A stretch of 45,496 nucleotides of DNA, from positions 1 to 45,496 of the IMG/VR virus record IMGVR_UViG_3300037200_000063. The stretch is one strand, 5' to 3'. The translations under genes and the position numbers were made by a program. A model generated the notes under the pieces. It was not told the origin of the DNA and did no database searches. It saw only the letters and a list, made by a program, of their open reading frames with translations. This stretch comes from a virus. The stretch's first letter is position 1. Every line of letters begins with the position of its first letter. Positions 1 through 45,496 of this stretch are shown here, in pieces.

Positions 1-127
1 CCGTTGAGCGTCTGATTCGCCCGCGCATCAAGGTGTTGATTGATCTTATCCGCCACGCGATCCAGCGTAAGCCCTTTGCGCTCAGCGACTTCCTGAAACT
101 TGCGCCGCATCTCATCGGGAGCAAGCA
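1..127 (+). repeat. Terminal direct repeat, left copy
   Basis: Bases 1-127 are identical to 45370-45496. The length equals a k-mer size often used by assemblers, so it most likely marks circular closure and not a biological long terminal repeat. Confidence 0.9.
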
Positions 128-293
128 GCTTGAACGGAGCCTGGCAGGCTACGACGCCGAAACCTGCTTCTTTAGCGGCCTGTGAGCCGGTTTTCCCGTC
201 TAATATGCCTTCGATCATTCTAACTCTTTTGGATTCAAGGGTTAGCTCTCTTAGGGTGACGGAGTCTTGAATAAGAGATTCATTGTGTCCCAT
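1..293 (-). CDS. Terminase small subunit, N-terminal part (continues at window end)
   Basis: N-terminal part of a 157-residue protein whose C-terminus lies at 45189-45369; the frame runs through the circular junction. It carries a helix-turn-helix-like stretch (RMIEGILDGKTGSQAAKEAGF) and, after the junction, the R..A.e.L..LLG pattern (NRVQQKAIEQLTSLLGM) common in phage small terminases. This subunit would recognise packaging sites and recruit the large subunit encoded at 40778-42538 on the same strand. The first ATG at 293 has no Shine-Dalgarno but sits 8 nt after TATACT; an inner ATG at 218 is the alternative start. It could instead be another HTH regulator, but its place at the head of the packaging/late gene run favours terminase. 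Confidence 0.6.
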   Translation of the reverse strand, partial: MGHNESLIQDSVTLRELTLESKRVRMIEGILDGKTGSQAAKEAGFGVVACQAPFKLLAPDEMRRKFQEVAERKGLTLDRVADKINQHLDARANQTLN

Positions 294-301
294 GAGATCA
301 A

Positions 302-310
302 AGTATAGCA
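302..310 (-). promoter_or_regulatory. Extended -10 promoter of terS, near-leaderless
   Basis: On the minus strand TGCTATACT (extended -10, TGnTATACT) ends 8 nt before the ATG at 293, and no Shine-Dalgarno lies between. The identical 9-mer precedes the RHH gene that starts at 43982. No convincing -35 is present. Confidence 0.45.
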
Positions 311-421
311 AAGGGGGAAACTAGGAGGGGGAGTATTTCGAGAGTGGATCGTATGGAAGTCAAGGAAAGCGCATGGATTAGCGGGTGATTCGCATAGTTG
401 AAAATAAATACATATTACTAC

Positions 422-451
422 TTGACATAATGCGAGTGGTGCGACTAGTAT
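422..451 (+). promoter_or_regulatory. Early rightward promoter
   Basis: A perfect TTGACA (422-427), an 18-nt spacer and TAGTAT (446-451), 42 nt before the first small gene at 494. A 6-bp inverted repeat TCAGGT/ACCTGA with a 5-nt loop lies just downstream (460-476) and could be an operator or leader hairpin. The 200-nt region between 293 and 494 is otherwise non-coding. Confidence 0.6.
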
Positions 452-493
452 CGTGTTTATCAGGTCACCAACCTGAATAGGAGACGGGAACAG

Positions 494-583
494 ATGACAT
501 TGGAAAATCAGATTTACACCGTTGTTGGAGTTCTTACCTCTTGCGTATTCTTGGCCATCATGATTCTCACGTTTCATCAGTAA
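494..583 (+). CDS. Small single-pass membrane peptide (29 aa)
   Basis: First gene after the early promoter. GGAGACGGGAACAG gives a good Shine-Dalgarno before the ATG. The product has a short polar N-terminus (MTLENQIY) and one hydrophobic helix (VVGVLTSCVFLAIMILTF), so it should insert in the inner membrane. No family is recognised. It is followed after 46 nt by a conserved phage gene with its own Shine-Dalgarno. A role in early host takeover is possible but only a guess from position. Confidence 0.55.
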   Translation: MTLENQIYTVVGVLTSCVFLAIMILTFHQ

Positions 584-629
584 CCACGCACCATTCACCC
601 GCAGTCCGCTAACACTAGGAGAGACGCAA

Positions 630-962
630 ATGAAACTGACAGACAAGCAGCTCGCAGACGCCAAGTTCTTTTTCCCTGAGGGATCAACCGTATATTGCAT
701 ACTTCGTAGCCGTTCACGCTCTGGCATGAGCCGTGAAATAGGGCTTGTGATCTTCAAGGATGGTGCGGAGTTTGGGCAGTTGGATCGCGTCGTGTACCAC
801 CCGAACCATCTCGCTTCTGAGCTTTCAGGCGAGCGCGTCAACAAAGCCGGTGAGGGTCTGGTTGTTCGCGGTTGCGGGATGGACATGGGTTTCCACCTTG
901 TCTCAAATCTGGCAATCGTGATCTATGGGCGGTCGGATGCGTTACGCCACGTTTGGCTATAG
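630..962 (+). CDS. Conserved phage protein with SRSGMSR motif
   Basis: A 110-residue protein with the pattern FFPEGSTVYCILRSRSRSGMSR near residues 14-35 and GGCGMDMGFHLV-type sequence (RGCGMDMGFHLVSNLA) near residue 80. I recognise this combination as an uncharacterised family widespread in tailed phages of Gram-negative hosts. CTAGGAGAGACGCAA supplies the Shine-Dalgarno. No enzymatic motif is evident. It sits in the early rightward cluster before the AAA+ ATPase. Confidence 0.75.
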   Translation: MKLTDKQLADAKFFFPEGSTVYCILRSRSRSGMSREIGLVIFKDGAEFGQLDRVVYHPNHLASELSGERVNKAGEGLVVRGCGMDMGFHLVSNLAIVIYGRSDALRHVWL

Positions 963-1018
963 GCCGAAACGCGGTGCAAGGCGCGTCTAGCGGTTTTGCC
1001 GCTACTGAGGATGGCCCA

Positions 1019-1690
1019 ATGACTAGCGCACTCTTGTTTCCCGAAATGGCCGCTCCACCCGGCTTCGACTTCCCCCAACCGTTGAGTGAGAAGTACCGCC
1101 CCACACGCATTGCAGAGTTTGCGGGACTCACTGAAACGAAACGCACTTTGCTTGGATTCGTGAGCAATCCGCGCTCAATTGGCCTGTTGTTTTCTGGCCC
1201 TGCCGGTACCGGAAAGACTTCGATGGGAATAGCCCTGGCGCGTGAGCTTTCTGGATTCCTACACCACGTCCCGGCGGGACTCTGTACAGTCGATAGGGTG
1301 AGAGAACTGGCATTCTCCTGCTCATACTATCCGCCGGTTGGATTCAAGAAGCATGTGATCCTGATAGATGAGGCGGACACCATGAGCCAAGCTGCTCAAC
1401 TGGCATGTCTGTCCTACCTTGACGGAACTGCCACGATTCCAGACACAATCTGGATTTTCACTTGCAACTCAACAGAGCGGTTTGCGGATCGCTTTCTGTC
1501 CCGGTGCCGCAACCTGCCATTTAGCACCTATGGGATTCAATCTGACGCGGCTAAGCTGCTCGAAAGGGTCTGGACTGCGGAGACGGCAAGCGATGCCCCA
1601 AACTTCGCCCGCATCATCAAGGAAAACAACGGGAATATCAGAGCCGCGCTGTCAGTGCTGGACTCGAAACTAGATGCGTCCCGCGCCTAG
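1019..1690 (+). CDS. RFC/DnaX-like AAA+ ATPase (clamp-loader type)
   Basis: A 223-residue AAA+ protein. EKYRPTRIAEFAG at residues 24-36 is the clamp-loader signature, followed by Walker A GPAGTGKT (60-67), Walker B LIDEAD (115-120), sensor 1 TCNST (148-152) and the arginine-finger SRC motif (161-163). These features fit an RFC small-subunit/DnaX homologue, which opens and loads a sliding clamp on DNA. It is shorter than full RFC and lacks most of the collar domain. The start at 1019 is chosen for GAGG 8 nt upstream; a longer open frame upstream overlaps the previous gene. No sliding clamp or DNA polymerase is visible, so it may load the host clamp or act as a helicase loader. Confidence 0.8.
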   Translation: MTSALLFPEMAAPPGFDFPQPLSEKYRPTRIAEFAGLTETKRTLLGFVSNPRSIGLLFSGPAGTGKTSMGIALARELSGFLHHVPAGLCTVDRVRELAFSCSYYPPVGFKKHVILIDEADTMSQAAQLACLSYLDGTATIPDTIWIFTCNSTERFADRFLSRCRNLPFSTYGIQSDAAKLLERVWTAETASDAPNFARIIKENNGNIRAALSVLDSKLDASRA

Positions 1691-1724
1691 TTGTGATACT
1701 TTGCGGACTGGAGGTACTACGAAT

Positions 1725-1901
1725 ATGGAAGATACAATCAAAGCTCAAGCGGTTATGACCCGGACGATTCACCGCGCCGCGATGGTGAAGTGTGCAACCG
1801 ATGCCATCTCCCTGGGTCACTACATCGGGACGCTCATCGCCAAAGACCTGGGACTCGAACCGCCGGCACTCCCACAAAGAGGACGGCCAAAGTCAGGATG
1901 A
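1725..1901 (+). CDS. Small RHH-like protein with GRPK tail
   Basis: A 58-residue protein with GGAGG at 1710-1714 and ATG at 1725. RTIHRAAMVKCATDAISLGHYIGTLIAKDLGLEPP resembles the helix pair of ribbon-helix-helix proteins, in which a serine/leucine turn is followed by a helix ending in L..xxG, and the basic GRPKSG tail is common in phage DNA-binding proteins. The N-terminal beta strand is weak, so the fold is uncertain. It ends 22 nt before the left arm of a 27-bp inverted repeat and converges with the RyR gene. Confidence 0.5.
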   Translation: MEDTIKAQAVMTRTIHRAAMVKCATDAISLGHYIGTLIAKDLGLEPPALPQRGRPKSG

Positions 1902-1922
1902 GCGGTGGATACTTGAAAATTA

Positions 1923-1949
1923 GGGGATTTATATACTTGAGTCCCTAGA
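1923..1949. repeat. 27-bp inverted repeat, left arm
   Basis: Perfect reverse complement of 2329-2355. The arm contains the TAG stop codon of the RyR-domain gene (1945-1947). In a minus-strand transcript the two arms could form a 27-bp stem enclosing the whole RyR coding sequence. Confidence 0.9.
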
Positions 1950-2298
1950 CTCCTAACACTGCCCGCACGACCAGTCCAAACATCTCATCCTTGAGCCGTT
2001 GATTCTCTGGCAGATCACCGTAGGGTACGAAGCATGGGTGCTCCTTCGTTTCTGGATTCTTGACGGGGCCATACTTCCATCCGGTCGCCGCCTTCTCAGC
2101 CAGCCATCCTTCGTGGGATTGCTCAGGCGTAGTCGAAGGATTAGCGGCGATCATCTGAACGCCCTTTACTGCGCTGATCTTCTGCCACGCAGGGGAGTCC
2201 GCCCACTTTGGTTGAGAGTTATCGCCTAGAGCCAAGCAAAGCACTCTATTCGCTTCGTGAGCCGCATATGCTGCCCGGTCGTGAATCACTTTGTCCAT
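1945..2298 (-). CDS. RyR-domain protein
   Basis: A 117-residue protein that matches the RyR domain (Pfam RyR, first seen in ryanodine receptors) over nearly its full length: HEANRVLCLALGDNSQP, SHEGWLAEKAATGWKYGPVK and EHPCFVPYGDLPENQRLKD are the characteristic blocks. Such single-domain proteins are found in many phages and bacteria; their function is not established. The start is ATG 2298, with GGAG 9 nt upstream; a TTG two codons earlier is less likely. It follows the RHH regulator gene in a small minus-strand operon, and the gene is bracketed by the 27-bp inverted repeat. Confidence 0.85.
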   Translation of the reverse strand: MDKVIHDRAAYAAHEANRVLCLALGDNSQPKWADSPAWQKISAVKGVQMIAANPSTTPEQSHEGWLAEKAATGWKYGPVKNPETKEHPCFVPYGDLPENQRLKDEMFGLVVRAVLGV

Positions 2299-2300
2299 GT

Positions 2301-2379
2301 TCAAATTCTCCTTTTTACTGGTTCTATTTCTAGGGACTCAAGTATATAAATCCCCATGTAAACGCCTGGAATCATCTTC
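2301..2379 (-). CDS. Possible 25-26-residue coupling peptide between RHH and RyR genes
   Basis: An ATG overlaps the TGA of the RHH gene (ATGA) and opens a frame of about 26 codons (begins MKMIPGVYMGIY) that ends 3 nt before the RyR start. It reads through the right arm of the inverted repeat. It could couple translation of RHH and RyR, or be chance; no homologue is known to me. Confidence 0.25.
2329..2355. repeat. 27-bp inverted repeat, right arm
   Basis: Perfect reverse complement of 1923-1949. It lies between the RHH and RyR genes, 31 nt upstream of the RyR ATG, and leaves the RyR Shine-Dalgarno outside the stem. Confidence 0.9.
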
Positions 2380-2518
2380 ATTGCTGACGCTCCAGCGCCC
2401 GGAGAGCCATGCGGATCACGCCGGTAGGGTTCAGGCCAAGCCGCTTCTTGAGCGCGTCCAGAATCGCCAAGTCCTCCTTGCTGAGTCCTAACCCGATGCG
2501 CCTTTCGGTCGTTTTCAT
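2378..2518 (-). CDS. Ribbon-helix-helix (CopG/Arc-type) regulator, 46 aa
   Basis: A 46-residue protein: beta strand KTTERRIGLGLS, helix KEDLAILDALKKRLG, turn LNPT and helix GVIRMALRALERQQ. This is the complete RHH fold of dimeric repressors such as CopG and Arc. Such proteins bind short repeated half-sites. It has no Shine-Dalgarno: the -10 box TATGCT lies exactly 6 nt before the ATG, so the mRNA is predicted to be leaderless. Four TATGCT/AGCATA half-sites cover its promoter and the divergent rightward promoter, which suggests autorepression and control of the gene at 2635. RyR follows downstream. Confidence 0.75.
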   Translation of the reverse strand: MKTTERRIGLGLSKEDLAILDALKKRLGLNPTGVIRMALRALERQQ

Positions 2519-2523
2519 GATCT

Positions 2524-2586
2524 AAGCATAGAGCATAAACTAAATTCACGCAAGACCTATTTTATGCTTGACATATTCCTTATGCT
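2524..2586. promoter_or_regulatory. Operator region with four TATGCT half-sites
   Basis: AAGCATA (2524-2530) and AGCATAA (2532-2538) face TTATGCT (2562-2568) and TTATGCT (2580-2586): two half-sites in each orientation around a centre near 2555. They overlap the minus -10 and the plus -35/spacer, as expected for RHH operators. Confidence 0.45.
2525..2553 (-). promoter_or_regulatory. Leaderless promoter of the RHH/RyR operon
   Basis: Minus strand TTGCGT (2553-2548), 17-nt spacer, TATGCT (2530-2525), then 6 nt to the ATG at 2518. The expected +1 is the A of the start codon. Confidence 0.5.
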
Positions 2587-2596
2587 CCTGTACTCT
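2568..2596 (+). promoter_or_regulatory. Rightward promoter before the gene at 2635
   Basis: Perfect TTGACA (2568-2573), 17-nt spacer, TACTCT (2591-2596). The same TTGACA-17-TACTCT combination is used on the minus strand at 6828-6800. Confidence 0.6.
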
Positions 2597-2634
2597 CTGT
2601 ATATCGGATAACCAATCCGAGGGGGAGAGAGAAA

Positions 2635-3072
2635 ATGAAATGTACAGGAGATGCCCCATGGAAAATCACCATCGACACCGCAATCGAAGCCCCACTCGGA
2701 GAGAGAAAAATGGTCACACTCAAAAGCGGTCGCATTAGTGAGAAAGATACGCAGGATGTCGAGGCTGGAAGCCTGATTATCTATGAGCCGTGGAACTCCG
2801 CGATGCGAATCGCCGTAGTTGAATCGATCACGCCGGGAGGATTCATCAAGGTCAACGGCAAGCTCTTCCGCCCTAACGGCAGCGAACGCGCCAGTTATGG
2901 ATATGTCCGCATCTGGCCCTTCAGTGAGAAGCGATTAGAGAATGATCGCATCCGCCGCGCTCAGGCACAGCGACGGATAAAAGTAGAAAATGCCAACCTT
3001 CGGGCCTCCAATCAGGAGCAGATCGACAAGCTGTATGCCGCCATGTGCGAGTGCGGCGTAATCGTGGATTAG
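2635..3072 (+). CDS. Unknown phage protein with basic C-terminal helix
   Basis: A 145-residue protein of unknown function. GGGGGAGAGAGAAA is a strong Shine-Dalgarno for the ATG at 2635; a near copy (GGAGAGAGAAAA) precedes an inner ATG at 2710, so a shorter form is possible. The middle is beta-rich (SGRISEKDTQDVEAGSLIIYEP), and residues 100-130 form a charged helix (KRLENDRIRRAQAQRRIKVENA). Two cysteines near the end (MCECG) could bind metal. It is expressed from the promoter that is divergent from the RHH gene. Confidence 0.6.
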   Translation: MKCTGDAPWKITIDTAIEAPLGERKMVTLKSGRISEKDTQDVEAGSLIIYEPWNSAMRIAVVESITPGGFIKVNGKLFRPNGSERASYGYVRIWPFSEKRLENDRIRRAQAQRRIKVENANLRASNQEQIDKLYAAMCECGVIVD

Positions 3073-3130
3073 CGCGAGACAACGACTTCGAACCATTAGG
3101 CGTTTTCGCAATTGATCCGAAGGAGAGTCA

Positions 3131-3613
3131 ATGAACGCAATCCTTCCAAAATCCGATCGATTCGGCGAACTTGAGCTCATCGAGGTCTTTGAGTATTACG
3201 ATGGTCCAAAACTCTTTGCGTGCAGGAATCTGGTCGGACAGATTCTCTTCGCACTCTGGAACGGCTCTGATCGTGATAATGATTCCTATTGGATTGTCTC
3301 GGTCAGTAACGAAAGATTCTCTATGATTCGCTCCGGGGGCATAGGGCTTGATCGGGCCTTTTTAGAGCCAGAGCTCGGGTTCGTCTATTGGTGTCTGGTC
3401 ACAGCTGCCAATGGGGACACGAGGGTGGCTCTGATACTCCCCCAGCAGCTTGACCGGGAGCTCTTGCCGGAACCCGGCCAATTTCTGAAACTCAAAACTC
3501 AGACCGGCATCCACCCACACTATGACCCGCCCACGCTGGGTGAGGTCTTCTTCCAGTTCCTGGCTATTTGCTTCTTCATAGGCATGGTCATTCTTGCACT
3601 AGCAGCGCTATGA
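3131..3613 (+). CDS. DUF6575-like protein with C-terminal membrane helix
   Basis: A 160-residue protein. The first 110 residues resemble DUF6575: VFEYYDGPKLFACRN, ILFALW, YWIVSVSNERFSMIRSGGI and FLEPELGFVYW follow the pattern of that uncharacterised family. The last ~22 residues (VFFQFLAICFFIGMVILALAAL) form a strong transmembrane helix, so this copy is probably anchored in the inner membrane with the domain in the cytoplasm. Shine-Dalgarno AAGGAGAGTCA precedes the ATG. It closes the early rightward cluster and converges with the Fis-like gene after 62 nt. Confidence 0.65.
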   Translation: MNAILPKSDRFGELELIEVFEYYDGPKLFACRNLVGQILFALWNGSDRDNDSYWIVSVSNERFSMIRSGGIGLDRAFLEPELGFVYWCLVTAANGDTRVALILPQQLDRELLPEPGQFLKLKTQTGIHPHYDPPTLGEVFFQFLAICFFIGMVILALAAL

Positions 3614-3675
3614 AAGGGAAAGCAATGGGAATTACATACTTGATTATCGCACATGCTATGTGTCTTGGACAACAA

Positions 3676-3984
3676 TCAGCGGCGGTCATTCGCGAAGTTC
3701 TGCACCTTGCGTGCAATCTCACGATGGTACCGCGCCGTATCCTCAGCGGCGGACTCAGCCTCGATGTATCCGATTGGGGGATCGCGCTCGACCTTCAAAG
3801 CCTGTAGTTCCCGCCAGATCGTGTTGCGATGCACTCTCAGGAGTTCAGCCGTGCGGCACTGATTGCCGCCAGTCCGCTCCATTGTGATCTGCATCCGCAT
3901 GGGCCTATCGCGCATCGCCTGCTCCCTCCATGGGAGGGAGCTCGCGGCACTCTCCAAAGCGGCAACTTGGCCCCACAATTCCAT
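3676..3984 (-). CDS. Fis-type helix-turn-helix protein
   Basis: A 102-residue protein. Residues ~33-65 (MQITMERTGGNQCRTAELL, then RVHRNTIWRELQAL) match the Fis C-terminal HTH, whose consensus is ALe.t.GNqtrAAelLGinRnTLrkkL. The N-terminal part lacks the Fis beta-hairpin, and the C-terminal ~35 residues are charged. The start is ATG 3984 with GGTGGAG 5 nt upstream; an inner ATG at residue 30 is also possible. It overlaps the end of the previous gene by 80 nt and is the last gene of the helicase operon. A role in binding phage DNA or the host transcription machinery is inferred from the fold. Confidence 0.65.
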   Translation of the reverse strand: MELWGQVAALESAASSLPWREQAMRDRPMRMQITMERTGGNQCRTAELLRVHRNTIWRELQALKVERDPPIGYIEAESAAEDTARYHREIARKVQNFANDRR

Positions 3985-4423
3985 CTAAGCTCCACCAGTC
4001 CAATCCCCGCTTGAAATCAGGATCGCCGCAGAGCACGCAGCAGGTTTTGCGCGGGTCAGAATAGCCGCCTGACCGCAACAGTTCGACAGTGCGCGGAGTG
4101 CCCAACTTGACAGACTCGCTGGCCCAGTATTCCCACGTCACCATGGGCAGACGCGGAAGATCGCGGACATACCGGATGAGCTGAGCGAGCGCCTGAAATC
4201 CAGTGCCACCGGTCGATCTCTGGCGATACCCGAAAGACGGCCAATCGCCACCTTCCCGCAGTCGAGCAGGAAAATCATACTTCGGCGGTTGGCGGCGATG
4301 GTCCCAGCACATTCGCAATTCCTTGGTTCGATAGAGAAGCACTCCCGGCGCTACAGTGTCCAGCACAAGGTTGGCAACGCCGATGCGATATTCAACTTGG
4401 CGTTTCTGTTCAGAAGCGATCAT
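3905..4423 (-). CDS. Unknown cysteine-containing protein in replication operon
   Basis: A 172-residue protein of unknown function. The start ATG 4423 overlaps the stop of the primase-like gene (ATGA) and has GGAGGAGATGCACG upstream. A cysteine pair CCVLCGD near residue 130 and GPSCRFGEC near residue 160 could form a zinc site. FQALAQLIRYVRDLPRLP is a likely amphipathic helix. Its position after the primase zinc domain and translational coupling suggest a role in replication, which is not shown. Confidence 0.55.
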   Translation of the reverse strand: MIASEQKRQVEYRIGVANLVLDTVAPGVLLYRTKELRMCWDHRRQPPKYDFPARLREGGDWPSFGYRQRSTGGTGFQALAQLIRYVRDLPRLPMVTWEYWASESVKLGTPRTVELLRSGGYSDPRKTCCVLCGDPDFKRGLDWWSLDGIVGPSCRFGECRELPPMEGAGDAR

Positions 4424-4917
4424 CGTGCATCTCCTCCTGTTTCCATGATCGCCGCCAACTTGCCTGCGATTCCGGCGGCGATGATCCTTTCCATGTGAAC
4501 CGCAAGCAACTGTTTCAGGTGGGGCCGCTCTCCCTTGGCCGCCATGATCTGAGCGGTCGCACAAGCTACCGTCGAATCCCTTTCGTATGTCGTGTATCCC
4601 ACTGAGCGGAAGTGTTCCACCAGCACCCGAATCCGCATTCGATACTCAAACGCCTCTTGCTCCAGCCGCGCCTGTTGTGCCTCACGGATAGCTCTGGGAT
4701 CGCGTCGCGCATAGTACATGTCCTTGAATGTCAGATTCACCGCCGCCAAAACATCGTCGGACTCGCATCCCGCGAAGCAGTGGACGGAACACCGCTCCTT
4801 GCCTGCATAGATTGCCAGCGTCAAGGACTTCCCGCCGTGGACAGGGCACCTGGCACGCCATACCTTCCCTTCGCGCCGGGATCGCTCGAACAGTCTGGCC
4901 AAGTCCTCAGCCTGCAC
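4420..4917 (-). CDS. Primase-type (CHC2-like) zinc-binding protein
   Basis: A 165-residue protein. RARCPVHGGKSLTLAIYAGK followed by CSVHCFAGCESDDVLAAVNLTFKDM (residues ~22-66) is the zinc ribbon of DnaG-type primases (CP.H ... C.HC...GC.s.DV). This domain recognises the initiation triplet on single-stranded DNA. The rest is helical with no TOPRIM acidic motif, so it is a stand-alone zinc domain and probably works with another protein. The start appears to be GTG 4917, overlapping the helicase stop by 11 nt, with only a weak Shine-Dalgarno. The stop overlaps the next start. Confidence 0.75.
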   Translation of the reverse strand: MQAEDLARLFERSRREGKVWRARCPVHGGKSLTLAIYAGKERCSVHCFAGCESDDVLAAVNLTFKDMYYARRDPRAIREAQQARLEQEAFEYRMRIRVLVEHFRSVGYTTYERDSTVACATAQIMAAKGERPHLKQLLAVHMERIIAAGIAGKLAAIMETGGDAR

Positions 4918-6448
4918 TCGCCACCGCCGATTCTTCTTTGGCCTTCGATTTTGCGAACTTGATCCTGCAATGCCGGTCGAACATCTCTATGTCGTAATTC
5001 GTCGGCCCGCGCTCCTTCTTTAGTTGATTAGGCCACACACCAAACTTCTCTTTGTACCTGTGCGCCGCCCAGCCCTCGCTCCGATTCCGCTGGTGCGCCA
5101 GCGTCAAGAACCCTGAATACCACTCCTGCTTCTCGAACATCGAGAACGCTAGTGCCGGGTCTTTCTTCTTCTTTTTTCCAGTGAACTCTACAAGCTGCCC
5201 CGGAACGGTTTCCACGGTTGTGGATGCGAATACCATCGCCCCGCAGGCCGGACACTGGCGATGGTTTGCTGGTATCAGCGCATTGCATCGGTCGCACTTG
5301 CGGGGCTTAGCAGGCTTCTTGTCCTCTTCGTAGGCTTCGCCCTTCTCTTGCTTCGTGCGGCGGTCTAGGCGGTCGTGCAGGATGTCCGTGACCATGCCCA
5401 ACCGCAGGGTGTTGCCAGCATGGTCTAGGATCGTCAACACCTCTTTGCCGGGGGCAGTACGCAGTCCGCGCCCTATCTTCTGGACATGGCGTATCTCTGA
5501 GCGCGTGGGCGAAGCGTCTATGATGCACCTCACATCCTCGTCTACCCCGGTCGTCAGACAGCCCACCGATGCGATGATCTTGTTTCGCCCGCGCCGGAAG
5601 TCCCCAAACTCTTTCTCCCGATACTCCCGGCTCGTGTTGGCGTCGATATACCCGCACCCCACCCCTAGGCTCTCGAATTCATCCCGTAGGCTCTTTGCGT
5701 GGTTCCTGTCCACCGCAAACAGGAACGTCGGCATCCCGTCGCACCGCTCTTGCCATGTCGCGACCACATCGGCAACGATTCGCTTCTCCCCCATGATGGC
5801 CGATGAACTAGCTTCGGTGAACTCGCCATTCTGTACCTTGAGTTTGGAGAAGTCCGCCTCAGCCATCGGCGCGAAAATCACGAACGGACTCAGGTGGCTT
5901 TCCTCGATCAGTTCCGAGACGGTCGCCGCGATGATGAGCTTCGTCCACCGCAGGCCCATCCCCTTGGCCCACGGCGTAGCTGTCAGCCCAATCACATACT
6001 TGTCTCTCCACTCGTCTGAGTCCATGCGCTCGTTGAGCTTCTCAAACCCCAAATGGGCTTCGTCCACGATGACCATATCGACTTCCGGCAACGGACGCCG
6101 GATGAGGGTCTGCACCGATGCAATCTGGACTTGTGCGCCCCAGTCTGTGCGCTCATGGTTCGCCTGGATCACGCCGATGTCCGAGATTCCCTCATCCTCG
6201 AATGACTTGAGCGTCTGGTCTACCAGTGTGATCGCTGGACAGGTGAACAGGGGACGCTTGCCCTTCTGCACCGAAGCTTCGATCAGGTGGGCTGCCAGCA
6301 GGGTCTTTCCGAATCCGGTCGGCGCTTGGACGATGATGCGCTTATGGCCCTCCCGAATCGCCTTCCGGATGGATTCGATTGCAGCGGCCTGTCGCGGTCT
6401 TAGAGGTCGGAGGGACTTCCATTTCGTCTGGTCGAATAAACCTTTCAT
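4907..6448 (-). CDS. SF2 DEAD/DEAH-box helicase
   Basis: A 513-residue superfamily 2 helicase. Motifs: LRPRQ near residue 17, motif I APTGFGKT (42-49), motif II DEAH (129-132), motif III LTATP (155-159), motif V TTGVDED (~300) and motif VI QKIGRGLR (323-330). A four-cysteine zinc site (C385, C388, C399, C402) follows the helicase core. The arrangement is that of phage and UvrB/Rad3-branch DEAH helicases that unwind duplex or remodel replication or recombination structures with ATP. It leads an operon with a primase zinc domain. A Shine-Dalgarno-like AAGGG precedes the ATG. The promoter appears to be 350 nt upstream, with a structured leader. Confidence 0.9.
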   Translation of the reverse strand: MKGLFDQTKWKSLRPLRPRQAAAIESIRKAIREGHKRIIVQAPTGFGKTLLAAHLIEASVQKGKRPLFTCPAITLVDQTLKSFEDEGISDIGVIQANHERTDWGAQVQIASVQTLIRRPLPEVDMVIVDEAHLGFEKLNERMDSDEWRDKYVIGLTATPWAKGMGLRWTKLIIAATVSELIEESHLSPFVIFAPMAEADFSKLKVQNGEFTEASSSAIMGEKRIVADVVATWQERCDGMPTFLFAVDRNHAKSLRDEFESLGVGCGYIDANTSREYREKEFGDFRRGRNKIIASVGCLTTGVDEDVRCIIDASPTRSEIRHVQKIGRGLRTAPGKEVLTILDHAGNTLRLGMVTDILHDRLDRRTKQEKGEAYEEDKKPAKPRKCDRCNALIPANHRQCPACGAMVFASTTVETVPGQLVEFTGKKKKKDPALAFSMFEKQEWYSGFLTLAHQRNRSEGWAAHRYKEKFGVWPNQLKKERGPTNYDIEMFDRHCRIKFAKSKAKEESAVASAG

Positions 6449-6799
6449 TTTCTAGCCCTTATACGATTGGCGTTTTTGCACTTCCGAGCAGCCGAGGCCT
6501 TTTGGGGACATCTATGGCTTTAGTAAAAAAATGGATGTTCCGCTATGCGTGGTCACTATCGGCGAAGCGCTACCCCCGCCGCGTTTCACCCGTCACACTG
6601 ATCCTTGAACCCCTGTTTTCAGTGGGCGACTGGTATTCCAGCCGGGATATGCGCCTAAAGCCACCCCCCATGCAGAATTCCACTCTGCATGAAGCTTTGG
6701 AAGAGACATTCGCGGAAGTCCGCCGAGACGCGCGTCTGCGAAAGCTTTCAAACCCGAATTGTGGGAGGAAATTTGCATATTCTTCGTCTAAGCATCCTC
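6449..6799 (-). ncRNA. Candidate structured leader RNA of the helicase operon
   Basis: This stretch, read on the minus strand from the promoter at 6828-6800 to the helicase ATG, has no convincing gene but many stems. They include CATGCAGA/TCTGCATG (6691-6684 with 6676-6669, 7-nt loop), CGGCTGG with CCAGTCG and an AATA loop (needs a G-U pair on this strand only), CACTGA/TCAGTG, CGGCG/CGCCG, and GGAACATC with GATGTCCC around a T-run loop. A 61-codon frame at 6593-6778 lacks a good start site. It may be a long regulatory 5' UTR or an independent RNA. No known RNA family was recognised. Confidence 0.4.
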
Positions 6800-6828
6800 A
6801 GAGTACCGAATGTCGTCTATACTGTCAA
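6800..6828 (-). promoter_or_regulatory. Promoter of the helicase operon
   Basis: Minus strand TTGACA (6828-6823), 17-nt spacer, TACTCT (6805-6800). Both boxes and spacing match the rightward promoter at 2568-2596. Confidence 0.6.
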
Positions 6829-6913
6829 TGCGGGGTGAGCCGCGCACCCCTTCTCTCTTCGTCTAAGCAACGCGAGAGACTCCCCCGCACCCTCCCTCTC
6901 AGCCCCCTCGGTC

Positions 6914-6930
6914 AAAAGCCCTTGGGGGCT
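6914..6930 (-). terminator. Rho-independent terminator after the gene at 6938
   Basis: Minus strand stem AGCCC (6930-6926), loop CCAA, GGGCT (6921-6917), followed by a short T run (TTT). It begins 7 nt after the stop codon. It separates the accessory operon from the helicase operon promoter. An additional hairpin GGGGTG/CACCCC lies at 6832-6850. Confidence 0.6.
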
Positions 6931-6937
6931 GTGGTGT

Positions 6938-7360
6938 CTAGGTGAGTTTTACGCAATCCGCCAAGCGGAACACGATCCCACGGCAGTATTTGTCGCCGTC
7001 CTCGACAACATCGAAGCACTCATGTGGAATGTCCGTTTTGTATGTCCACGAGTATTCGCCGTCGCACCACACCGACTCAATCTCGCGGCCAGTCCCTTCG
7101 ATAGCGAAGTAGGCTTTCAGGGCGTCCTTGTCGCCCTTATCCACTTCATCGAAGCCCCCAATCAAGCCGTTCGGCCCAATCTCAAACTTCCCTGGCCCTC
7201 CGATCTTGTCTTGGAAAGCCCCATAGAACTCTACGAGGTCGTCCGAGCCCCCGCAGATAACCACTAAGCCGCTCTCCTTGGCTTGGATCGCCAAAGCTTT
7301 CGGAACATCAAACGGATATTCCGACCCCTCCAACTGACTCGCCAGTTCTTTAGGTGTCAT
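6938..7360 (-). CDS. Conserved phage protein of unknown function (GGSDDLVEFYGA family)
   Basis: A 140-residue acidic protein. ESGLVVICGGSDDLVEFYGA near residue 30, IESVWCDGEYSWTYKTDIPH near residue 95 and KYCRGIVFRLADC near the end match an uncharacterised family common in phages. No catalytic motif is known. The start ATG 7360 follows a weak GGACATGC region. It is the last gene of the accessory minus-strand operon, and a terminator follows at once. Confidence 0.75.
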   Translation of the reverse strand: MTPKELASQLEGSEYPFDVPKALAIQAKESGLVVICGGSDDLVEFYGAFQDKIGGPGKFEIGPNGLIGGFDEVDKGDKDALKAYFAIEGTGREIESVWCDGEYSWTYKTDIPHECFDVVEDGDKYCRGIVFRLADCVKLT

Positions 7361-7415
7361 GATGCATGTCCTTTGTGCGACATCCTCCGTCGCCGGTTAG
7401 GGGGCTGTGGTGTGT

Positions 7416-7616
7416 TTAGGGCACCATATGGCAATGTGCCCCATATGGGACTCCTTTCTCGCCACATTTCGGACAGGTTTCGTCTGTGTCGCCTTCCTCT
7501 TCGATGGGAGCGTCAGACTCCATCGCCCACTCTTCGCAGTAGCAATCCCCGCAGTTCGGGCACTCGTTGCAGTCTGGGCATATATCAAATCGGCAACGAT
7601 CACAAAACTCCGACAT
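7416..7616 (-). CDS. Cysteine-rich zinc-ribbon protein
   Basis: A 66-residue protein with ten cysteines: CDRCRFDICPDCNECPNCGDCYC at the N-terminus and CPKCGEKGVPYGAHCH at the C-terminus. This suggests two zinc-binding knuckles joined by an acidic linker. GAGGAGGAAGAGGG gives a very strong Shine-Dalgarno. No specific family is recognised. A different frame over the same bases is weaker because it lacks this ribosome site. Confidence 0.65.
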   Translation of the reverse strand: MSEFCDRCRFDICPDCNECPNCGDCYCEEWAMESDAPIEEEGDTDETCPKCGEKGVPYGAHCHMVP

Positions 7617-7628
7617 CCCTCTTCCTCC

Positions 7629-7922
7629 TCACACAGACCGCACTTCTCTGTCGCGGATCATAAAGCCATTCTCGCGCCATCTCGTATTTCCAATGTGGTA
7701 GGTCTGGCACAGTGGGCACCTGTAGACCTTCAGCCATCGCTTATCGTCCTTGCGGTCAGGTAGAGCTTCTGCATCGCGCCGAGCCTCATCCGGGTCGTCA
7801 TATTGGGCCTTCCCTTTGCACCCCCGCACCATGCGGGTACGCTCCAGAGCCGAAAGGTGAGCATAGGGCACGCGCCATATCTGGCAAGCGGCTCGCCACT
7901 CCTTCGCCCGCATCCGTTTCAC
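7629..7922 (-). CDS. Phage protein with YRCPLCQ zinc half-site
   Basis: A 97-residue basic protein. EWRAACQIWRVPYAHLSALERTR and the C-terminal LKVYRCPLCQTYHIGNTR (C-x2-C and H) resemble small phage proteins of unknown function with a zinc knuckle. The start is GTG 7922 with GGAGG 7 nt upstream; an inner ATG three codons on has no better site. It is in the accessory operon between two other zinc-binding proteins. Confidence 0.65.
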   Translation of the reverse strand: MKRMRAKEWRAACQIWRVPYAHLSALERTRMVRGCKGKAQYDDPDEARRDAEALPDRKDDKRWLKVYRCPLCQTYHIGNTRWRENGFMIRDREVRSV

Positions 7923-7975
7923 TCAACCACCTCCATTGTCGTTGCGATCCGGACGGTCTGCGTTGTTTCGTTGAA

Positions 7976-8128
7976 TTACTTCTTGATTGACCCGCGCCGT
8001 GGCGTGGCAAAAACTATCTTGTAGCAGGCGATGGCTTTGAGACCAAGATAGGGTGAAGAATGCTCCCACGGATCACGGCTTGATTTCCGGCTGATGGGCT
8101 TGTTGCAGTGTGTACACGTCGCTGTCAT
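7976..8128 (-). CDS. Small protein with CxxC motif (50 aa)
   Basis: A 50-residue basic protein beginning MTATCTHCNKPISRKSS, with AAGGAG 9 nt before ATG 8128. An in-frame ATG at 8155 overlaps the GIY-YIG stop codon (ATGA) and would add nine residues. The CTHC pair and a later single cysteine (AIACYK) may hold metal. No family is recognised. Confidence 0.5.
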   Translation of the reverse strand: MTATCTHCNKPISRKSSRDPWEHSSPYLGLKAIACYKIVFATPRRGSIKK

Positions 8129-8151
8129 TGTGGTGCGCTCCTTAGCCGCCT

Positions 8152-8484
8152 TCATTTCGCCGCCTTTCTGTACTTGCGTCGGGACAGCAACTCGCGCATC
8201 ACTGAGTCCATGGATCGGGTCTTGAGTGGCGCTCCCGGATACGTGCAATTGAATGGGGGCCGGAACTGGACGATAAGGAATTCCTCCAGCCAGCGCAAAA
8301 ACTCCACATCCGGCGGGCAGGTAGTGTATTCGCACCGGAGCAAAAACTGTCGAAGTCTAAGGTTTGAGTTATGAGTCATCAGCCTTCTTCTAAGTTGAAG
8401 GGTGCGCCCTATATACAACAGTTTGCCATTCCCGTAAATGCTGTAGACGGCAGGGACATCGGGCACATGATACCAATGGCTCAT
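8152..8484 (-). CDS. GIY-YIG endonuclease domain protein
   Basis: A 110-residue stand-alone GIY-YIG domain: VYSIYGNGKLLYIGRT (SIY at 15-17 replacing GIY, YIG at 24-26), catalytic R27, H38 region, metal-binding glutamate in LRWLEEFLIVQF (E67), and the conserved asparagine in RPPFN (N79). The family cuts DNA using one metal ion; members include homing nucleases, UvrC and phage restriction enzymes. No DNA-recognition domain follows except a short basic tail (RRKYRKAAK). Its start overlaps the stop of the RHH gene (ATGA), so an RHH dimer may regulate it. Whether it attacks host DNA, competitor phage DNA or branched DNA is unknown. Confidence 0.85.
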   Translation of the reverse strand: MSHWYHVPDVPAVYSIYGNGKLLYIGRTLQLRRRLMTHNSNLRLRQFLLRCEYTTCPPDVEFLRWLEEFLIVQFRPPFNCTYPGAPLKTRSMDSVMRELLSRRKYRKAAK

Positions 8485-8630
8485 TTCGCAACCGCCGTCC
8501 TAATCGCGGCCCGGATCGCCGCTGCCGTGGATACCGGCCCTTGAGAGACTGCCATTTGCGCTTTTAGCGTGGACAGCAGCTTCTTATCTTCGGGCGTGAG
8601 GTCGATGCTGAACTTCGTAGTCTTCGCCAT
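8481..8630 (-). CDS. Ribbon-helix-helix regulator, 49 aa
   Basis: A 49-residue protein with beta strand AKTTKFSIDLT, helix PEDKKLLSTLKAQMA and second helix TAAAIRAAIRTAVA, the RHH plan. The start ATG 8630 has no Shine-Dalgarno; the -10 TATTAT is 7 nt upstream, so a leaderless mRNA is predicted. An 8-bp inverted repeat AATAATAG/CTATTATT covers this -10 and reaches toward the divergent rightward promoter. It leads the accessory operon and overlaps the GIY-YIG start. It is probably an autorepressor that also controls the rightward recombination operon. Confidence 0.65.
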   Translation of the reverse strand: MAKTTKFSIDLTPEDKKLLSTLKAQMAVSQGPVSTAAAIRAAIRTAVAK

Positions 8631-8636
8631 GAATCT

Positions 8637-8677
8637 AATAATAGCGCGGGTGCAGGAATTATGCAAACACTATTATT
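8637..8677. promoter_or_regulatory. Inverted-repeat operator in divergent promoter region
   Basis: AATAATAG (8637-8644) and its exact reverse complement CTATTATT (8670-8677) are centred at 8657. One arm lies on the leftward -10, the other 6 nt before the rightward TTGACA. Confidence 0.4.
8638..8667 (-). promoter_or_regulatory. Leaderless promoter of the accessory operon
   Basis: Minus strand TTTGCA (8667-8662), 18-nt spacer, TATTAT (8643-8638), then 7 nt to the RHH ATG at 8630. Confidence 0.5.
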
Positions 8678-8683
8678 TTCCCC

Positions 8684-8712
8684 TTGACAAGCGCCGCGTC
8701 CTGATTTACCTT
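8684..8712 (+). promoter_or_regulatory. Rightward promoter of the recombination operon
   Basis: Perfect TTGACA (8684-8689), 17-nt spacer, TACCTT (8707-8712). It is divergent from the leaderless RHH promoter. Confidence 0.55.
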
Positions 8713-8775
8713 TGCTCTTGTCATCAACCCACCGGGCCAGCGACAGCCGAGGCGACAGCGAACACCCAAGGGGAG

Positions 8776-8808
8776 ATGCGATCTTATACGGCGAGGTTTT
8801 TACGATGA
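8776..8808 (+). CDS. Possible 10-residue leader peptide
   Basis: AAGGGGAG immediately precedes an ATG that opens a 10-codon frame (MRSYTARFLR). Its TGA overlaps the start of the next gene (ATGA). It could couple ribosomes into that gene; it may also be chance. Confidence 0.3.
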   Translation: MRSYTARFLR

Positions 8809-8996
8809 CACACTTTCCGAAGCAAATCCACATAACTCGCGAGAACGAGGATCAGGAGGGCTATTGGCAGGTGACAGAAGGCGACAGCGCGGAATCTGCC
8901 CTCAGGTCCACAGCTAAGACTAGGGTGGCGACCTATGAACTCAAGGAAGTCAAAGAGGGAAGGCTAGAGCCGGTCTTCTCTACGATCATCGGCTAA
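8805..8996 (+). CDS. Small unknown protein, first gene of rightward operon
   Basis: A 63-residue protein (MTHFPKQIHITRENEDQEGYW start). GAGG lies 9 nt before ATG 8805, and a leader peptide ends on the start codon. The sequence looks beta-rich with alternating charged strands (WQVTEGDSAESALRST, ATYELKEVKEGRLEPVF), like small phage proteins of unknown role. It is the first full gene after the rightward promoter at 8684. Confidence 0.5.
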   Translation: MTHFPKQIHITRENEDQEGYWQVTEGDSAESALRSTAKTRVATYELKEVKEGRLEPVFSTIIG

Positions 8997-9061
8997 CGAC
9001 GTTTCACCCGGCGGCTCAGCGGATACCATCAATCGCCATCCCGCCAAGAAATGAGGGAACT

Positions 9062-9478
9062 ATGCAATTCGAGTATCCGAGGCGAAAACTAGGAGAGTCG
9101 TCCGCTCAACATCGTGGGCGGCAGAAGCGATCTCTGAATGAATGGAATGACTCTCTCAAGTTGGAGTTAGGAGAGATCGTCCGGGTCGGGAATCACATTT
9201 ACAGATGGGACGGCAGGTTCAATCGCGTATGCCCTTCGGTTATTCGCCGCGCCGATGAGGAGGATGTGCAAAAACTCCTTGTTCGAGAGGCCAAAGCAAA
9301 AGAGGCAGAGAGGTGGCGGGCCGAAAGGGATGCATTCTTAGCACTGCCCCATGTGCGCGATGCGCGGGCCATTGCATACGCTCTTGAGGATGATGGTCTC
9401 GGCAATGTCATCGACCGCCTAACCCCGTCCGAGTGGAGCGAACTCCGCAGTAAGTTGGAACTCAATGCACGCTCCTGA
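9062..9478 (+). CDS. Unknown protein with charged helical centre
   Basis: A 138-residue protein of unknown function. The N-terminus is basic (YPRRKLGESSAQHRGRQKRS), then a beta-like segment (LELGEIVRVGNHIYRWDGRFNRV), a long charged helix (DEEDVQKLLVREAKAKEAERWRAERDAFL) and a helical tail. GAGGGAACT precedes ATG 9062. Its end overlaps the start of a small membrane peptide by 14 nt. Confidence 0.55.
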   Translation: MQFEYPRRKLGESSAQHRGRQKRSLNEWNDSLKLELGEIVRVGNHIYRWDGRFNRVCPSVIRRADEEDVQKLLVREAKAKEAERWRAERDAFLALPHVRDARAIAYALEDDGLGNVIDRLTPSEWSELRSKLELNARS

Positions 9479-9578
9479 CTTCACCGGCAAGAAGGCCCGC
9501 CAGAACCGCGCTGCGGACAACCTGCTACGCTTTGCCATCGTCGCGGGAATTCTTTCGTTACTGGGGATGATGATATGA
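9465..9578 (+). CDS. Small membrane peptide (37 aa)
   Basis: A 37-residue frame with a basic N-terminus (FTGKKARQNRAADN) and one hydrophobic helix (LLRFAIVAGILSLLGMMI), fitting a single-pass protein with a cytoplasmic N-terminus. The ATG lies inside the end of the previous gene and has only a weak ribosome site, so it is less certain than its topology suggests. Confidence 0.4.
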   Translation: MHAPDFTGKKARQNRAADNLLRFAIVAGILSLLGMMI

Positions 9579-9689
9579 AGCATGTAATCGTGATCCGGGC
9601 CGTGCTTCATCCTGAGCAGGTTCAACGTATAATCCGCTATCGCCGCAAACACATGAGATGTACAACGCTCCTGAATGGAAGGATGGGCT

Positions 9690-10277
9690 ATGACCGACCT
9701 ACACGAAACCACCGCGATCCAATGCAACCAATGCGGCGAACCGTTTGAGATCGAGCCACCCGCACCAGACTATCCGCAGGAAGAAATCATCGTCCAGGTG
9801 GAGTGCGATAAGGGCAAGTTCTGCTGTGAGCCGTGCCGCGCCCAAGCGATGTATGAAGCGCAGGATGAGGATGGACGCAAGGCGCTGCGGCGGATGTATC
9901 TTGGACTGCGGTTAGTGCTGGAGAATCGTCGGGACGTGAACGAGATATTCAGCGCATGGGACATTGGCCCCGTTATTGACGGCGACCCAGCGGCAATGAC
10001 GGCACTTTCTCCCGAGGGCGGTGTGCATGGCAAGGAAGGCCCGGAGGACGAGTGCGAATCCCTCCTGATGCCAGCGGGGGCCCGCAAGCTCATCTGGAAT
10101 GGATTGTGGAAAGGGCGCTTCGCGGCGACACTGGAGCTGGTGCGGGCCGAGCAGATGGATGCCACCTATCTGGGCGAGGTGTACAAGGCCGAGGTGGTCG
10201 CAGTGGCGAAGAAGAAGCTTGCCGATGCTGAGGCGGCTTTTAAGGCGCTGGAAGAGCTTAGGAGTGTGATGGAATGA
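9690..10277 (+). CDS. Unknown protein with N-terminal zinc finger
   Basis: A 195-residue protein. CNQCGEPFEIEPP at residues ~12-24 and CDKGKFCCEPCRAQ near residue 45 together supply two cysteine pairs for a zinc ribbon. The rest is helical and acidic (DEDGRKALRRMYLGLRLVLENRR, then an alanine/lysine helix at the end). ATG 9690 with GGAAGG upstream is preferred over an ATG at 9675. Its last codons overlap the beginning of a DnaB gene remnant in another frame, which suggests that a deletion fused the two regions. Confidence 0.6.
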   Translation: MTDLHETTAIQCNQCGEPFEIEPPAPDYPQEEIIVQVECDKGKFCCEPCRAQAMYEAQDEDGRKALRRMYLGLRLVLENRRDVNEIFSAWDIGPVIDGDPAAMTALSPEGGVHGKEGPEDECESLLMPAGARKLIWNGLWKGRFAATLELVRAEQMDATYLGEVYKAEVVAVAKKKLADAEAAFKALEELRSVME

Positions 10278-10458
10278 GTCGATACACCAGGTAGTCGCCT
10301 TCATCCATCGCGAGGAGTACTACGACCGTGACAACGAAGACGTGAAAGGCAAAGCCGAGATCATCATCGCCAAGCAGAGGAACGGCCCAACCGGAACGTT
10401 CGAACTGGCGTGGATGGAAGAGTTGACAAGGTTTGAAAATTTGGCAAGAGAGTTCTAA
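10270..10458 (+). pseudogene. Remnant of a DnaB-type replicative helicase (C-terminal ~55 codons)
   Basis: An open frame without a start codon reads VVAFIHREEYYDRDNEDVKG, then KAEIIIAKQRNGPTGTFELA, then a short end with TRFENL before TAA. This is the C-terminal end of DnaB helicases, in which the FIHR(E/D)..Y, K.ieiIiaKqRNGPtGtv and F.p...FenL blocks are strongly conserved. All earlier domains are missing, and the frame opens after a TGA at 10267. It is a fossil of a replaced or deleted helicase gene between the zinc-finger protein and the repeat protein. No other DnaB part was seen in the circle. Confidence 0.8.
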
Positions 10459-10478
10459 GAACTGGAGGCTCCAACCAA

Positions 10479-10834
10479 TGATCGACGCACAGAGCTATAT
10501 CAACCAAAACATGCCGCTGCCCGCTGGACTCACGACAACCGGCAACCTGTACAACCTCTGGTCGTACGCGCACCCGCTGCCCGCTGGACTCACGACAACC
10601 GGCAACCTGTACAACCTCTGGTCGTACGCGCACCCGCTGCCCGCTAGACTCACGACAACCGGCAACCTGGACCTCGGGTCGTACGCGCACCCGCTGCCCG
10701 CTGGACTCACGACAATCGGCAACCTGTACCTCGGGTCGTACGCGCACCCGCTGCCCGCTAGACTCACGATAACCGGCAATCTGTACAACCTCGGGTCGTA
10801 CGCGCACCCGCTGCCCGCTGAGTGGCAGGCGTAG
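10479..10834 (+). CDS. LPxGLTTxGNLY repeat protein (LRR-like solenoid)
   Basis: A 118-residue protein made mostly of five 19-20-residue repeats with core LPAGLTTTGNLYNLWSYAHP. GGAGGCTCCAACC precedes ATG 10479. The pattern LPxGLTxxGxLxL resembles the short leucine-rich-like repeats of many phage and bacterial proteins that form a beta-solenoid; their function is unknown. After a 12-residue leader there is nothing but repeats and a short LPAEWQA end. The first two DNA units are identical, so recent duplication is likely. It may be a binding protein whose repeat number varies. Confidence 0.6.
10513..10815 (+). repeat. Five tandem 57-60-bp coding repeats
   Basis: Units start at 10513, 10573, 10633, 10690 and 10747; units 1 and 2 are identical over 60 nt. 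The others differ at a few sites and two lack one codon. Length always changes by multiples of three, keeping the frame. Confidence 0.85.
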
Positions 10835-10870
10835 ACCTGACGGAGATGCTGCAAGGGAGTATGTCAAGCC

Positions 10871-11164
10871 ATGATCCGACCGCGCAGCAAGCCCCGCAGA
10901 GGTCAGCCGACAAAAGCGGAGAAGGCTGCGATCCGCGAACAGGTCTATCGAGAGTCTGGCGGAAAGTGTGAGATTCGCAAGCATCCGCAATGTAATCGTT
11001 CGGTCATGCCGGGAGAGGGAGATGTACGCCGGCGCTGGCATCTCGTCCACCTGAAGTCCAAGCGGGTGCATGGATGGGATCGAGAGAATTTGTGCGGCGG
11101 CTGTTATTGGTGTCATATCGAGTTTCTTCACAGGGGCGGGAAGCCTTGCCCACCAAAGGAGTAG
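10871..11164 (+). CDS. HNH-type endonuclease-like protein
   Basis: A 97-residue basic protein. After a lysine/arginine-rich start comes CEIRKHPQC, then RRRWHLVHLKSKRVHGWDRENL and CGGCYWCHIEFLHR. This gives the HNH layout: first histidine in WHLVH, asparagine in ENL and last histidine in CHIE, with cysteine pairs bracketing a zinc site. HNH enzymes nick or cut DNA with one metal. The first H is displaced from the usual DHI/EHI form, so activity is uncertain. No nearby intron or intein is seen; in phages such genes also assist terminase or recombination. Confidence 0.65.
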   Translation: MIRPRSKPRRGQPTKAEKAAIREQVYRESGGKCEIRKHPQCNRSVMPGEGDVRRRWHLVHLKSKRVHGWDRENLCGGCYWCHIEFLHRGGKPCPPKE

Positions 11165-11168
11165 CGCT

Positions 11169-11447
11169 ATGCCGGATGAGATTATCAGCCTCAAGTGGGG
11201 GACGCTCAAAGGATGGAACAATATCCACACCGATGCAGCTATGGCTTTGTTGCAGAAATACCACGAGATAGGAGTTTCGTTTGGTGCGATGTCTCAGAAG
11301 GACACACCCGAACAAAAGCAGATATTGGTTGATCTGGTCAGCCTTCCCGGCATGACAATTTACCTCGATTGGGATGGGAAGTATGTGTCCCAGACCGAGG
11401 CGGTTGAGTACCTCAATAATTACGGCAAGGAGCAGCGCAATGTCTGA
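11169..11447 (+). CDS. Conserved phage protein (SLKWGTLKGW family)
   Basis: A 92-residue protein of a family seen in many phages and prophages: ISLKWGTLKGWNN, GVSFGAMSQKDTPEQKQIL and MTIYLDWDGKYVSQTEAVEYL are the conserved blocks. Its function is unknown. The start ATG 11169 has AAAGGAGTAGCGCT upstream. It ends just before the ERF gene, which starts inside its last codons. Confidence 0.75.
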   Translation: MPDEIISLKWGTLKGWNNIHTDAAMALLQKYHEIGVSFGAMSQKDTPEQKQILVDLVSLPGMTIYLDWDGKYVSQTEAVEYLNNYGKEQRNV

Positions 11448-12228
11448 ACTAGCTATACAGGTAGGCCCATGGGAGCTACTCGCCCAATTGGTGAACAAGA
11501 CTACCGACCCGCAAGCTGCGATGGAGATTGCGAAGCAGGTCGTGGCACTGCAAACCCAGCAGGAGAGCTTGCGCCAGAGCTATGAGCGGTTCGAGTGGGA
11601 GAAATTGGATCGGCAGGCGCGAGTCGCCTTCGCTGAAGCGTTCGAGCAGTTCAAGCGTGACGCCCCCAAGATTCTGAAGACGAAGCATGTCCAGTTCCCA
11701 AGCAAGAAAGAAGGGGAGAAGGGAACAAGCTATTGGCATGTCGAGCTAGACAAGGCGTGCGATCTGCTCATCCCCGCGCTGCTCAAGGTGGGGCTCACGC
11801 ATCGGTGGAAGTCTACCGATATGTCAGGAGGCTATACCCGCGTCACCTGCTACCTGCGGCACCGCCTAGGCTACGAAGAAGAGGGCGCATCGTTGGCTGG
11901 CCCTGCCGACCAGAGCGGCGGCAAGAACCCTATTCAGGGCGTAGGTTCATCATCATCCTATCTGGAACGGTATACGTTTCTCGCCTCTGTTGGCATTGTC
12001 GCGACTGGCAAAGACGATGACGGGGACGGCGGCGGCGGCATCACCAATGAGCAAGCGGCTACCCTGATAGAAGCCATCAAGTCTCAGGGAGAACCAAAAA
12101 CGGTTATGGGGGCGTGGACGGTGGCTATCGGGGATGCCAAAAAAACAACACCACCCGACTACAAGGCCATGACGCTATTCACGGAAGCGCGGGATGAGCG
12201 TCTGAAGGAACTGAGGGGTGGCAAATGA
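11440..12228 (+). CDS. erf: ERF-family single-strand annealing recombinase
   Basis: A 262-residue protein. The core NPIQGVGSSSSYLERYTFLA and the following VGIVATGKDDDG match ERF proteins, in which GS..SY..RY.l....gi....dDDg is the hallmark. ERF forms rings on single-stranded DNA and anneals complementary strands, for phage recombination and circularisation. The start ATG 11440 has AAGGAGCAGCGCA upstream. The stop overlaps the start of the exonuclease (ATGA), as is typical for an annealase-exonuclease pair. The C-terminal part is a variable charged tail. Confidence 0.85.
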   Translation: MSELAIQVGPWELLAQLVNKTTDPQAAMEIAKQVVALQTQQESLRQSYERFEWEKLDRQARVAFAEAFEQFKRDAPKILKTKHVQFPSKKEGEKGTSYWHVELDKACDLLIPALLKVGLTHRWKSTDMSGGYTRVTCYLRHRLGYEEEGASLAGPADQSGGKNPIQGVGSSSSYLERYTFLASVGIVATGKDDDGDGGGGITNEQAATLIEAIKSQGEPKTVMGAWTVAIGDAKKTTPPDYKAMTLFTEARDERLKELRGGK

Positions 12229-13070
12229 GCCGAATCATCCGTTGCACGCAAGGCGATGATCTATGGCAGGTAGCTCGGATTGGCAGACTGACAGCCTCGA
12301 ATACCGACACACTCCTAGCGCCCTCCACGACGCGCCAGTCCACTCGCAAGGGCATCGTGTGCCCAGCTGGTACCGAAGCCCAGGAACTCGCGGAATATCG
12401 CAAGAAACTCATCGTGGAGCGCATCTATGGGCGTGCAGTAAATAATGTCACGACGCAGTACATGAAAGACGGAAGCGACCGTGAGCCGTTCGCTCGGATG
12501 CTGTATGAGGCCGACACGCAAGAGGCTGTGACGCTGGCGGGCTTCGCCTTGCATCCTGACTGGGATTGGTATGGCGCATCACCTGACGGCCTTGTAGGCG
12601 ACGACGGGGGCGTGGAACTGAAGTGCCCTTCGGAGATGACCCACGACGGCTATGCGGCCAACCTGGACTCCCTGGTAGCGGAGTATAAAGGGCAGGTGCT
12701 TGGCAACCTGGTCTGTTTTCCGGCCCGTCAGTGGTGGGACTTGGTGAGTTTCCAGCCATACGCTCCCGACCCCCTAAAACTGCTCAAGGCTCCGCGTTTC
12801 CATCGCTCAGACTGGCAAGAGACAATCGACCTGATCGAAGCCAAGACAGAGGAGTTGAACACTCAGGTTGAGGCCGAGATCGCTAAACGCGGCTTGCCGC
12901 CTACTCGATGGAGTGTGATGCCAGACACCCAAGCGAACGGTCGTCCGGCGCGGGCAGAACCAACGCTAAACGACAAGCTCCGCGCCTCACTGGCGGACGA
13001 TTCCCTCATCACCGACGACGATATTGAATGGATCACAAAACAGCACGCGGAGCATGGGGAGGGCAAGTAG
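12225..13070 (+). CDS. YqaJ-like recombination exonuclease
   Basis: A 281-residue PD-(D/E)XK nuclease. GASPDGLVGDDGGVELKCPS holds the catalytic D121 and E131-x-K133, and GSDREPFARMLYE (E87) supplies the upstream acidic residue. Family members (YqaJ, lambda exonuclease) digest one strand from DNA ends to produce single-stranded tails for an annealase. The ATGA overlap with the ERF gene supports joint action. The C-terminal extension of ~80 residues is helical and acidic. Confidence 0.88.
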   Translation: MSRIIRCTQGDDLWQVARIGRLTASNTDTLLAPSTTRQSTRKGIVCPAGTEAQELAEYRKKLIVERIYGRAVNNVTTQYMKDGSDREPFARMLYEADTQEAVTLAGFALHPDWDWYGASPDGLVGDDGGVELKCPSEMTHDGYAANLDSLVAEYKGQVLGNLVCFPARQWWDLVSFQPYAPDPLKLLKAPRFHRSDWQETIDLIEAKTEELNTQVEAEIAKRGLPPTRWSVMPDTQANGRPARAEPTLNDKLRASLADDSLITDDDIEWITKQHAEHGEGK

Positions 13071-13071
13071 C

Positions 13072-13404
13072 ATGGCGAAGGTGCCCGCAAAGAAGAGCGA
13101 GGGCGAAGAGACTCTCCTCTTCCACATCCGGCAATATCTATTGCCCGAACCGGAGCGCGAGTACAAGTTTCTCGCCAACAGGAAGTACCGCTTTGACCTT
13201 GCATGGCCAGACGCAATGATTGCGGTCGAAGTAAATGGTGGAACGGCGTTCGGCAAGTCCAGGCACAGCAGGGGCGAGGGGATCGAAGAGGATTACAGGA
13301 AGTTCAACCGCGCCGCTCGAATGGGGTGGGCCGTCTATCATTTTACGACCGCGCAGGTGAAGTCCGCCGAAGCTATTGATTTTCTAAGGGAGGTCTTCAA
13401 GTGA
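13072..13404 (+). CDS. PD-(D/E)XK-like nuclease, possible Holliday junction resolvase
   Basis: A 110-residue protein. KYRFDLAWPDAMIAVEVNGG gives an FDLAWP..(x)AVEV core like the D...E-x-(V/K) site of small PD-(D/E)XK and DUF559/Vsr-like nucleases. SRGEGIEEDYRKFNRAARMGWAVYHFT matches the following helix and strand, where re.....D..K.......Gw.v.r.t is conserved. The start ATG 13072 is right after the exonuclease stop. Its place after ERF and exonuclease suggests a junction-resolving role. Confidence 0.7.
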   Translation: MAKVPAKKSEGEETLLFHIRQYLLPEPEREYKFLANRKYRFDLAWPDAMIAVEVNGGTAFGKSRHSRGEGIEEDYRKFNRAARMGWAVYHFTTAQVKSAEAIDFLREVFK

Positions 13405-13649
13405 ACTATGGCGACCAGAGCGGCGTTGTATATGCCTATTCTGTTGAGGTTCGCACCACTTTTCCATGCCTGCTTCAAGCTTCGGAGGGGAATGGAGGCT
13501 GCATTCAATGTCGGCTAGTGAAGGTGCGCGTGGAGTATTCGCTGAAATCTACCGCCGAATCGGTCGGGGAGCCGATCCAGTTAGCCGAGATGCATCGGGA
13601 CGCAAAGTTTGAGAAGCTGGCAGTGCCCGCTATAGGAGGTGGGAAGTGA
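13401..13649 (+). CDS. Unknown small protein, GTG start
   Basis: An 82-residue protein beginning at GTG 13401, which overlaps the nuclease stop (GTGA). GGGAGG is 7 nt upstream. Its sequence is beta-rich (VVYAYSVEVRTTFP, CRLVKVRVEYSLKS) with no known motif. The stop overlaps the next GTG start, so it is part of a tightly coupled operon. Confidence 0.5.
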   Translation: MNYGDQSGVVYAYSVEVRTTFPCLLQASEGNGGCIQCRLVKVRVEYSLKSTAESVGEPIQLAEMHRDAKFEKLAVPAIGGGK

Positions 13650-14083
13650 CAGAAGAGGAACGAAGAGAGAAACACATCGGGCGTTACATGGCGCGATGCG
13701 TCCACTTCAACGGCATCCAGAATGAGTCCTGCGAGGCTGGGGTGAACTACGAGGAGATGCGCGGCGAGAAAATAGGCTGCTTGCCATGCTTCTCCGATGA
13801 GCCTACACCCTTGGTTTGCGATAAGCGTTCGCTCCCGACGCGCGAGCAAGCTGAGGCGCACGAGACAGAGGTTGCGAACGCTTGTCGCAACTTCTCTTTG
13901 GCATCGTCGTGGGCGGCGCGTAGAGCAGCCATTGTTTTGGGCTTCGGGAAGAAAGCCGGTGGCCAGAGTTCTCTCGCTTGCCCTGCTTGCGGGACTGGCC
14001 AGATTCGCTACAGCGTGGCCTCCTACAACGGCCACATGCAGGCTAGGTGTACGACCGCAGGATGTGTAAGTTGGATGGAATGA
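13646..14083 (+). CDS. Phage zinc-finger protein (CxxFNGIQNxxC family)
   Basis: A 145-residue protein. CVHFNGIQNESCEAGVNYEEM, then GCLPCF, form the cysteine-rich N-terminal block of a family common in phages. A second zinc ribbon CPACGTGQIRYSVASYNGHM...C....C ends the protein. The start is GTG 13646 with GGAGGTGGGAA upstream, overlapping the previous stop. The role is unknown; two zinc modules suggest nucleic-acid binding. Confidence 0.65.
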   Translation: MTEEERREKHIGRYMARCVHFNGIQNESCEAGVNYEEMRGEKIGCLPCFSDEPTPLVCDKRSLPTREQAEAHETEVANACRNFSLASSWAARRAAIVLGFGKKAGGQSSLACPACGTGQIRYSVASYNGHMQARCTTAGCVSWME

Positions 14084-14114
14084 CCCCACTCAAGTACGCG
14101 CTGCTAGGAGGTAG

Positions 14115-14444
14115 ATGATGAAGCATGAAGAAACATATTTCTACGTCAAGCCTTTTCAGCCCACAGGCCCGCTGACGCAATGGCTGAAGACTCGCCGCGA
14201 GATCTTCGCGGGTACAGTGCCACTTGATGGACTCCAGATCGCGCCGGATAAGCCTTACAAGCCGAGTCCAGGCGGTGATGTAGGTATCCCAGATGGAGAG
14301 CGCCAGTTCGCAGGCCCGTTCATCAGCTCGCTGCTCAGTGTCGAGACAAGTCCAGCACAGATCACAGTCAGGGGCCGCTACTCTTGCCTCTACGATCCTG
14401 CGACCGACCTGACCACATGCAAGAAGGAGGAGCCTAAGCCATGA
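14115..14444 (+). CDS. Unknown protein (109 aa)
   Basis: A 109-residue protein starting at ATG 14115 (second ATG at 14118) behind GCTAGGAGGTAG. The sequence has aromatic and proline-rich segments (ETYFYVKPFQPTGPLTQWLK) and two cysteines near the end. No family is recognised. Its stop overlaps the start of the next gene (ATGA). Confidence 0.5.
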   Translation: MMKHEETYFYVKPFQPTGPLTQWLKTRREIFAGTVPLDGLQIAPDKPYKPSPGGDVGIPDGERQFAGPFISSLLSVETSPAQITVRGRYSCLYDPATDLTTCKKEEPKP

Positions 14445-15286
14445 GCCACACACCGAAAGAGAGAGTGTTGGAGAAATATCCTGATGCCTTCGTTGAGCAA
14501 GCAGTCGACGCGAACCTGTGGATGATCCGCCGTGAGTCCCATAGCAGCATTCTTTCGGTTGGGCGCGGTAAAACAATCGAAGCGGCGTGGGCCTCCGCAG
14601 CCGAGAAGATCGAGCCAGCGCCCGAGCCGCCCGTCCATGACATTGGCGGAGCCGGTCTGGAAATAGTCGGCCCGCATGAGACGCAGGAAGAATGGCGTGC
14701 AAAATTCGAGGCCAAACTGAAGGAGACAAAACAGGCCGCTCTAGCGGGTAATGCGCCCGTCACCAGTTACTCGCCGCCCCATGACGTTACTTTATCAACC
14801 ATTTTCGTTCCTTATGCACAGCCCGCAGAGAATGCGCCAAGCGAGAGCGCATGGCCCGCGCCCCAGCAGAGCGAGTCCCCGGCTTGCAAACATCGGCAAC
14901 AATCAGGACATCCAGCAAATTCAGACATCCGCCTTTGCTTAGACTGCGATATGCGTTCCGTCGATGGAGGTATAACATGGATGACGTTCGCCGACTACCA
15001 AGCTAACCATTGTGGCAAGTCCCCGGCTGCGGATGAGTTGCCGAGCAAGACTGGAGACGAGATTCTAGTCGAAGCCGCGATGGAAGGCGCACAGCGCAGC
15101 CATTATTGGTTCCTACAGGCGCAGACTGCTCTTACACGTTTGGGAGATCAGTTTCAGGCGAACGTGCAATTGTCTCAATTCAATGCAGAATTACTCGCAG
15201 AGATCGACCGCCTCAAGCAACGAGTTGAGTTTCTTGAGAAACAACGCGAGGCCGAGGCCCGCATCAAGGAACTGGAGGGGAGGTGA
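14441..15286 (+). CDS. Unknown protein with C-terminal coiled coil
   Basis: A 281-residue protein, last of the rightward operon. The first ~60 residues resemble short phage domains with an alpha/beta fold (KYPDAFVEQAVDANLWMIRR, GRGKTIEAAWASAAEKI). The middle is proline-rich and disordered. CKHRQQ...CLDCDM could bind zinc, and the last ~80 residues form a coiled coil (LNxEIDRLKQRVEFLEKQ-like heptads). No function is assigned. Confidence 0.5.
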   Translation: MSHTPKERVLEKYPDAFVEQAVDANLWMIRRESHSSILSVGRGKTIEAAWASAAEKIEPAPEPPVHDIGGAGLEIVGPHETQEEWRAKFEAKLKETKQAALAGNAPVTSYSPPHDVTLSTIFVPYAQPAENAPSESAWPAPQQSESPACKHRQQSGHPANSDIRLCLDCDMRSVDGGITWMTFADYQANHCGKSPAADELPSKTGDEILVEAAMEGAQRSHYWFLQAQTALTRLGDQFQANVQLSQFNAELLAEIDRLKQRVEFLEKQREAEARIKELEGR

Positions 15287-15379
15287 TGCTCAGTGGATCG
15301 GACAAAGAGTTATAGCTGTGACATTCATGGTTGGCGGTGCATGGGAATACCTTGCCCCCAATGTAACTCACCGGTTGCA

Positions 15380-15408
15380 GCGCCCCGTAGGTGCCGTATC
15401 GGGAGCGC
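15380..15408 (+). terminator. Possible hairpin between convergent operons
   Basis: GCGCCCCG pairs with CGGGAGCGC (one bulged A) over a 12-nt loop. It lies in the 148-nt gap between the end of the rightward operon (15286) and the end of the late operon (15435). There is no clear T run, so termination is uncertain. The rest of the gap holds no gene I can support. Confidence 0.25.
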
Positions 15409-15434
15409 GTAAAGCAGCGGCACACTATATTCAC

Positions 15435-16145
15435 TCAGTGCAGCAGGTACCCACCCAATTGCGCCGCGAAGATAGCGTCTGACCTCAACGAGCATCGAAT
15501 CGTTGGGTGCCGGATGCACGCCGTCAGTTTTTCTTCAGTGTCTTTGCTCAGCACGAGCATCTGGTCTGCCGTCACCACGCCCTTGTTGACGTTCGCGGCC
15601 AGGTCTTTCACGTCCGCCGATGACAGCAGCGCATCAAGGTGCTGAACCGCCGCATTCCCTGAATCCAGCCCTGCATTCAGTTTCCCCGCCGTCGCGTGGA
15701 AGTCGGTGTAGAGCGATAGCTCTTGCGTGTCCAGCGTCCCCAGGTTGCGATCCCAGTGCGCGCCGGCCGCCTCCAGGGTGCCCGCCGTGCCCCTGAAGGT
15801 GGCAAGGGTGCGGTTTACGTCGGGGAGCGTCCCGCAGGGCGCAGGCAGGCAGGGCCGATTGAGTGTGTCGGATGTTCTGTTGATTGCTGCGGCAGATGCT
15901 TGCAGGACGGGCGTGGCGGCGCTGATAGCAGTCTTGGCGGCGTCTAGGGCGTCTCCAGCCTTGGTGAGGGCAGGCTGGGCATCTGAGCGCATCCCTGATA
16001 CCGTATCGTTGACTGCCTTGAAGGTGCCGGCAAGTCCGTGGTCAATCCGCTGGATTGTGCCGCTCAGCTGGATCAGCACCAACAGCAACGCCGCCCCGAC
16101 CACAGGTACGGTCAGCAGGGCGGCGATGCGGGCTATGCGTTCCAT
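15435..16145 (-). CDS. Membrane-anchored helical protein (MCE-like helical part)
   Basis: A 236-residue protein. After MERIARI a strong transmembrane helix (AALLTVPVVGAALLLVLIQL) is followed by ~200 residues of alanine-rich helices without long hydrophobic runs (DAQPALTKAGDALDAAKTAI and similar repeats). The layout resembles the helical, outside-facing part of MCE/MlaD-type proteins, although no beta MCE domain is seen. A poor ribosome site precedes ATG 16145. As the last late gene after the lysis cluster it may act at the cell envelope. Confidence 0.5.
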   Translation of the reverse strand: MERIARIAALLTVPVVGAALLLVLIQLSGTIQRIDHGLAGTFKAVNDTVSGMRSDAQPALTKAGDALDAAKTAISAATPVLQASAAAINRTSDTLNRPCLPAPCGTLPDVNRTLATFRGTAGTLEAAGAHWDRNLGTLDTQELSLYTDFHATAGKLNAGLDSGNAAVQHLDALLSSADVKDLAANVNKGVVTADQMLVLSKDTEEKLTACIRHPTIRCSLRSDAIFAAQLGGYLLH

Positions 16146-16158
16146 GAGTGAATTGTAC

Positions 16159-16232
16159 GGCCCCCGACTCCGGCATATAGCTCAACCAATGAGCGCTCAT
16201 TGGTATGTTGCAGCAGCCTTCGTGCGGGGGCC
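16159..16232. repeat. Nested inverted repeat with 20-bp palindrome
   Basis: ACCAATGAGC/GCTCATTGGT at 16185-16204 is a perfect 20-bp palindrome. It is enclosed by GGCCCCCG (16159-16166) and CGGGGGCC (16225-16232). It lies in the gap between two late genes. No T run follows on either side, so it may be an operator, RNA-processing stem or cruciform and not a simple terminator. Confidence 0.75.
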
Positions 16233-16238
16233 ATCTCG

Positions 16239-16583
16239 TTAGGCCGCTGGCGCTTTCAGCACAATCGCCAAGGTCTCGAAATCTGCCTTGATGAGGCTCC
16301 CGTCCGTCGCGACATCCGTAACAAGCCCCTGAATCAGGCCCGCAGTGTTGGCCGACAAAGTGACCGCCAGGGGGATGTTGCCCGACGCTCCCGCAGCCGC
16401 CACCGCCACCCCAGAATTGAACGTCTTCACAGCGTCGTAGAACGTGGCAAGGATCGCGGCCTTTGTTGCAGGCTGGAGCTTGGCAAACTCTGCCGCTACC
16501 TGCTCTTCCTTCTTGAAGAGGTTCACGAGGAACGCCTGCGCTTTGGTGAGACCTGCAAAAACTTCGCCGAACAAACTGGACAT
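16239..16583 (-). CDS. Helical alanine-rich late protein in lysis region
   Basis: A 114-residue protein beginning MSSLFGEVFAGLTKAQAFLV, with GGAGGAGAGCATC before ATG 16583. It has an amphipathic N-terminal helix and a mildly hydrophobic alanine/glycine-rich middle (TFNSGVAVAAAGASGNIPLA). It is not a clear transmembrane protein. Its place among lysis-type genes suggests an accessory envelope role, but no family is recognised. Confidence 0.5.
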   Translation of the reverse strand: MSSLFGEVFAGLTKAQAFLVNLFKKEEQVAAEFAKLQPATKAAILATFYDAVKTFNSGVAVAAAGASGNIPLAVTLSANTAGLIQGLVTDVATDGSLIKADFETLAIVLKAPAA

Positions 16584-16609
16584 GATGCTCTCCTCCGCTC
16601 TCGCGGGTG

Positions 16610-16834
16610 CTACTTTGGGGGCGTATGCTCCGGTGGGGTGATCGTGGGAGCCGACAGCCGGGTATTGGTGATGTTGAAGAGTTGGTGACCCCAGTCGTAC
16701 AGCCACAAGGCCCATGTGCGCGTCGGGATCGGGGCGGTCTTGATGCCAGAGGTCACCAAGAACAGCAGGCCGCCCTCAATTGCGAGACGGTTGCCGTAAA
16801 GGTAATCCCAGAGCTGCGCCCAGTTGACATGCAT
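16610..16834 (-). CDS. Small membrane protein in lysis cluster
   Basis: A 74-residue protein. LAIEGGLLFLVTSGIKTAPIP is a single likely membrane helix, followed by LWLYDWGHQLFNITNTRL and a proline-rich tail. GAGGGCGTGAGAG precedes ATG 16834. The context after the endolysin makes a holin or accessory lysis role possible; the sequence alone does not prove it. About 120 nt between this gene and the endolysin stop hold only short frames without good start sites. Confidence 0.5.
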   Translation of the reverse strand: MHVNWAQLWDYLYGNRLAIEGGLLFLVTSGIKTAPIPTRTWALWLYDWGHQLFNITNTRLSAPTITPPEHTPPK

Positions 16835-16956
16835 CTCTCACGCCCTCCGCGAAGATTGTATCGTATCCGCCAGCAAATCGCGATAACAGAGTTCGCCAAA
16901 GAGTTCCATGCAGCTCGCGCACCTGCACGCGGGCACAAGATGGAACGAGCCGAACG

Positions 16957-17352
16957 TCACACAGAGGCAGTGGGGACGGCAAGCAAGTCCGGCGTCAGGA
17001 TAGTCTCGGGGGTAAGTCCCGTGCGGTTGCACACCACCTCCACATATTCGCTGCTGTTGTTCTCATTCGGCGGGGCGAAGCGGTTGATTGCCTGCTTAAG
17101 GGTCGCGCCGAGATAGCCGTGAATCAGGTTGCCAGCACTATCGAACTTCGCAGGCACACTCAACCATCGCCGCAAAGCATTCCAGCCGGTCTCGGCATCA
17201 GGAAAGATAGCGAATCGCGGATCGCCAGCAGTCGCGCCAAAGGAAACAGTCTCGCCGCAGAACGTCAGGTCGCCGGGATTATTGTTCCTCTGCGGCCGAC
17301 TTCCATCTACCGGGAAGCCTTCCATCTCAGCTATCGCTTCGAGTAGCGTCAC
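16957..17352 (-). CDS. Endolysin-like protein (lysozyme-fold)
   Basis: A 131-residue protein. An N-terminal AEMEGF segment, NNNPGDLTFCG, FPDAETGWNAL, GYLGATLKQAINRFAPPNENNSS and YVEVVCNRTG follow the pattern of small phage muramidase/transglycosylase-like proteins, in which RNNNPGNL and YAPp.eNnt..Y are typical. E11 in AEMEG is a plausible catalytic residue. The start is GTG 17352, inside the end of a small membrane gene. The preceding tiny membrane genes could provide the holin. It could alternatively be a virion-associated hydrolase. Confidence 0.7.
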   Translation of the reverse strand: MTLLEAIAEMEGFPVDGSRPQRNNNPGDLTFCGETVSFGATAGDPRFAIFPDAETGWNALRRWLSVPAKFDSAGNLIHGYLGATLKQAINRFAPPNENNSSEYVEVVCNRTGLTPETILTPDLLAVPTASV

Positions 17353-17500
17353 GCATCACCTTCCTCAGCGGCTCTTCCCGCTTGGCACGCATCCTGCGCT
17401 CATCGGCCATGGCGTCAATAAGGCATTCGATGCCCTTGAAAATCAGTTCCGATAGTCCCCATGCGGCGGGAATTACGATGAGCGCGTAGACATAGATCAC
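17327..17500 (-). CDS. Small membrane protein (57 aa), lysis cluster
   Basis: A 57-residue frame from GTG 17500: N-terminal helix IYVYALIVIPAAWGLSELIF, then a strongly basic tail (ADERRMRAKREEPLRKVMRD). AAGAGG is 7 nt upstream. It overlaps the previous small gene (GTGA) and the endolysin start (25 nt). One membrane helix with a charged cytoplasmic tail fits a small holin, antiholin or inner-membrane spanin-like protein; homology is unknown. Confidence 0.55.
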   Translation of the reverse strand: MIYVYALIVIPAAWGLSELIFKGIECLIDAMADERRMRAKREEPLRKVMRDATRSDS

Positions 17501-17643
17501 GGGTCAACCTCTTCCTGGTCTTTCCAGCGGCTCTTCGTGGGCTCCAGATCGGACGCCCAGAGCATGATCCGCCGCCGCACGTCACTGTTCACAAGCACGG
17601 GCAGCAGGACAAGCGCGAAGAGCAGGACTCCGGCAGCGATCAT
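17497..17643 (-). CDS. Small membrane protein (48 aa), lysis cluster
   Basis: A 48-residue frame from ATG 17643 with GGAGGATAA upstream: hydrophobic helix IAAGVLLFALVLLPVLV, then a basic and acidic tail (VRRRIMLWASDLEPTKSRWK). The start overlaps the stop of the previous gene and the stop overlaps the next GTG. It is likely translationally coupled to both neighbours. Confidence 0.55.
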   Translation of the reverse strand: MIAAGVLLFALVLLPVLVNSDVRRRIMLWASDLEPTKSRWKDQEEVDP

Positions 17644-17747
17644 TTATCCTCCAGCGCACGCAGAATGAACCACATCGCAAACAGTCCGACCACAAGAACC
17701 CCAATACCTATCCAGGCCAGAACGACGGTGATCGAATCGGGAATCAT
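17640..17747 (-). CDS. Small membrane protein (35 aa), lysis cluster
   Basis: A 35-residue frame from ATG 17747: MIPDSI, a hydrophobic helix (TVVLAWIGIGVLVVGLFAMWFIL) and RALEDK. It has no clear Shine-Dalgarno, but its stop overlaps the next start (ATGA). Together with the 48- and 57-residue genes it forms a run of three single-helix proteins before the endolysin. Confidence 0.5.
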   Translation of the reverse strand: MIPDSITVVLAWIGIGVLVVGLFAMWFILRALEDK

Positions 17748-17774
17748 GCAAATAGTATGCCACAGGTCGGCACT

Positions 17775-18137
17775 CTACCAACCCATTTTATGCTTGACCC
17801 ACTCGCCTAAGATGACACCCCCAACGCCTATACATGCAAGGCCAATAGCGATGATGAAAGCAACAAGTCTCTGCCGCAGGCCAAGCGCCCCCTTTGTCTC
17901 AGACTCCTTCGATAAGAGCGCGTCTAGTTTCCCATCCATGCGGCGCTGCGTTCCCTCAAGCCGCTGAACCGCCCCTTCCCGCCCAGTCCCATTGCCGTCG
18001 ATGGCGATGATGCGCGCCTTCACCTCTGCCACTTCGCTTGCGAGGTCAGAGAGGCGTACGACATTTTCTCCGTGATAGGTCGCTATTGCCAACTTCACCA
18101 TCCCCTCCGCAATATGCTCAATCTCTGCCCTCTCCAC
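17775..18137 (-). CDS. Holin-like protein with coiled coil and C-terminal membrane helix
   Basis: A 120-residue protein. A long helical region with heptads (VVRLSDLASEVAEVKARIIA, VQRLEGTQRRMDGKLDALLS) precedes one transmembrane helix (LVAFIIAIGLACIGVGGVIL) and a short GEWVKHKMGW end. This layout resembles XhlA-type and other tail-anchored phage lysis proteins. The start is GTG 18137 with GGAGAG 5 nt upstream. It follows the fibre gene and starts the lysis cluster. Confidence 0.6.
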   Translation of the reverse strand: MERAEIEHIAEGMVKLAIATYHGENVVRLSDLASEVAEVKARIIAIDGNGTGREGAVQRLEGTQRRMDGKLDALLSKESETKGALGLRQRLVAFIIAIGLACIGVGGVILGEWVKHKMGW

Positions 18138-18174
18138 ATTTTCTCTCCAAACCAGAATCGCCCGTGCTTCACCT

Positions 18175-18186
18175 TATACCGGTATA
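18175..18186. repeat. 12-bp palindrome TATACCGGTATA
   Basis: A perfect 12-bp palindrome, extended on both sides by CC/GG pairs, between the fibre stop codon (18204) and the holin-like start (18137). It could be a weak processing or termination stem; no T run follows. Confidence 0.4.
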
Positions 18187-18203
18187 GGGCGCAAATGCTT
18201 CAA

Positions 18204-21200
18204 TTAGTAATCCTCTAAAAAGATAGACCCAGTGCTTGTAGCGCCCGTCACGGTCACCGCAGACGTGCTGACCGAAGTCAAAACGCCAGCCGCCACATTG
18301 TTGGAGGCATAGATGCTTGGCGTGTTGGTGAAAGCCACTGGATAGGTGTATGAAGCGGTGCCAAGACAGGCGGTAAGATGGATCAGAACCTTCTTATCGT
18401 GCGACCCTTGTTCTGGTTGCGCGAAGATTGCCGTTCCAGATGTTGAGCAGGATACAGTCGTCTGCGTTCCGGCAAACAGGAAGGCCGTGTTCGCCTGAAT
18501 GTTAGTGCTCTGTATCAAGACATAGCAGGTCACCGAGTTACCCACAAAGCAAGGGTTGTTCCATACTTCGCTGCCGATGGCATGGGAATCTGAATACTCT
18601 TCTAGCAACTGGAAAGCGCCCGATGTTGCGCGTGTACACCAGCCAGATGCCTCATAAGTCGCTCCGTTATAGGCCCAGTTCATGTTGCAGGTATAGCCGG
18701 ATGGGATGCCTGATGAGTTTATCCCCGACGACTGGCCACATGTTCCCGCTGCCAGCGCTGCGTTTGTCGAAACAAAGGTGCAGGAAAATCCTGGGTTGGA
18801 GCCCGTGGCTCCTTGCATGGCTGTCTGCGGGCCTAGACTTTGAACAGGATTTGCCCCCACCGTCTGCGCTATATTCGCCCCAGCCAAAGTAGATGCGCCA
18901 GTGCCTCCGCTCCCCTGAGCCAGCGGAACGCCCAGCGTGAGAGCTCCATTCGCCGCCATAGCCGCCACATTCGTGCAACCCGAGAGCACACCCGCGCTTG
19001 GCGAGCATCCCGTATCCCACTCTTGCAGGTTCCCCCCAGTCGAAAGGCCGCTCACCAAGAATGGACGCCCGCCTGTCGATGTGCCAGTATTCAACACAGC
19101 CAGAGCGCCGCTGCTATTGTTGTTCGTCGTGTTCGAGTTGGTGAACACATAAGGGAAAGTCAGGTTCCCCGTCTCCACGCCTGCGCGGGTGATGGCGTTG
19201 CCTGTACCGGTTTCCGTGATCGTCGTAGCAGCAGTGGGGCCAGTCAAGCTGCTTTCAGCGAGTGAGGTAGTGCTAGGGCACGCTCCCCAGCCTGGGTTTG
19301 CGCCTGTTGACCCAAGGAAGCATTGCCCCGTCGTTCCAACCGCCGTCGCCACAACCGCCGACGATCCCTCACTCAGTAGGACGCCGTGCGCCGTAGATGC
19401 AATTGAGGCGTTAGCACCGAAGGTCTGCAAGGCACTGAAGGTCTGCGCTAGGTTCAGTTCAGCAACAGTGCCGCCATTGTCGGGGAACACAACAGTGCGC
19501 GTCGAAGCCGTAGACGCCGGGGTGAGAGTGATCGAGCCGCCGCCGCTCGCGTACATCTGATAACTACCTTGCGTCACGCCAGATACGCCGGACGAAACAA
19601 CTCCGCTCACTGCATAGAGATGGTTGAATGACCCATCCGCTGCTGTCGTTCCGCCAATCGCAGGAGGACTCGCCAGATAAGTCGCTAGGTCAAGCGGGGC
19701 TGGGGCTATCGCACTCCCTGACGGCTGCCATGCCAGCGCAAAGGTATGCCCGCTGGTCGTGGGTGCAGTGGTGGAGCTTACCGTCGTCCCGCCGCTGTAG
19801 TAGGCCGCACCATCTACTGTGCCCGAAATGATCGTGCCAGAGCCGCTGCTGCTGCTGCTAGGCGTTGCTGTCCAATAACTGCCCCCAATTTGCTCCCACG
19901 AGCATTGCAGAGTGAGGGTCGAATAGGCAGTGGCACTTGTCCATGCCCACGTAGCTCCGCCATTGACAGTTTCGTTCGCTGAATATGGCGGATTGGTCAC
20001 GGCGGCAAGAGTCACCGTATTCAGGTCCGATCCCAGTCGTATGAGGGTGTACCTTATATTCGCCAAACCTAGAGTGTCGGTCGCGTTACAAGGGGGAAGA
20101 GACAAAGTTTGAGGGGCGCTGAGCGGGCCTACCGTAACAAAATCCCCATTATTGGGAAGTAGCTGCGATCCTGACGTGGGCATCGACACTTGATTGTCAT
20201 GCATCGTAACCCACGGATAGGACTTTTGAAAGTGAGACACGGAGTTGGTTGGATACAGTCCTCCATTCGTCACGCTATACATAAAATGCCCATACGGTAG
20301 CGCGCATTCGGCAATGGGAAATTGCGATTGAAGAGTCTGCCCAAACCCGCCCGCAAACGTGTAACAGAGTCCACCACTATTTATCCTAGAGTACGGGAAT
20401 CCTGGCGACTCAAACGGCGGTGCTTCTCCAACGCTCGCACCAAAATCATAGCAGGAACTCGGATAGACACACCATCCGTTCGGATTGATGTTTGTTGTAC
20501 TATAACCAGCCGTAGCGTTGCCGTTGTCATAATAATATGTGCTGGGCAATGGAACGCCACCCCTAAGAATTGGTGTCTGCGACTGACCTATACCATAAGT
20601 AAATGCGTCGGGGGCGTTCGCGATAATAGCAGCGGCAACAGCCGCATGACCGCCATCGTTATAATGCAGACCACCTGCTTGCCAAGCCGGGTCGGAGTTT
20701 GACGGATAAGAAGTTGTGTTGAAGTAGTTCGTGTTGTTCGTCGGCGTTCGAATATCTGCCAGAGAAATATTCGCGCCTTCCGACAAGAAAGCGGCTTCAA
20801 TGGACGCGGCCAAAGAACTAAAAGTTTGAGTCGCAGAATCGTTCGTGCCACCGACAGAGGTAACATTGGTCATCACGATCCGTGGTAGGGTCGATTTCAC
20901 GCCGGATGGGATAGTGTCGAATCCAATCCATGTGACGACGTTGCCGCTGCCAGTCGAGGATGTCGTGGTACATGCCACGGCATGAGTCCCAGCTCCGAGT
21001 GCCCCAAGCTCTGTCCTCCACACCGCCGTATTTCCGTTGTTCCCGGCGACATTGATTGAGGAGCCCAATGTAATTACCGTGGTGTTAGTACCATCTGTGC
21101 AGCTCGCCGTGCCGCCATTACCCGTGGTGGCCAGATATTCCACGCCGATAGGGTTGCCAGTCGTCGTAACCGATCCGTTGCAGTGATCCCCATTCGTGGT

Positions 21201-22256
21201 GGAAAACTCAGTAGAATAAAGCCCAAACGTCCCGGTACTCCATGTCCCGGTGCATGTCATCGATGCCGCTAAAACGCGATGCGCTTGAGTATTCGTCATT
21301 CCGGCCAAGGCGATTGATGCGCCGTAAGAATTTGTGAACGCTGTTTGGCAAGGTGTCGTTACCCCGCACCCGTTCGCGTCGTTCAATCCAACATCTATCA
21401 CAGTCACGGGAAGCGGTTTTTGCGGATAATAATTCATGTTCACGGCTTTAGCAATTGAATCGGCGACATCCCCACCTACATTGCCGCCCCGCGAAAAATT
21501 ACCAAACCCAGTTGACCCACCTGTGGACGGCGTTCCCGCTGTCAGCGTCGGTGAGGCATGACTCGCCATTAGAATCCCGGCCCAGGCGTTCGCGTATAGA
21601 TCAGCGCCGGTTCCCGCTCCCGTCGAATCTCCAGCAATGTAAAGAGGTGACGTGAAATTCGGGGTTTGCACACTGCCAGTCCAGCAAGGGTTGGGCGAAC
21701 TCGTTGTAGTAAGTGTGACCGCCTGCCCGTTGGTGGGGGTAAAGCCCGTGCAGAACAGGACGCCCTTCAACCCCAACACTGTCGCGGCTTGAGAGCCCGT
21801 ACCGGGCCCAGCGGAAACGTCGCCAGTAAGTTGGTTCAGGCCGGAGCCACCGCCGCTGGCCTCTGCAACGCAGTTCGTTCCATCAAACCATACGGTTACG
21901 AGGTTGCCATTGGAAATTGAGCAAGTCGCCCCAGAGCCGAAACTGATATTGAGCGCCTGTCCGCCTGTCGTGGCGTTCTCGATGTTGACCGTAAATCGGC
22001 CTACCGGATAGGTGATCGTCCTCGTTGCCGTCAGGGATACTGCGCTGGTGATCTTCAGAGAGAATGCGGACGTAGTTACATTCGAGACGGCGAATGTCTG
22101 GTTCGCATCGGAGGGCATTTGGTAGATGCCGGAATTGAGAATCGGCGAGCCGACCACGCCCACATTTCCAGTGAGAGGAATCTGAGGCGCGGGAACTTGC
22201 GCGACCGCCGAGGCCGCGAGAAGCGCGAATATGGTGATATTGAAAAGTCGCATCAT
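18204..22256 (-). CDS. Long tail fibre/tailspike with SGNH hydrolase domain and signal peptide
   Basis: A 1350-residue fibre. It begins with a Sec-type signal peptide (MMRLFNITIFALLAASAVAQ). An SGNH/GDSL esterase domain follows: block I IAGDST (GDS at 209-211), block III GLND (290-293) and HYNDGGH near 531-537 with catalytic D534 and H537. Such domains remove acetyl or other ester groups from surface polysaccharides. The rest is serine/threonine/glycine-rich, with GGTGAS-type fibre repeats and a C-terminal tip (YPVAFTNTPSIYASN, SIFLEDY). Cysteines are unusually frequent. It overlaps the previous fibre gene (ATGA). It is most likely the host-range protein that binds and deacetylates the receptor. 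Confidence 0.8.
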   Translation of the reverse strand: MMRLFNITIFALLAASAVAQVPAPQIPLTGNVGVVGSPILNSGIYQMPSDANQTFAVSNVTTSAFSLKITSAVSLTATRTITYPVGRFTVNIENATTGGQALNISFGSGATCSISNGNLVTVWFDGTNCVAEASGGGSGLNQLTGDVSAGPGTGSQAATVLGLKGVLFCTGFTPTNGQAVTLTTTSSPNPCWTGSVQTPNFTSPLYIAGDSTGAGTGADLYANAWAGILMASHASPTLTAGTPSTGGSTGFGNFSRGGNVGGDVADSIAKAVNMNYYPQKPLPVTVIDVGLNDANGCGVTTPCQTAFTNSYGASIALAGMTNTQAHRVLAASMTCTGTWSTGTFGLYSTEFSTTNGDHCNGSVTTTGNPIGVEYLATTGNGGTASCTDGTNTTVITLGSSINVAGNNGNTAVWRTELGALGAGTHAVACTTTSSTGSGNVVTWIGFDTIPSGVKSTLPRIVMTNVTSVGGTNDSATQTFSSLAASIEAAFLSEGANISLADIRTPTNNTNYFNTTSYPSNSDPAWQAGGLHYNDGGHAAVAAAIIANAPDAFTYGIGQSQTPILRGGVPLPSTYYYDNGNATAGYSTTNINPNGWCVYPSSCYDFGASVGEAPPFESPGFPYSRINSGGLCYTFAGGFGQTLQSQFPIAECALPYGHFMYSVTNGGLYPTNSVSHFQKSYPWVTMHDNQVSMPTSGSQLLPNNGDFVTVGPLSAPQTLSLPPCNATDTLGLANIRYTLIRLGSDLNTVTLAAVTNPPYSANETVNGGATWAWTSATAYSTLTLQCSWEQIGGSYWTATPSSSSSGSGTIISGTVDGAAYYSGGTTVSSTTAPTTSGHTFALAWQPSGSAIAPAPLDLATYLASPPAIGGTTAADGSFNHLYAVSGVVSSGVSGVTQGSYQMYASGGGSITLTPASTASTRTVVFPDNGGTVAELNLAQTFSALQTFGANASIASTAHGVLLSEGSSAVVATAVGTTGQCFLGSTGANPGWGACPSTTSLAESSLTGPTAATTITETGTGNAITRAGVETGNLTFPYVFTNSNTTNNNSSGALAVLNTGTSTGGRPFLVSGLSTGGNLQEWDTGCSPSAGVLSGCTNVAAMAANGALTLGVPLAQGSGGTGASTLAGANIAQTVGANPVQSLGPQTAMQGATGSNPGFSCTFVSTNAALAAGTCGQSSGINSSGIPSGYTCNMNWAYNGATYEASGWCTRATSGAFQLLEEYSDSHAIGSEVWNNPCFVGNSVTCYVLIQSTNIQANTAFLFAGTQTTVSCSTSGTAIFAQPEQGSHDKKVLIHLTACLGTASYTYPVAFTNTPSIYASNNVAAGVLTSVSTSAVTVTGATSTGSIFLEDY

Positions 22257-23083
22257 GACGCTACTTTCGGCGTGAAGGTGCCTGTCAGGGGATTGGTGCT
22301 CTGATACAGAAACATACTCACGGTCACGCCATTCGCGTTTACGAAACTCACCGCCGTGGGAGTATTGAATGCAAAGGGGAAACCCGTTCCCGCGTCAATA
22401 AATGTATGGCTCCCGCCCATCAAGAGCAGATAGATGTTTTGCCCAGAGGGAGAGTAAGGCCCGAACGATTGCCCGACTGTCTCAGCGCCAAGCTGAATGC
22501 TCGCCAGGACATCTGAAGTGCTGAGGATCGCGGTCGTTCCCGAAGCCGTGACCGTCGAAGTCGCCCCCGATGCGCCTATCCCTCCAAAGATGCGGGGGTT
22601 CCAGGTATAAGTCTGCGTCGCCGTCTGGGTGGTCGCACCAATCGCCGTCAGGGTTAGCGTCGTCGTAGTGACTACCGTATGGACGAAACTCCCTGTGATC
22701 GTCCCCGAAGTAAAGGGAGTTGTCAGGTTGGTTGGCGAGCTTACCCCATCCGTGTTCGTGATCGCCGCGCTTGCAGGGAGCGATGAGTATGTGGCCGCGC
22801 AAACAGGATTGGTTACTGTTGCGCCAAGCTCAAGTGACCCGTTGCAGCCGGTGAAGCTATTGATGGTAAAGGGGAAGCCGGATGTGCAGTTGGCGAGAGT
22901 CACTGTCCATACACCTGAAGTAACCTTGGGGCATCCGGTGAGGCCCGCCGTGCTGATTCCAGTCCCGCCATTCACGGGCTGAACGATGCCCTTGACCTGG
23001 GGCGCAGGGATGGTGGTGTTGAGATTCACCTGGGCGTGGGCCAACGGAGCGAGAAGCGCGAGAGCGATGAGCAGTTTCTTCAT
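22253..23083 (-). CDS. Tail fibre protein with N-terminal signal peptide
   Basis: A 276-residue protein. MKKLLIALALLAPLAHAQVN is a textbook Sec signal peptide with an AHA|Q cleavage site. It is followed by a fibre-like segment (KGIVQPVNGGTGISTAGLTG) and beta-rich repeats. TAGGAGATTGAAC precedes ATG 23083. The next fibre gene overlaps its stop. A signal peptide on a protein next to the main fibre, which carries one too, is unusual for virion proteins. Confidence 0.7.
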   Translation of the reverse strand: MKKLLIALALLAPLAHAQVNLNTTIPAPQVKGIVQPVNGGTGISTAGLTGCPKVTSGVWTVTLANCTSGFPFTINSFTGCNGSLELGATVTNPVCAATYSSLPASAAITNTDGVSSPTNLTTPFTSGTITGSFVHTVVTTTTLTLTAIGATTQTATQTYTWNPRIFGGIGASGATSTVTASGTTAILSTSDVLASIQLGAETVGQSFGPYSPSGQNIYLLLMGGSHTFIDAGTGFPFAFNTPTAVSFVNANGVTVSMFLYQSTNPLTGTFTPKVAS

Positions 23084-23093
23084 GTTCAATCTC

Positions 23094-23420
23094 CTATGCA
23101 AGCGAATAATAAATCGTCCCCGTCAAGGTGGAGCCGGTGGCGAGATTCCAGACCAAAGACTGCCCCGGCAAGCACTCCTGCCACGGCACACCAGTTGCGG
23201 GGCGGATGAGCGTCCCAGCGGCGGAGAAAACAATCTTGCCGGGAATCGCGGTCGTCCCTGACTTCGGCGTGATCGTCTCCGCTGCATTCGATTCGAGATC
23301 GATCTGCCAGACGCGGATAGAGCCAATCCCCGTGCCGAGTTGGGCGGCGGCGATAAGCGTATTGTCCCCGGCTGCGAGAGCGGTCGTGATGGCCAAGCGT
23401 CGAAGATTGTCTTTCTGCAT
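23094..23420 (-). CDS. Small beta-rich structural protein
   Basis: A 108-residue protein, start ATG 23420 with AGGAGGCACC upstream. ITTALAAGDNTLIAAAQLGTGI and the end GQSLVWNLATGSTLTGTIYY have the pattern of small phage structural beta-sandwich proteins in which a GS.vt..v.Y ending is common. It lies between ejection proteins and fibres, so a fibre-base or decoration role is likely. Confidence 0.6.
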   Translation of the reverse strand: MQKDNLRRLAITTALAAGDNTLIAAAQLGTGIGSIRVWQIDLESNAAETITPKSGTTAIPGKIVFSAAGTLIRPATGVPWQECLPGQSLVWNLATGSTLTGTIYYSLA

Positions 23421-23428
23421 GGTGCCTC

Positions 23429-23626
23429 CTAGAAGTTACCCGTGAGTGCCTGAAGCGTAGCCGATAGTTTACCCTTGGTGGGCTTCTTTGCGGCATTCAA
23501 CTTCGTCGCCGCGCCTTGCACTGCCGCCAGCATTCTTGGCGTGAACTGCTGAAGATCGGGCGAAGTCAGCGCCGCCGAGAGCCGGGGCCGCGCGCCTGCG
23601 AGTTTTGGGGTGAATGGCTTGTTCAC
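23429..23626 (-). CDS. Small basic late protein (65 aa)
   Basis: A 65-residue basic protein starting at GTG 23626, which overlaps the stop of the large ejection protein (GTGA) with GAGG 7 nt upstream. It is rich in K, A and P (AATKLNAAKKPTKGKLSATL). No family is recognised. Confidence 0.5.
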   Translation of the reverse strand: MNKPFTPKLAGARPRLSAALTSPDLQQFTPRMLAAVQGAATKLNAAKKPTKGKLSATLQALTGNF

Positions 23627-25578
23627 TTTTTACCTCGTTTCAGCCGTTGGGCAGTCGCAGCATCGGCCTGTTTCGTGATGCGTTGGAATGGAGACTCCAG
23701 TGGATATGGCTCTGGTTCAACCGTACCATCCGGGCCAACGATCAGCCTACGTCCAAGATTACCCAACTTGGGATTCGCGGGATTTGGCTGCACCACCGTC
23801 CGCGCGGCGTTCGGATTGAGTTGCGGATATGGAGTCTGCGGATTGTCAGGCGAAGCCGACTCGGTAAGGAACCGGGCGATGCTAGGAGACGGCAACTGAG
23901 GCTGTGCTGATGGCGCAGTAAGTCTAACCCCTTGGGGCACGGTCGAAGTGGTGGGCATCTGTGGCGAAGGAACCAACTCATTAGGCGGTGGTGCTCCAAT
24001 CTGCGGACTGGATACTCCGCCACCAATCTGAGTTGGTGGTATCGAAGGTATAGCGGGAGATGATTGTTGGGCGCTGGGAAGATTGCTCAACGATTTCTGG
24101 ATGAGGGTTGAGAGCCGCGTTGAAGGAGACTCACGAAGAACCGTTTGCGTCACCGTGGAGCGCGGGTCTTTTATGATGTTCGCTAGATTTCCAGCTTTCT
24201 CGCGGAAGGTGGAGGATGCATTGAAAGTAGCTTCTGCCTTAGCCAGAGGAGAAACTTGATTCTGGACAGCCTCTTGAACTTGAAAGAGATTGGCTTCCTG
24301 CCTCTTCAGCGGAGTGAAGTCGGTACCAGTGGCGTTCTGCAAATTGTCATAGTAGGAGTTGCGCACAGCATCGGTTAGTCCACTGAGAGCCTGAGACGAA
24401 AGACCAGAGCGACCGGCCTGCACTTGACTCTGGCGATATTCTGGAGAGTTTTCTACATTCAACTCCTGCCGGAATCGTCCCAGATCACCAATCGTCTTGG
24501 CATTCTGAGTGCGAGATATGAGATTGTTTATTGCCGCCACATCTGCGGGGTCCATTGTCGGAGAAATCTGACTCTGCAACCCTTGAATCAAGGGGGAAAC
24601 GTTCACTGGAACATTTTTCGCCTGAGCCAACGCCGGAGCGTGGACAGATTCAAGATCGCCCATGCTTTGCTTGAGCACGTTCTGGAAGGCTGCCAGACGC
24701 TCTAAGGGAGGCGTTGACTTGTCAGTGACGGCATTAGCTATTCCCTGCTCTGTCGGTGTTCCCTGAGCCATATTTGCGACGGTAGAACGGATCGGAGAGA
24801 GAACTTCAGGAGAGAGATTCTGCGGAATGAAATTCTTTCCCATCCCAGCCGCAGGAGCAACTGCACCTTCAAATGCTGCGGCATGAGTAGGGGTATAGTT
24901 CTGCCCCGGAACTGTTGGCTCTCCTGGAATCTTTATGCCTGCGCTTCCAAGCAGCATGAGAAGGTCAGTTGGGATATTCGCAGTTGCAGCATTGCCAGCA
25001 TCCACGTTGCCCTGGTTGTATTGAGCCTGCGCCTGAGTCGCATGGTGGAGTGCGCCTAGTCCACCCATACCTATGCCCGTAGCCGCGAGAGCGGCCGGGA
25101 TAGCAACGGGGGCCAACGGAGCAGCCAATGCAGCAGCAGCACCAATGCCAGCACCTGTCGCCAATACCTTCGGATTCGTGATGTTTCCTACTCCGGTTAG
25201 CAGGGCCTTGACCTTCTGCCCCTGCTGGGTCTGCGGATTGCCCGGCATGAGGTACTGTGGCGCGATGAAATTCTGACGGTCGGACTGATAGGTGGGGCTG
25301 TTGACCGTCTCAGTCGGATGCAGATTCAGCGCATCGGCCAACTTGGGGAGGACTTGTTCGAGCGAATAGCCGACTCCGGAATTAGCGACAGTTCCGCGCA
25401 GCCTGTCGAGGATGGAAGGCTCTGGAGCGACGGTGATGTAGTTTCCGGGTGGTGCTGGAGCGGGAGGAGGGATTGGCTTTGAGCCATCCCAGCCAGAGAA
25501 ATTAGCAGGAAGACTTGCTGGAGGCCCAGAGGCATCCCACTGCGAGAAGTTGGCTGGAAGTGTTACTGGAGGTGCCAT
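23623..25578 (-). CDS. Internal/ejection virion protein
   Basis: A 651-residue protein. Two short repeats LPANFS.WD.S open it. Residues ~135-185 form a glycine/alanine-rich hydrophobic stretch (VLATGAGIGAAAALAAPLAP, then GIGMGGLGALHH) that could insert in a membrane. The middle is helical, and the last 200 residues are proline-rich and disordered. Size, composition and position between two other Q/A-rich proteins and the fibres match ejection proteins of podoviruses (P22 gp16/gp20-like role), which leave the head with DNA and form a channel through the envelope. No direct homology is claimed. Confidence 0.6.
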   Translation of the reverse strand: MAPPVTLPANFSQWDASGPPASLPANFSGWDGSKPIPPPAPAPPGNYITVAPEPSILDRLRGTVANSGVGYSLEQVLPKLADALNLHPTETVNSPTYQSDRQNFIAPQYLMPGNPQTQQGQKVKALLTGVGNITNPKVLATGAGIGAAAALAAPLAPVAIPAALAATGIGMGGLGALHHATQAQAQYNQGNVDAGNAATANIPTDLLMLLGSAGIKIPGEPTVPGQNYTPTHAAAFEGAVAPAAGMGKNFIPQNLSPEVLSPIRSTVANMAQGTPTEQGIANAVTDKSTPPLERLAAFQNVLKQSMGDLESVHAPALAQAKNVPVNVSPLIQGLQSQISPTMDPADVAAINNLISRTQNAKTIGDLGRFRQELNVENSPEYRQSQVQAGRSGLSSQALSGLTDAVRNSYYDNLQNATGTDFTPLKRQEANLFQVQEAVQNQVSPLAKAEATFNASSTFREKAGNLANIIKDPRSTVTQTVLRESPSTRLSTLIQKSLSNLPSAQQSSPAIPSIPPTQIGGGVSSPQIGAPPPNELVPSPQMPTTSTVPQGVRLTAPSAQPQLPSPSIARFLTESASPDNPQTPYPQLNPNAARTVVQPNPANPKLGNLGRRLIVGPDGTVEPEPYPLESPFQRITKQADAATAQRLKRGKK

Positions 25579-27041
25579 TGGCCGTCACTCCCTTGGGTAT
25601 ATGTATGCCCCTGGTAGGTACGAGTGGGAGCATTATTGGTGGATGGAGCGGCTGGAACTTTCACGCCTCCGGGAGCGGTTGCGGACGAGTTGCTCCGCAG
25701 ATTGACAATCGACTGCAAAGCCTTGTCGGTGAATGATCGGTCGTTCTGAATCAAATCCTTGTTGAGTTCGGCAGCGTTCAACGGAGAAGCCTGATTCGCC
25801 ACGATGCGGTTCATCAGTCCTTCCGTCCCATTCATATTGCCGCCATATTTCCTGGCCACGCCGCCGAACTCCCGCCCTTGCATGATCCCCGCTGCCAGAG
25901 TCGCGCCCTGCGGCGTGAGAGCCCCGTTCTGCAATCCGCTGGTAATTAGCGCCTGAATCATGCCGGGATTCTTGTCCGCCTCGCTGAGGGTATGAGCGAT
26001 GGCAATTCGTTGCGCCGGATCTTCGAGAGCCGAAAGGTTTGGGCTGATTTTGTTGTCGAGGATGTCCTGATACTGCTTCACTCCAACGAGATCGGAGATC
26101 GTGTTCTTCGCATTGGTGAAGCCTACCTGCGGCGCTCCGGATTGCAGTGCATCCATGCGGGAGATTGTGATGGGATTGCCGTTGCTGTCGATGCTCTGCA
26201 CAGCCCCATACTGCGCCTGGGCGCGAGCGCGGGCGATGGCATTGGCCGGTCCGGTGATGAGGGAGGTATCTGGCCCCATGTCCACCTGCAAATCCTTATT
26301 TCCAGGATCGCCCTTATCGAAGGAAACCACCCGCCCTCCGACCGAATGAACACTGCGACGGAGATATGAGTCTGGGCCATACTGAATCTGTTTGCCGGTG
26401 ATCGATGTCGCGTTCTTTCCAGAAGCGATGTCCTTCTGTGCCTGCAACGCCTCCATTTTCTGCATCACCGTCGTGGCTGCGCTCTGCGGCAGTGTCACGC
26501 CCGCGAATGCCCCGTACTTAGGATCGTCGGGGACGACAGTCGGTGCCATCTGCGCTTGGAGCGAGTCCAGCTTCTCTCCATACAAGCCTTGTTGACTTTG
26601 CCGCAACCCTTCGAGGGAGTTCTGCTGCTGTTGCTGAAGCCCGATCTTGAGCGCATTCTGCTGCTTCTCATAGTCCGTTGGCATCCCAAGGTGCTGAAGC
26701 GCCGCCTGTGAACCATCATAAGTTGCCTGCCCCAGCCCCGATACGAGATGCTGAAGGAATGACTTGATCGGCCCCGGCTGAGTGGGAAGCGTTACGGGTG
26801 AAGGAGGAAGCGGCTGTGGGGCTGGCCCTGGCGCAATCATGCCCTGCGAAGGGGTAGGAGTCGTATCAATTGGAGCAGGCGCGGTCGGAGCCATCGGCCC
26901 AAGCTGTGAAGGGTCGGAATAGTTGGGCATCAGCGAAGGATCGGCCTGCTTACCCTGAATCATGGCGAGAATCTGCTGCACTCGCGGATCGCTTGCGGTG
27001 ATGGGCTGCTGTGAAGGGTCGGGAGTAGGATTCGCGCTCAT
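25563..27041 (-). CDS. Internal/ejection virion protein, glutamine-rich
   Basis: A 492-residue protein. The N-terminus is proline-rich, the centre has a glutamine-rich helix (QKQQNALKIGLQQQQQNSLE), and the C-terminal half is mixed with a QG/NG-rich tail. It follows the 213-residue protein directly (1 nt gap) and overlaps the next gene by 16 nt. It fits the ejection protein set of podoviruses by composition and place. Confidence 0.55.
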   Translation of the reverse strand: MSANPTPDPSQQPITASDPRVQQILAMIQGKQADPSLMPNYSDPSQLGPMAPTAPAPIDTTPTPSQGMIAPGPAPQPLPPSPVTLPTQPGPIKSFLQHLVSGLGQATYDGSQAALQHLGMPTDYEKQQNALKIGLQQQQQNSLEGLRQSQQGLYGEKLDSLQAQMAPTVVPDDPKYGAFAGVTLPQSAATTVMQKMEALQAQKDIASGKNATSITGKQIQYGPDSYLRRSVHSVGGRVVSFDKGDPGNKDLQVDMGPDTSLITGPANAIARARAQAQYGAVQSIDSNGNPITISRMDALQSGAPQVGFTNAKNTISDLVGVKQYQDILDNKISPNLSALEDPAQRIAIAHTLSEADKNPGMIQALITSGLQNGALTPQGATLAAGIMQGREFGGVARKYGGNMNGTEGLMNRIVANQASPLNAAELNKDLIQNDRSFTDKALQSIVNLRSNSSATAPGGVKVPAAPSTNNAPTRTYQGHTYTQGSDGQWHLQ

Positions 27042-27683
27042 TTACCAGCCCCAATTGCCAGAACCGATTTTGCTGACCGCAGTGCCCAAATTTCCGAATG
27101 CGGATGCCCCGGCTCCCCCTCCAAACGCGCCAGCAGCTCCGCCAGCGACCTGACCGAATGCCTTCCCAAACTGACTCTGCCAAGTGTTTCCCTGCGCCTG
27201 CGTGAGGTCGCCTAGGGCCGCGTTCGCACCCTGCCCATAGGTATTGACATTCTGCCCGTAGGTCTGCGCGTTGCCACTGAGAACGGATGCGGCGTTGAAC
27301 TTGTTCGCCAATCCTTGCTGGGCATTGTTGAGTGTCACTGTGCGGAGAGCGTCCGCCAAGTCTCCGGCCTTCGCCGCCTGAAGATTGCCATAGCCCGTCG
27401 CCTGCACGCCGGAACCCGGAGTGTTACCCAAGCCTTCACCACGGGCCGCAAGCTGGGCATTAGCGGCCTGAGTCGCCCCGTTGTACTGGAGCGCGTTCTG
27501 GTCACTCGCCTGAGAGTTCAGCGCGGCCATCTGCTGAGGAGTAAAGCCCTGATTGCCTGTCAAGTAAGGGGACAGGGCTGTATTGTTCTGCTGAAGGAGT
27601 TGGTTCTGACTCGCCTGCTGCTGCTGCTGAAGCTGATTGTTCGAGTTGAGTTGGGCGGTCTGCGAACCTGTCGATTGGCTCAT
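27042..27683 (-). CDS. Internal/ejection virion protein, Q/N/A-rich
   Basis: A 213-residue protein rich in glutamine, asparagine and alanine (NQLQQQQQASQNQLLQQNN), ending in a glycine-rich segment (GGAAGAFGGGAGASAFG) and W-G-W. This composition is typical of the smallest P22-type ejection protein. It overlaps the GNAT-like gene by 4 nt. Confidence 0.55.
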   Translation of the reverse strand: MSQSTGSQTAQLNSNNQLQQQQQASQNQLLQQNNTALSPYLTGNQGFTPQQMAALNSQASDQNALQYNGATQAANAQLAARGEGLGNTPGSGVQATGYGNLQAAKAGDLADALRTVTLNNAQQGLANKFNAASVLSGNAQTYGQNVNTYGQGANAALGDLTQAQGNTWQSQFGKAFGQVAGGAAGAFGGGAGASAFGNLGTAVSKIGSGNWGW

Positions 27684-28075
27684 CGAATCCTCAGTTCCAA
27701 TCCGTCCTTTCTCTCGACAAAGCCGTGACGCAAGGCGAAGGCGCGAGTATGCGGATCATTGGAAAATGCAATCACATCGGCCAATCCTTCAGCGTGAGCG
27801 CGGGTAAAAGCGGCTTGGGTCAACTGGTATTGAGCCGAAGCAAACTCTTGCTGCGTCAAACTGCCGACTGGTATCAGCGATCCCAGGGTCACTGAGAGGA
27901 ACTGAGGCATGTACAGAATAACGCGATTTTCAATTTCGGCAACCATGATTCTGGTCGATGGCAAAGTGAAGACATCCTTGGGAAACTCCTTACCGCTCGC
28001 ATCCGCCGCCGCGACGAACGCCTCCCTATCGGCCTCGTCGTAGAGCCTAAGTGGTCGAATCCAGATGTGGCGCAT
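27680..28075 (-). CDS. GNAT-like acyltransferase in ejection cluster
   Basis: A 131-residue protein. The C-terminal part HAEGLADVIAFSNDPHTRAF followed by ALRHGFVERKDG matches the end of GNAT folds, where a residue from the acetyl-CoA region is followed by N..a..fa.k.GF. The N-terminal part is beta-rich (RIMVAEIENRVILYMPQF). The acetyl-CoA loop R/Q-x2-G-x-G/A is not clear, so it may be a structural variant without activity. Similar GNAT-like genes occur next to internal virion protein genes in other podoviruses. The ATG overlaps the stop of a tiny upstream frame (TAATG). Confidence 0.6.
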   Translation of the reverse strand: MRHIWIRPLRLYDEADREAFVAAADASGKEFPKDVFTLPSTRIMVAEIENRVILYMPQFLSVTLGSLIPVGSLTQQEFASAQYQLTQAAFTRAHAEGLADVIAFSNDPHTRAFALRHGFVERKDGLELRIR

Positions 28076-28125
28076 TAGGGTTTGACTGGAAGAAGAGGAA
28101 CGTGCTCATTTAATGCCATACTCAT
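28075..28125 (-). CDS. Possible 16-residue coupling peptide
   Basis: GGGAGACAATCAATC precedes ATG 28125; the frame MSMALNEHVPLLPVKP ends at a TAA that overlaps the GNAT ATG (TAATG). The GNAT gene has no ribosome site of its own, so this frame may deliver ribosomes to it. Confidence 0.35.
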   Translation of the reverse strand: MSMALNEHVPLLPVKP

Positions 28126-28151
28126 GATTGATTGTCTCCCTATGCTTGATT

Positions 28152-28769
28152 TTATACACTCTGCCCGGTATAAGTGCCAGTCCCTAGCCCGCTGGCCCCA
28201 ACATTCGCGGTGAAGAAGATCAGCCCTTCCGTGATGCGCTCATTTGTCGTAAGGCGCTGCGTTCGGCTTGCGGATGAGATGAGCGCGGCAGTTGCCGTCG
28301 GGGAGAAGGCGAATCCAGGCGTACCAGCATCCCCCTGCACGAAGGACAGGCTTTGCGGCTGGGCAATCGAGACGAAGGAGGAGAAGCCATACTGCACGCC
28401 CGCAGTCAGTCCGCCAATGGTCATCGACCCTGCCAGAATCGAATAGTTCGAGCCGTCGGCCCTGCGAATCGCCAAGAGCTTGGAACCGTTCGATCCATCC
28501 CAGTGAATCGTGATCGTGTCCCCTGTCGAAGTGAACGAGAAGTTGCCCTGCACCACAAAGGCGAAGGTGGAACCTGTGGCCTGAATGCCGGTCGGCGCGA
28601 TGGCCCCAGAGGGCAGCACCGAGCTTTTAGCCGGTACCGCAAGCGATGAGCTTGAGAACGTAACCTGTCCAGCGACAGAAGAAGGGAATCCCGCCTCAAG
28701 GCGTGAGAGACGGGCATCGTCGGTGGTTGAAAGTTGCGAGTTGTTAGGGAACTTGAGAAAGTTTGTCAT
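28152..28769 (-). CDS. Beta-rich tail protein
   Basis: A 205-residue protein whose ATG 28769 overlaps the stop of the nozzle protein (ATGA). The N-terminus has TNFLKFPNNSQLSTTDDARLSRLE, and the rest is serine/glycine/threonine-rich beta sequence (TITIHWDGSNGSKLLAIRRADGS). It looks like a tail or fibre-attachment protein; the family is unknown. A longer frame upstream is not favoured. Confidence 0.55.
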   Translation of the reverse strand: MTNFLKFPNNSQLSTTDDARLSRLEAGFPSSVAGQVTFSSSSLAVPAKSSVLPSGAIAPTGIQATGSTFAFVVQGNFSFTSTGDTITIHWDGSNGSKLLAIRRADGSNYSILAGSMTIGGLTAGVQYGFSSFVSIAQPQSLSFVQGDAGTPGFAFSPTATAALISSASRTQRLTTNERITEGLIFFTANVGASGLGTGTYTGQSV

Positions 28770-31700
28770 GTCCGCCAAGCCAGATCGAAACTCATCATCG
28801 TCCAACTGTCCGACGATTCGTTCCATTGCGCCCAAAATGCCATGCGGCGGCAGGGAGGAACTGCCTGATCCACCATCCACCGTTCCGGGATGATAAACCG
28901 CTTCTGAAATATGCGATCTTGGTATTGCGGAGGCTCTCGATTGGCTGAGAGGTCAAAGAACATATCTTGCGTCGATTGACCGGGATCGTCATCCGCGAGA
29001 CAGGCGAAAAACTCCGGGCTGCGAGGGATGAATTCCTGGCCATTTTGAACGGCGGAGACTTCCATATCAAATTGAAAAATCTTCCTGACTTCAGCCGCAT
29101 TCCGGGCCGTTGACCCTCTACCCGGAACGACAGCCAATAAGTTGGATTTCATCGTCTCACCATACAACGCTCCATCGTCGTTGAACGAAGAGGGGTCAAG
29201 ATACATCACATGCCCATCGTCGAAGGCCGCGATGAGTTCGATGTTGCCCTCCGTCAGCTCCCCAGAGATAATCGCCGTCATCTTCCCGCCAAACTGCCAA
29301 GGAGTGTTCCATTGGCTCAGATCGAGGTTGTAGGTGTAAAGGATCGACCGCACCGCGTCGAGAACATAAATCCAGTTGAAGAGCTTTGACTTATGAAATC
29401 CGATGAATGCCTGCGAAAGCGTAAGCCCTGCGAGGTCGGGCCGGATCGGTTCCCCGAACTCTCCATCGGAAGATGACCAGCCTTGCTTGGAGGTGTCAAT
29501 CCAGTAAACATTGTCACCCACTGACATGATGTTCGTGGGATACCGAGTGCCGCCCCCTTGAAGTATTTTCGATTTGCGGAACGTCGATAGCGTGTCTCCA
29601 GATACCTGCCAAACCTGTTCGCTAAGGCAGATGTCAACACCGTTCGATGTTACCGCCATGCCGCCTACCTGCGAAGGCCAAGCATAGTAGTTCCCATTGA
29701 TCGCATCGGACATGCACTCCGCCGGAATGCCGTTCGTGATTTCCTCGTTCCCGGTAAACCATGTATTCGCGCCGTTCGCACCCCAAATTCTGCCATTCGA
29801 CCAGACAAAGCCGTTTAGAGGTTGCGGTGGGTCGTTCACATAGAGCGCGGGGCCGGTCTGGAGGCCGAGGTAGATGTCGAGCGTGGTGTCGGTGTAAGCG
29901 GCGTCCACATTGGGGAGCGAGGCCACCAGGCGCATCGCGGCGGGGTCTGCATCGCCCCCGTCCGTCGTTCGGTAGAGATTGACTCCATTCACCTGTGGGT
30001 CGGCAGAGGACAGCACGTTGGTCTGCACGGCGAAGTCAGTGAAGATGCCGGTGGAAAGAGAGAGTGCCGACATGGACGATTCATGGCCATAGATTGAGGT
30101 GAAGGTCTGCCCATAGATATACCCGGTCTGGGCAGTGATCGCATTCGGCGCGGCTGTGATGGTGATGCCCGATGAGGGATATGCATAGTAAACCGTCAAA
30201 ATGAATTCTTGTCCGATGAAGAGGCGAGTAGTATCAGGCAAGTTGACGGCCTCAGCGAAGCCAAAGGACGGGTCGTTCACTATGGCCGGAGTGAGAACCG
30301 CGCCCCAGTTGTCTGTCATCCCGCCGAACGGCTGGGGCGTCAGGGTCGTGGTAAATGGAGTGTTCGGAGTTTTGATTGTGCCAAGGACTGCTCCTGAATA
30401 CCATAGCGCGACCTGCGAGAGAACCCCAGTGGTCGTTGCCTGAGATACCAGCACCGAACTAACCTGCACCCCAAGGATGGTTGCCGTAGGGGGCACGGTG
30501 AGTCCGAAATTACTGAACACCAAATTCCCCAGAGCGGTGACAACCGGTTCAGAGATGGTGCGAAACTGGTTGCCGACAAACTGCCAGTCGCCCCCGGCGG
30601 TGGTGGTCGGGGAGTTCGCGGATTGGCTGCTTGTCCCTCCGCTTGCGAATGGAGTGAAACTGTAGGCATAGCCAACCTTGCCTTGGGGCGGGGAAGGTTG
30701 GGTGGCAATATCGAGTTCCGCTGAAGAGATCGCGTAAGTGATGGTTGACTGATTCGATACCCCCAGCGAATCTGTCACCTGAAACGTCACAGGATAGAGG
30801 CCGGAGACAGATGGAGTTCCGGTCACATTGCCGAGCCCATCCATCGCCATTCCTGGGGGAAGCGATCCGGTAGCGATTCCGAACGCATAGGGCGCTGTGC
30901 CACCGGAAGGTGTAATGACGGATGAATAGGGGCTCCCGATTGTGCCGGTGTTGGGCGAAGGCGGCGCGATAACGATGGATGGATCGCCGACAAAAACAGA
31001 GAAGACGCGAGTGAGGGTAGCCCCGAGCGAGTCCGTCACCTGCACGGCGAAGGTGAAGTTTCCGGCAACAGTCGGAATACCGGAGATGATCCCTGTGGTA
31101 GACGAGATGGTGAGGCCCAAGGGAAGCGCCCCGGATGCGATGGAGTAAAGATAGACTGGCGTCCCACCCCATGCTTCTACTTCCTCACTGGAATAGGCCA
31201 CTCCCTTTTCCGCGAAGGCAATCGGCCCGGAAACGGACTTCCAATCGAGCACAGGCGCGGAGATCGCGAAAGGCAAAGACTGCGAAACCGTGTCCCCGGC
31301 GAGGTCGGTTGCCGTGAAGGTGACTGTATAGTTACCGGCGGTTACTGGAGTTCCGCTCAGAGTGGTGCCATCGAACGTAAGTCCGGGGGGCAATGCCGGA
31401 GTGATGAGGGCGCGAGATGGGGGGGCGACAGGAAAATCGAGACCCCACAGCGATGCCCGATAGGTCGAACTGATCGCCGTCCCATTGAACTTCCGCATGT
31501 TCTGACGGGTCGTGCCGTTGCCGAAGAACGCGAAATTGTTCGAGGTAATGAAATCGAAGGGGGACGGAACGGTCGAAGTTGTGTCGGCGTAGATGATCGA
31601 AAAAGAGGCATCCACGCCAACCTCATATTTCCATACTTGATTGAGGGAGCCGGGAATCGTCGTCTCGACCGATGCCATTACGAAGAATGACCCGCTAAAT

Positions 31701-31933
31701 CTGCGCCAAGTGAAGAGGCGGCGCACAATGCCGGGAATTTGGCTGAGGAGCGTTTCAACTGGCAGCGCGAAGCCGGGGCGCTTCTCCATCTCCCCTACAA
31801 CCGTCGCCATCGTGTTAGAGGAGCCCGCTACCCAATGTGGCGACTCGTCCACTGGAGACGTGTTCGTGCGATAGCCGAGAGTCGGCTTATCAATTCCCAG
31901 CCATGTCAATTGATTTAGCGGGGCATCAGCCAT
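28766..31933 (-). CDS. Tail nozzle-like protein with Ig-like (He_PIG) insert
   Basis: A 1055-residue protein. The N-terminal and C-terminal parts (PLNQLTWLGIDKPTLGYRTN; RIWGANGANTWFTGN; LCLSEQVWQVSGDTLSTFRK-type blocks; FDDGHVMYLD; RNAAEVRKIFQF) match the tail tubular/nozzle protein B layout of podoviruses. Inserted at residues ~190-480 are at least four He_PIG Ig-like repeats, with cores LPPGLTFDGTTLSGTPVTAG, LPLGLTISSTTGIISGIPT and LPPGMAMDGLGNVTGTPS. This makes it longer than usual (~800). Such Ig domains are often sticky surface modules. It sits between a fibre-like gene and the ejection cluster. Confidence 0.72.
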   Translation of the reverse strand: MADAPLNQLTWLGIDKPTLGYRTNTSPVDESPHWVAGSSNTMATVVGEMEKRPGFALPVETLLSQIPGIVRRLFTWRRFSGSFFVMASVETTIPGSLNQVWKYEVGVDASFSIIYADTTSTVPSPFDFITSNNFAFFGNGTTRQNMRKFNGTAISSTYRASLWGLDFPVAPPSRALITPALPPGLTFDGTTLSGTPVTAGNYTVTFTATDLAGDTVSQSLPFAISAPVLDWKSVSGPIAFAEKGVAYSSEEVEAWGGTPVYLYSIASGALPLGLTISSTTGIISGIPTVAGNFTFAVQVTDSLGATLTRVFSVFVGDPSIVIAPPSPNTGTIGSPYSSVITPSGGTAPYAFGIATGSLPPGMAMDGLGNVTGTPSVSGLYPVTFQVTDSLGVSNQSTITYAISSAELDIATQPSPPQGKVGYAYSFTPFASGGTSSQSANSPTTTAGGDWQFVGNQFRTISEPVVTALGNLVFSNFGLTVPPTATILGVQVSSVLVSQATTTGVLSQVALWYSGAVLGTIKTPNTPFTTTLTPQPFGGMTDNWGAVLTPAIVNDPSFGFAEAVNLPDTTRLFIGQEFILTVYYAYPSSGITITAAPNAITAQTGYIYGQTFTSIYGHESSMSALSLSTGIFTDFAVQTNVLSSADPQVNGVNLYRTTDGGDADPAAMRLVASLPNVDAAYTDTTLDIYLGLQTGPALYVNDPPQPLNGFVWSNGRIWGANGANTWFTGNEEITNGIPAECMSDAINGNYYAWPSQVGGMAVTSNGVDICLSEQVWQVSGDTLSTFRKSKILQGGGTRYPTNIMSVGDNVYWIDTSKQGWSSSDGEFGEPIRPDLAGLTLSQAFIGFHKSKLFNWIYVLDAVRSILYTYNLDLSQWNTPWQFGGKMTAIISGELTEGNIELIAAFDDGHVMYLDPSSFNDDGALYGETMKSNLLAVVPGRGSTARNAAEVRKIFQFDMEVSAVQNGQEFIPRSPEFFACLADDDPGQSTQDMFFDLSANREPPQYQDRIFQKRFIIPERWMVDQAVPPCRRMAFWAQWNESSDSWTMMSFDLAWRT

Positions 31934-31941
31934 GCCGCTCC

Positions 31942-32556
31942 TTAGTAGAATCCGAACGACTCAAGTTCGTCCCCGATCTGGGGCGGCGTGTTGAACGTGA
32001 TCGTGTTGTTCAGGGTCGTATAGCCGTAGGGCGTTGTGAGGAATTTGCTCACGATCACAGTGTTCTGCACCACCACCCAGAGAGAAGGGGTGTTAGAAAA
32101 TGGGAGTGCAAAGACCGTGTTCGAGCCATTGATCGCCCCCACAAGTTGAACCTGGAACGGTGTCCCACTCCCGCCATTAGGGCCAGCGGGGCCGGGTGGG
32201 CCCTGAATCACCCCAGCCTGCCACGGCGGGGTTGTCACATTGGCAAGATTCGCCAGATTGAAGGTGCCGGGAGGCAACTCCACATTTTTGATGAACGTCG
32301 TGACGCCGCCACTCACCAGCGCAAACGAATAGTAGGAAAGCATGTTGCCTTCACAGGCAATCTGCGTGATGTTGTCATAGAGAGTGCAGACTACAACTCC
32401 ATTGAAGGGATAGAACTTCTGCGTGATCGGCACCGGCGTGGAGGTGTTCACCACTGACGGCGAGGAGCCGCAGTTGAGCAGCGTGACAAGGATATAGGCA
32501 CCTGGGGTCAGCCCCCCAGAGAGGGCGCTTACGTTGACTGTGACTGATACCGACAT
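31942..32556 (-). CDS. Structural protein with short collagen-like segment
   Basis: A 204-residue beta-rich protein. VIQGPPGPAGPNGGSGTPFQ includes three Gly-x-Pro-like triplets, a minimal collagen-like motif often found in phage fibres as a trimerising element. The last part (INGSNTVFALPFSNTPSLWV) resembles fibre or receptor-binding tips. The start ATG 32556 is 10 nt after the adaptor gene ends. It is probably a fibre-like or tail protein. Confidence 0.55.
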   Translation of the reverse strand: MSVSVTVNVSALSGGLTPGAYILVTLLNCGSSPSVVNTSTPVPITQKFYPFNGVVVCTLYDNITQIACEGNMLSYYSFALVSGGVTTFIKNVELPPGTFNLANLANVTTPPWQAGVIQGPPGPAGPNGGSGTPFQVQLVGAINGSNTVFALPFSNTPSLWVVVQNTVIVSKFLTTPYGYTTLNNTITFNTPPQIGDELESFGFY

Positions 32557-32565
32557 GCTACCCCC

Positions 32566-33444
32566 TTACGGAATCCAAATGCCCTGCCCTACTATATCCG
32601 AACCAAGCCCTTCTTCCGGCGTAAACGTGTCCACCGACCCCTCCCGCTCTTCCTCTGCCGCCGATTCAATCTCACTCATCCAGACCGCCAACTGGCCAGA
32701 GTAGACCATGCGCCCGCCCTGAAAGGATGCTGCACCCGCACGGGTGTCATTGTTGGCCTGATAGAGGTAGTAGAGGATTCCGGACTGTGCCAAATTGGTG
32801 TAATTGTCCGGCAGCCATAGCAGCTTGCCGAGGTCTGCGATCTTAGGGCTGAATGGCTGATATTGCCCGAACAGCGAAAAAGGCTGGTCGCATGGGACAT
32901 AGGCGGCATGAGAAAGCCTCCATAGCCCGCTATTGCCCACCTGTGTGATCTGCCGAATCTGTTGCGCGGTGTTGGGGTAGAGATTATTGTCGAGCGTCTT
33001 CACTACGTCGAGTGGATAGAAGAAAAACGCAGGCGAATCAACGATGACATCCTGCCCCTGGACATACTGCTGAGAAAGGATCGCTGCTTGAAGGGCCCAA
33101 TATGCCGGATCGTCGAAGGGGGGAACAGTATTCGATGAGCCTGCGATTGGCTGAGGATAGCGCAGCCACGCCTTCACCAGACGGTAGCAGTCAGACGGCA
33201 TCGGATAGCTCTGCCGGCCATTGACGCAGCAAATTTCGGGGGTCGTTGTGAGCGTGAACTGCCACGGGTGCGCCGTCCAGATACGGGAGGACACTAGCTG
33301 ACAGATGATAAGCGTGTCTTTGGGGGATACTTGAACCGATGAGGCACCCTGTCGGCGCGTGAAGTCAAAGACTTCTTGCCAGTTCATCGACGCAGGATTG
33401 TATATCCCGGCTGGCGCGGACGGATTGGTAGACAGCATGGACAT
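32566..33444 (-). CDS. Head-tail adaptor / tail tubular A-like protein
   Basis: A 292-residue protein beginning MSMLSTNPSAPAGIYNPASM. NWQEVFDFTRRQGASSVQVS, SSRIWTAHPWQFTLTTTP and QSYPMPSDCYRLVKAWL match the head-tail connector proteins that precede nozzle genes in podoviruses. Its location directly before the nozzle gene supports this. It overlaps no neighbour. Confidence 0.6.
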   Translation of the reverse strand: MSMLSTNPSAPAGIYNPASMNWQEVFDFTRRQGASSVQVSPKDTLIICQLVSSRIWTAHPWQFTLTTTPEICCVNGRQSYPMPSDCYRLVKAWLRYPQPIAGSSNTVPPFDDPAYWALQAAILSQQYVQGQDVIVDSPAFFFYPLDVVKTLDNNLYPNTAQQIRQITQVGNSGLWRLSHAAYVPCDQPFSLFGQYQPFSPKIADLGKLLWLPDNYTNLAQSGILYYLYQANNDTRAGAASFQGGRMVYSGQLAVWMSEIESAAEEEREGSVDTFTPEEGLGSDIVGQGIWIP

Positions 33445-33447
33445 TCG

Positions 33448-33678
33448 TTACTCTTTGGGCGCGAGGTGGCAAGGAAGATGGATGCCGTGAACATCCGCGA
33501 GGTGGCGAAGCACCGCATCGAAACGCTCCTCAAAGCTCAGGACAGTCTCGCAGCCGGAGCGATAATTATCCGACTCTTTTGGATATTCGAGTCCAGCGCC
33601 GTCGTTCACCCAGGTTCCCGTTTCATTGTTGACAACCGTAGGCGGTTGCTCCAAAATCTGCTGATTCTGTTCGTCCAT
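33448..33678 (-). CDS. Small acidic late protein (76 aa)
   Basis: A 76-residue protein with AAGGAGAACACA before ATG 33678. The N-terminus is polar (MDEQNQQILEQPPTVVNNET), and a helical part includes HLADVHGIHLPCH, which could bind metal. Function unknown; it lies between structural genes. Confidence 0.5.
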   Translation of the reverse strand: MDEQNQQILEQPPTVVNNETGTWVNDGAGLEYPKESDNYRSGCETVLSFEERFDAVLRHLADVHGIHLPCHLAPKE

Positions 33679-33688
33679 TGTGTTCTCC

Positions 33689-34342
33689 TTAGAAGAGGAT
33701 AGTTGCGCCAGCGGGAACCCGAGGAACCGGAGGAGGCGTCAGAGATTGAGATGCAGCCACGCGGTTCTTGATGATGGTGTGAGCGTTCGGCCCCCACTTG
33801 TCCACGTTTAGACCACTTTTGTTGGCTTCCACGTCGGTAGCCTCAAAGTCGTATGCCTTGTGGCAGTGAGAGCAGAATACATGCGCCCATCCGTTCGAGT
33901 TGACCTGCCCACGAAAATTCGTCTGGCTGTTCGGCATGAGGTGAGCGCATCCTTCTTGACGCTCGGCAATCTCAGCCTCGTGCATTTTCGCGGCTTCGAC
34001 CCGGCGGAGGGTCTGCTCCATGAGTTGCTGCCGTTCGCGGTCGGCCTTCTCTTGATCCTCCGGCGAGAGCGCCTTGAGTTCCCGAATCGCGGCCAGAGTT
34101 GTCTCGCGGTTGTCAGCGGACATCTGCTGAAGCGCGGCAAGGAACATGCTCATCAAATCAGGCGAGGCGGTGATGGAATCCTGTTGCCCTGGAGACTTGT
34201 CCGGCAGGGGGGCGACTCCCGTCGCTATGGTACCATCCGAAAATTCCTTCGTTTCATATGCAGGGGCATCACTGTTTGTGTCAGTGGACGAGTCCAATTT
34301 TGCCTCCTTCGGTTTCCGGGGTACTCCCTTGGGCCATGCCAT
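33689..34342 (-). CDS. Unknown late protein with CxxC and AT-hook-like start
   Basis: A 217-residue protein. It begins MAWPKGVPRKPKEAKLD, a basic segment like those that open phage DNA-binding proteins. The C-terminal half has FCSHCHKAYDFEATDVEA. GGAGGCAACG fixes the start at ATG 34342. Its first 62 nt overlap the end of the previous gene in another frame, which is a long overlap for this genome. Function unknown. Confidence 0.5.
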   Translation of the reverse strand: MAWPKGVPRKPKEAKLDSSTDTNSDAPAYETKEFSDGTIATGVAPLPDKSPGQQDSITASPDLMSMFLAALQQMSADNRETTLAAIRELKALSPEDQEKADRERQQLMEQTLRRVEAAKMHEAEIAERQEGCAHLMPNSQTNFRGQVNSNGWAHVFCSHCHKAYDFEATDVEANKSGLNVDKWGPNAHTIIKNRVAASQSLTPPPVPRVPAGATILF

Positions 34343-34565
34343 CGTTGCCTCCGATATATTCGAGTTCGCCGCTTGCTGCTGCATTCACCATCTGCTCAAC
34401 CGCCCGCTGAAGAAATCCCAGCACCGCGCCACACGGAAGTCCATGAGACGAATAGGTGGCAAGTTCTCCCGTAACGGGATTGAGCGCAATCCCAAACAGC
34501 GCGAAGTCTCCAGATGCGACGGAGAACTCGGCCAATCGTTCCTGAGCTTGCGGGGAAAGCGGCAT
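34281..34565 (-). CDS. Unknown late protein (94 aa)
   Basis: A 94-residue protein whose ATG 34565 overlaps the stop of the previous gene (TGATG). FSVASGDFALFGIALNPVTG and ATYSSHGLPCGAVLGFLQRA look like a folded domain; the last ~20 residues are low complexity and lie in the overlap with the next gene. No family is recognised. Confidence 0.5.
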   Translation of the reverse strand: MPLSPQAQERLAEFSVASGDFALFGIALNPVTGELATYSSHGLPCGAVLGFLQRAVEQMVNAAASGELEYIGGNDGMAQGSTPETEGGKIGLVH

Positions 34566-35128
34566 CAGTGAATCTCCTCAAACCAGCGCTGGGACTCGCG
34601 GCCCCTCGCAATCGAGAATACACGCTCTGTCTCCGAAACGGGGATCAATCTGTCCTTGATGAGCCGCGCCAAGATTGTCCTCCACCCACGCACCTGCCCC
34701 TTCATCTGAGGCTTCCCCCACTGGTCATGCTCTATTTTACGGGTTGTGAACTCGGGACTAAGCCCTGTCCACTCCATCCCCACGATATGACGCCGCCCCC
34801 GACAAGCATGGTCCAGGTCCGCCATATTCGACACCCCATCTCGGAAGTAGACCGCTCCCATGTGAGGGAAGTTCCTGCTCTGCTCGAAAATGAGGTTGGC
34901 ATTGAGTTTGGTCAGCCTTTCAATGATGGTTTGCCGCGTCAGGGGCCGTCCTAACTGCGCCGTAGCGTCCGTGGTGAGGAAATCGCCATCCCGACCGCTC
35001 ACAGCCTCGCGCTGCTTCGCTAATGCGCCCTCAGCAGCCTTATGCTGCTTATCTCGCTCGGCATCGCGGAAGAATCGGTCGAGTTGCGCCGCCATTTTGG
35101 CGGAGTCGATTACGCAAGGGCTTGACAT
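34565..35128 (-). CDS. Unknown structural-region protein (187 aa)
   Basis: A 187-residue protein. LTRQTIIERLTKLNANLIFE, SRNFPHMGAVYFRDGV and GRGWRTILARLIKDRL-like segments resemble a conserved uncharacterised protein found near capsid genes of podoviruses and cyanophage-like genomes. It might be a head completion or adaptor protein by position. The stop overlaps the next start. Confidence 0.5.
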   Translation of the reverse strand: MSSPCVIDSAKMAAQLDRFFRDAERDKQHKAAEGALAKQREAVSGRDGDFLTTDATAQLGRPLTRQTIIERLTKLNANLIFEQSRNFPHMGAVYFRDGVSNMADLDHACRGRRHIVGMEWTGLSPEFTTRKIEHDQWGKPQMKGQVRGWRTILARLIKDRLIPVSETERVFSIARGRESQRWFEEIH

Positions 35129-35190
35129 TCAACCATCCTACACGCGAAAGCCGCCCCATAAGGACGGCCAATACGCGTTCTGGGGAGAAT

Positions 35191-35637
35191 TTAGAAGGTG
35201 GTTTCTCCACGCTGAACCATGTTGGCATAGAGCGCGAAGGTAAAGGACGGTGTGGTTCCCGCGACGGTATAGGCGAAGCGGACATTCTGAGCGTTGAACG
35301 GAGTATTGACTCCGACAGCGGCTCCGGTGGCAGACTGCGAACCAGCCGAACCAGCATCCGACAGGCCAACCGGCTTGAAGATGATGTAGGCGCTGGTTGC
35401 CGTAGTAGTCAACTGCGTGAACTTCAGCGGCAGATTGATCCAGGTCGTGCCGCCATCGGGCGAGTCCTGCAACACGCCGTCGAAGGTGGGCGTTGTTCCC
35501 GAGGCTGCGCTGACCACCAGAAGCAGGCGGTAAGAGTCGGCAATCGGCATCGTGAACTTGGCCGTCTGCCCTGTGGCCGTGACCGTGTTCGATGCGACAA
35601 GAAGTTTGGAACCGAACTGGAGCATTCCAGAAGCCAT
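35191..35637 (-). CDS. Capsid decoration-like protein
   Basis: A 148-residue beta-rich protein (SGMLQFGSKLLVASNTVTAT, PTFDGVLQDSPDGGTTWINL). GTTPTFD.vlQ.SpDGgtTW is typical of phage beta-sandwich structural proteins. The ATG overlaps the stop of the previous gene (TAATG). Likely a decoration or head surface protein. Confidence 0.55.
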   Translation of the reverse strand: MASGMLQFGSKLLVASNTVTATGQTAKFTMPIADSYRLLLVVSAASGTTPTFDGVLQDSPDGGTTWINLPLKFTQLTTTATSAYIIFKPVGLSDAGSAGSQSATGAAVGVNTPFNAQNVRFAYTVAGTTPSFTFALYANMVQRGETTF

Positions 35638-36293
35638 TAGAGTTCCTCCACTTGCAGCAAATCGAGGTAAGCGATGTTTCCCGCATTAGTGGCCGAGAAC
35701 AGTCCGGCCACGGCGAAGTAAAAGAAAATCTCGCCAGTCGGTGCCGGGATGGTAACCGGCGTGGTATAAGACTGAGTGGAAACAGCCGCCGTCAGCGTGT
35801 AGCCAGTCAACGGGGTGATCGCCGCGCTCGCCGTGGTAGTCTGCGTGGTCGCACCGCCATAGCCCGAAGACAAGCCGTTGATCTGGCCGGAAATCGGGTC
35901 CCACGTCAGCTCAGCCTTGATGATCCAGTTTCCGCTCGCCGAGTTGAACGCCATGGCCGTCGGGCTGAAGATGGTTGTGTTCGATGCCAGCGTCAGGGAA
36001 GGGATGCCAGAGCCAGTTGGAGAGATCAGCAAGGAAGGCGCGAAGTTCACGGTTGTCCCACCTACCGCCCGCCCAGCCGCAGTGACCAGGATGCGAACGA
36101 GATCGACGTTGTTCGATACACCAACGCCATACAACGAATAGCCGTTGTACTTGACATAGCAGGCCTGCGCGGTCTGGGTCGAAGCGACCGAGGTCACGGG
36201 GGAAGCGACCTTCTGGAAGACAACGGCGGTCGTGATCGGATTGACCAGCGACGCTGCGGGCTTAGAGATATAGGGGGTATTGGTGTTTGCCAT
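35637..36293 (-). CDS. Structural protein after major capsid, beta-rich
   Basis: A 218-residue protein beginning MANTNTPYISKPAASLVNPI. It is threonine/serine/alanine-rich with predicted strands throughout (YLDLLQVEEL at the end). GGAGAAACC precedes ATG 36293. Coming directly after the capsid gene, it is probably a decoration or capsid-associated protein. Confidence 0.5.
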   Translation of the reverse strand: MANTNTPYISKPAASLVNPITTAVVFQKVASPVTSVASTQTAQACYVKYNGYSLYGVGVSNNVDLVRILVTAAGRAVGGTTVNFAPSLLISPTGSGIPSLTLASNTTIFSPTAMAFNSASGNWIIKAELTWDPISGQINGLSSGYGGATTQTTTASAAITPLTGYTLTAAVSTQSYTTPVTIPAPTGEIFFYFAVAGLFSATNAGNIAYLDLLQVEEL

Positions 36294-36302
36294 GGTTTCT
36301 CC

Positions 36303-37259
36303 TTAGACCAAGCTCGCGTCGCAAGTGATGATCCGCATACGCTGCGGGTCTGTGATCTTCGCGGCCATCACGAAGCGGTAGCTTGCGATAGTGCCGATTT
36401 CTCCGGTTGGGTTGCTGGGGCCGATACCCGGCTTCACCACGGACACCTTGAACTGTTGATTCTTGGGGTCGGTGATCGTCGAGGGGCCGGAGCCGGCCAG
36501 CGGGATCACGCAGAAGCTCTGGTATCCGAAGATATAGGCCGAATAAAGTTGGCTGGGTGCCGTCCCGGTGATATTGACGTTGGTGGAGGTCATAATACGG
36601 CAACCAGCGACCTTGCCAATCTCGCCGTTCAGAAGCTTCATCCCGTTCTGGTACTTCATGCAGTCGATGAAGCCGCCCGCCGTATTGTCCGACATGATGT
36701 CGTACTCGACATAGGGGTGAATGACGGCCATCCAGTCGCCCGAACCAAAGGGGCGAACATTGGAGCCTTTCATCAAGGTCACATTCGCCTTGAAATCGGC
36801 AACCGTCAGGTTCGCGCCGATGGTCGTCACCGTATAGGCGGTATTGGAGTCGATTTCAGCGCGGGCAATGGAGTCGGTCGAGAGCGCGGCGCGGAAGGAC
36901 AAGTCCTGCACCATCTGCGTGGCTGCTCCGATGGAGTTGAGGTCTGTCTCATCGTAGAGCGTGGACGAGTCCATGTAGTCCGAATACTGCTCCACAATCG
37001 CGGTGATCGGATAGCTGGACTGGGGGACGGGATTCGGGTTCACGCCTTCCGCCGCCGGAATCGTGTTCTGGCCGGGGAGGTTGAAGCGGAACATCTGGAT
37101 CGTGCGCCCGCTATTGCGCGGCATCGTGACCTTGAAGCCAAGCTGCCAGAAGTACAACTCCGGCATGAGACGGTCAAGTCCCTTTTTGACATAGTAGACC
37201 GCTTGGTAGTGCAGCAGGCCAGGATTTACGGTAGTAGTTGCGACAGGGACGGAAGGCAT
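36303..37259 (-). CDS. Major capsid protein, N4-gp56-like
   Basis: A 318-residue protein. YYVKKGLDRLMPELYFWQLG, MPRNSGRTIQMFRFNLPG, EGVNPNPVPQ, YSDYMDSSTLYDETD, WMAVIHPYVEYD and NGEIGKVAGCRIMTSTNV follow the N4-gp56 capsid family block by block. This HK97-fold protein forms the icosahedral shell. It follows the scaffold gene, as usual. GGAGATGCCAC precedes ATG 37259, and a possible promoter lies in the 155-nt gap before it, so it may be expressed more strongly than its neighbours. Confidence 0.82.
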   Translation of the reverse strand: MPSVPVATTTVNPGLLHYQAVYYVKKGLDRLMPELYFWQLGFKVTMPRNSGRTIQMFRFNLPGQNTIPAAEGVNPNPVPQSSYPITAIVEQYSDYMDSSTLYDETDLNSIGAATQMVQDLSFRAALSTDSIARAEIDSNTAYTVTTIGANLTVADFKANVTLMKGSNVRPFGSGDWMAVIHPYVEYDIMSDNTAGGFIDCMKYQNGMKLLNGEIGKVAGCRIMTSTNVNITGTAPSQLYSAYIFGYQSFCVIPLAGSGPSTITDPKNQQFKVSVVKPGIGPSNPTGEIGTIASYRFVMAAKITDPQRMRIITCDASLV

Positions 37260-37379
37260 GTGGCATCTCCGAGGTAAAGAATGAGGGTTTCGCCGGTTAG
37301 GGCAAGTCTCACGCCAAGGGTCGCTCGGGGTGCGCTGCGCTCAGAGAGAGGGTCGCTCTCACTTCACGTCTATGGATTG

Positions 37380-37408
37380 ATAGAAACACAAGTCGTTTCT
37401 TTGTGCAA
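37380..37408 (-). promoter_or_regulatory. Possible promoter before the capsid gene
   Basis: Minus strand TTGCAC (37408-37403), 17-nt spacer, TTCTAT (37385-37380) in the gap between scaffold and capsid genes. The same region can also form a weak CACAA/TTGTG hairpin followed by TTT. A GAGCGACCCT repeat also lies in the gap. Confidence 0.3.
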
Positions 37409-37413
37409 GCCTT

Positions 37414-38250
37414 TTATTGCGTCAGTTGCCCCATCATTAGCTCTTCAACTTGGTCGGTCGTCATCTTCCATACCTCATCAATGGTCGGCGTGCCTTTGCC
37501 TGTGTTCGCGGGGGCCGTTCCGGTGGGAGGCGGAGGCATTGCATTCTTCGGCGCAGTCGTGGGACGACTGGAGGTTGGAGCCGCCGTCATCTCGCCCTTT
37601 GCCTTTAGGGTATGGAAGGCCATTTCCGCTGTCTTTGCATTGAAGGGCAATTGGTTTTCCTGCAAGAACTGGTCGATCTTGTCCGCATCCGCCTGCGATT
37701 TCGAGAACTCAGGGACGGCGCGGAAGAAGTTCGCAGCTTCAAAGTTGGCCTGTTGCGCGGCCATAAACTCTTGCTGCGCGGCGGCTGTCCGCTGCTGCTC
37801 TGCGAAGGCGGCAACCAATTCTTGCCCGTTCTTGACGCCAAATGCGGGGGCCATGAGGTCGGCAATAGCGAGGGCCGTGGCATCAATCGGCGGGGGGGCG
37901 GCGGGAGTAACAGGAGCGATAGGTTCCGGGGGGCGTGAAAGTTCGGTGATGCGCCGCGATGCGGCTATCTGGGCTCTGGCAAGCTGGCCATAGAGTTCTG
38001 CATCATCCTTGCCGCGATAGACCTGCCCCGTCGCCAAGCGCATCTCGCGCTGACCATTGTCGAGCGTGGATAGGGTGAAGTCGGAAGCAGGAGGTGAATC
38101 AACTGGCGCGGCGGGAGGATCGGCGGGCGGGGCATCCGATGAAGCAACTGGGGCGTCCGCAGGCGGGAGCGCATCAGGAAATGCTGCCTGTAGTTCTACG
38201 TCTTCATTACCAGCCGGAACGGTCGGTTCTACTGGGGTCGGGTCGGGCAT
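37414..38250 (-). CDS. Scaffolding protein
   Basis: A 278-residue acidic protein. The first 60 residues are proline/alanine-rich, the centre has long helices (EQQRTAAAQQEFMAAQQANF), a KSQADADKIDQFLQEN block is typical, and the C-terminus is basic and helical. This composition and its place between portal and capsid genes identify the scaffold that shapes the procapsid. It overlaps the upstream small gene by 44 nt. Confidence 0.7.
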   Translation of the reverse strand: MPDPTPVEPTVPAGNEDVELQAAFPDALPPADAPVASSDAPPADPPAAPVDSPPASDFTLSTLDNGQREMRLATGQVYRGKDDAELYGQLARAQIAASRRITELSRPPEPIAPVTPAAPPPIDATALAIADLMAPAFGVKNGQELVAAFAEQQRTAAAQQEFMAAQQANFEAANFFRAVPEFSKSQADADKIDQFLQENQLPFNAKTAEMAFHTLKAKGEMTAAPTSSRPTTAPKNAMPPPPTGTAPANTGKGTPTIDEVWKMTTDQVEELMMGQLTQ

Positions 38251-38509
38251 CTTGAGTCTCCAATTGTGCTGATTTTAGATTGTCTTGCGCGTCCTTGACC
38301 AATTCCTCAAGCGAACGCACGATTCTGCGGTGCTGCTGCCATGCGATGATCGCCGAGCGGCACTCCTCGAACTGAGTTGCCGGGGCGTTGAGCGCCAAAA
38401 GCTCCAACCGTTCGGACTCCATTGCCTGCATCATCAGGAAGTCGTGGAATGCGAGGGACTGCGCCAGTTCCGCATAGGAGATTGCGAGTTGGAGGCTATC
38501 GGCTTCCAT
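38207..38509 (-). CDS. Small helical protein between portal and scaffold
   Basis: A 100-residue helical protein (SYAELAQSLAFHDFLMMQAM, HRRIVRSLEELVKDAQDNLK). ATG 38509 overlaps a TAA of a 29-codon upstream frame (TAATG). Its last part overlaps the scaffold start. A role in capsid assembly is likely by position only. Confidence 0.5.
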   Translation of the reverse strand: MEADSLQLAISYAELAQSLAFHDFLMMQAMESERLELLALNAPATQFEECRSAIIAWQQHRRIVRSLEELVKDAQDNLKSAQLETQDARPDPSRTDRSGW

Positions 38510-38598
38510 TAGCCCATACCCATCGCCAAGCTGTCTCGAAATTGAGAAATGTCTGGACTAACACGGTTGGATTGCGAACCGACGGGAATATCATCCAT
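38509..38598 (-). CDS. Short peptide after portal (29 aa)
   Basis: A 29-codon frame (MDDIPVGSQSNRVSPDISQF and then RDSLAMGMG) fills the 120-nt gap between portal and the helical protein, and its TAA overlaps the next ATG. The ribosome site is weak. Acidic, serine-rich sequence looks like a real phage microprotein, but evidence is limited. A 44-codon frame in another phase (38496-38630) is the competitor. Confidence 0.35.
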   Translation of the reverse strand: MDDIPVGSQSNRVSPDISQFRDSLAMGMG

Positions 38599-38629
38599 AA
38601 TCCGTTAGAACGATTCTTTTGCAGTCGCA

Positions 38630-40765
38630 TCACTGCCCCTCCAAAATCTGCGATGCCTTGATTTCAGCGTCCCTTGCGATCCCAAGAACTTCATTGAGTG
38701 CCCCGATATTCGCGAGCGCGTTGAGCGTTGCCACGATGATCTGCGTCTCATCGCGCTCGTGGGCATCCTGCGACATCGCCCCGAGGCGCTGCTGCTGGAG
38801 TTGCATCTTCTCCTGTCCAGCCTGTTGCGAGCGCTGCTGCTGCGCCTGCATCTCCTGCGGGGTCATTGGACGATAGAGCGTCGTTTCCTTGAGATTGAAG
38901 GTATCAAGCACCAAGCCAGTAACCGAGTTGAAGTCGGGAACCATCTGCTGGTGCTCCGCCGCCGCCGAGATCGTCTCCGGGTTCAAAAGGTACTGAAGAA
39001 CCGTGTTCAGACCACCTCCCTGAAGCGCCGCCCTGCTCTTCATCTTGTTCGCCGTCATCATATTGAACTTAGGATCGGCATTCAAAATATCCACCGGATC
39101 AACCTGAAACGTCTGCCCATCGGGGCCGAGAATCGTCAAAATCTGCTGCGGGTCGAGGAACATGCAGATCAACTGCCAGAGTTGGTTGAGCATGGGGCTG
39201 AGGACTTGATCTTCGAGATTCGCGACAAGACCGTGGACTCGCGTATTTGACGCATTAGTTTGCGCCTGCACACCCGTTGCAGTGCGATTGGCGGAGTTAC
39301 CACCACTGCTCGGCGCACCCAATACGGCAAGGTCTGTGATACCAGTGACTTTCTGATCCCTGTTTTCGACAAGCTGCACCTCCGTAAACGCCTGCTGGGT
39401 TACATTGCCCATTTCGAGCCGCACCACATCCTTGTTGGGGTCTTCGGCCTCCCAGTTCGCGCCGGGTCGCAACTTCATCTTGCTTTGCGTTCGCGCCATG
39501 CCCAGTTTTGTAATAAATGGCGGGTGCAGGATCAAGTTCAACTCATCCAAGCGCCCATCGGTGAGGGTCTTGATGAGTTTTTGGCCGGAGTCGAGAAGCT
39601 CGGGGATCGAATACCCATAGAAACTGCCGAGGGCGTTAACATAGCACCAGTTCAGAAACGGAAGCGCCTGATACTGATTCGGCGTGTTCCTTCCTACATG
39701 CTCACGCCCGATTAGCCAGACGTGATGGTTTCGCTGCCAGTAGCGAAGAACTTCCACCCTTGCGAGTCTAGGATCAACCGATTGGTCTTGGCCGGGCTGA
39801 TAGTTCACTCCTCGATAGGACTGGATCGCCTGACGTGTCGTATCACCATCGGTGAAAGTCTTTTGCTGGCTCCAGCGATAGAGCGTAATGTCGTCTGGGA
39901 TGTCGAAGCCATCCTGCCCGCGATAGCTTGCCAGTTCTGCAATCGTCATCATCTTCCGCCGGATGCAGAAACCGGCCTGCTGAACGTTCGTCCCCCTCGT
40001 GTTGGGGTCGATATAGAAGTCCATCAGGTCTACTGGGTCGAGGAAGAACTGGCTCACCGTCTCCGGCGTGAAAAACTTCTTCGCATAGCTCGTCATGCGC
40101 CCTGTGGGCATCGGGAATTGTATCCCTGGAAGCATGGGGTGCTGCACCATCTGCATCTCCGGCTCAACCACGCGCTGCCATTGCACGGCCATTTCCTGCC
40201 GGGGGCCGTCCCATCCCCACTCCCAGATACCATTGCCTAAAACCGTCCCATCCTCGGTCAGCCGGTCAACACACGCCCGGAAGGACTGAAACTTCACCAT
40301 GCCGCCCAAAGATTTCAACTGGTTCTGCATGAGGGCGCGGACTTGGTGCAATTGCGTAATGGTCGTCCCGCTGGATGCCGCCTCCACATCGAAATCAAGG
40401 TCTGCGCCGCAAATCGCATCAATCAACTGCGGCCTGAGAGCGTTGACCTGGGTGAAGGCGTGCCAAATCCGCATGTTGGCGCGGGGAGTTTTTGACCCGT
40501 CCCAGTATTTCTCGCCATTTTGCACCGCCGCATAGATGCTTGCCGCATTCTGCCATTTTGGCTCGTAATTCGTGCTTCGGTCGCTGGCCGCACGATTGAA
40601 ATCGCCAAGAACGATGCGCTTGGCCTCTTCCGCCGACCACTCGCCACCCTGAAGAGGAATGCCGTCCGAGGTGCGCTGCTCATATCCCGCCATTGGAGGG
40701 GCAGCGTTCGCATCTGAGGCGGGACTCGGCACCATTGGAGGCGGCGCGTTGGGATCGACGGTCAC
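38630..40765 (-). CDS. Portal protein
   Basis: A 711-residue protein, close in length to P22-type portals (~725). An ALRPQLIDAICGADLDFDVE block, FFLDPVDLMDFYIDPNTRGT, LPFLNWCYVNALGSFYGYSI, PELLDSGQKLIKTLTDGRLD, AVLGAPSSGGNSANRTATGV and a C-terminal helical, glutamine-rich region (TPQEMQAQQQRSQQAGQEKM) are as expected for the dodecameric DNA gate. The start appears to be GTG 40765. It comes 12 nt after the large terminase gene. Confidence 0.85.
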   Translation of the reverse strand: MTVDPNAPPPMVPSPASDANAAPPMAGYEQRTSDGIPLQGGEWSAEEAKRIVLGDFNRAASDRSTNYEPKWQNAASIYAAVQNGEKYWDGSKTPRANMRIWHAFTQVNALRPQLIDAICGADLDFDVEAASSGTTITQLHQVRALMQNQLKSLGGMVKFQSFRACVDRLTEDGTVLGNGIWEWGWDGPRQEMAVQWQRVVEPEMQMVQHPMLPGIQFPMPTGRMTSYAKKFFTPETVSQFFLDPVDLMDFYIDPNTRGTNVQQAGFCIRRKMMTIAELASYRGQDGFDIPDDITLYRWSQQKTFTDGDTTRQAIQSYRGVNYQPGQDQSVDPRLARVEVLRYWQRNHHVWLIGREHVGRNTPNQYQALPFLNWCYVNALGSFYGYSIPELLDSGQKLIKTLTDGRLDELNLILHPPFITKLGMARTQSKMKLRPGANWEAEDPNKDVVRLEMGNVTQQAFTEVQLVENRDQKVTGITDLAVLGAPSSGGNSANRTATGVQAQTNASNTRVHGLVANLEDQVLSPMLNQLWQLICMFLDPQQILTILGPDGQTFQVDPVDILNADPKFNMMTANKMKSRAALQGGGLNTVLQYLLNPETISAAAEHQQMVPDFNSVTGLVLDTFNLKETTLYRPMTPQEMQAQQQRSQQAGQEKMQLQQQRLGAMSQDAHERDETQIIVATLNALANIGALNEVLGIARDAEIKASQILEGQ

Positions 40766-40777
40766 AGGCTCACTTTA

Positions 40778-42538
40778 TCACGCAGGCCAGCCCGTGTCCT
40801 TATCGACTTGGGGGTAAAATTCGCTTTCATCCTGGTAATGCTCCGCCAAAAGCAGCGAAATCGGGTCGCGGAAGGTCGTAGGGGGAGAGTATTCGTCCAC
40901 TCGATTGGTTAGGACGCCCGCATTCACGCTTTTCCCCTCTAGCATGAGATCGGTGAGCGTGTCGAGGATGTCGTCGTGCCGATATTTCGGGAAACCCTTG
41001 ATTTCCGTCTCAATCGCGGTACGATAGGGCAATGAATCAGAAAATCTTATGTTCCCCGCTTGGAACCAAGGTCGTAGGCCACGAATCTTCGACTTCTTCG
41101 ACTGTTGGTTATCCGCTGGTTCCGCCTGTATCGGCAAGAAACGTCCCCTTTTCGACATCTCGCGCCTCAAAGTTGCCAGAAGAACACGCTCAAGTGCTTG
41201 CTTCTGGATTTTCAGCTTCACGATCCCCGGAAAAATGTCGAAAACCCTGAAAATCCACTCGATGACTTCCTCCACCGGCGGCCTGCCATAGAGCATGAAT
41301 GGCACATAGAGCCGAGCGTTCGCAAACCCCCCCACTGTAAGCACAGTGAAGTCTGAATCGTGCCCTTTTACATCCTCCATCCCCGCCACGTCCAGCGCGG
41401 CATAGAGGCTCATCCTTGGCAAGAGGTTGTCCATCACCTTTTCCGGCGTCCAGATCAACTGCTTCACATCGTCGATCAGCCCTTGGCCTGCCACGATAGG
41501 ATTCATCAAATATTGAGCCGCGAGTTGGGCTGGCCCTTTCATTGGGTCGTCCTCAATTTCCTTCAAGGCAACATACCCCATGCGCTCAGGCCACAGAAAT
41601 GGCCCTTCCGGCCAGTTTGGGGCCGCAGACTTCACAATCAGGTTGAAGGCATCCGGCAAGCCCTTAGTCCTTCGCGCAGCATGGTCGTTGCGGCGGACTT
41701 GGTAGAGGTCGGAGAAGTCCCATGGCGTCCCCACCATATCTACCCAGCCCTTCAGGGGCTTTTCCACGTCCTCAGTGTTGTACTTCTCCAGCAAGTCGCC
41801 CATCGACCCAGCGTGTCGAATCACTTCGTCGATGCCATTCTGACTGCTCGAGTTGATCTTCTCCACTAGGTCATCCGACTTCTGCACGTCTCCGTGGTAT
41901 CCAGTAATCGCCGACCCGACAGTCGAAGCCAGAACCGTAGGTTCCTTTCCTCCTGGCCCCAATTTCTTATTGTTATTGTCTCTTGCAGGGCAGGTGAAGC
42001 CACTCAAATTTCCCAGCTCGGGGATTTTTCCATCCTTGGCGACGGGGCAAAGCTCCGGGAAGAGAAGTCGCAACTGGTCGTTCAGAATGAAGTGATTGCG
42101 AAGTTCGATGATGAAGCTCGTGACCAGGGTTTCCGTCGCCGTAGTGAGCAAAATTCGCACATTCGGATAATTCAAAATCCATTGGATGCTGTGGGCGATT
42201 GTGACCAGCGTAGACTTGATATGCCCGCGTGGGAACAGGATCAGATTGTCCCGGTTTTGCTCGAAACCATCATTCGGCGGCAGCAACTCCATCTTGCAGA
42301 GCGGCTCCCACAAAACCTTGCCCTGCATCGCCTGCTGATAGTCTTCGACTGTCTTATGAAACTCAGTCGCCCCCGGAAACTTCTGCAACGCCGCAAGAAT
42401 CGGCCCATGCACCCTTTCAGTAACATCTGGGTACCCCAGAATCGTGTTCGACAGCCACACCAAGTCCGTGCGGGCCTTATGGCGCTCGGCTTTCCACCAC
42501 TCCAGGTAGCGACCTATGTTTTTTTCAGTTATCTGCAC
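40778..42538 (-). CDS. terL: Terminase large subunit
   Basis: A 586-residue packaging motor. ATPase domain: variant Walker A PRGHIKST (103-110), ILLTTAT strand, Walker B QKSDDLVEKIN with D-D at 222-223, and a coupling segment. Nuclease domain: YAALDVAG (D383), DSDFTVLTVGG (D396) and KYRHDDILDTLTD near 555, giving the RNase-H-like acidic triad. The GHxKS Walker A form is common in P22/N4-like terminases. The ATG 42538 follows the small gene at 42757 by 3 nt. Confidence 0.9.
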   Translation of the reverse strand: MQITEKNIGRYLEWWKAERHKARTDLVWLSNTILGYPDVTERVHGPILAALQKFPGATEFHKTVEDYQQAMQGKVLWEPLCKMELLPPNDGFEQNRDNLILFPRGHIKSTLVTIAHSIQWILNYPNVRILLTTATETLVTSFIIELRNHFILNDQLRLLFPELCPVAKDGKIPELGNLSGFTCPARDNNNKKLGPGGKEPTVLASTVGSAITGYHGDVQKSDDLVEKINSSSQNGIDEVIRHAGSMGDLLEKYNTEDVEKPLKGWVDMVGTPWDFSDLYQVRRNDHAARRTKGLPDAFNLIVKSAAPNWPEGPFLWPERMGYVALKEIEDDPMKGPAQLAAQYLMNPIVAGQGLIDDVKQLIWTPEKVMDNLLPRMSLYAALDVAGMEDVKGHDSDFTVLTVGGFANARLYVPFMLYGRPPVEEVIEWIFRVFDIFPGIVKLKIQKQALERVLLATLRREMSKRGRFLPIQAEPADNQQSKKSKIRGLRPWFQAGNIRFSDSLPYRTAIETEIKGFPKYRHDDILDTLTDLMLEGKSVNAGVLTNRVDEYSPPTTFRDPISLLLAEHYQDESEFYPQVDKDTGWPA

Positions 42539-42541
42539 TGG

Positions 42542-42757
42542 CTATTTCTTTTTCATCGACCGCACAGCATCGCCCAGCCCCAAAACCTTGTTTGCCTTGC
42601 GGTCAACCTCAGCCTTCACCGCAGGACTAGCAAATCGGCTCGCCATCGCCTTCGCCAATCGCGCATGGTTCGCGTCATTCACCGGATACGACCTGTCTGG
42701 CCCCGCAAACGTCTTCGACGGAAGGGCATCACGCTTCGATTGTGTCAGTTTTGCCAT
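42542..42757 (-). CDS. Small conserved late phage protein (71 aa)
   Basis: A 71-residue basic protein. RDALPSKTFAGPDRSYPVND, then HARLAKAMASRF, match a widespread small phage protein family (lp...FagP.rsyPv.d..Ha) of unknown function that is often near terminase and capsid genes. GGAGGTGACGC precedes ATG 42757. Confidence 0.75.
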   Translation of the reverse strand: MAKLTQSKRDALPSKTFAGPDRSYPVNDANHARLAKAMASRFASPAVKAEVDRKANKVLGLGDAVRSMKKK

Positions 42758-42816
42758 GCGTCACCTCCCGATTATCATACCCCCGCACTTCTGCATCCTA
42801 CCAAACGAGGTGCATC

Positions 42817-42990
42817 ATGCCACTTGGTATCCTTTTTTGGACGATCTATGTCATCGCCATTCTCTTCGGCGTCTGGTCAAACTACGAAGCCGGTCAACCC
42901 CTCTGGATCAAACGCGCCGGAGCCTATGGCGTCCTATGGCTGCTCGTCGGCTTCCTCGGCTGGGCGACCTTCGGGCCGGTCATCAGGTAA
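42817..42990 (+). CDS. Two-helix small membrane protein on the opposite strand
   Basis: A 57-residue protein with two clear transmembrane helices: PLGILFWTIYVIAILFGVW, then after a basic loop (IKRAGAYG) VLWLLVGFLGWATFGPVI. CGAGGTGCATC gives a good Shine-Dalgarno for ATG 42817. It is the only plus-strand gene within the late minus-strand region and sits between convergent ends at 42990/42995 and a divergent start at 42757. Its promoter is not obvious. It may be a holin-like or superinfection-related protein; function unknown. Confidence 0.6.
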   Translation: MPLGILFWTIYVIAILFGVWSNYEAGQPLWIKRAGAYGVLWLLVGFLGWATFGPVIR

Positions 42991-42994
42991 GCCG

Positions 42995-43261
42995 CTACTT
43001 CTTCTCCTCCGGCTTCACTTCAACCTTCTTGTCGGCCTCAACCGCGAAGGTCTGCGGATTCACATGCCAGCCCGGATGGGCCGCGCCCCACTCGCGCATC
43101 ACCTGCAACTCAAACTCCTGCGCGTCCTGAAACTGCTTTTGCGCCGCCTGCTTTGCCTTCTCCGCATCAGCAAGAGCCGCCTTATCTGCCGTTGACAAGC
43201 TCGGAACTGCCTGACCAAGCGCAACCCCACTCAAAAGCAATACCGCCAATAGACTCTTCAT
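42995..43261 (-). CDS. Small exported protein with signal peptide
   Basis: An 88-residue protein: MKSLLAVLLLSGVALGQAVP is a Sec signal peptide, followed by an alanine/lysine/glutamine-rich helix (DKAALADAEKAKQAAQKQFQ) and a W-rich segment (REWGAAHPGWHVNPQTF), ending in basic/acidic repeats. GGAGGAGAAGTG precedes ATG 43261, which overlaps the previous stop (TGATG). It should act in the periplasm. It is located among late genes near the two-helix membrane protein. Confidence 0.65.
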   Translation of the reverse strand: MKSLLAVLLLSGVALGQAVPSLSTADKAALADAEKAKQAAQKQFQDAQEFELQVMREWGAAHPGWHVNPQTFAVEADKKVEVKPEEKK

Positions 43262-43473
43262 CACTTCTCCTCCTCGAAGTCTGAATCAAGAAACATTGCC
43301 TGCTCGTACCCTACTTCCAACAGTTTCCCGTCGGGAGGAAGTTCAAACACCCGATGTCCCTCTCCCATAGACCACGCACGCGCAACCAACTCGACCGATG
43401 TACGGCCACAAAGACGAGACTCCTCTTCGCCCTCAATAACGCTAAGTAGCAACCAATCCTTAGATTCCATCAT
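43261..43473 (-). CDS. Small acidic protein (70 aa)
   Basis: A 70-residue acidic protein (DWLLLSVIEGEEESRLCGRT, HRVFELPPDGKLLEVGYEQA). ATG 43473 overlaps the stop of the RHH-zinc protein. No family is recognised; the sequence looks like a folded alpha/beta domain. Confidence 0.5.
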   Translation of the reverse strand: MMESKDWLLLSVIEGEEESRLCGRTSVELVARAWSMGEGHRVFELPPDGKLLEVGYEQAMFLDSDFEEEK

Positions 43474-43982
43474 CGTTTCCCTTTCTGTTCAACACCATAC
43501 ATCCCGCAACTCTGATCCCCGCACGCCGGCTTGCCCTTCACCTCGCGCAAATGTGAATCGCAGGCAACGCAAAGTTTGGCCTGCGAGAGAAGCTCCCTTG
43601 CCGCAGCCTGCATCGAGGTCGGCATGGGAGCGTCCAGCACACTCTTTGTAATCTCTCCAGCGCATATCGCCCGCAGCGCTGCCTTGTCTATTCCAGCGCC
43701 AGAATCGCCGCGTCCAACTCCTTCACCTCCCGGTCGATCTCCGCCCGCTTTTCCAGCAGCGCACTCCGGCGCTTGTTCATATGAGCCAGCGCCACCACTA
43801 TGTGCCGGTTCAACCTCTTCGGATGCTCTTCGACCACCTGCGTTACTGCCATTTGAACCCTCCAGGTATTTCCAACATGCGTCAATCACCAACTGCGCGT
43901 CCGACACCCCACCACTCTTCGCGGCCTGTGCAATCAGCCGCCTAAGATCATCCGGTAGTCGTAAGGTGTAAGACACACTCAT
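43470..43982 (-). CDS. RHH DNA-binding protein with C-terminal zinc finger
   Basis: A 170-residue protein from ATG 43982. The first ~42 residues (SVSYTLRLPDDLRRLIAQAA, then GGVSDAQLVIDACWKYLEG) are a CopG-type RHH domain. A glycine/alanine-rich linker follows (residues ~44-100), and the end has CVACDSHLREVKGKPACGDQ and CGMYG, a four-cysteine zinc site. There is no Shine-Dalgarno; an extended -10 (TGCTATACT) lies 7 nt upstream, so the mRNA should be leaderless. Three TGTAAGACA repeats cover its promoter and first codons, indicating autoregulation. A second frame with a strong ribosome site is nested in the linker. Confidence 0.65.
   Translation of the reverse strand: MSVSYTLRLPDDLRRLIAQAAKSGGVSDAQLVIDACWKYLEGSNGSNAGGRRASEEVEPAHSGGAGSYEQAPECAAGKAGGDRPGGEGVGRGDSGAGIDKAALRAICAGEITKSVLDAPMPTSMQAAARELLSQAKLCVACDSHLREVKGKPACGDQSCGMYGVEQKGKR
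43688..43852 (-). CDS. Nested coiled-coil protein inside the RHH-zinc gene
   Basis: A 54-residue frame in another phase from ATG 43852, with GGAGGG 5 nt upstream. It reads AVTQVVEEHPKRLNRHIVVA and a heptad-rich KRRSALLEKRAEIDREVKEL-type helix. Over the same bases the main frame encodes low-complexity Gly/Ala/Glu linker, which is what is expected when the nested frame is the constrained one. It may be a true overlapping gene; alternatively the main frame has a frameshift. Confidence 0.45.
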   Translation of the reverse strand: MAVTQVVEEHPKRLNRHIVVALAHMNKRRSALLEKRAEIDREVKELDAAILALE

Positions 43983-44012
43983 GTAAGACAGTATAGCAGA
44001 ATATGTAAGACA
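43967..44012. promoter_or_regulatory. Triple TGTAAGACA operator of the RHH-zinc gene
   Basis: TGTAAGACA occurs at 43967-43975, 43982-43990 and 44004-44012 (spacing 15 and 22). The middle copy overlaps the start codon and -10 edge, one is within the coding sequence and one is upstream of the -10. Confidence 0.6.
43990..43998 (-). promoter_or_regulatory. Extended -10 leaderless promoter of the RHH-zinc gene
   Basis: Minus strand TGCTATACT, 7 nt before ATG 43982. The same 9-mer precedes terS at 310-302. No -35 is clear, as expected for an extended -10 promoter. Confidence 0.5.
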
Positions 44013-44295
44013 GGTGTGCCAAATCACCAAATTTTGTAGTTTTTTTCGGGGCGCGTGTGCAGTCATGCCACGCCAACTCCGCCACCACCCACCCCCGGCA
44101 GGGTGCGGCCACCCCTACCCCTTTGCTTGGGACTCCAACCCTTCCGCAATCAAGCACATAGCGCGTCATGGGCAGGCAGGCGCGGATCGTGCGCCGATTG
44201 GGGGCGGATTGGACGAGCGAGGGTTGATGGATGGTGGAGGGATGCAAACGCAGCAATGCCCCGCGCTGGTGGGCTAACGGGGCATCTGGTGGTGT
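44013..44295. other. Non-coding gap between late small genes
   Basis: About 280 nt without a frame I can support. It contains a GCCCCG/CGGGGC hairpin (44258-44263 with 44278-44283) just after the zinc-ribbon gene stop, which might act as a terminator, G/C-rich runs, and an A/T-rich end (poly-T near 44041 on the plus strand). The RHH-zinc promoter starts a new transcript after it. Confidence 0.4.
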
Positions 44296-44604
44296 TTAGG
44301 CTTTAGAGGCAGCGCAGAGGCCACAGCGGTACACGCGGCATGTCTTTGGATCGTGCTGCGGTCTGACCCTGGGCGCACGTCGCACAACCTCTTGCAGCAC
44401 GTCCTCACGCTTAGGGCTGCGGGGATCGTCGCAAGGGATGAGCGCACCTGGCGGCAGCAGAGACTTGGCCAGCGCGAGGACATCCGAATCGTTCCACCGG
44501 CGACTCTTGCACTTGGCGCAGTGTGTGGGCGTAGACGCACCGACGACCAGCCACTCGTGCGAGCACTGGTCGCAGTGGGCAGCTTGGCGTTGAACGAAGC
44601 TCAT
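44296..44604 (-). CDS. Zinc-ribbon protein (CDQCxxxW...CxKC)
   Basis: A 102-residue protein. CDQCSHEWLVVGASTPTHCA followed by KCKSRRWND is a clear zinc ribbon with two CxxC knuckles and the conserved W and SRRWN of small phage proteins. The C-terminal half is basic and helical, ending with CRVYRCGLC. The start is ATG 44604 with GGGAGAACAA upstream, overlapping the previous stop (ATGA). Possible DNA-binding or transcription-modifying role, not shown. Confidence 0.65.
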   Translation of the reverse strand: MSFVQRQAAHCDQCSHEWLVVGASTPTHCAKCKSRRWNDSDVLALAKSLLPPGALIPCDDPRSPKREDVLQEVVRRAPRVRPQHDPKTCRVYRCGLCAASKA

Positions 44605-44819
44605 TTGTTCTCCCTTTGGTAAATCTGCCAATCAGTTAGTCCACCCGATACCACGTAGAGGCGAGGATTGGCAATCATGTGAAGGATCAGAGCTTCCATA
44701 TTCGCGGCATACTGCAAGTCGCAGACCGGAACGGTGACTATCTGTGATTGCTTGCGCCACCATACAGACGCTTGCCAATGAGTAAAAATTCGCTCAGCTA
44801 TTGTCCTCTGGTGTGGCAT
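44601..44819 (-). CDS. Small unknown protein (72 aa)
   Basis: A 72-residue protein starting at ATG 44819, which has GAGG 6 nt upstream; an in-frame ATG at 44831 is an alternative. HQRTIAERIFTHWQASVWWR and MEALILHMIANPRLYVVSGG suggest a small folded alpha/beta domain. It overlaps the next gene by 4 nt. No family is recognised. Confidence 0.5.
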   Translation of the reverse strand: MPHQRTIAERIFTHWQASVWWRKQSQIVTVPVCDLQYAANMEALILHMIANPRLYVVSGGLTDWQIYQRENK

Positions 44820-44919
44820 CCGAATCCTCATCGCGCATCGCCGGGCCACCGTATGCGCCAGGTTCTGGCATAATTTATTGCAGCAATTCTCGCAATTCGT
44901 AGAATCCAAGGAATCCGCA

Positions 44920-45090
44920 TTAGGCAGCGAACCTCACAATGTATCCCATCCACTCGCCGCGCGGGGAATACACATCCATCGTCGGAGTCTTGCCCTTTGA
45001 CTTCAATTCCACCATTACATCATCGGCCATTTCGATCTGTGTGGGCGTGAAGTAGAAACTTGTAACTTGCGCGATACCTTTGCTTATCAT
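44920..45090 (-). CDS. Small protein after operator region (56 aa)
   Basis: A 56-residue protein. ATG 45090 has GGAGGAAACACC upstream; an ATG at 45105 gives five more residues but lies before the ribosome site. VTSFYFTPTQIEMADDVMVE and GKTPTMDVYSPRGEWMGYIV suggest a small alpha/beta fold. It follows a strong promoter with three repeated CCAATGTCAAC-like motifs. Confidence 0.5.
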   Translation of the reverse strand: MISKGIAQVTSFYFTPTQIEMADDVMVELKSKGKTPTMDVYSPRGEWMGYIVRFAA

Positions 45091-45113
45091 TGGTGTTTCC
45101 TCCATGTGTCTAA

Positions 45114-45143
45114 TGTATACACATCATGTGTACCCAATGTCAA
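45114..45143 (-). promoter_or_regulatory. Promoter of late small genes
   Basis: Minus strand TTGACA (45143-45138), 18-nt spacer, TATACA (45119-45114). It lies in the gap between the terminase small subunit stop (45189) and the gene at 45090. Confidence 0.55.
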
Positions 45144-45186
45144 CAGAATAATGTGTCCAACGTCAACTATTTGTTGCCAATGTAAC
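45134..45186. promoter_or_regulatory. Three iterated CCAAyGTcAAC motifs upstream of the late promoter
   Basis: CCAATGTCAAC (45134-45144), CCAACGTCAAC (45157-45167) and CCAATGTAAC (45177-45186), spaced 23 and 20 nt, about two helical turns. The first covers the -35 box. They look like binding sites for a regulator. Confidence 0.45.
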
Positions 45187-45188
45187 CG

Positions 45189-45496
45189 CTATTCGCCACC
45201 CAACATCGCAGCAAGCCTATCCGCAGCAGGCCCGCTGATGCTCAGCGTTACGGTAGACGCGCCCGCAGTGGCCTTGCTGGACTCACCCATGCCCAGTAAG
45301 CTCGTAAGTTGTTCAATCGCTTTCTGTTGCACGCGATTGTCCGGCGCTTCGCTCACAGTGACCTCCTTGCCGTTGAGCGTCTGATTCGCCCGCGCATCAA
45401 GGTGTTGATTGATCTTATCCGCCACGCGATCCAGCGTAAGCCCTTTGCGCTCAGCGACTTCCTGAAACTTGCGCCGCATCTCATCGGGAGCAAGCA
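45189..45496 (-). CDS. Terminase small subunit, C-terminal part (starts at window beginning)
   Basis: C-terminal half of the gene that starts at 293 on the other side of the circular junction; bases 45370-45496 duplicate 1-127. The segment has a helical region (RRKFQEVAERKGLTLDRVAD), then a linker, then the small-terminase-like KAIEQLTSLLGMGESS pattern, and ends in AADRLAAMLGGE before a TAA stop at 45189. Downstream lies a 98-nt promoter/operator region and the next late-strand gene. Read alone it would look like a truncated 96-residue gene; the terminal repeat shows that it is not. Confidence 0.6.
   Translation of the reverse strand, partial: LAPDEMRRKFQEVAERKGLTLDRVADKINQHLDARANQTLNGKEVTVSEAPDNRVQQKAIEQLTSLLGMGESSKATAGASTVTLSISGPAADRLAAMLGGE
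45370..45496 (+). repeat. Terminal direct repeat, right copy
   Basis: Exact second copy of bases 1-127. Removing one copy gives a 45,369-bp circle in which the terminase small subunit reading frame is intact. Confidence 0.9.

Follow-up and report, generated by a model that had tools for sequence, protein, structure and literature searches.

Genes of an uncultured phage lineage can begin at an ATG that has no Shine-Dalgarno (SD) motif and lies a few nucleotides behind a -10 box. We think it likely that sigma70-type promoters of this layout give leaderless or nearly leaderless mRNAs, and that the layout is a general option of the lineage for genes with a promoter of their own and not a marker of regulators. 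In brief, from a -10 box so near the ATG, the first transcribed nucleotide would be that of the start codon or lie at most about 2 nt away, and the resulting mRNA would be leaderless or nearly so and be read from its 5'-terminal AUG. Over evolution, such starts and SD-bearing leaders would be interchangeable. Leaderless mRNAs are likely because adjacent -10 boxes are in excess in the window (the whole stretch of DNA analysed, 45,496 bases) and their distance to the start codon peaks in its relatives. A sequence-only reading of the window had proposed leaderless-type promoters, and the position of the boxes, the trade-off between SD motif and -10 box in the window and the recurrence in related phages all back that proposal.

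Genome features and relatives

The window is a virus contig whose 127-base end repeat closes it to a circle of 45,369 bp, with a G+C content of 56.5%. Terminase, portal and capsid genes form a block on the minus strand, whereas genes of early type, for an Erf annealing protein and a RecE-like exonuclease, are on the plus strand. We did not recognise an integrase or a lysogeny module among the genes of the window. Relatives in IMG/VR have TerL proteins 87-92% identical to that of the window. The named phage collection holds no phage close to it; a scan with the terS alignment for further relatives added no lineages, a search of cellular genome contigs with the TerL alignment gave no cellular relatives, and a search of Rfam gave no matches. 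Among the matches listed, Tunturi_3 is the top-scoring phage record for both TerL and portal; an acidobacterial host is only hinted at by this identity of 20-23%.

Two repeats are found away from the starts discussed below. A 27-bp perfect inverted repeat (1923-1949 and 2329-2355) is placed around a RyR-domain gene (1945-2298), possibly as a mobile or terminator-like unit, and a 60-bp tandem repeat of about five copies (10514-10820) lies within ORF 10478-10834.

Starts without an SD motif in the window

A literal check of the sequence confirmed the four SD-less ATGs that had been pointed out, each preceded at 6-8 nt by a -10 box of the form TAnnnT. All are on the minus strand. The starts at 293 and 43982 have TGC TATACT, 8 and 7 nt before the ATG, respectively, 2518 has TATGCT at 6 nt and 8630 has TATTAT at 7 nt. 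The start codon is ATG in every case, an SD motif is absent, and the best anti-SD duplex has a positive energy, i.e. no pairing (0.6, 1.7, 0.5 and 1.5 kcal/mol for 293, 2518, 8630 and 43982). The circle has no copies of TGCTATACT, the extended -10 box described as identical at two of the starts, other than those at 302 and 43990 (minus strand). Except at 8630, the -35 boxes are poor. Dinucleotide shuffles give single-site chances of 0.010, 0.098, 0.031 and 0.019 in the same order; their product, about 6e-7, is for sites picked because they show the layout.

Gene starts of the window were re-examined without regard to SD motifs, since the first gene caller, which is SD-weighted, is biased against -10-adjacent sites. 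SD motifs were sought 3-12 nt before the start, and an adjacent -10 box was defined as TAnnnT with at least four of six consensus positions at 5-9 nt. SD motifs precede 43 of the 55 starts; the statement that nearly all other genes have strong SD sites holds for the majority and is otherwise overstated. An adjacent -10 box is found at six of the 12 SD-less starts (293, 2518, 8630, 16145, 40765 and 43982) and at one of the 43 with an SD motif (Fisher p=2e-4). The box at 40765 (TAAAGT, 6 nt) was rejected as a -10-adjacent start, since it probably arises by coincidence from the stop codons TGATAA, 12 nt behind terL; without it, the same test gives p=8e-4.

Two window starts of the same layout, 16145 and 35128, had been missed. 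The first is SD-less and has TACAAT at 16152-16157 (minus strand), 6 nt before the ATG. Its gene encodes 236 aa, and an 18-bp perfect palindrome, CCAATGAGCGCTCATTGG (16186-16203), lies 40 nt upstream (region 16140-16203, minus strand).

Regulators and operator-like repeats

Three of the four starts belong to putative RHH-type regulators on the minus strand. The gene at 2378-2518 (SD-less ATG at 2516-2518) encodes 46 aa; its match to PF01402 (E=0.001) narrowly misses the curated cut-off. Because of an in-frame TAG at -6, this ATG is the sole start that gives the whole domain, and a single-sequence structure model of the protein has two helices behind a short strand. The -10-like TATGCT (2525-2530, minus strand) lies 6 nt before the ATG and matches the consensus at four of six positions only. 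It may be an operator, besides or in place of a -10 box, because it is one of four AGCATA/TATGCT copies (2525, 2532, 2563 and 2581) within about 60 bp (2524-2586; p=0.0015 against shuffles). Two of the copies lie on the -35 box and spacer of a divergent TTGACA (2568-2573)-N17-TACTCT (2591-2596), before the SD-led gene 2635.

The gene at 8481-8630 (SD-less ATG at 8628-8630) encodes an RHH-like protein of 49 aa (PF01402, E=0.009, below the curated cut-off), modelled with two helices. The promoter TTTGCA-N18-TATTAT (8638-8667, minus strand) places its -10 box 7 nt before the ATG. An inverted repeat, AATAATAG (8637-8644) and CTATTATT (8670-8677), extends over the -10 box with marginal support (p=0.047 and p=0.18), and its second arm adjoins a divergent TTGACA (8684-8689).

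The third gene, at 43470-43982 (SD-less ATG at 43980-43982), encodes an Arc/RHH-like protein of 170 aa with a Cys-rich C-terminal part (phrog_582, E=1.2e-4; NCBIfam YlcI_YnfO_N, E=4.5e-6, below cut-off). The extended -10 box TGC-TATACT is at 43990-43998 (minus strand), 7 nt before the ATG. In this region GTCTTACA is directly repeated three times (43966-43976, 43981-43991 and 44003-44013, minus strand; p=0.003 and p=0.001), with the middle copy over the start codon, and we did not find this repeat elsewhere in the genome.

Operator-like repeats over the -10 box are clear at 43982 and 2518 and marginal at 8630. They suggest that the RHH proteins probably repress their own genes and, in two cases, the divergent operon as well. 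Each small RHH protein would bind the repeats over its -10 box, at 43982 covering the start codon too, and shut off its own promoter. The protein at 2518, and probably that at 8630, would also shut off a divergent early operon, where repeats lie over or beside the early promoter. Searches of viral contigs gave no relatives of the 43982 and 8630 proteins, and no orthologues of the 2518 and 8630 regulators were detectable.

Starts in related phages

Gene frames of the relatives were called by conservation and codon usage, ignoring SD motifs. Among SD-less intergenic ATG candidates in the 15 close records, window included, -10 boxes peak at 5-9 nt, with 11 against 1.83 per equal bin elsewhere; the SD-led starts of the same records have an adjacent -10 box in 0 of 50 cases. 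With the window left out, eight SD-less starts in the 14 related contigs have a -10 box at 5-9 nt, compared with about two per control bin (later bins 4, 2, 3, 0, 2, 1 and 2), counts that are small, and rough because the candidates include ATGs at which no gene begins. In far relatives (TerL below 45%) the 5-9 nt distance is only slightly preferred (5 vs 3.2 per bin).

Two of the candidates need comment. We rejected L011 1455 (TATATT, 6 nt) as a leaderless start, because the GGAGG behind the ATG serves an internal ATG homologous to the start in G005, and the one in G008/L014 (TACAAT, 6 nt) is doubtful, because a nearby ATG has an SD. The L011 arrangement (1440-1475) is TATATT, 6 nt and ATGGAGGCAACACATATG; the predicted message would start with an ATG followed by GGAGG, the SD of the conserved ATG that comes next.

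The zinc-ribbon gene behind terS has a -10-adjacent start in G003, G004 and G007, perhaps also in L014 (TACACT, 8 nt), and is SD-led in the window (44605). In contig L037 (G003; about 3938-3980), the -10 box and start codon of this gene (TACAAT, 6 nt, ATG) are covered by the 18-nt arms of an operator-like, perfect inverted repeat. A regulator of the late operon has the -10-adjacent layout in the window (RHH), G003 (RHH) and G007 (HTH). In G005, the RHH gene at the orthologous position carries AGAGG in a short leader, together with GTTATAC repeats, and an RHH gene of G006 is ambiguous in its start type.

terS

The 5' part of the putative terS occupies 1-293 (minus strand), with an SD-less ATG at 291-293, and the rest of the gene lies beyond the circle junction, as far as 45192. 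It should be noted that the terS assignment is a weak terminase small subunit match, made solely via the L011 orthologue (PHROG 1595, E=0.003). The extended -10 box TGC-TATACT (302-310, minus strand) ends 8 nt before the ATG. A divergent promoter-like site, TTGACA-N18-TAGTAT (422-451, plus strand), points away from terS and is a consensus match only. We did not find an operator-like repeat at the terS promoter.

SD-less terS orthologues with an adjacent TATACT are found in three lineages, at 8 nt in the window, 7 nt in G004 and 9 nt in G007. The L011 group has TATACT at 17 nt and is likewise SD-less. In the L005/L006/L009 group, the upstream sequence is TATGCTATCT, followed by AGGAGG and TTG, and in the L016/L017 group it is TGCTATCT, followed by GGAG. 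The -10-adjacent layout is consequently kept in three of six lineages, two have an SD and one has the 17-nt spacing without SD. From these sequences, the terS promoter element seems to be kept while the leader ranges from none to about 25 nt. SD sites before these genes in related phages had been named as evidence against leaderless starts, and they do occur, before terS in the two groups just described and before the G005 RHH gene (AGAGG). Among the relatives, then, terS and the regulator gene swap between predicted leaderless-type and SD-led starts. The terS gene, which shares its strand with terL and the structural genes and precedes them, is probably late.

A G+C-rich intergenic element recurs in the terS-terL stretch, upstream of differing genes and with DNA 73-83% identical in relatives (window 44071-44147, minus strand side; L009 9200-9275; L014 507-623; G004 29923-30009; G007 5733-5824). 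It may be a pac site or an RNA element.

A conserved late gene

The best-conserved case of the layout is the gene at 34565-35128 (minus strand), of unknown function, where TAGGAT (35135-35140) lies 6 nt before the ATG at 35128. In six lineages (window, G003, G004, G005, G006 and G008/L014) the box is TAGGAT, TAGAAT or TATACT, and its distance to the ATG is 6, 6, 7, 6, 6 and 6 nt. The layout is thus kept at this gene in six lineages, and at terS in three of six. TAGGAT contains AGGA, a weak SD, which makes four of the six lineages ambiguous. The two lineages without AGGA retain TA---T, and for this reason the -10 reading is favoured.

A strong terminator-like hairpin (about 35149-35169 in the window) immediately precedes the box in five of the six lineages, and 35129-35169 (minus strand) forms a terminator-promoter-start module within the late operon. 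From a promoter right behind the terminator, transcription would resume and yield a leaderless message.

Alternative explanations

The mRNAs could instead start farther upstream, with a short, SD-less, A/T-rich and unstructured leader selecting the ATG and the hexamers being operators or chance matches. We regard this as unlikely. A second TATGCT at 13 nt and a TAAAAT about 40 nt before 2518, a TATTCT at 15 nt before 43982, the 17-nt spacing in the L011-group terS and the status of TATGCT at 2518 as a repeat unit would all fit, yet such leaders do not predict the 5-9 nt peak at SD-less starts or the fixed distance at gene 35128.

The sequence-only reading had also proposed a class of regulators, i.e. 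repressors made from leaderless mRNAs that 70S ribosomes translate under special conditions, early or with few initiation factors. Regulators are indeed over-represented, as three -10-adjacent starts of the window, the RHH gene of G003 and the HTH gene of G007 encode DNA-binding proteins. Enrichment of transcription genes has, however, been reported for leaderless genes generally (Zheng 2011, PMC3160421). We consider a dedicated class improbable, and the proposal is not supported: the layout is shared by terS, zinc-ribbon genes and, in its most conserved form, late gene 35128, the genes at 35128 and 16145 are not known regulators, the RHH orthologue in G005 has an SD-like leader, and with terS probably late the set has no common timing. 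Equally improbable, in our judgement, is that the repressors are minimal modules with promoter, operator and start codon in the same ~40 bp, in which one RHH protein would cover both the polymerase site and the leaderless 5' end, and that leaderless translation gives regulators an expression regime unlike that of the SD-led majority of genes.

Chance TAnnnT boxes at AT-rich gene starts, selected by eye, are very improbable: single matches are modestly unlikely (p 0.01-0.1) and promoter-like matches in 1-10000 are not above shuffles, but the SD trade-off in the window (p=2e-4), the distance preference in relatives and the conserved distance in orthologues speak against them.

Comparison with known systems

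Leaderless-type starts as a general option of the lineage would leave the general picture of phage regulation unchanged. They do affect the annotation of gene starts, as the SD-weighted caller overlooked 43982 and made terS and 2518 too short, and the terS and regulator orthologues offer a natural series for the gain and loss of leaders.

Leaderless phage repressors are already established, and the window adds to a known kind. The cI and cro mRNAs of PY54 (PMC4488713) and those of lambda cI and of PaaR2 from the E. coli prophage CP-933P (PMC8630535) are leaderless. As predicted for the window, a small phage DNA-binding regulator has its promoter directly before the start codon, with the operators packed into that short stretch too, and is often divergent from the operon under its control. 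Those regulators are of cI/Cro-type HTH with mapped transcript ends, whereas the window encodes putative RHH proteins, and unlike those systems it has no recognised lysogeny module or integrase. CvkR and cas12k form a divergent leaderless pair in CRISPR-associated transposons (PMC9938897). CvkR is likewise a mobile-element repressor with a leaderless mRNA (predicted here), a divergent target gene and an operator in a short spacer. It is of MerR type and its target is also leaderless, whereas the divergent early gene 2635 is SD-led.

In Deinococcus-Thermus, leaderless mRNAs are transcribed from -10 boxes that lie a few bp ahead of the ORF and are subject to spacing requirements; the mode is common, at about a third of genes, and the -35 box is often dispensable (PMC12340547). 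In the window only 5-7 of ~55 starts are of this kind. TA-led genes are found in all three Acidobacteria examined, at a mean of 13.3% (Zheng 2011, PMC3160421), and if the host is acidobacterial the proportion in the window would be ordinary. Two annotated starts of Tunturi_3, a cultured acidobacterial phage, are -10-adjacent, one with TGCTATACT at 8 nt. The TA-led bacterial genes likewise lack an SD and have TAnnnT about 10 bp ahead of the start. They were described in cellular genomes, whereas here starts of leaderless type can be traced across an uncultured phage lineage in which orthologues exchange them for SD-led ones.
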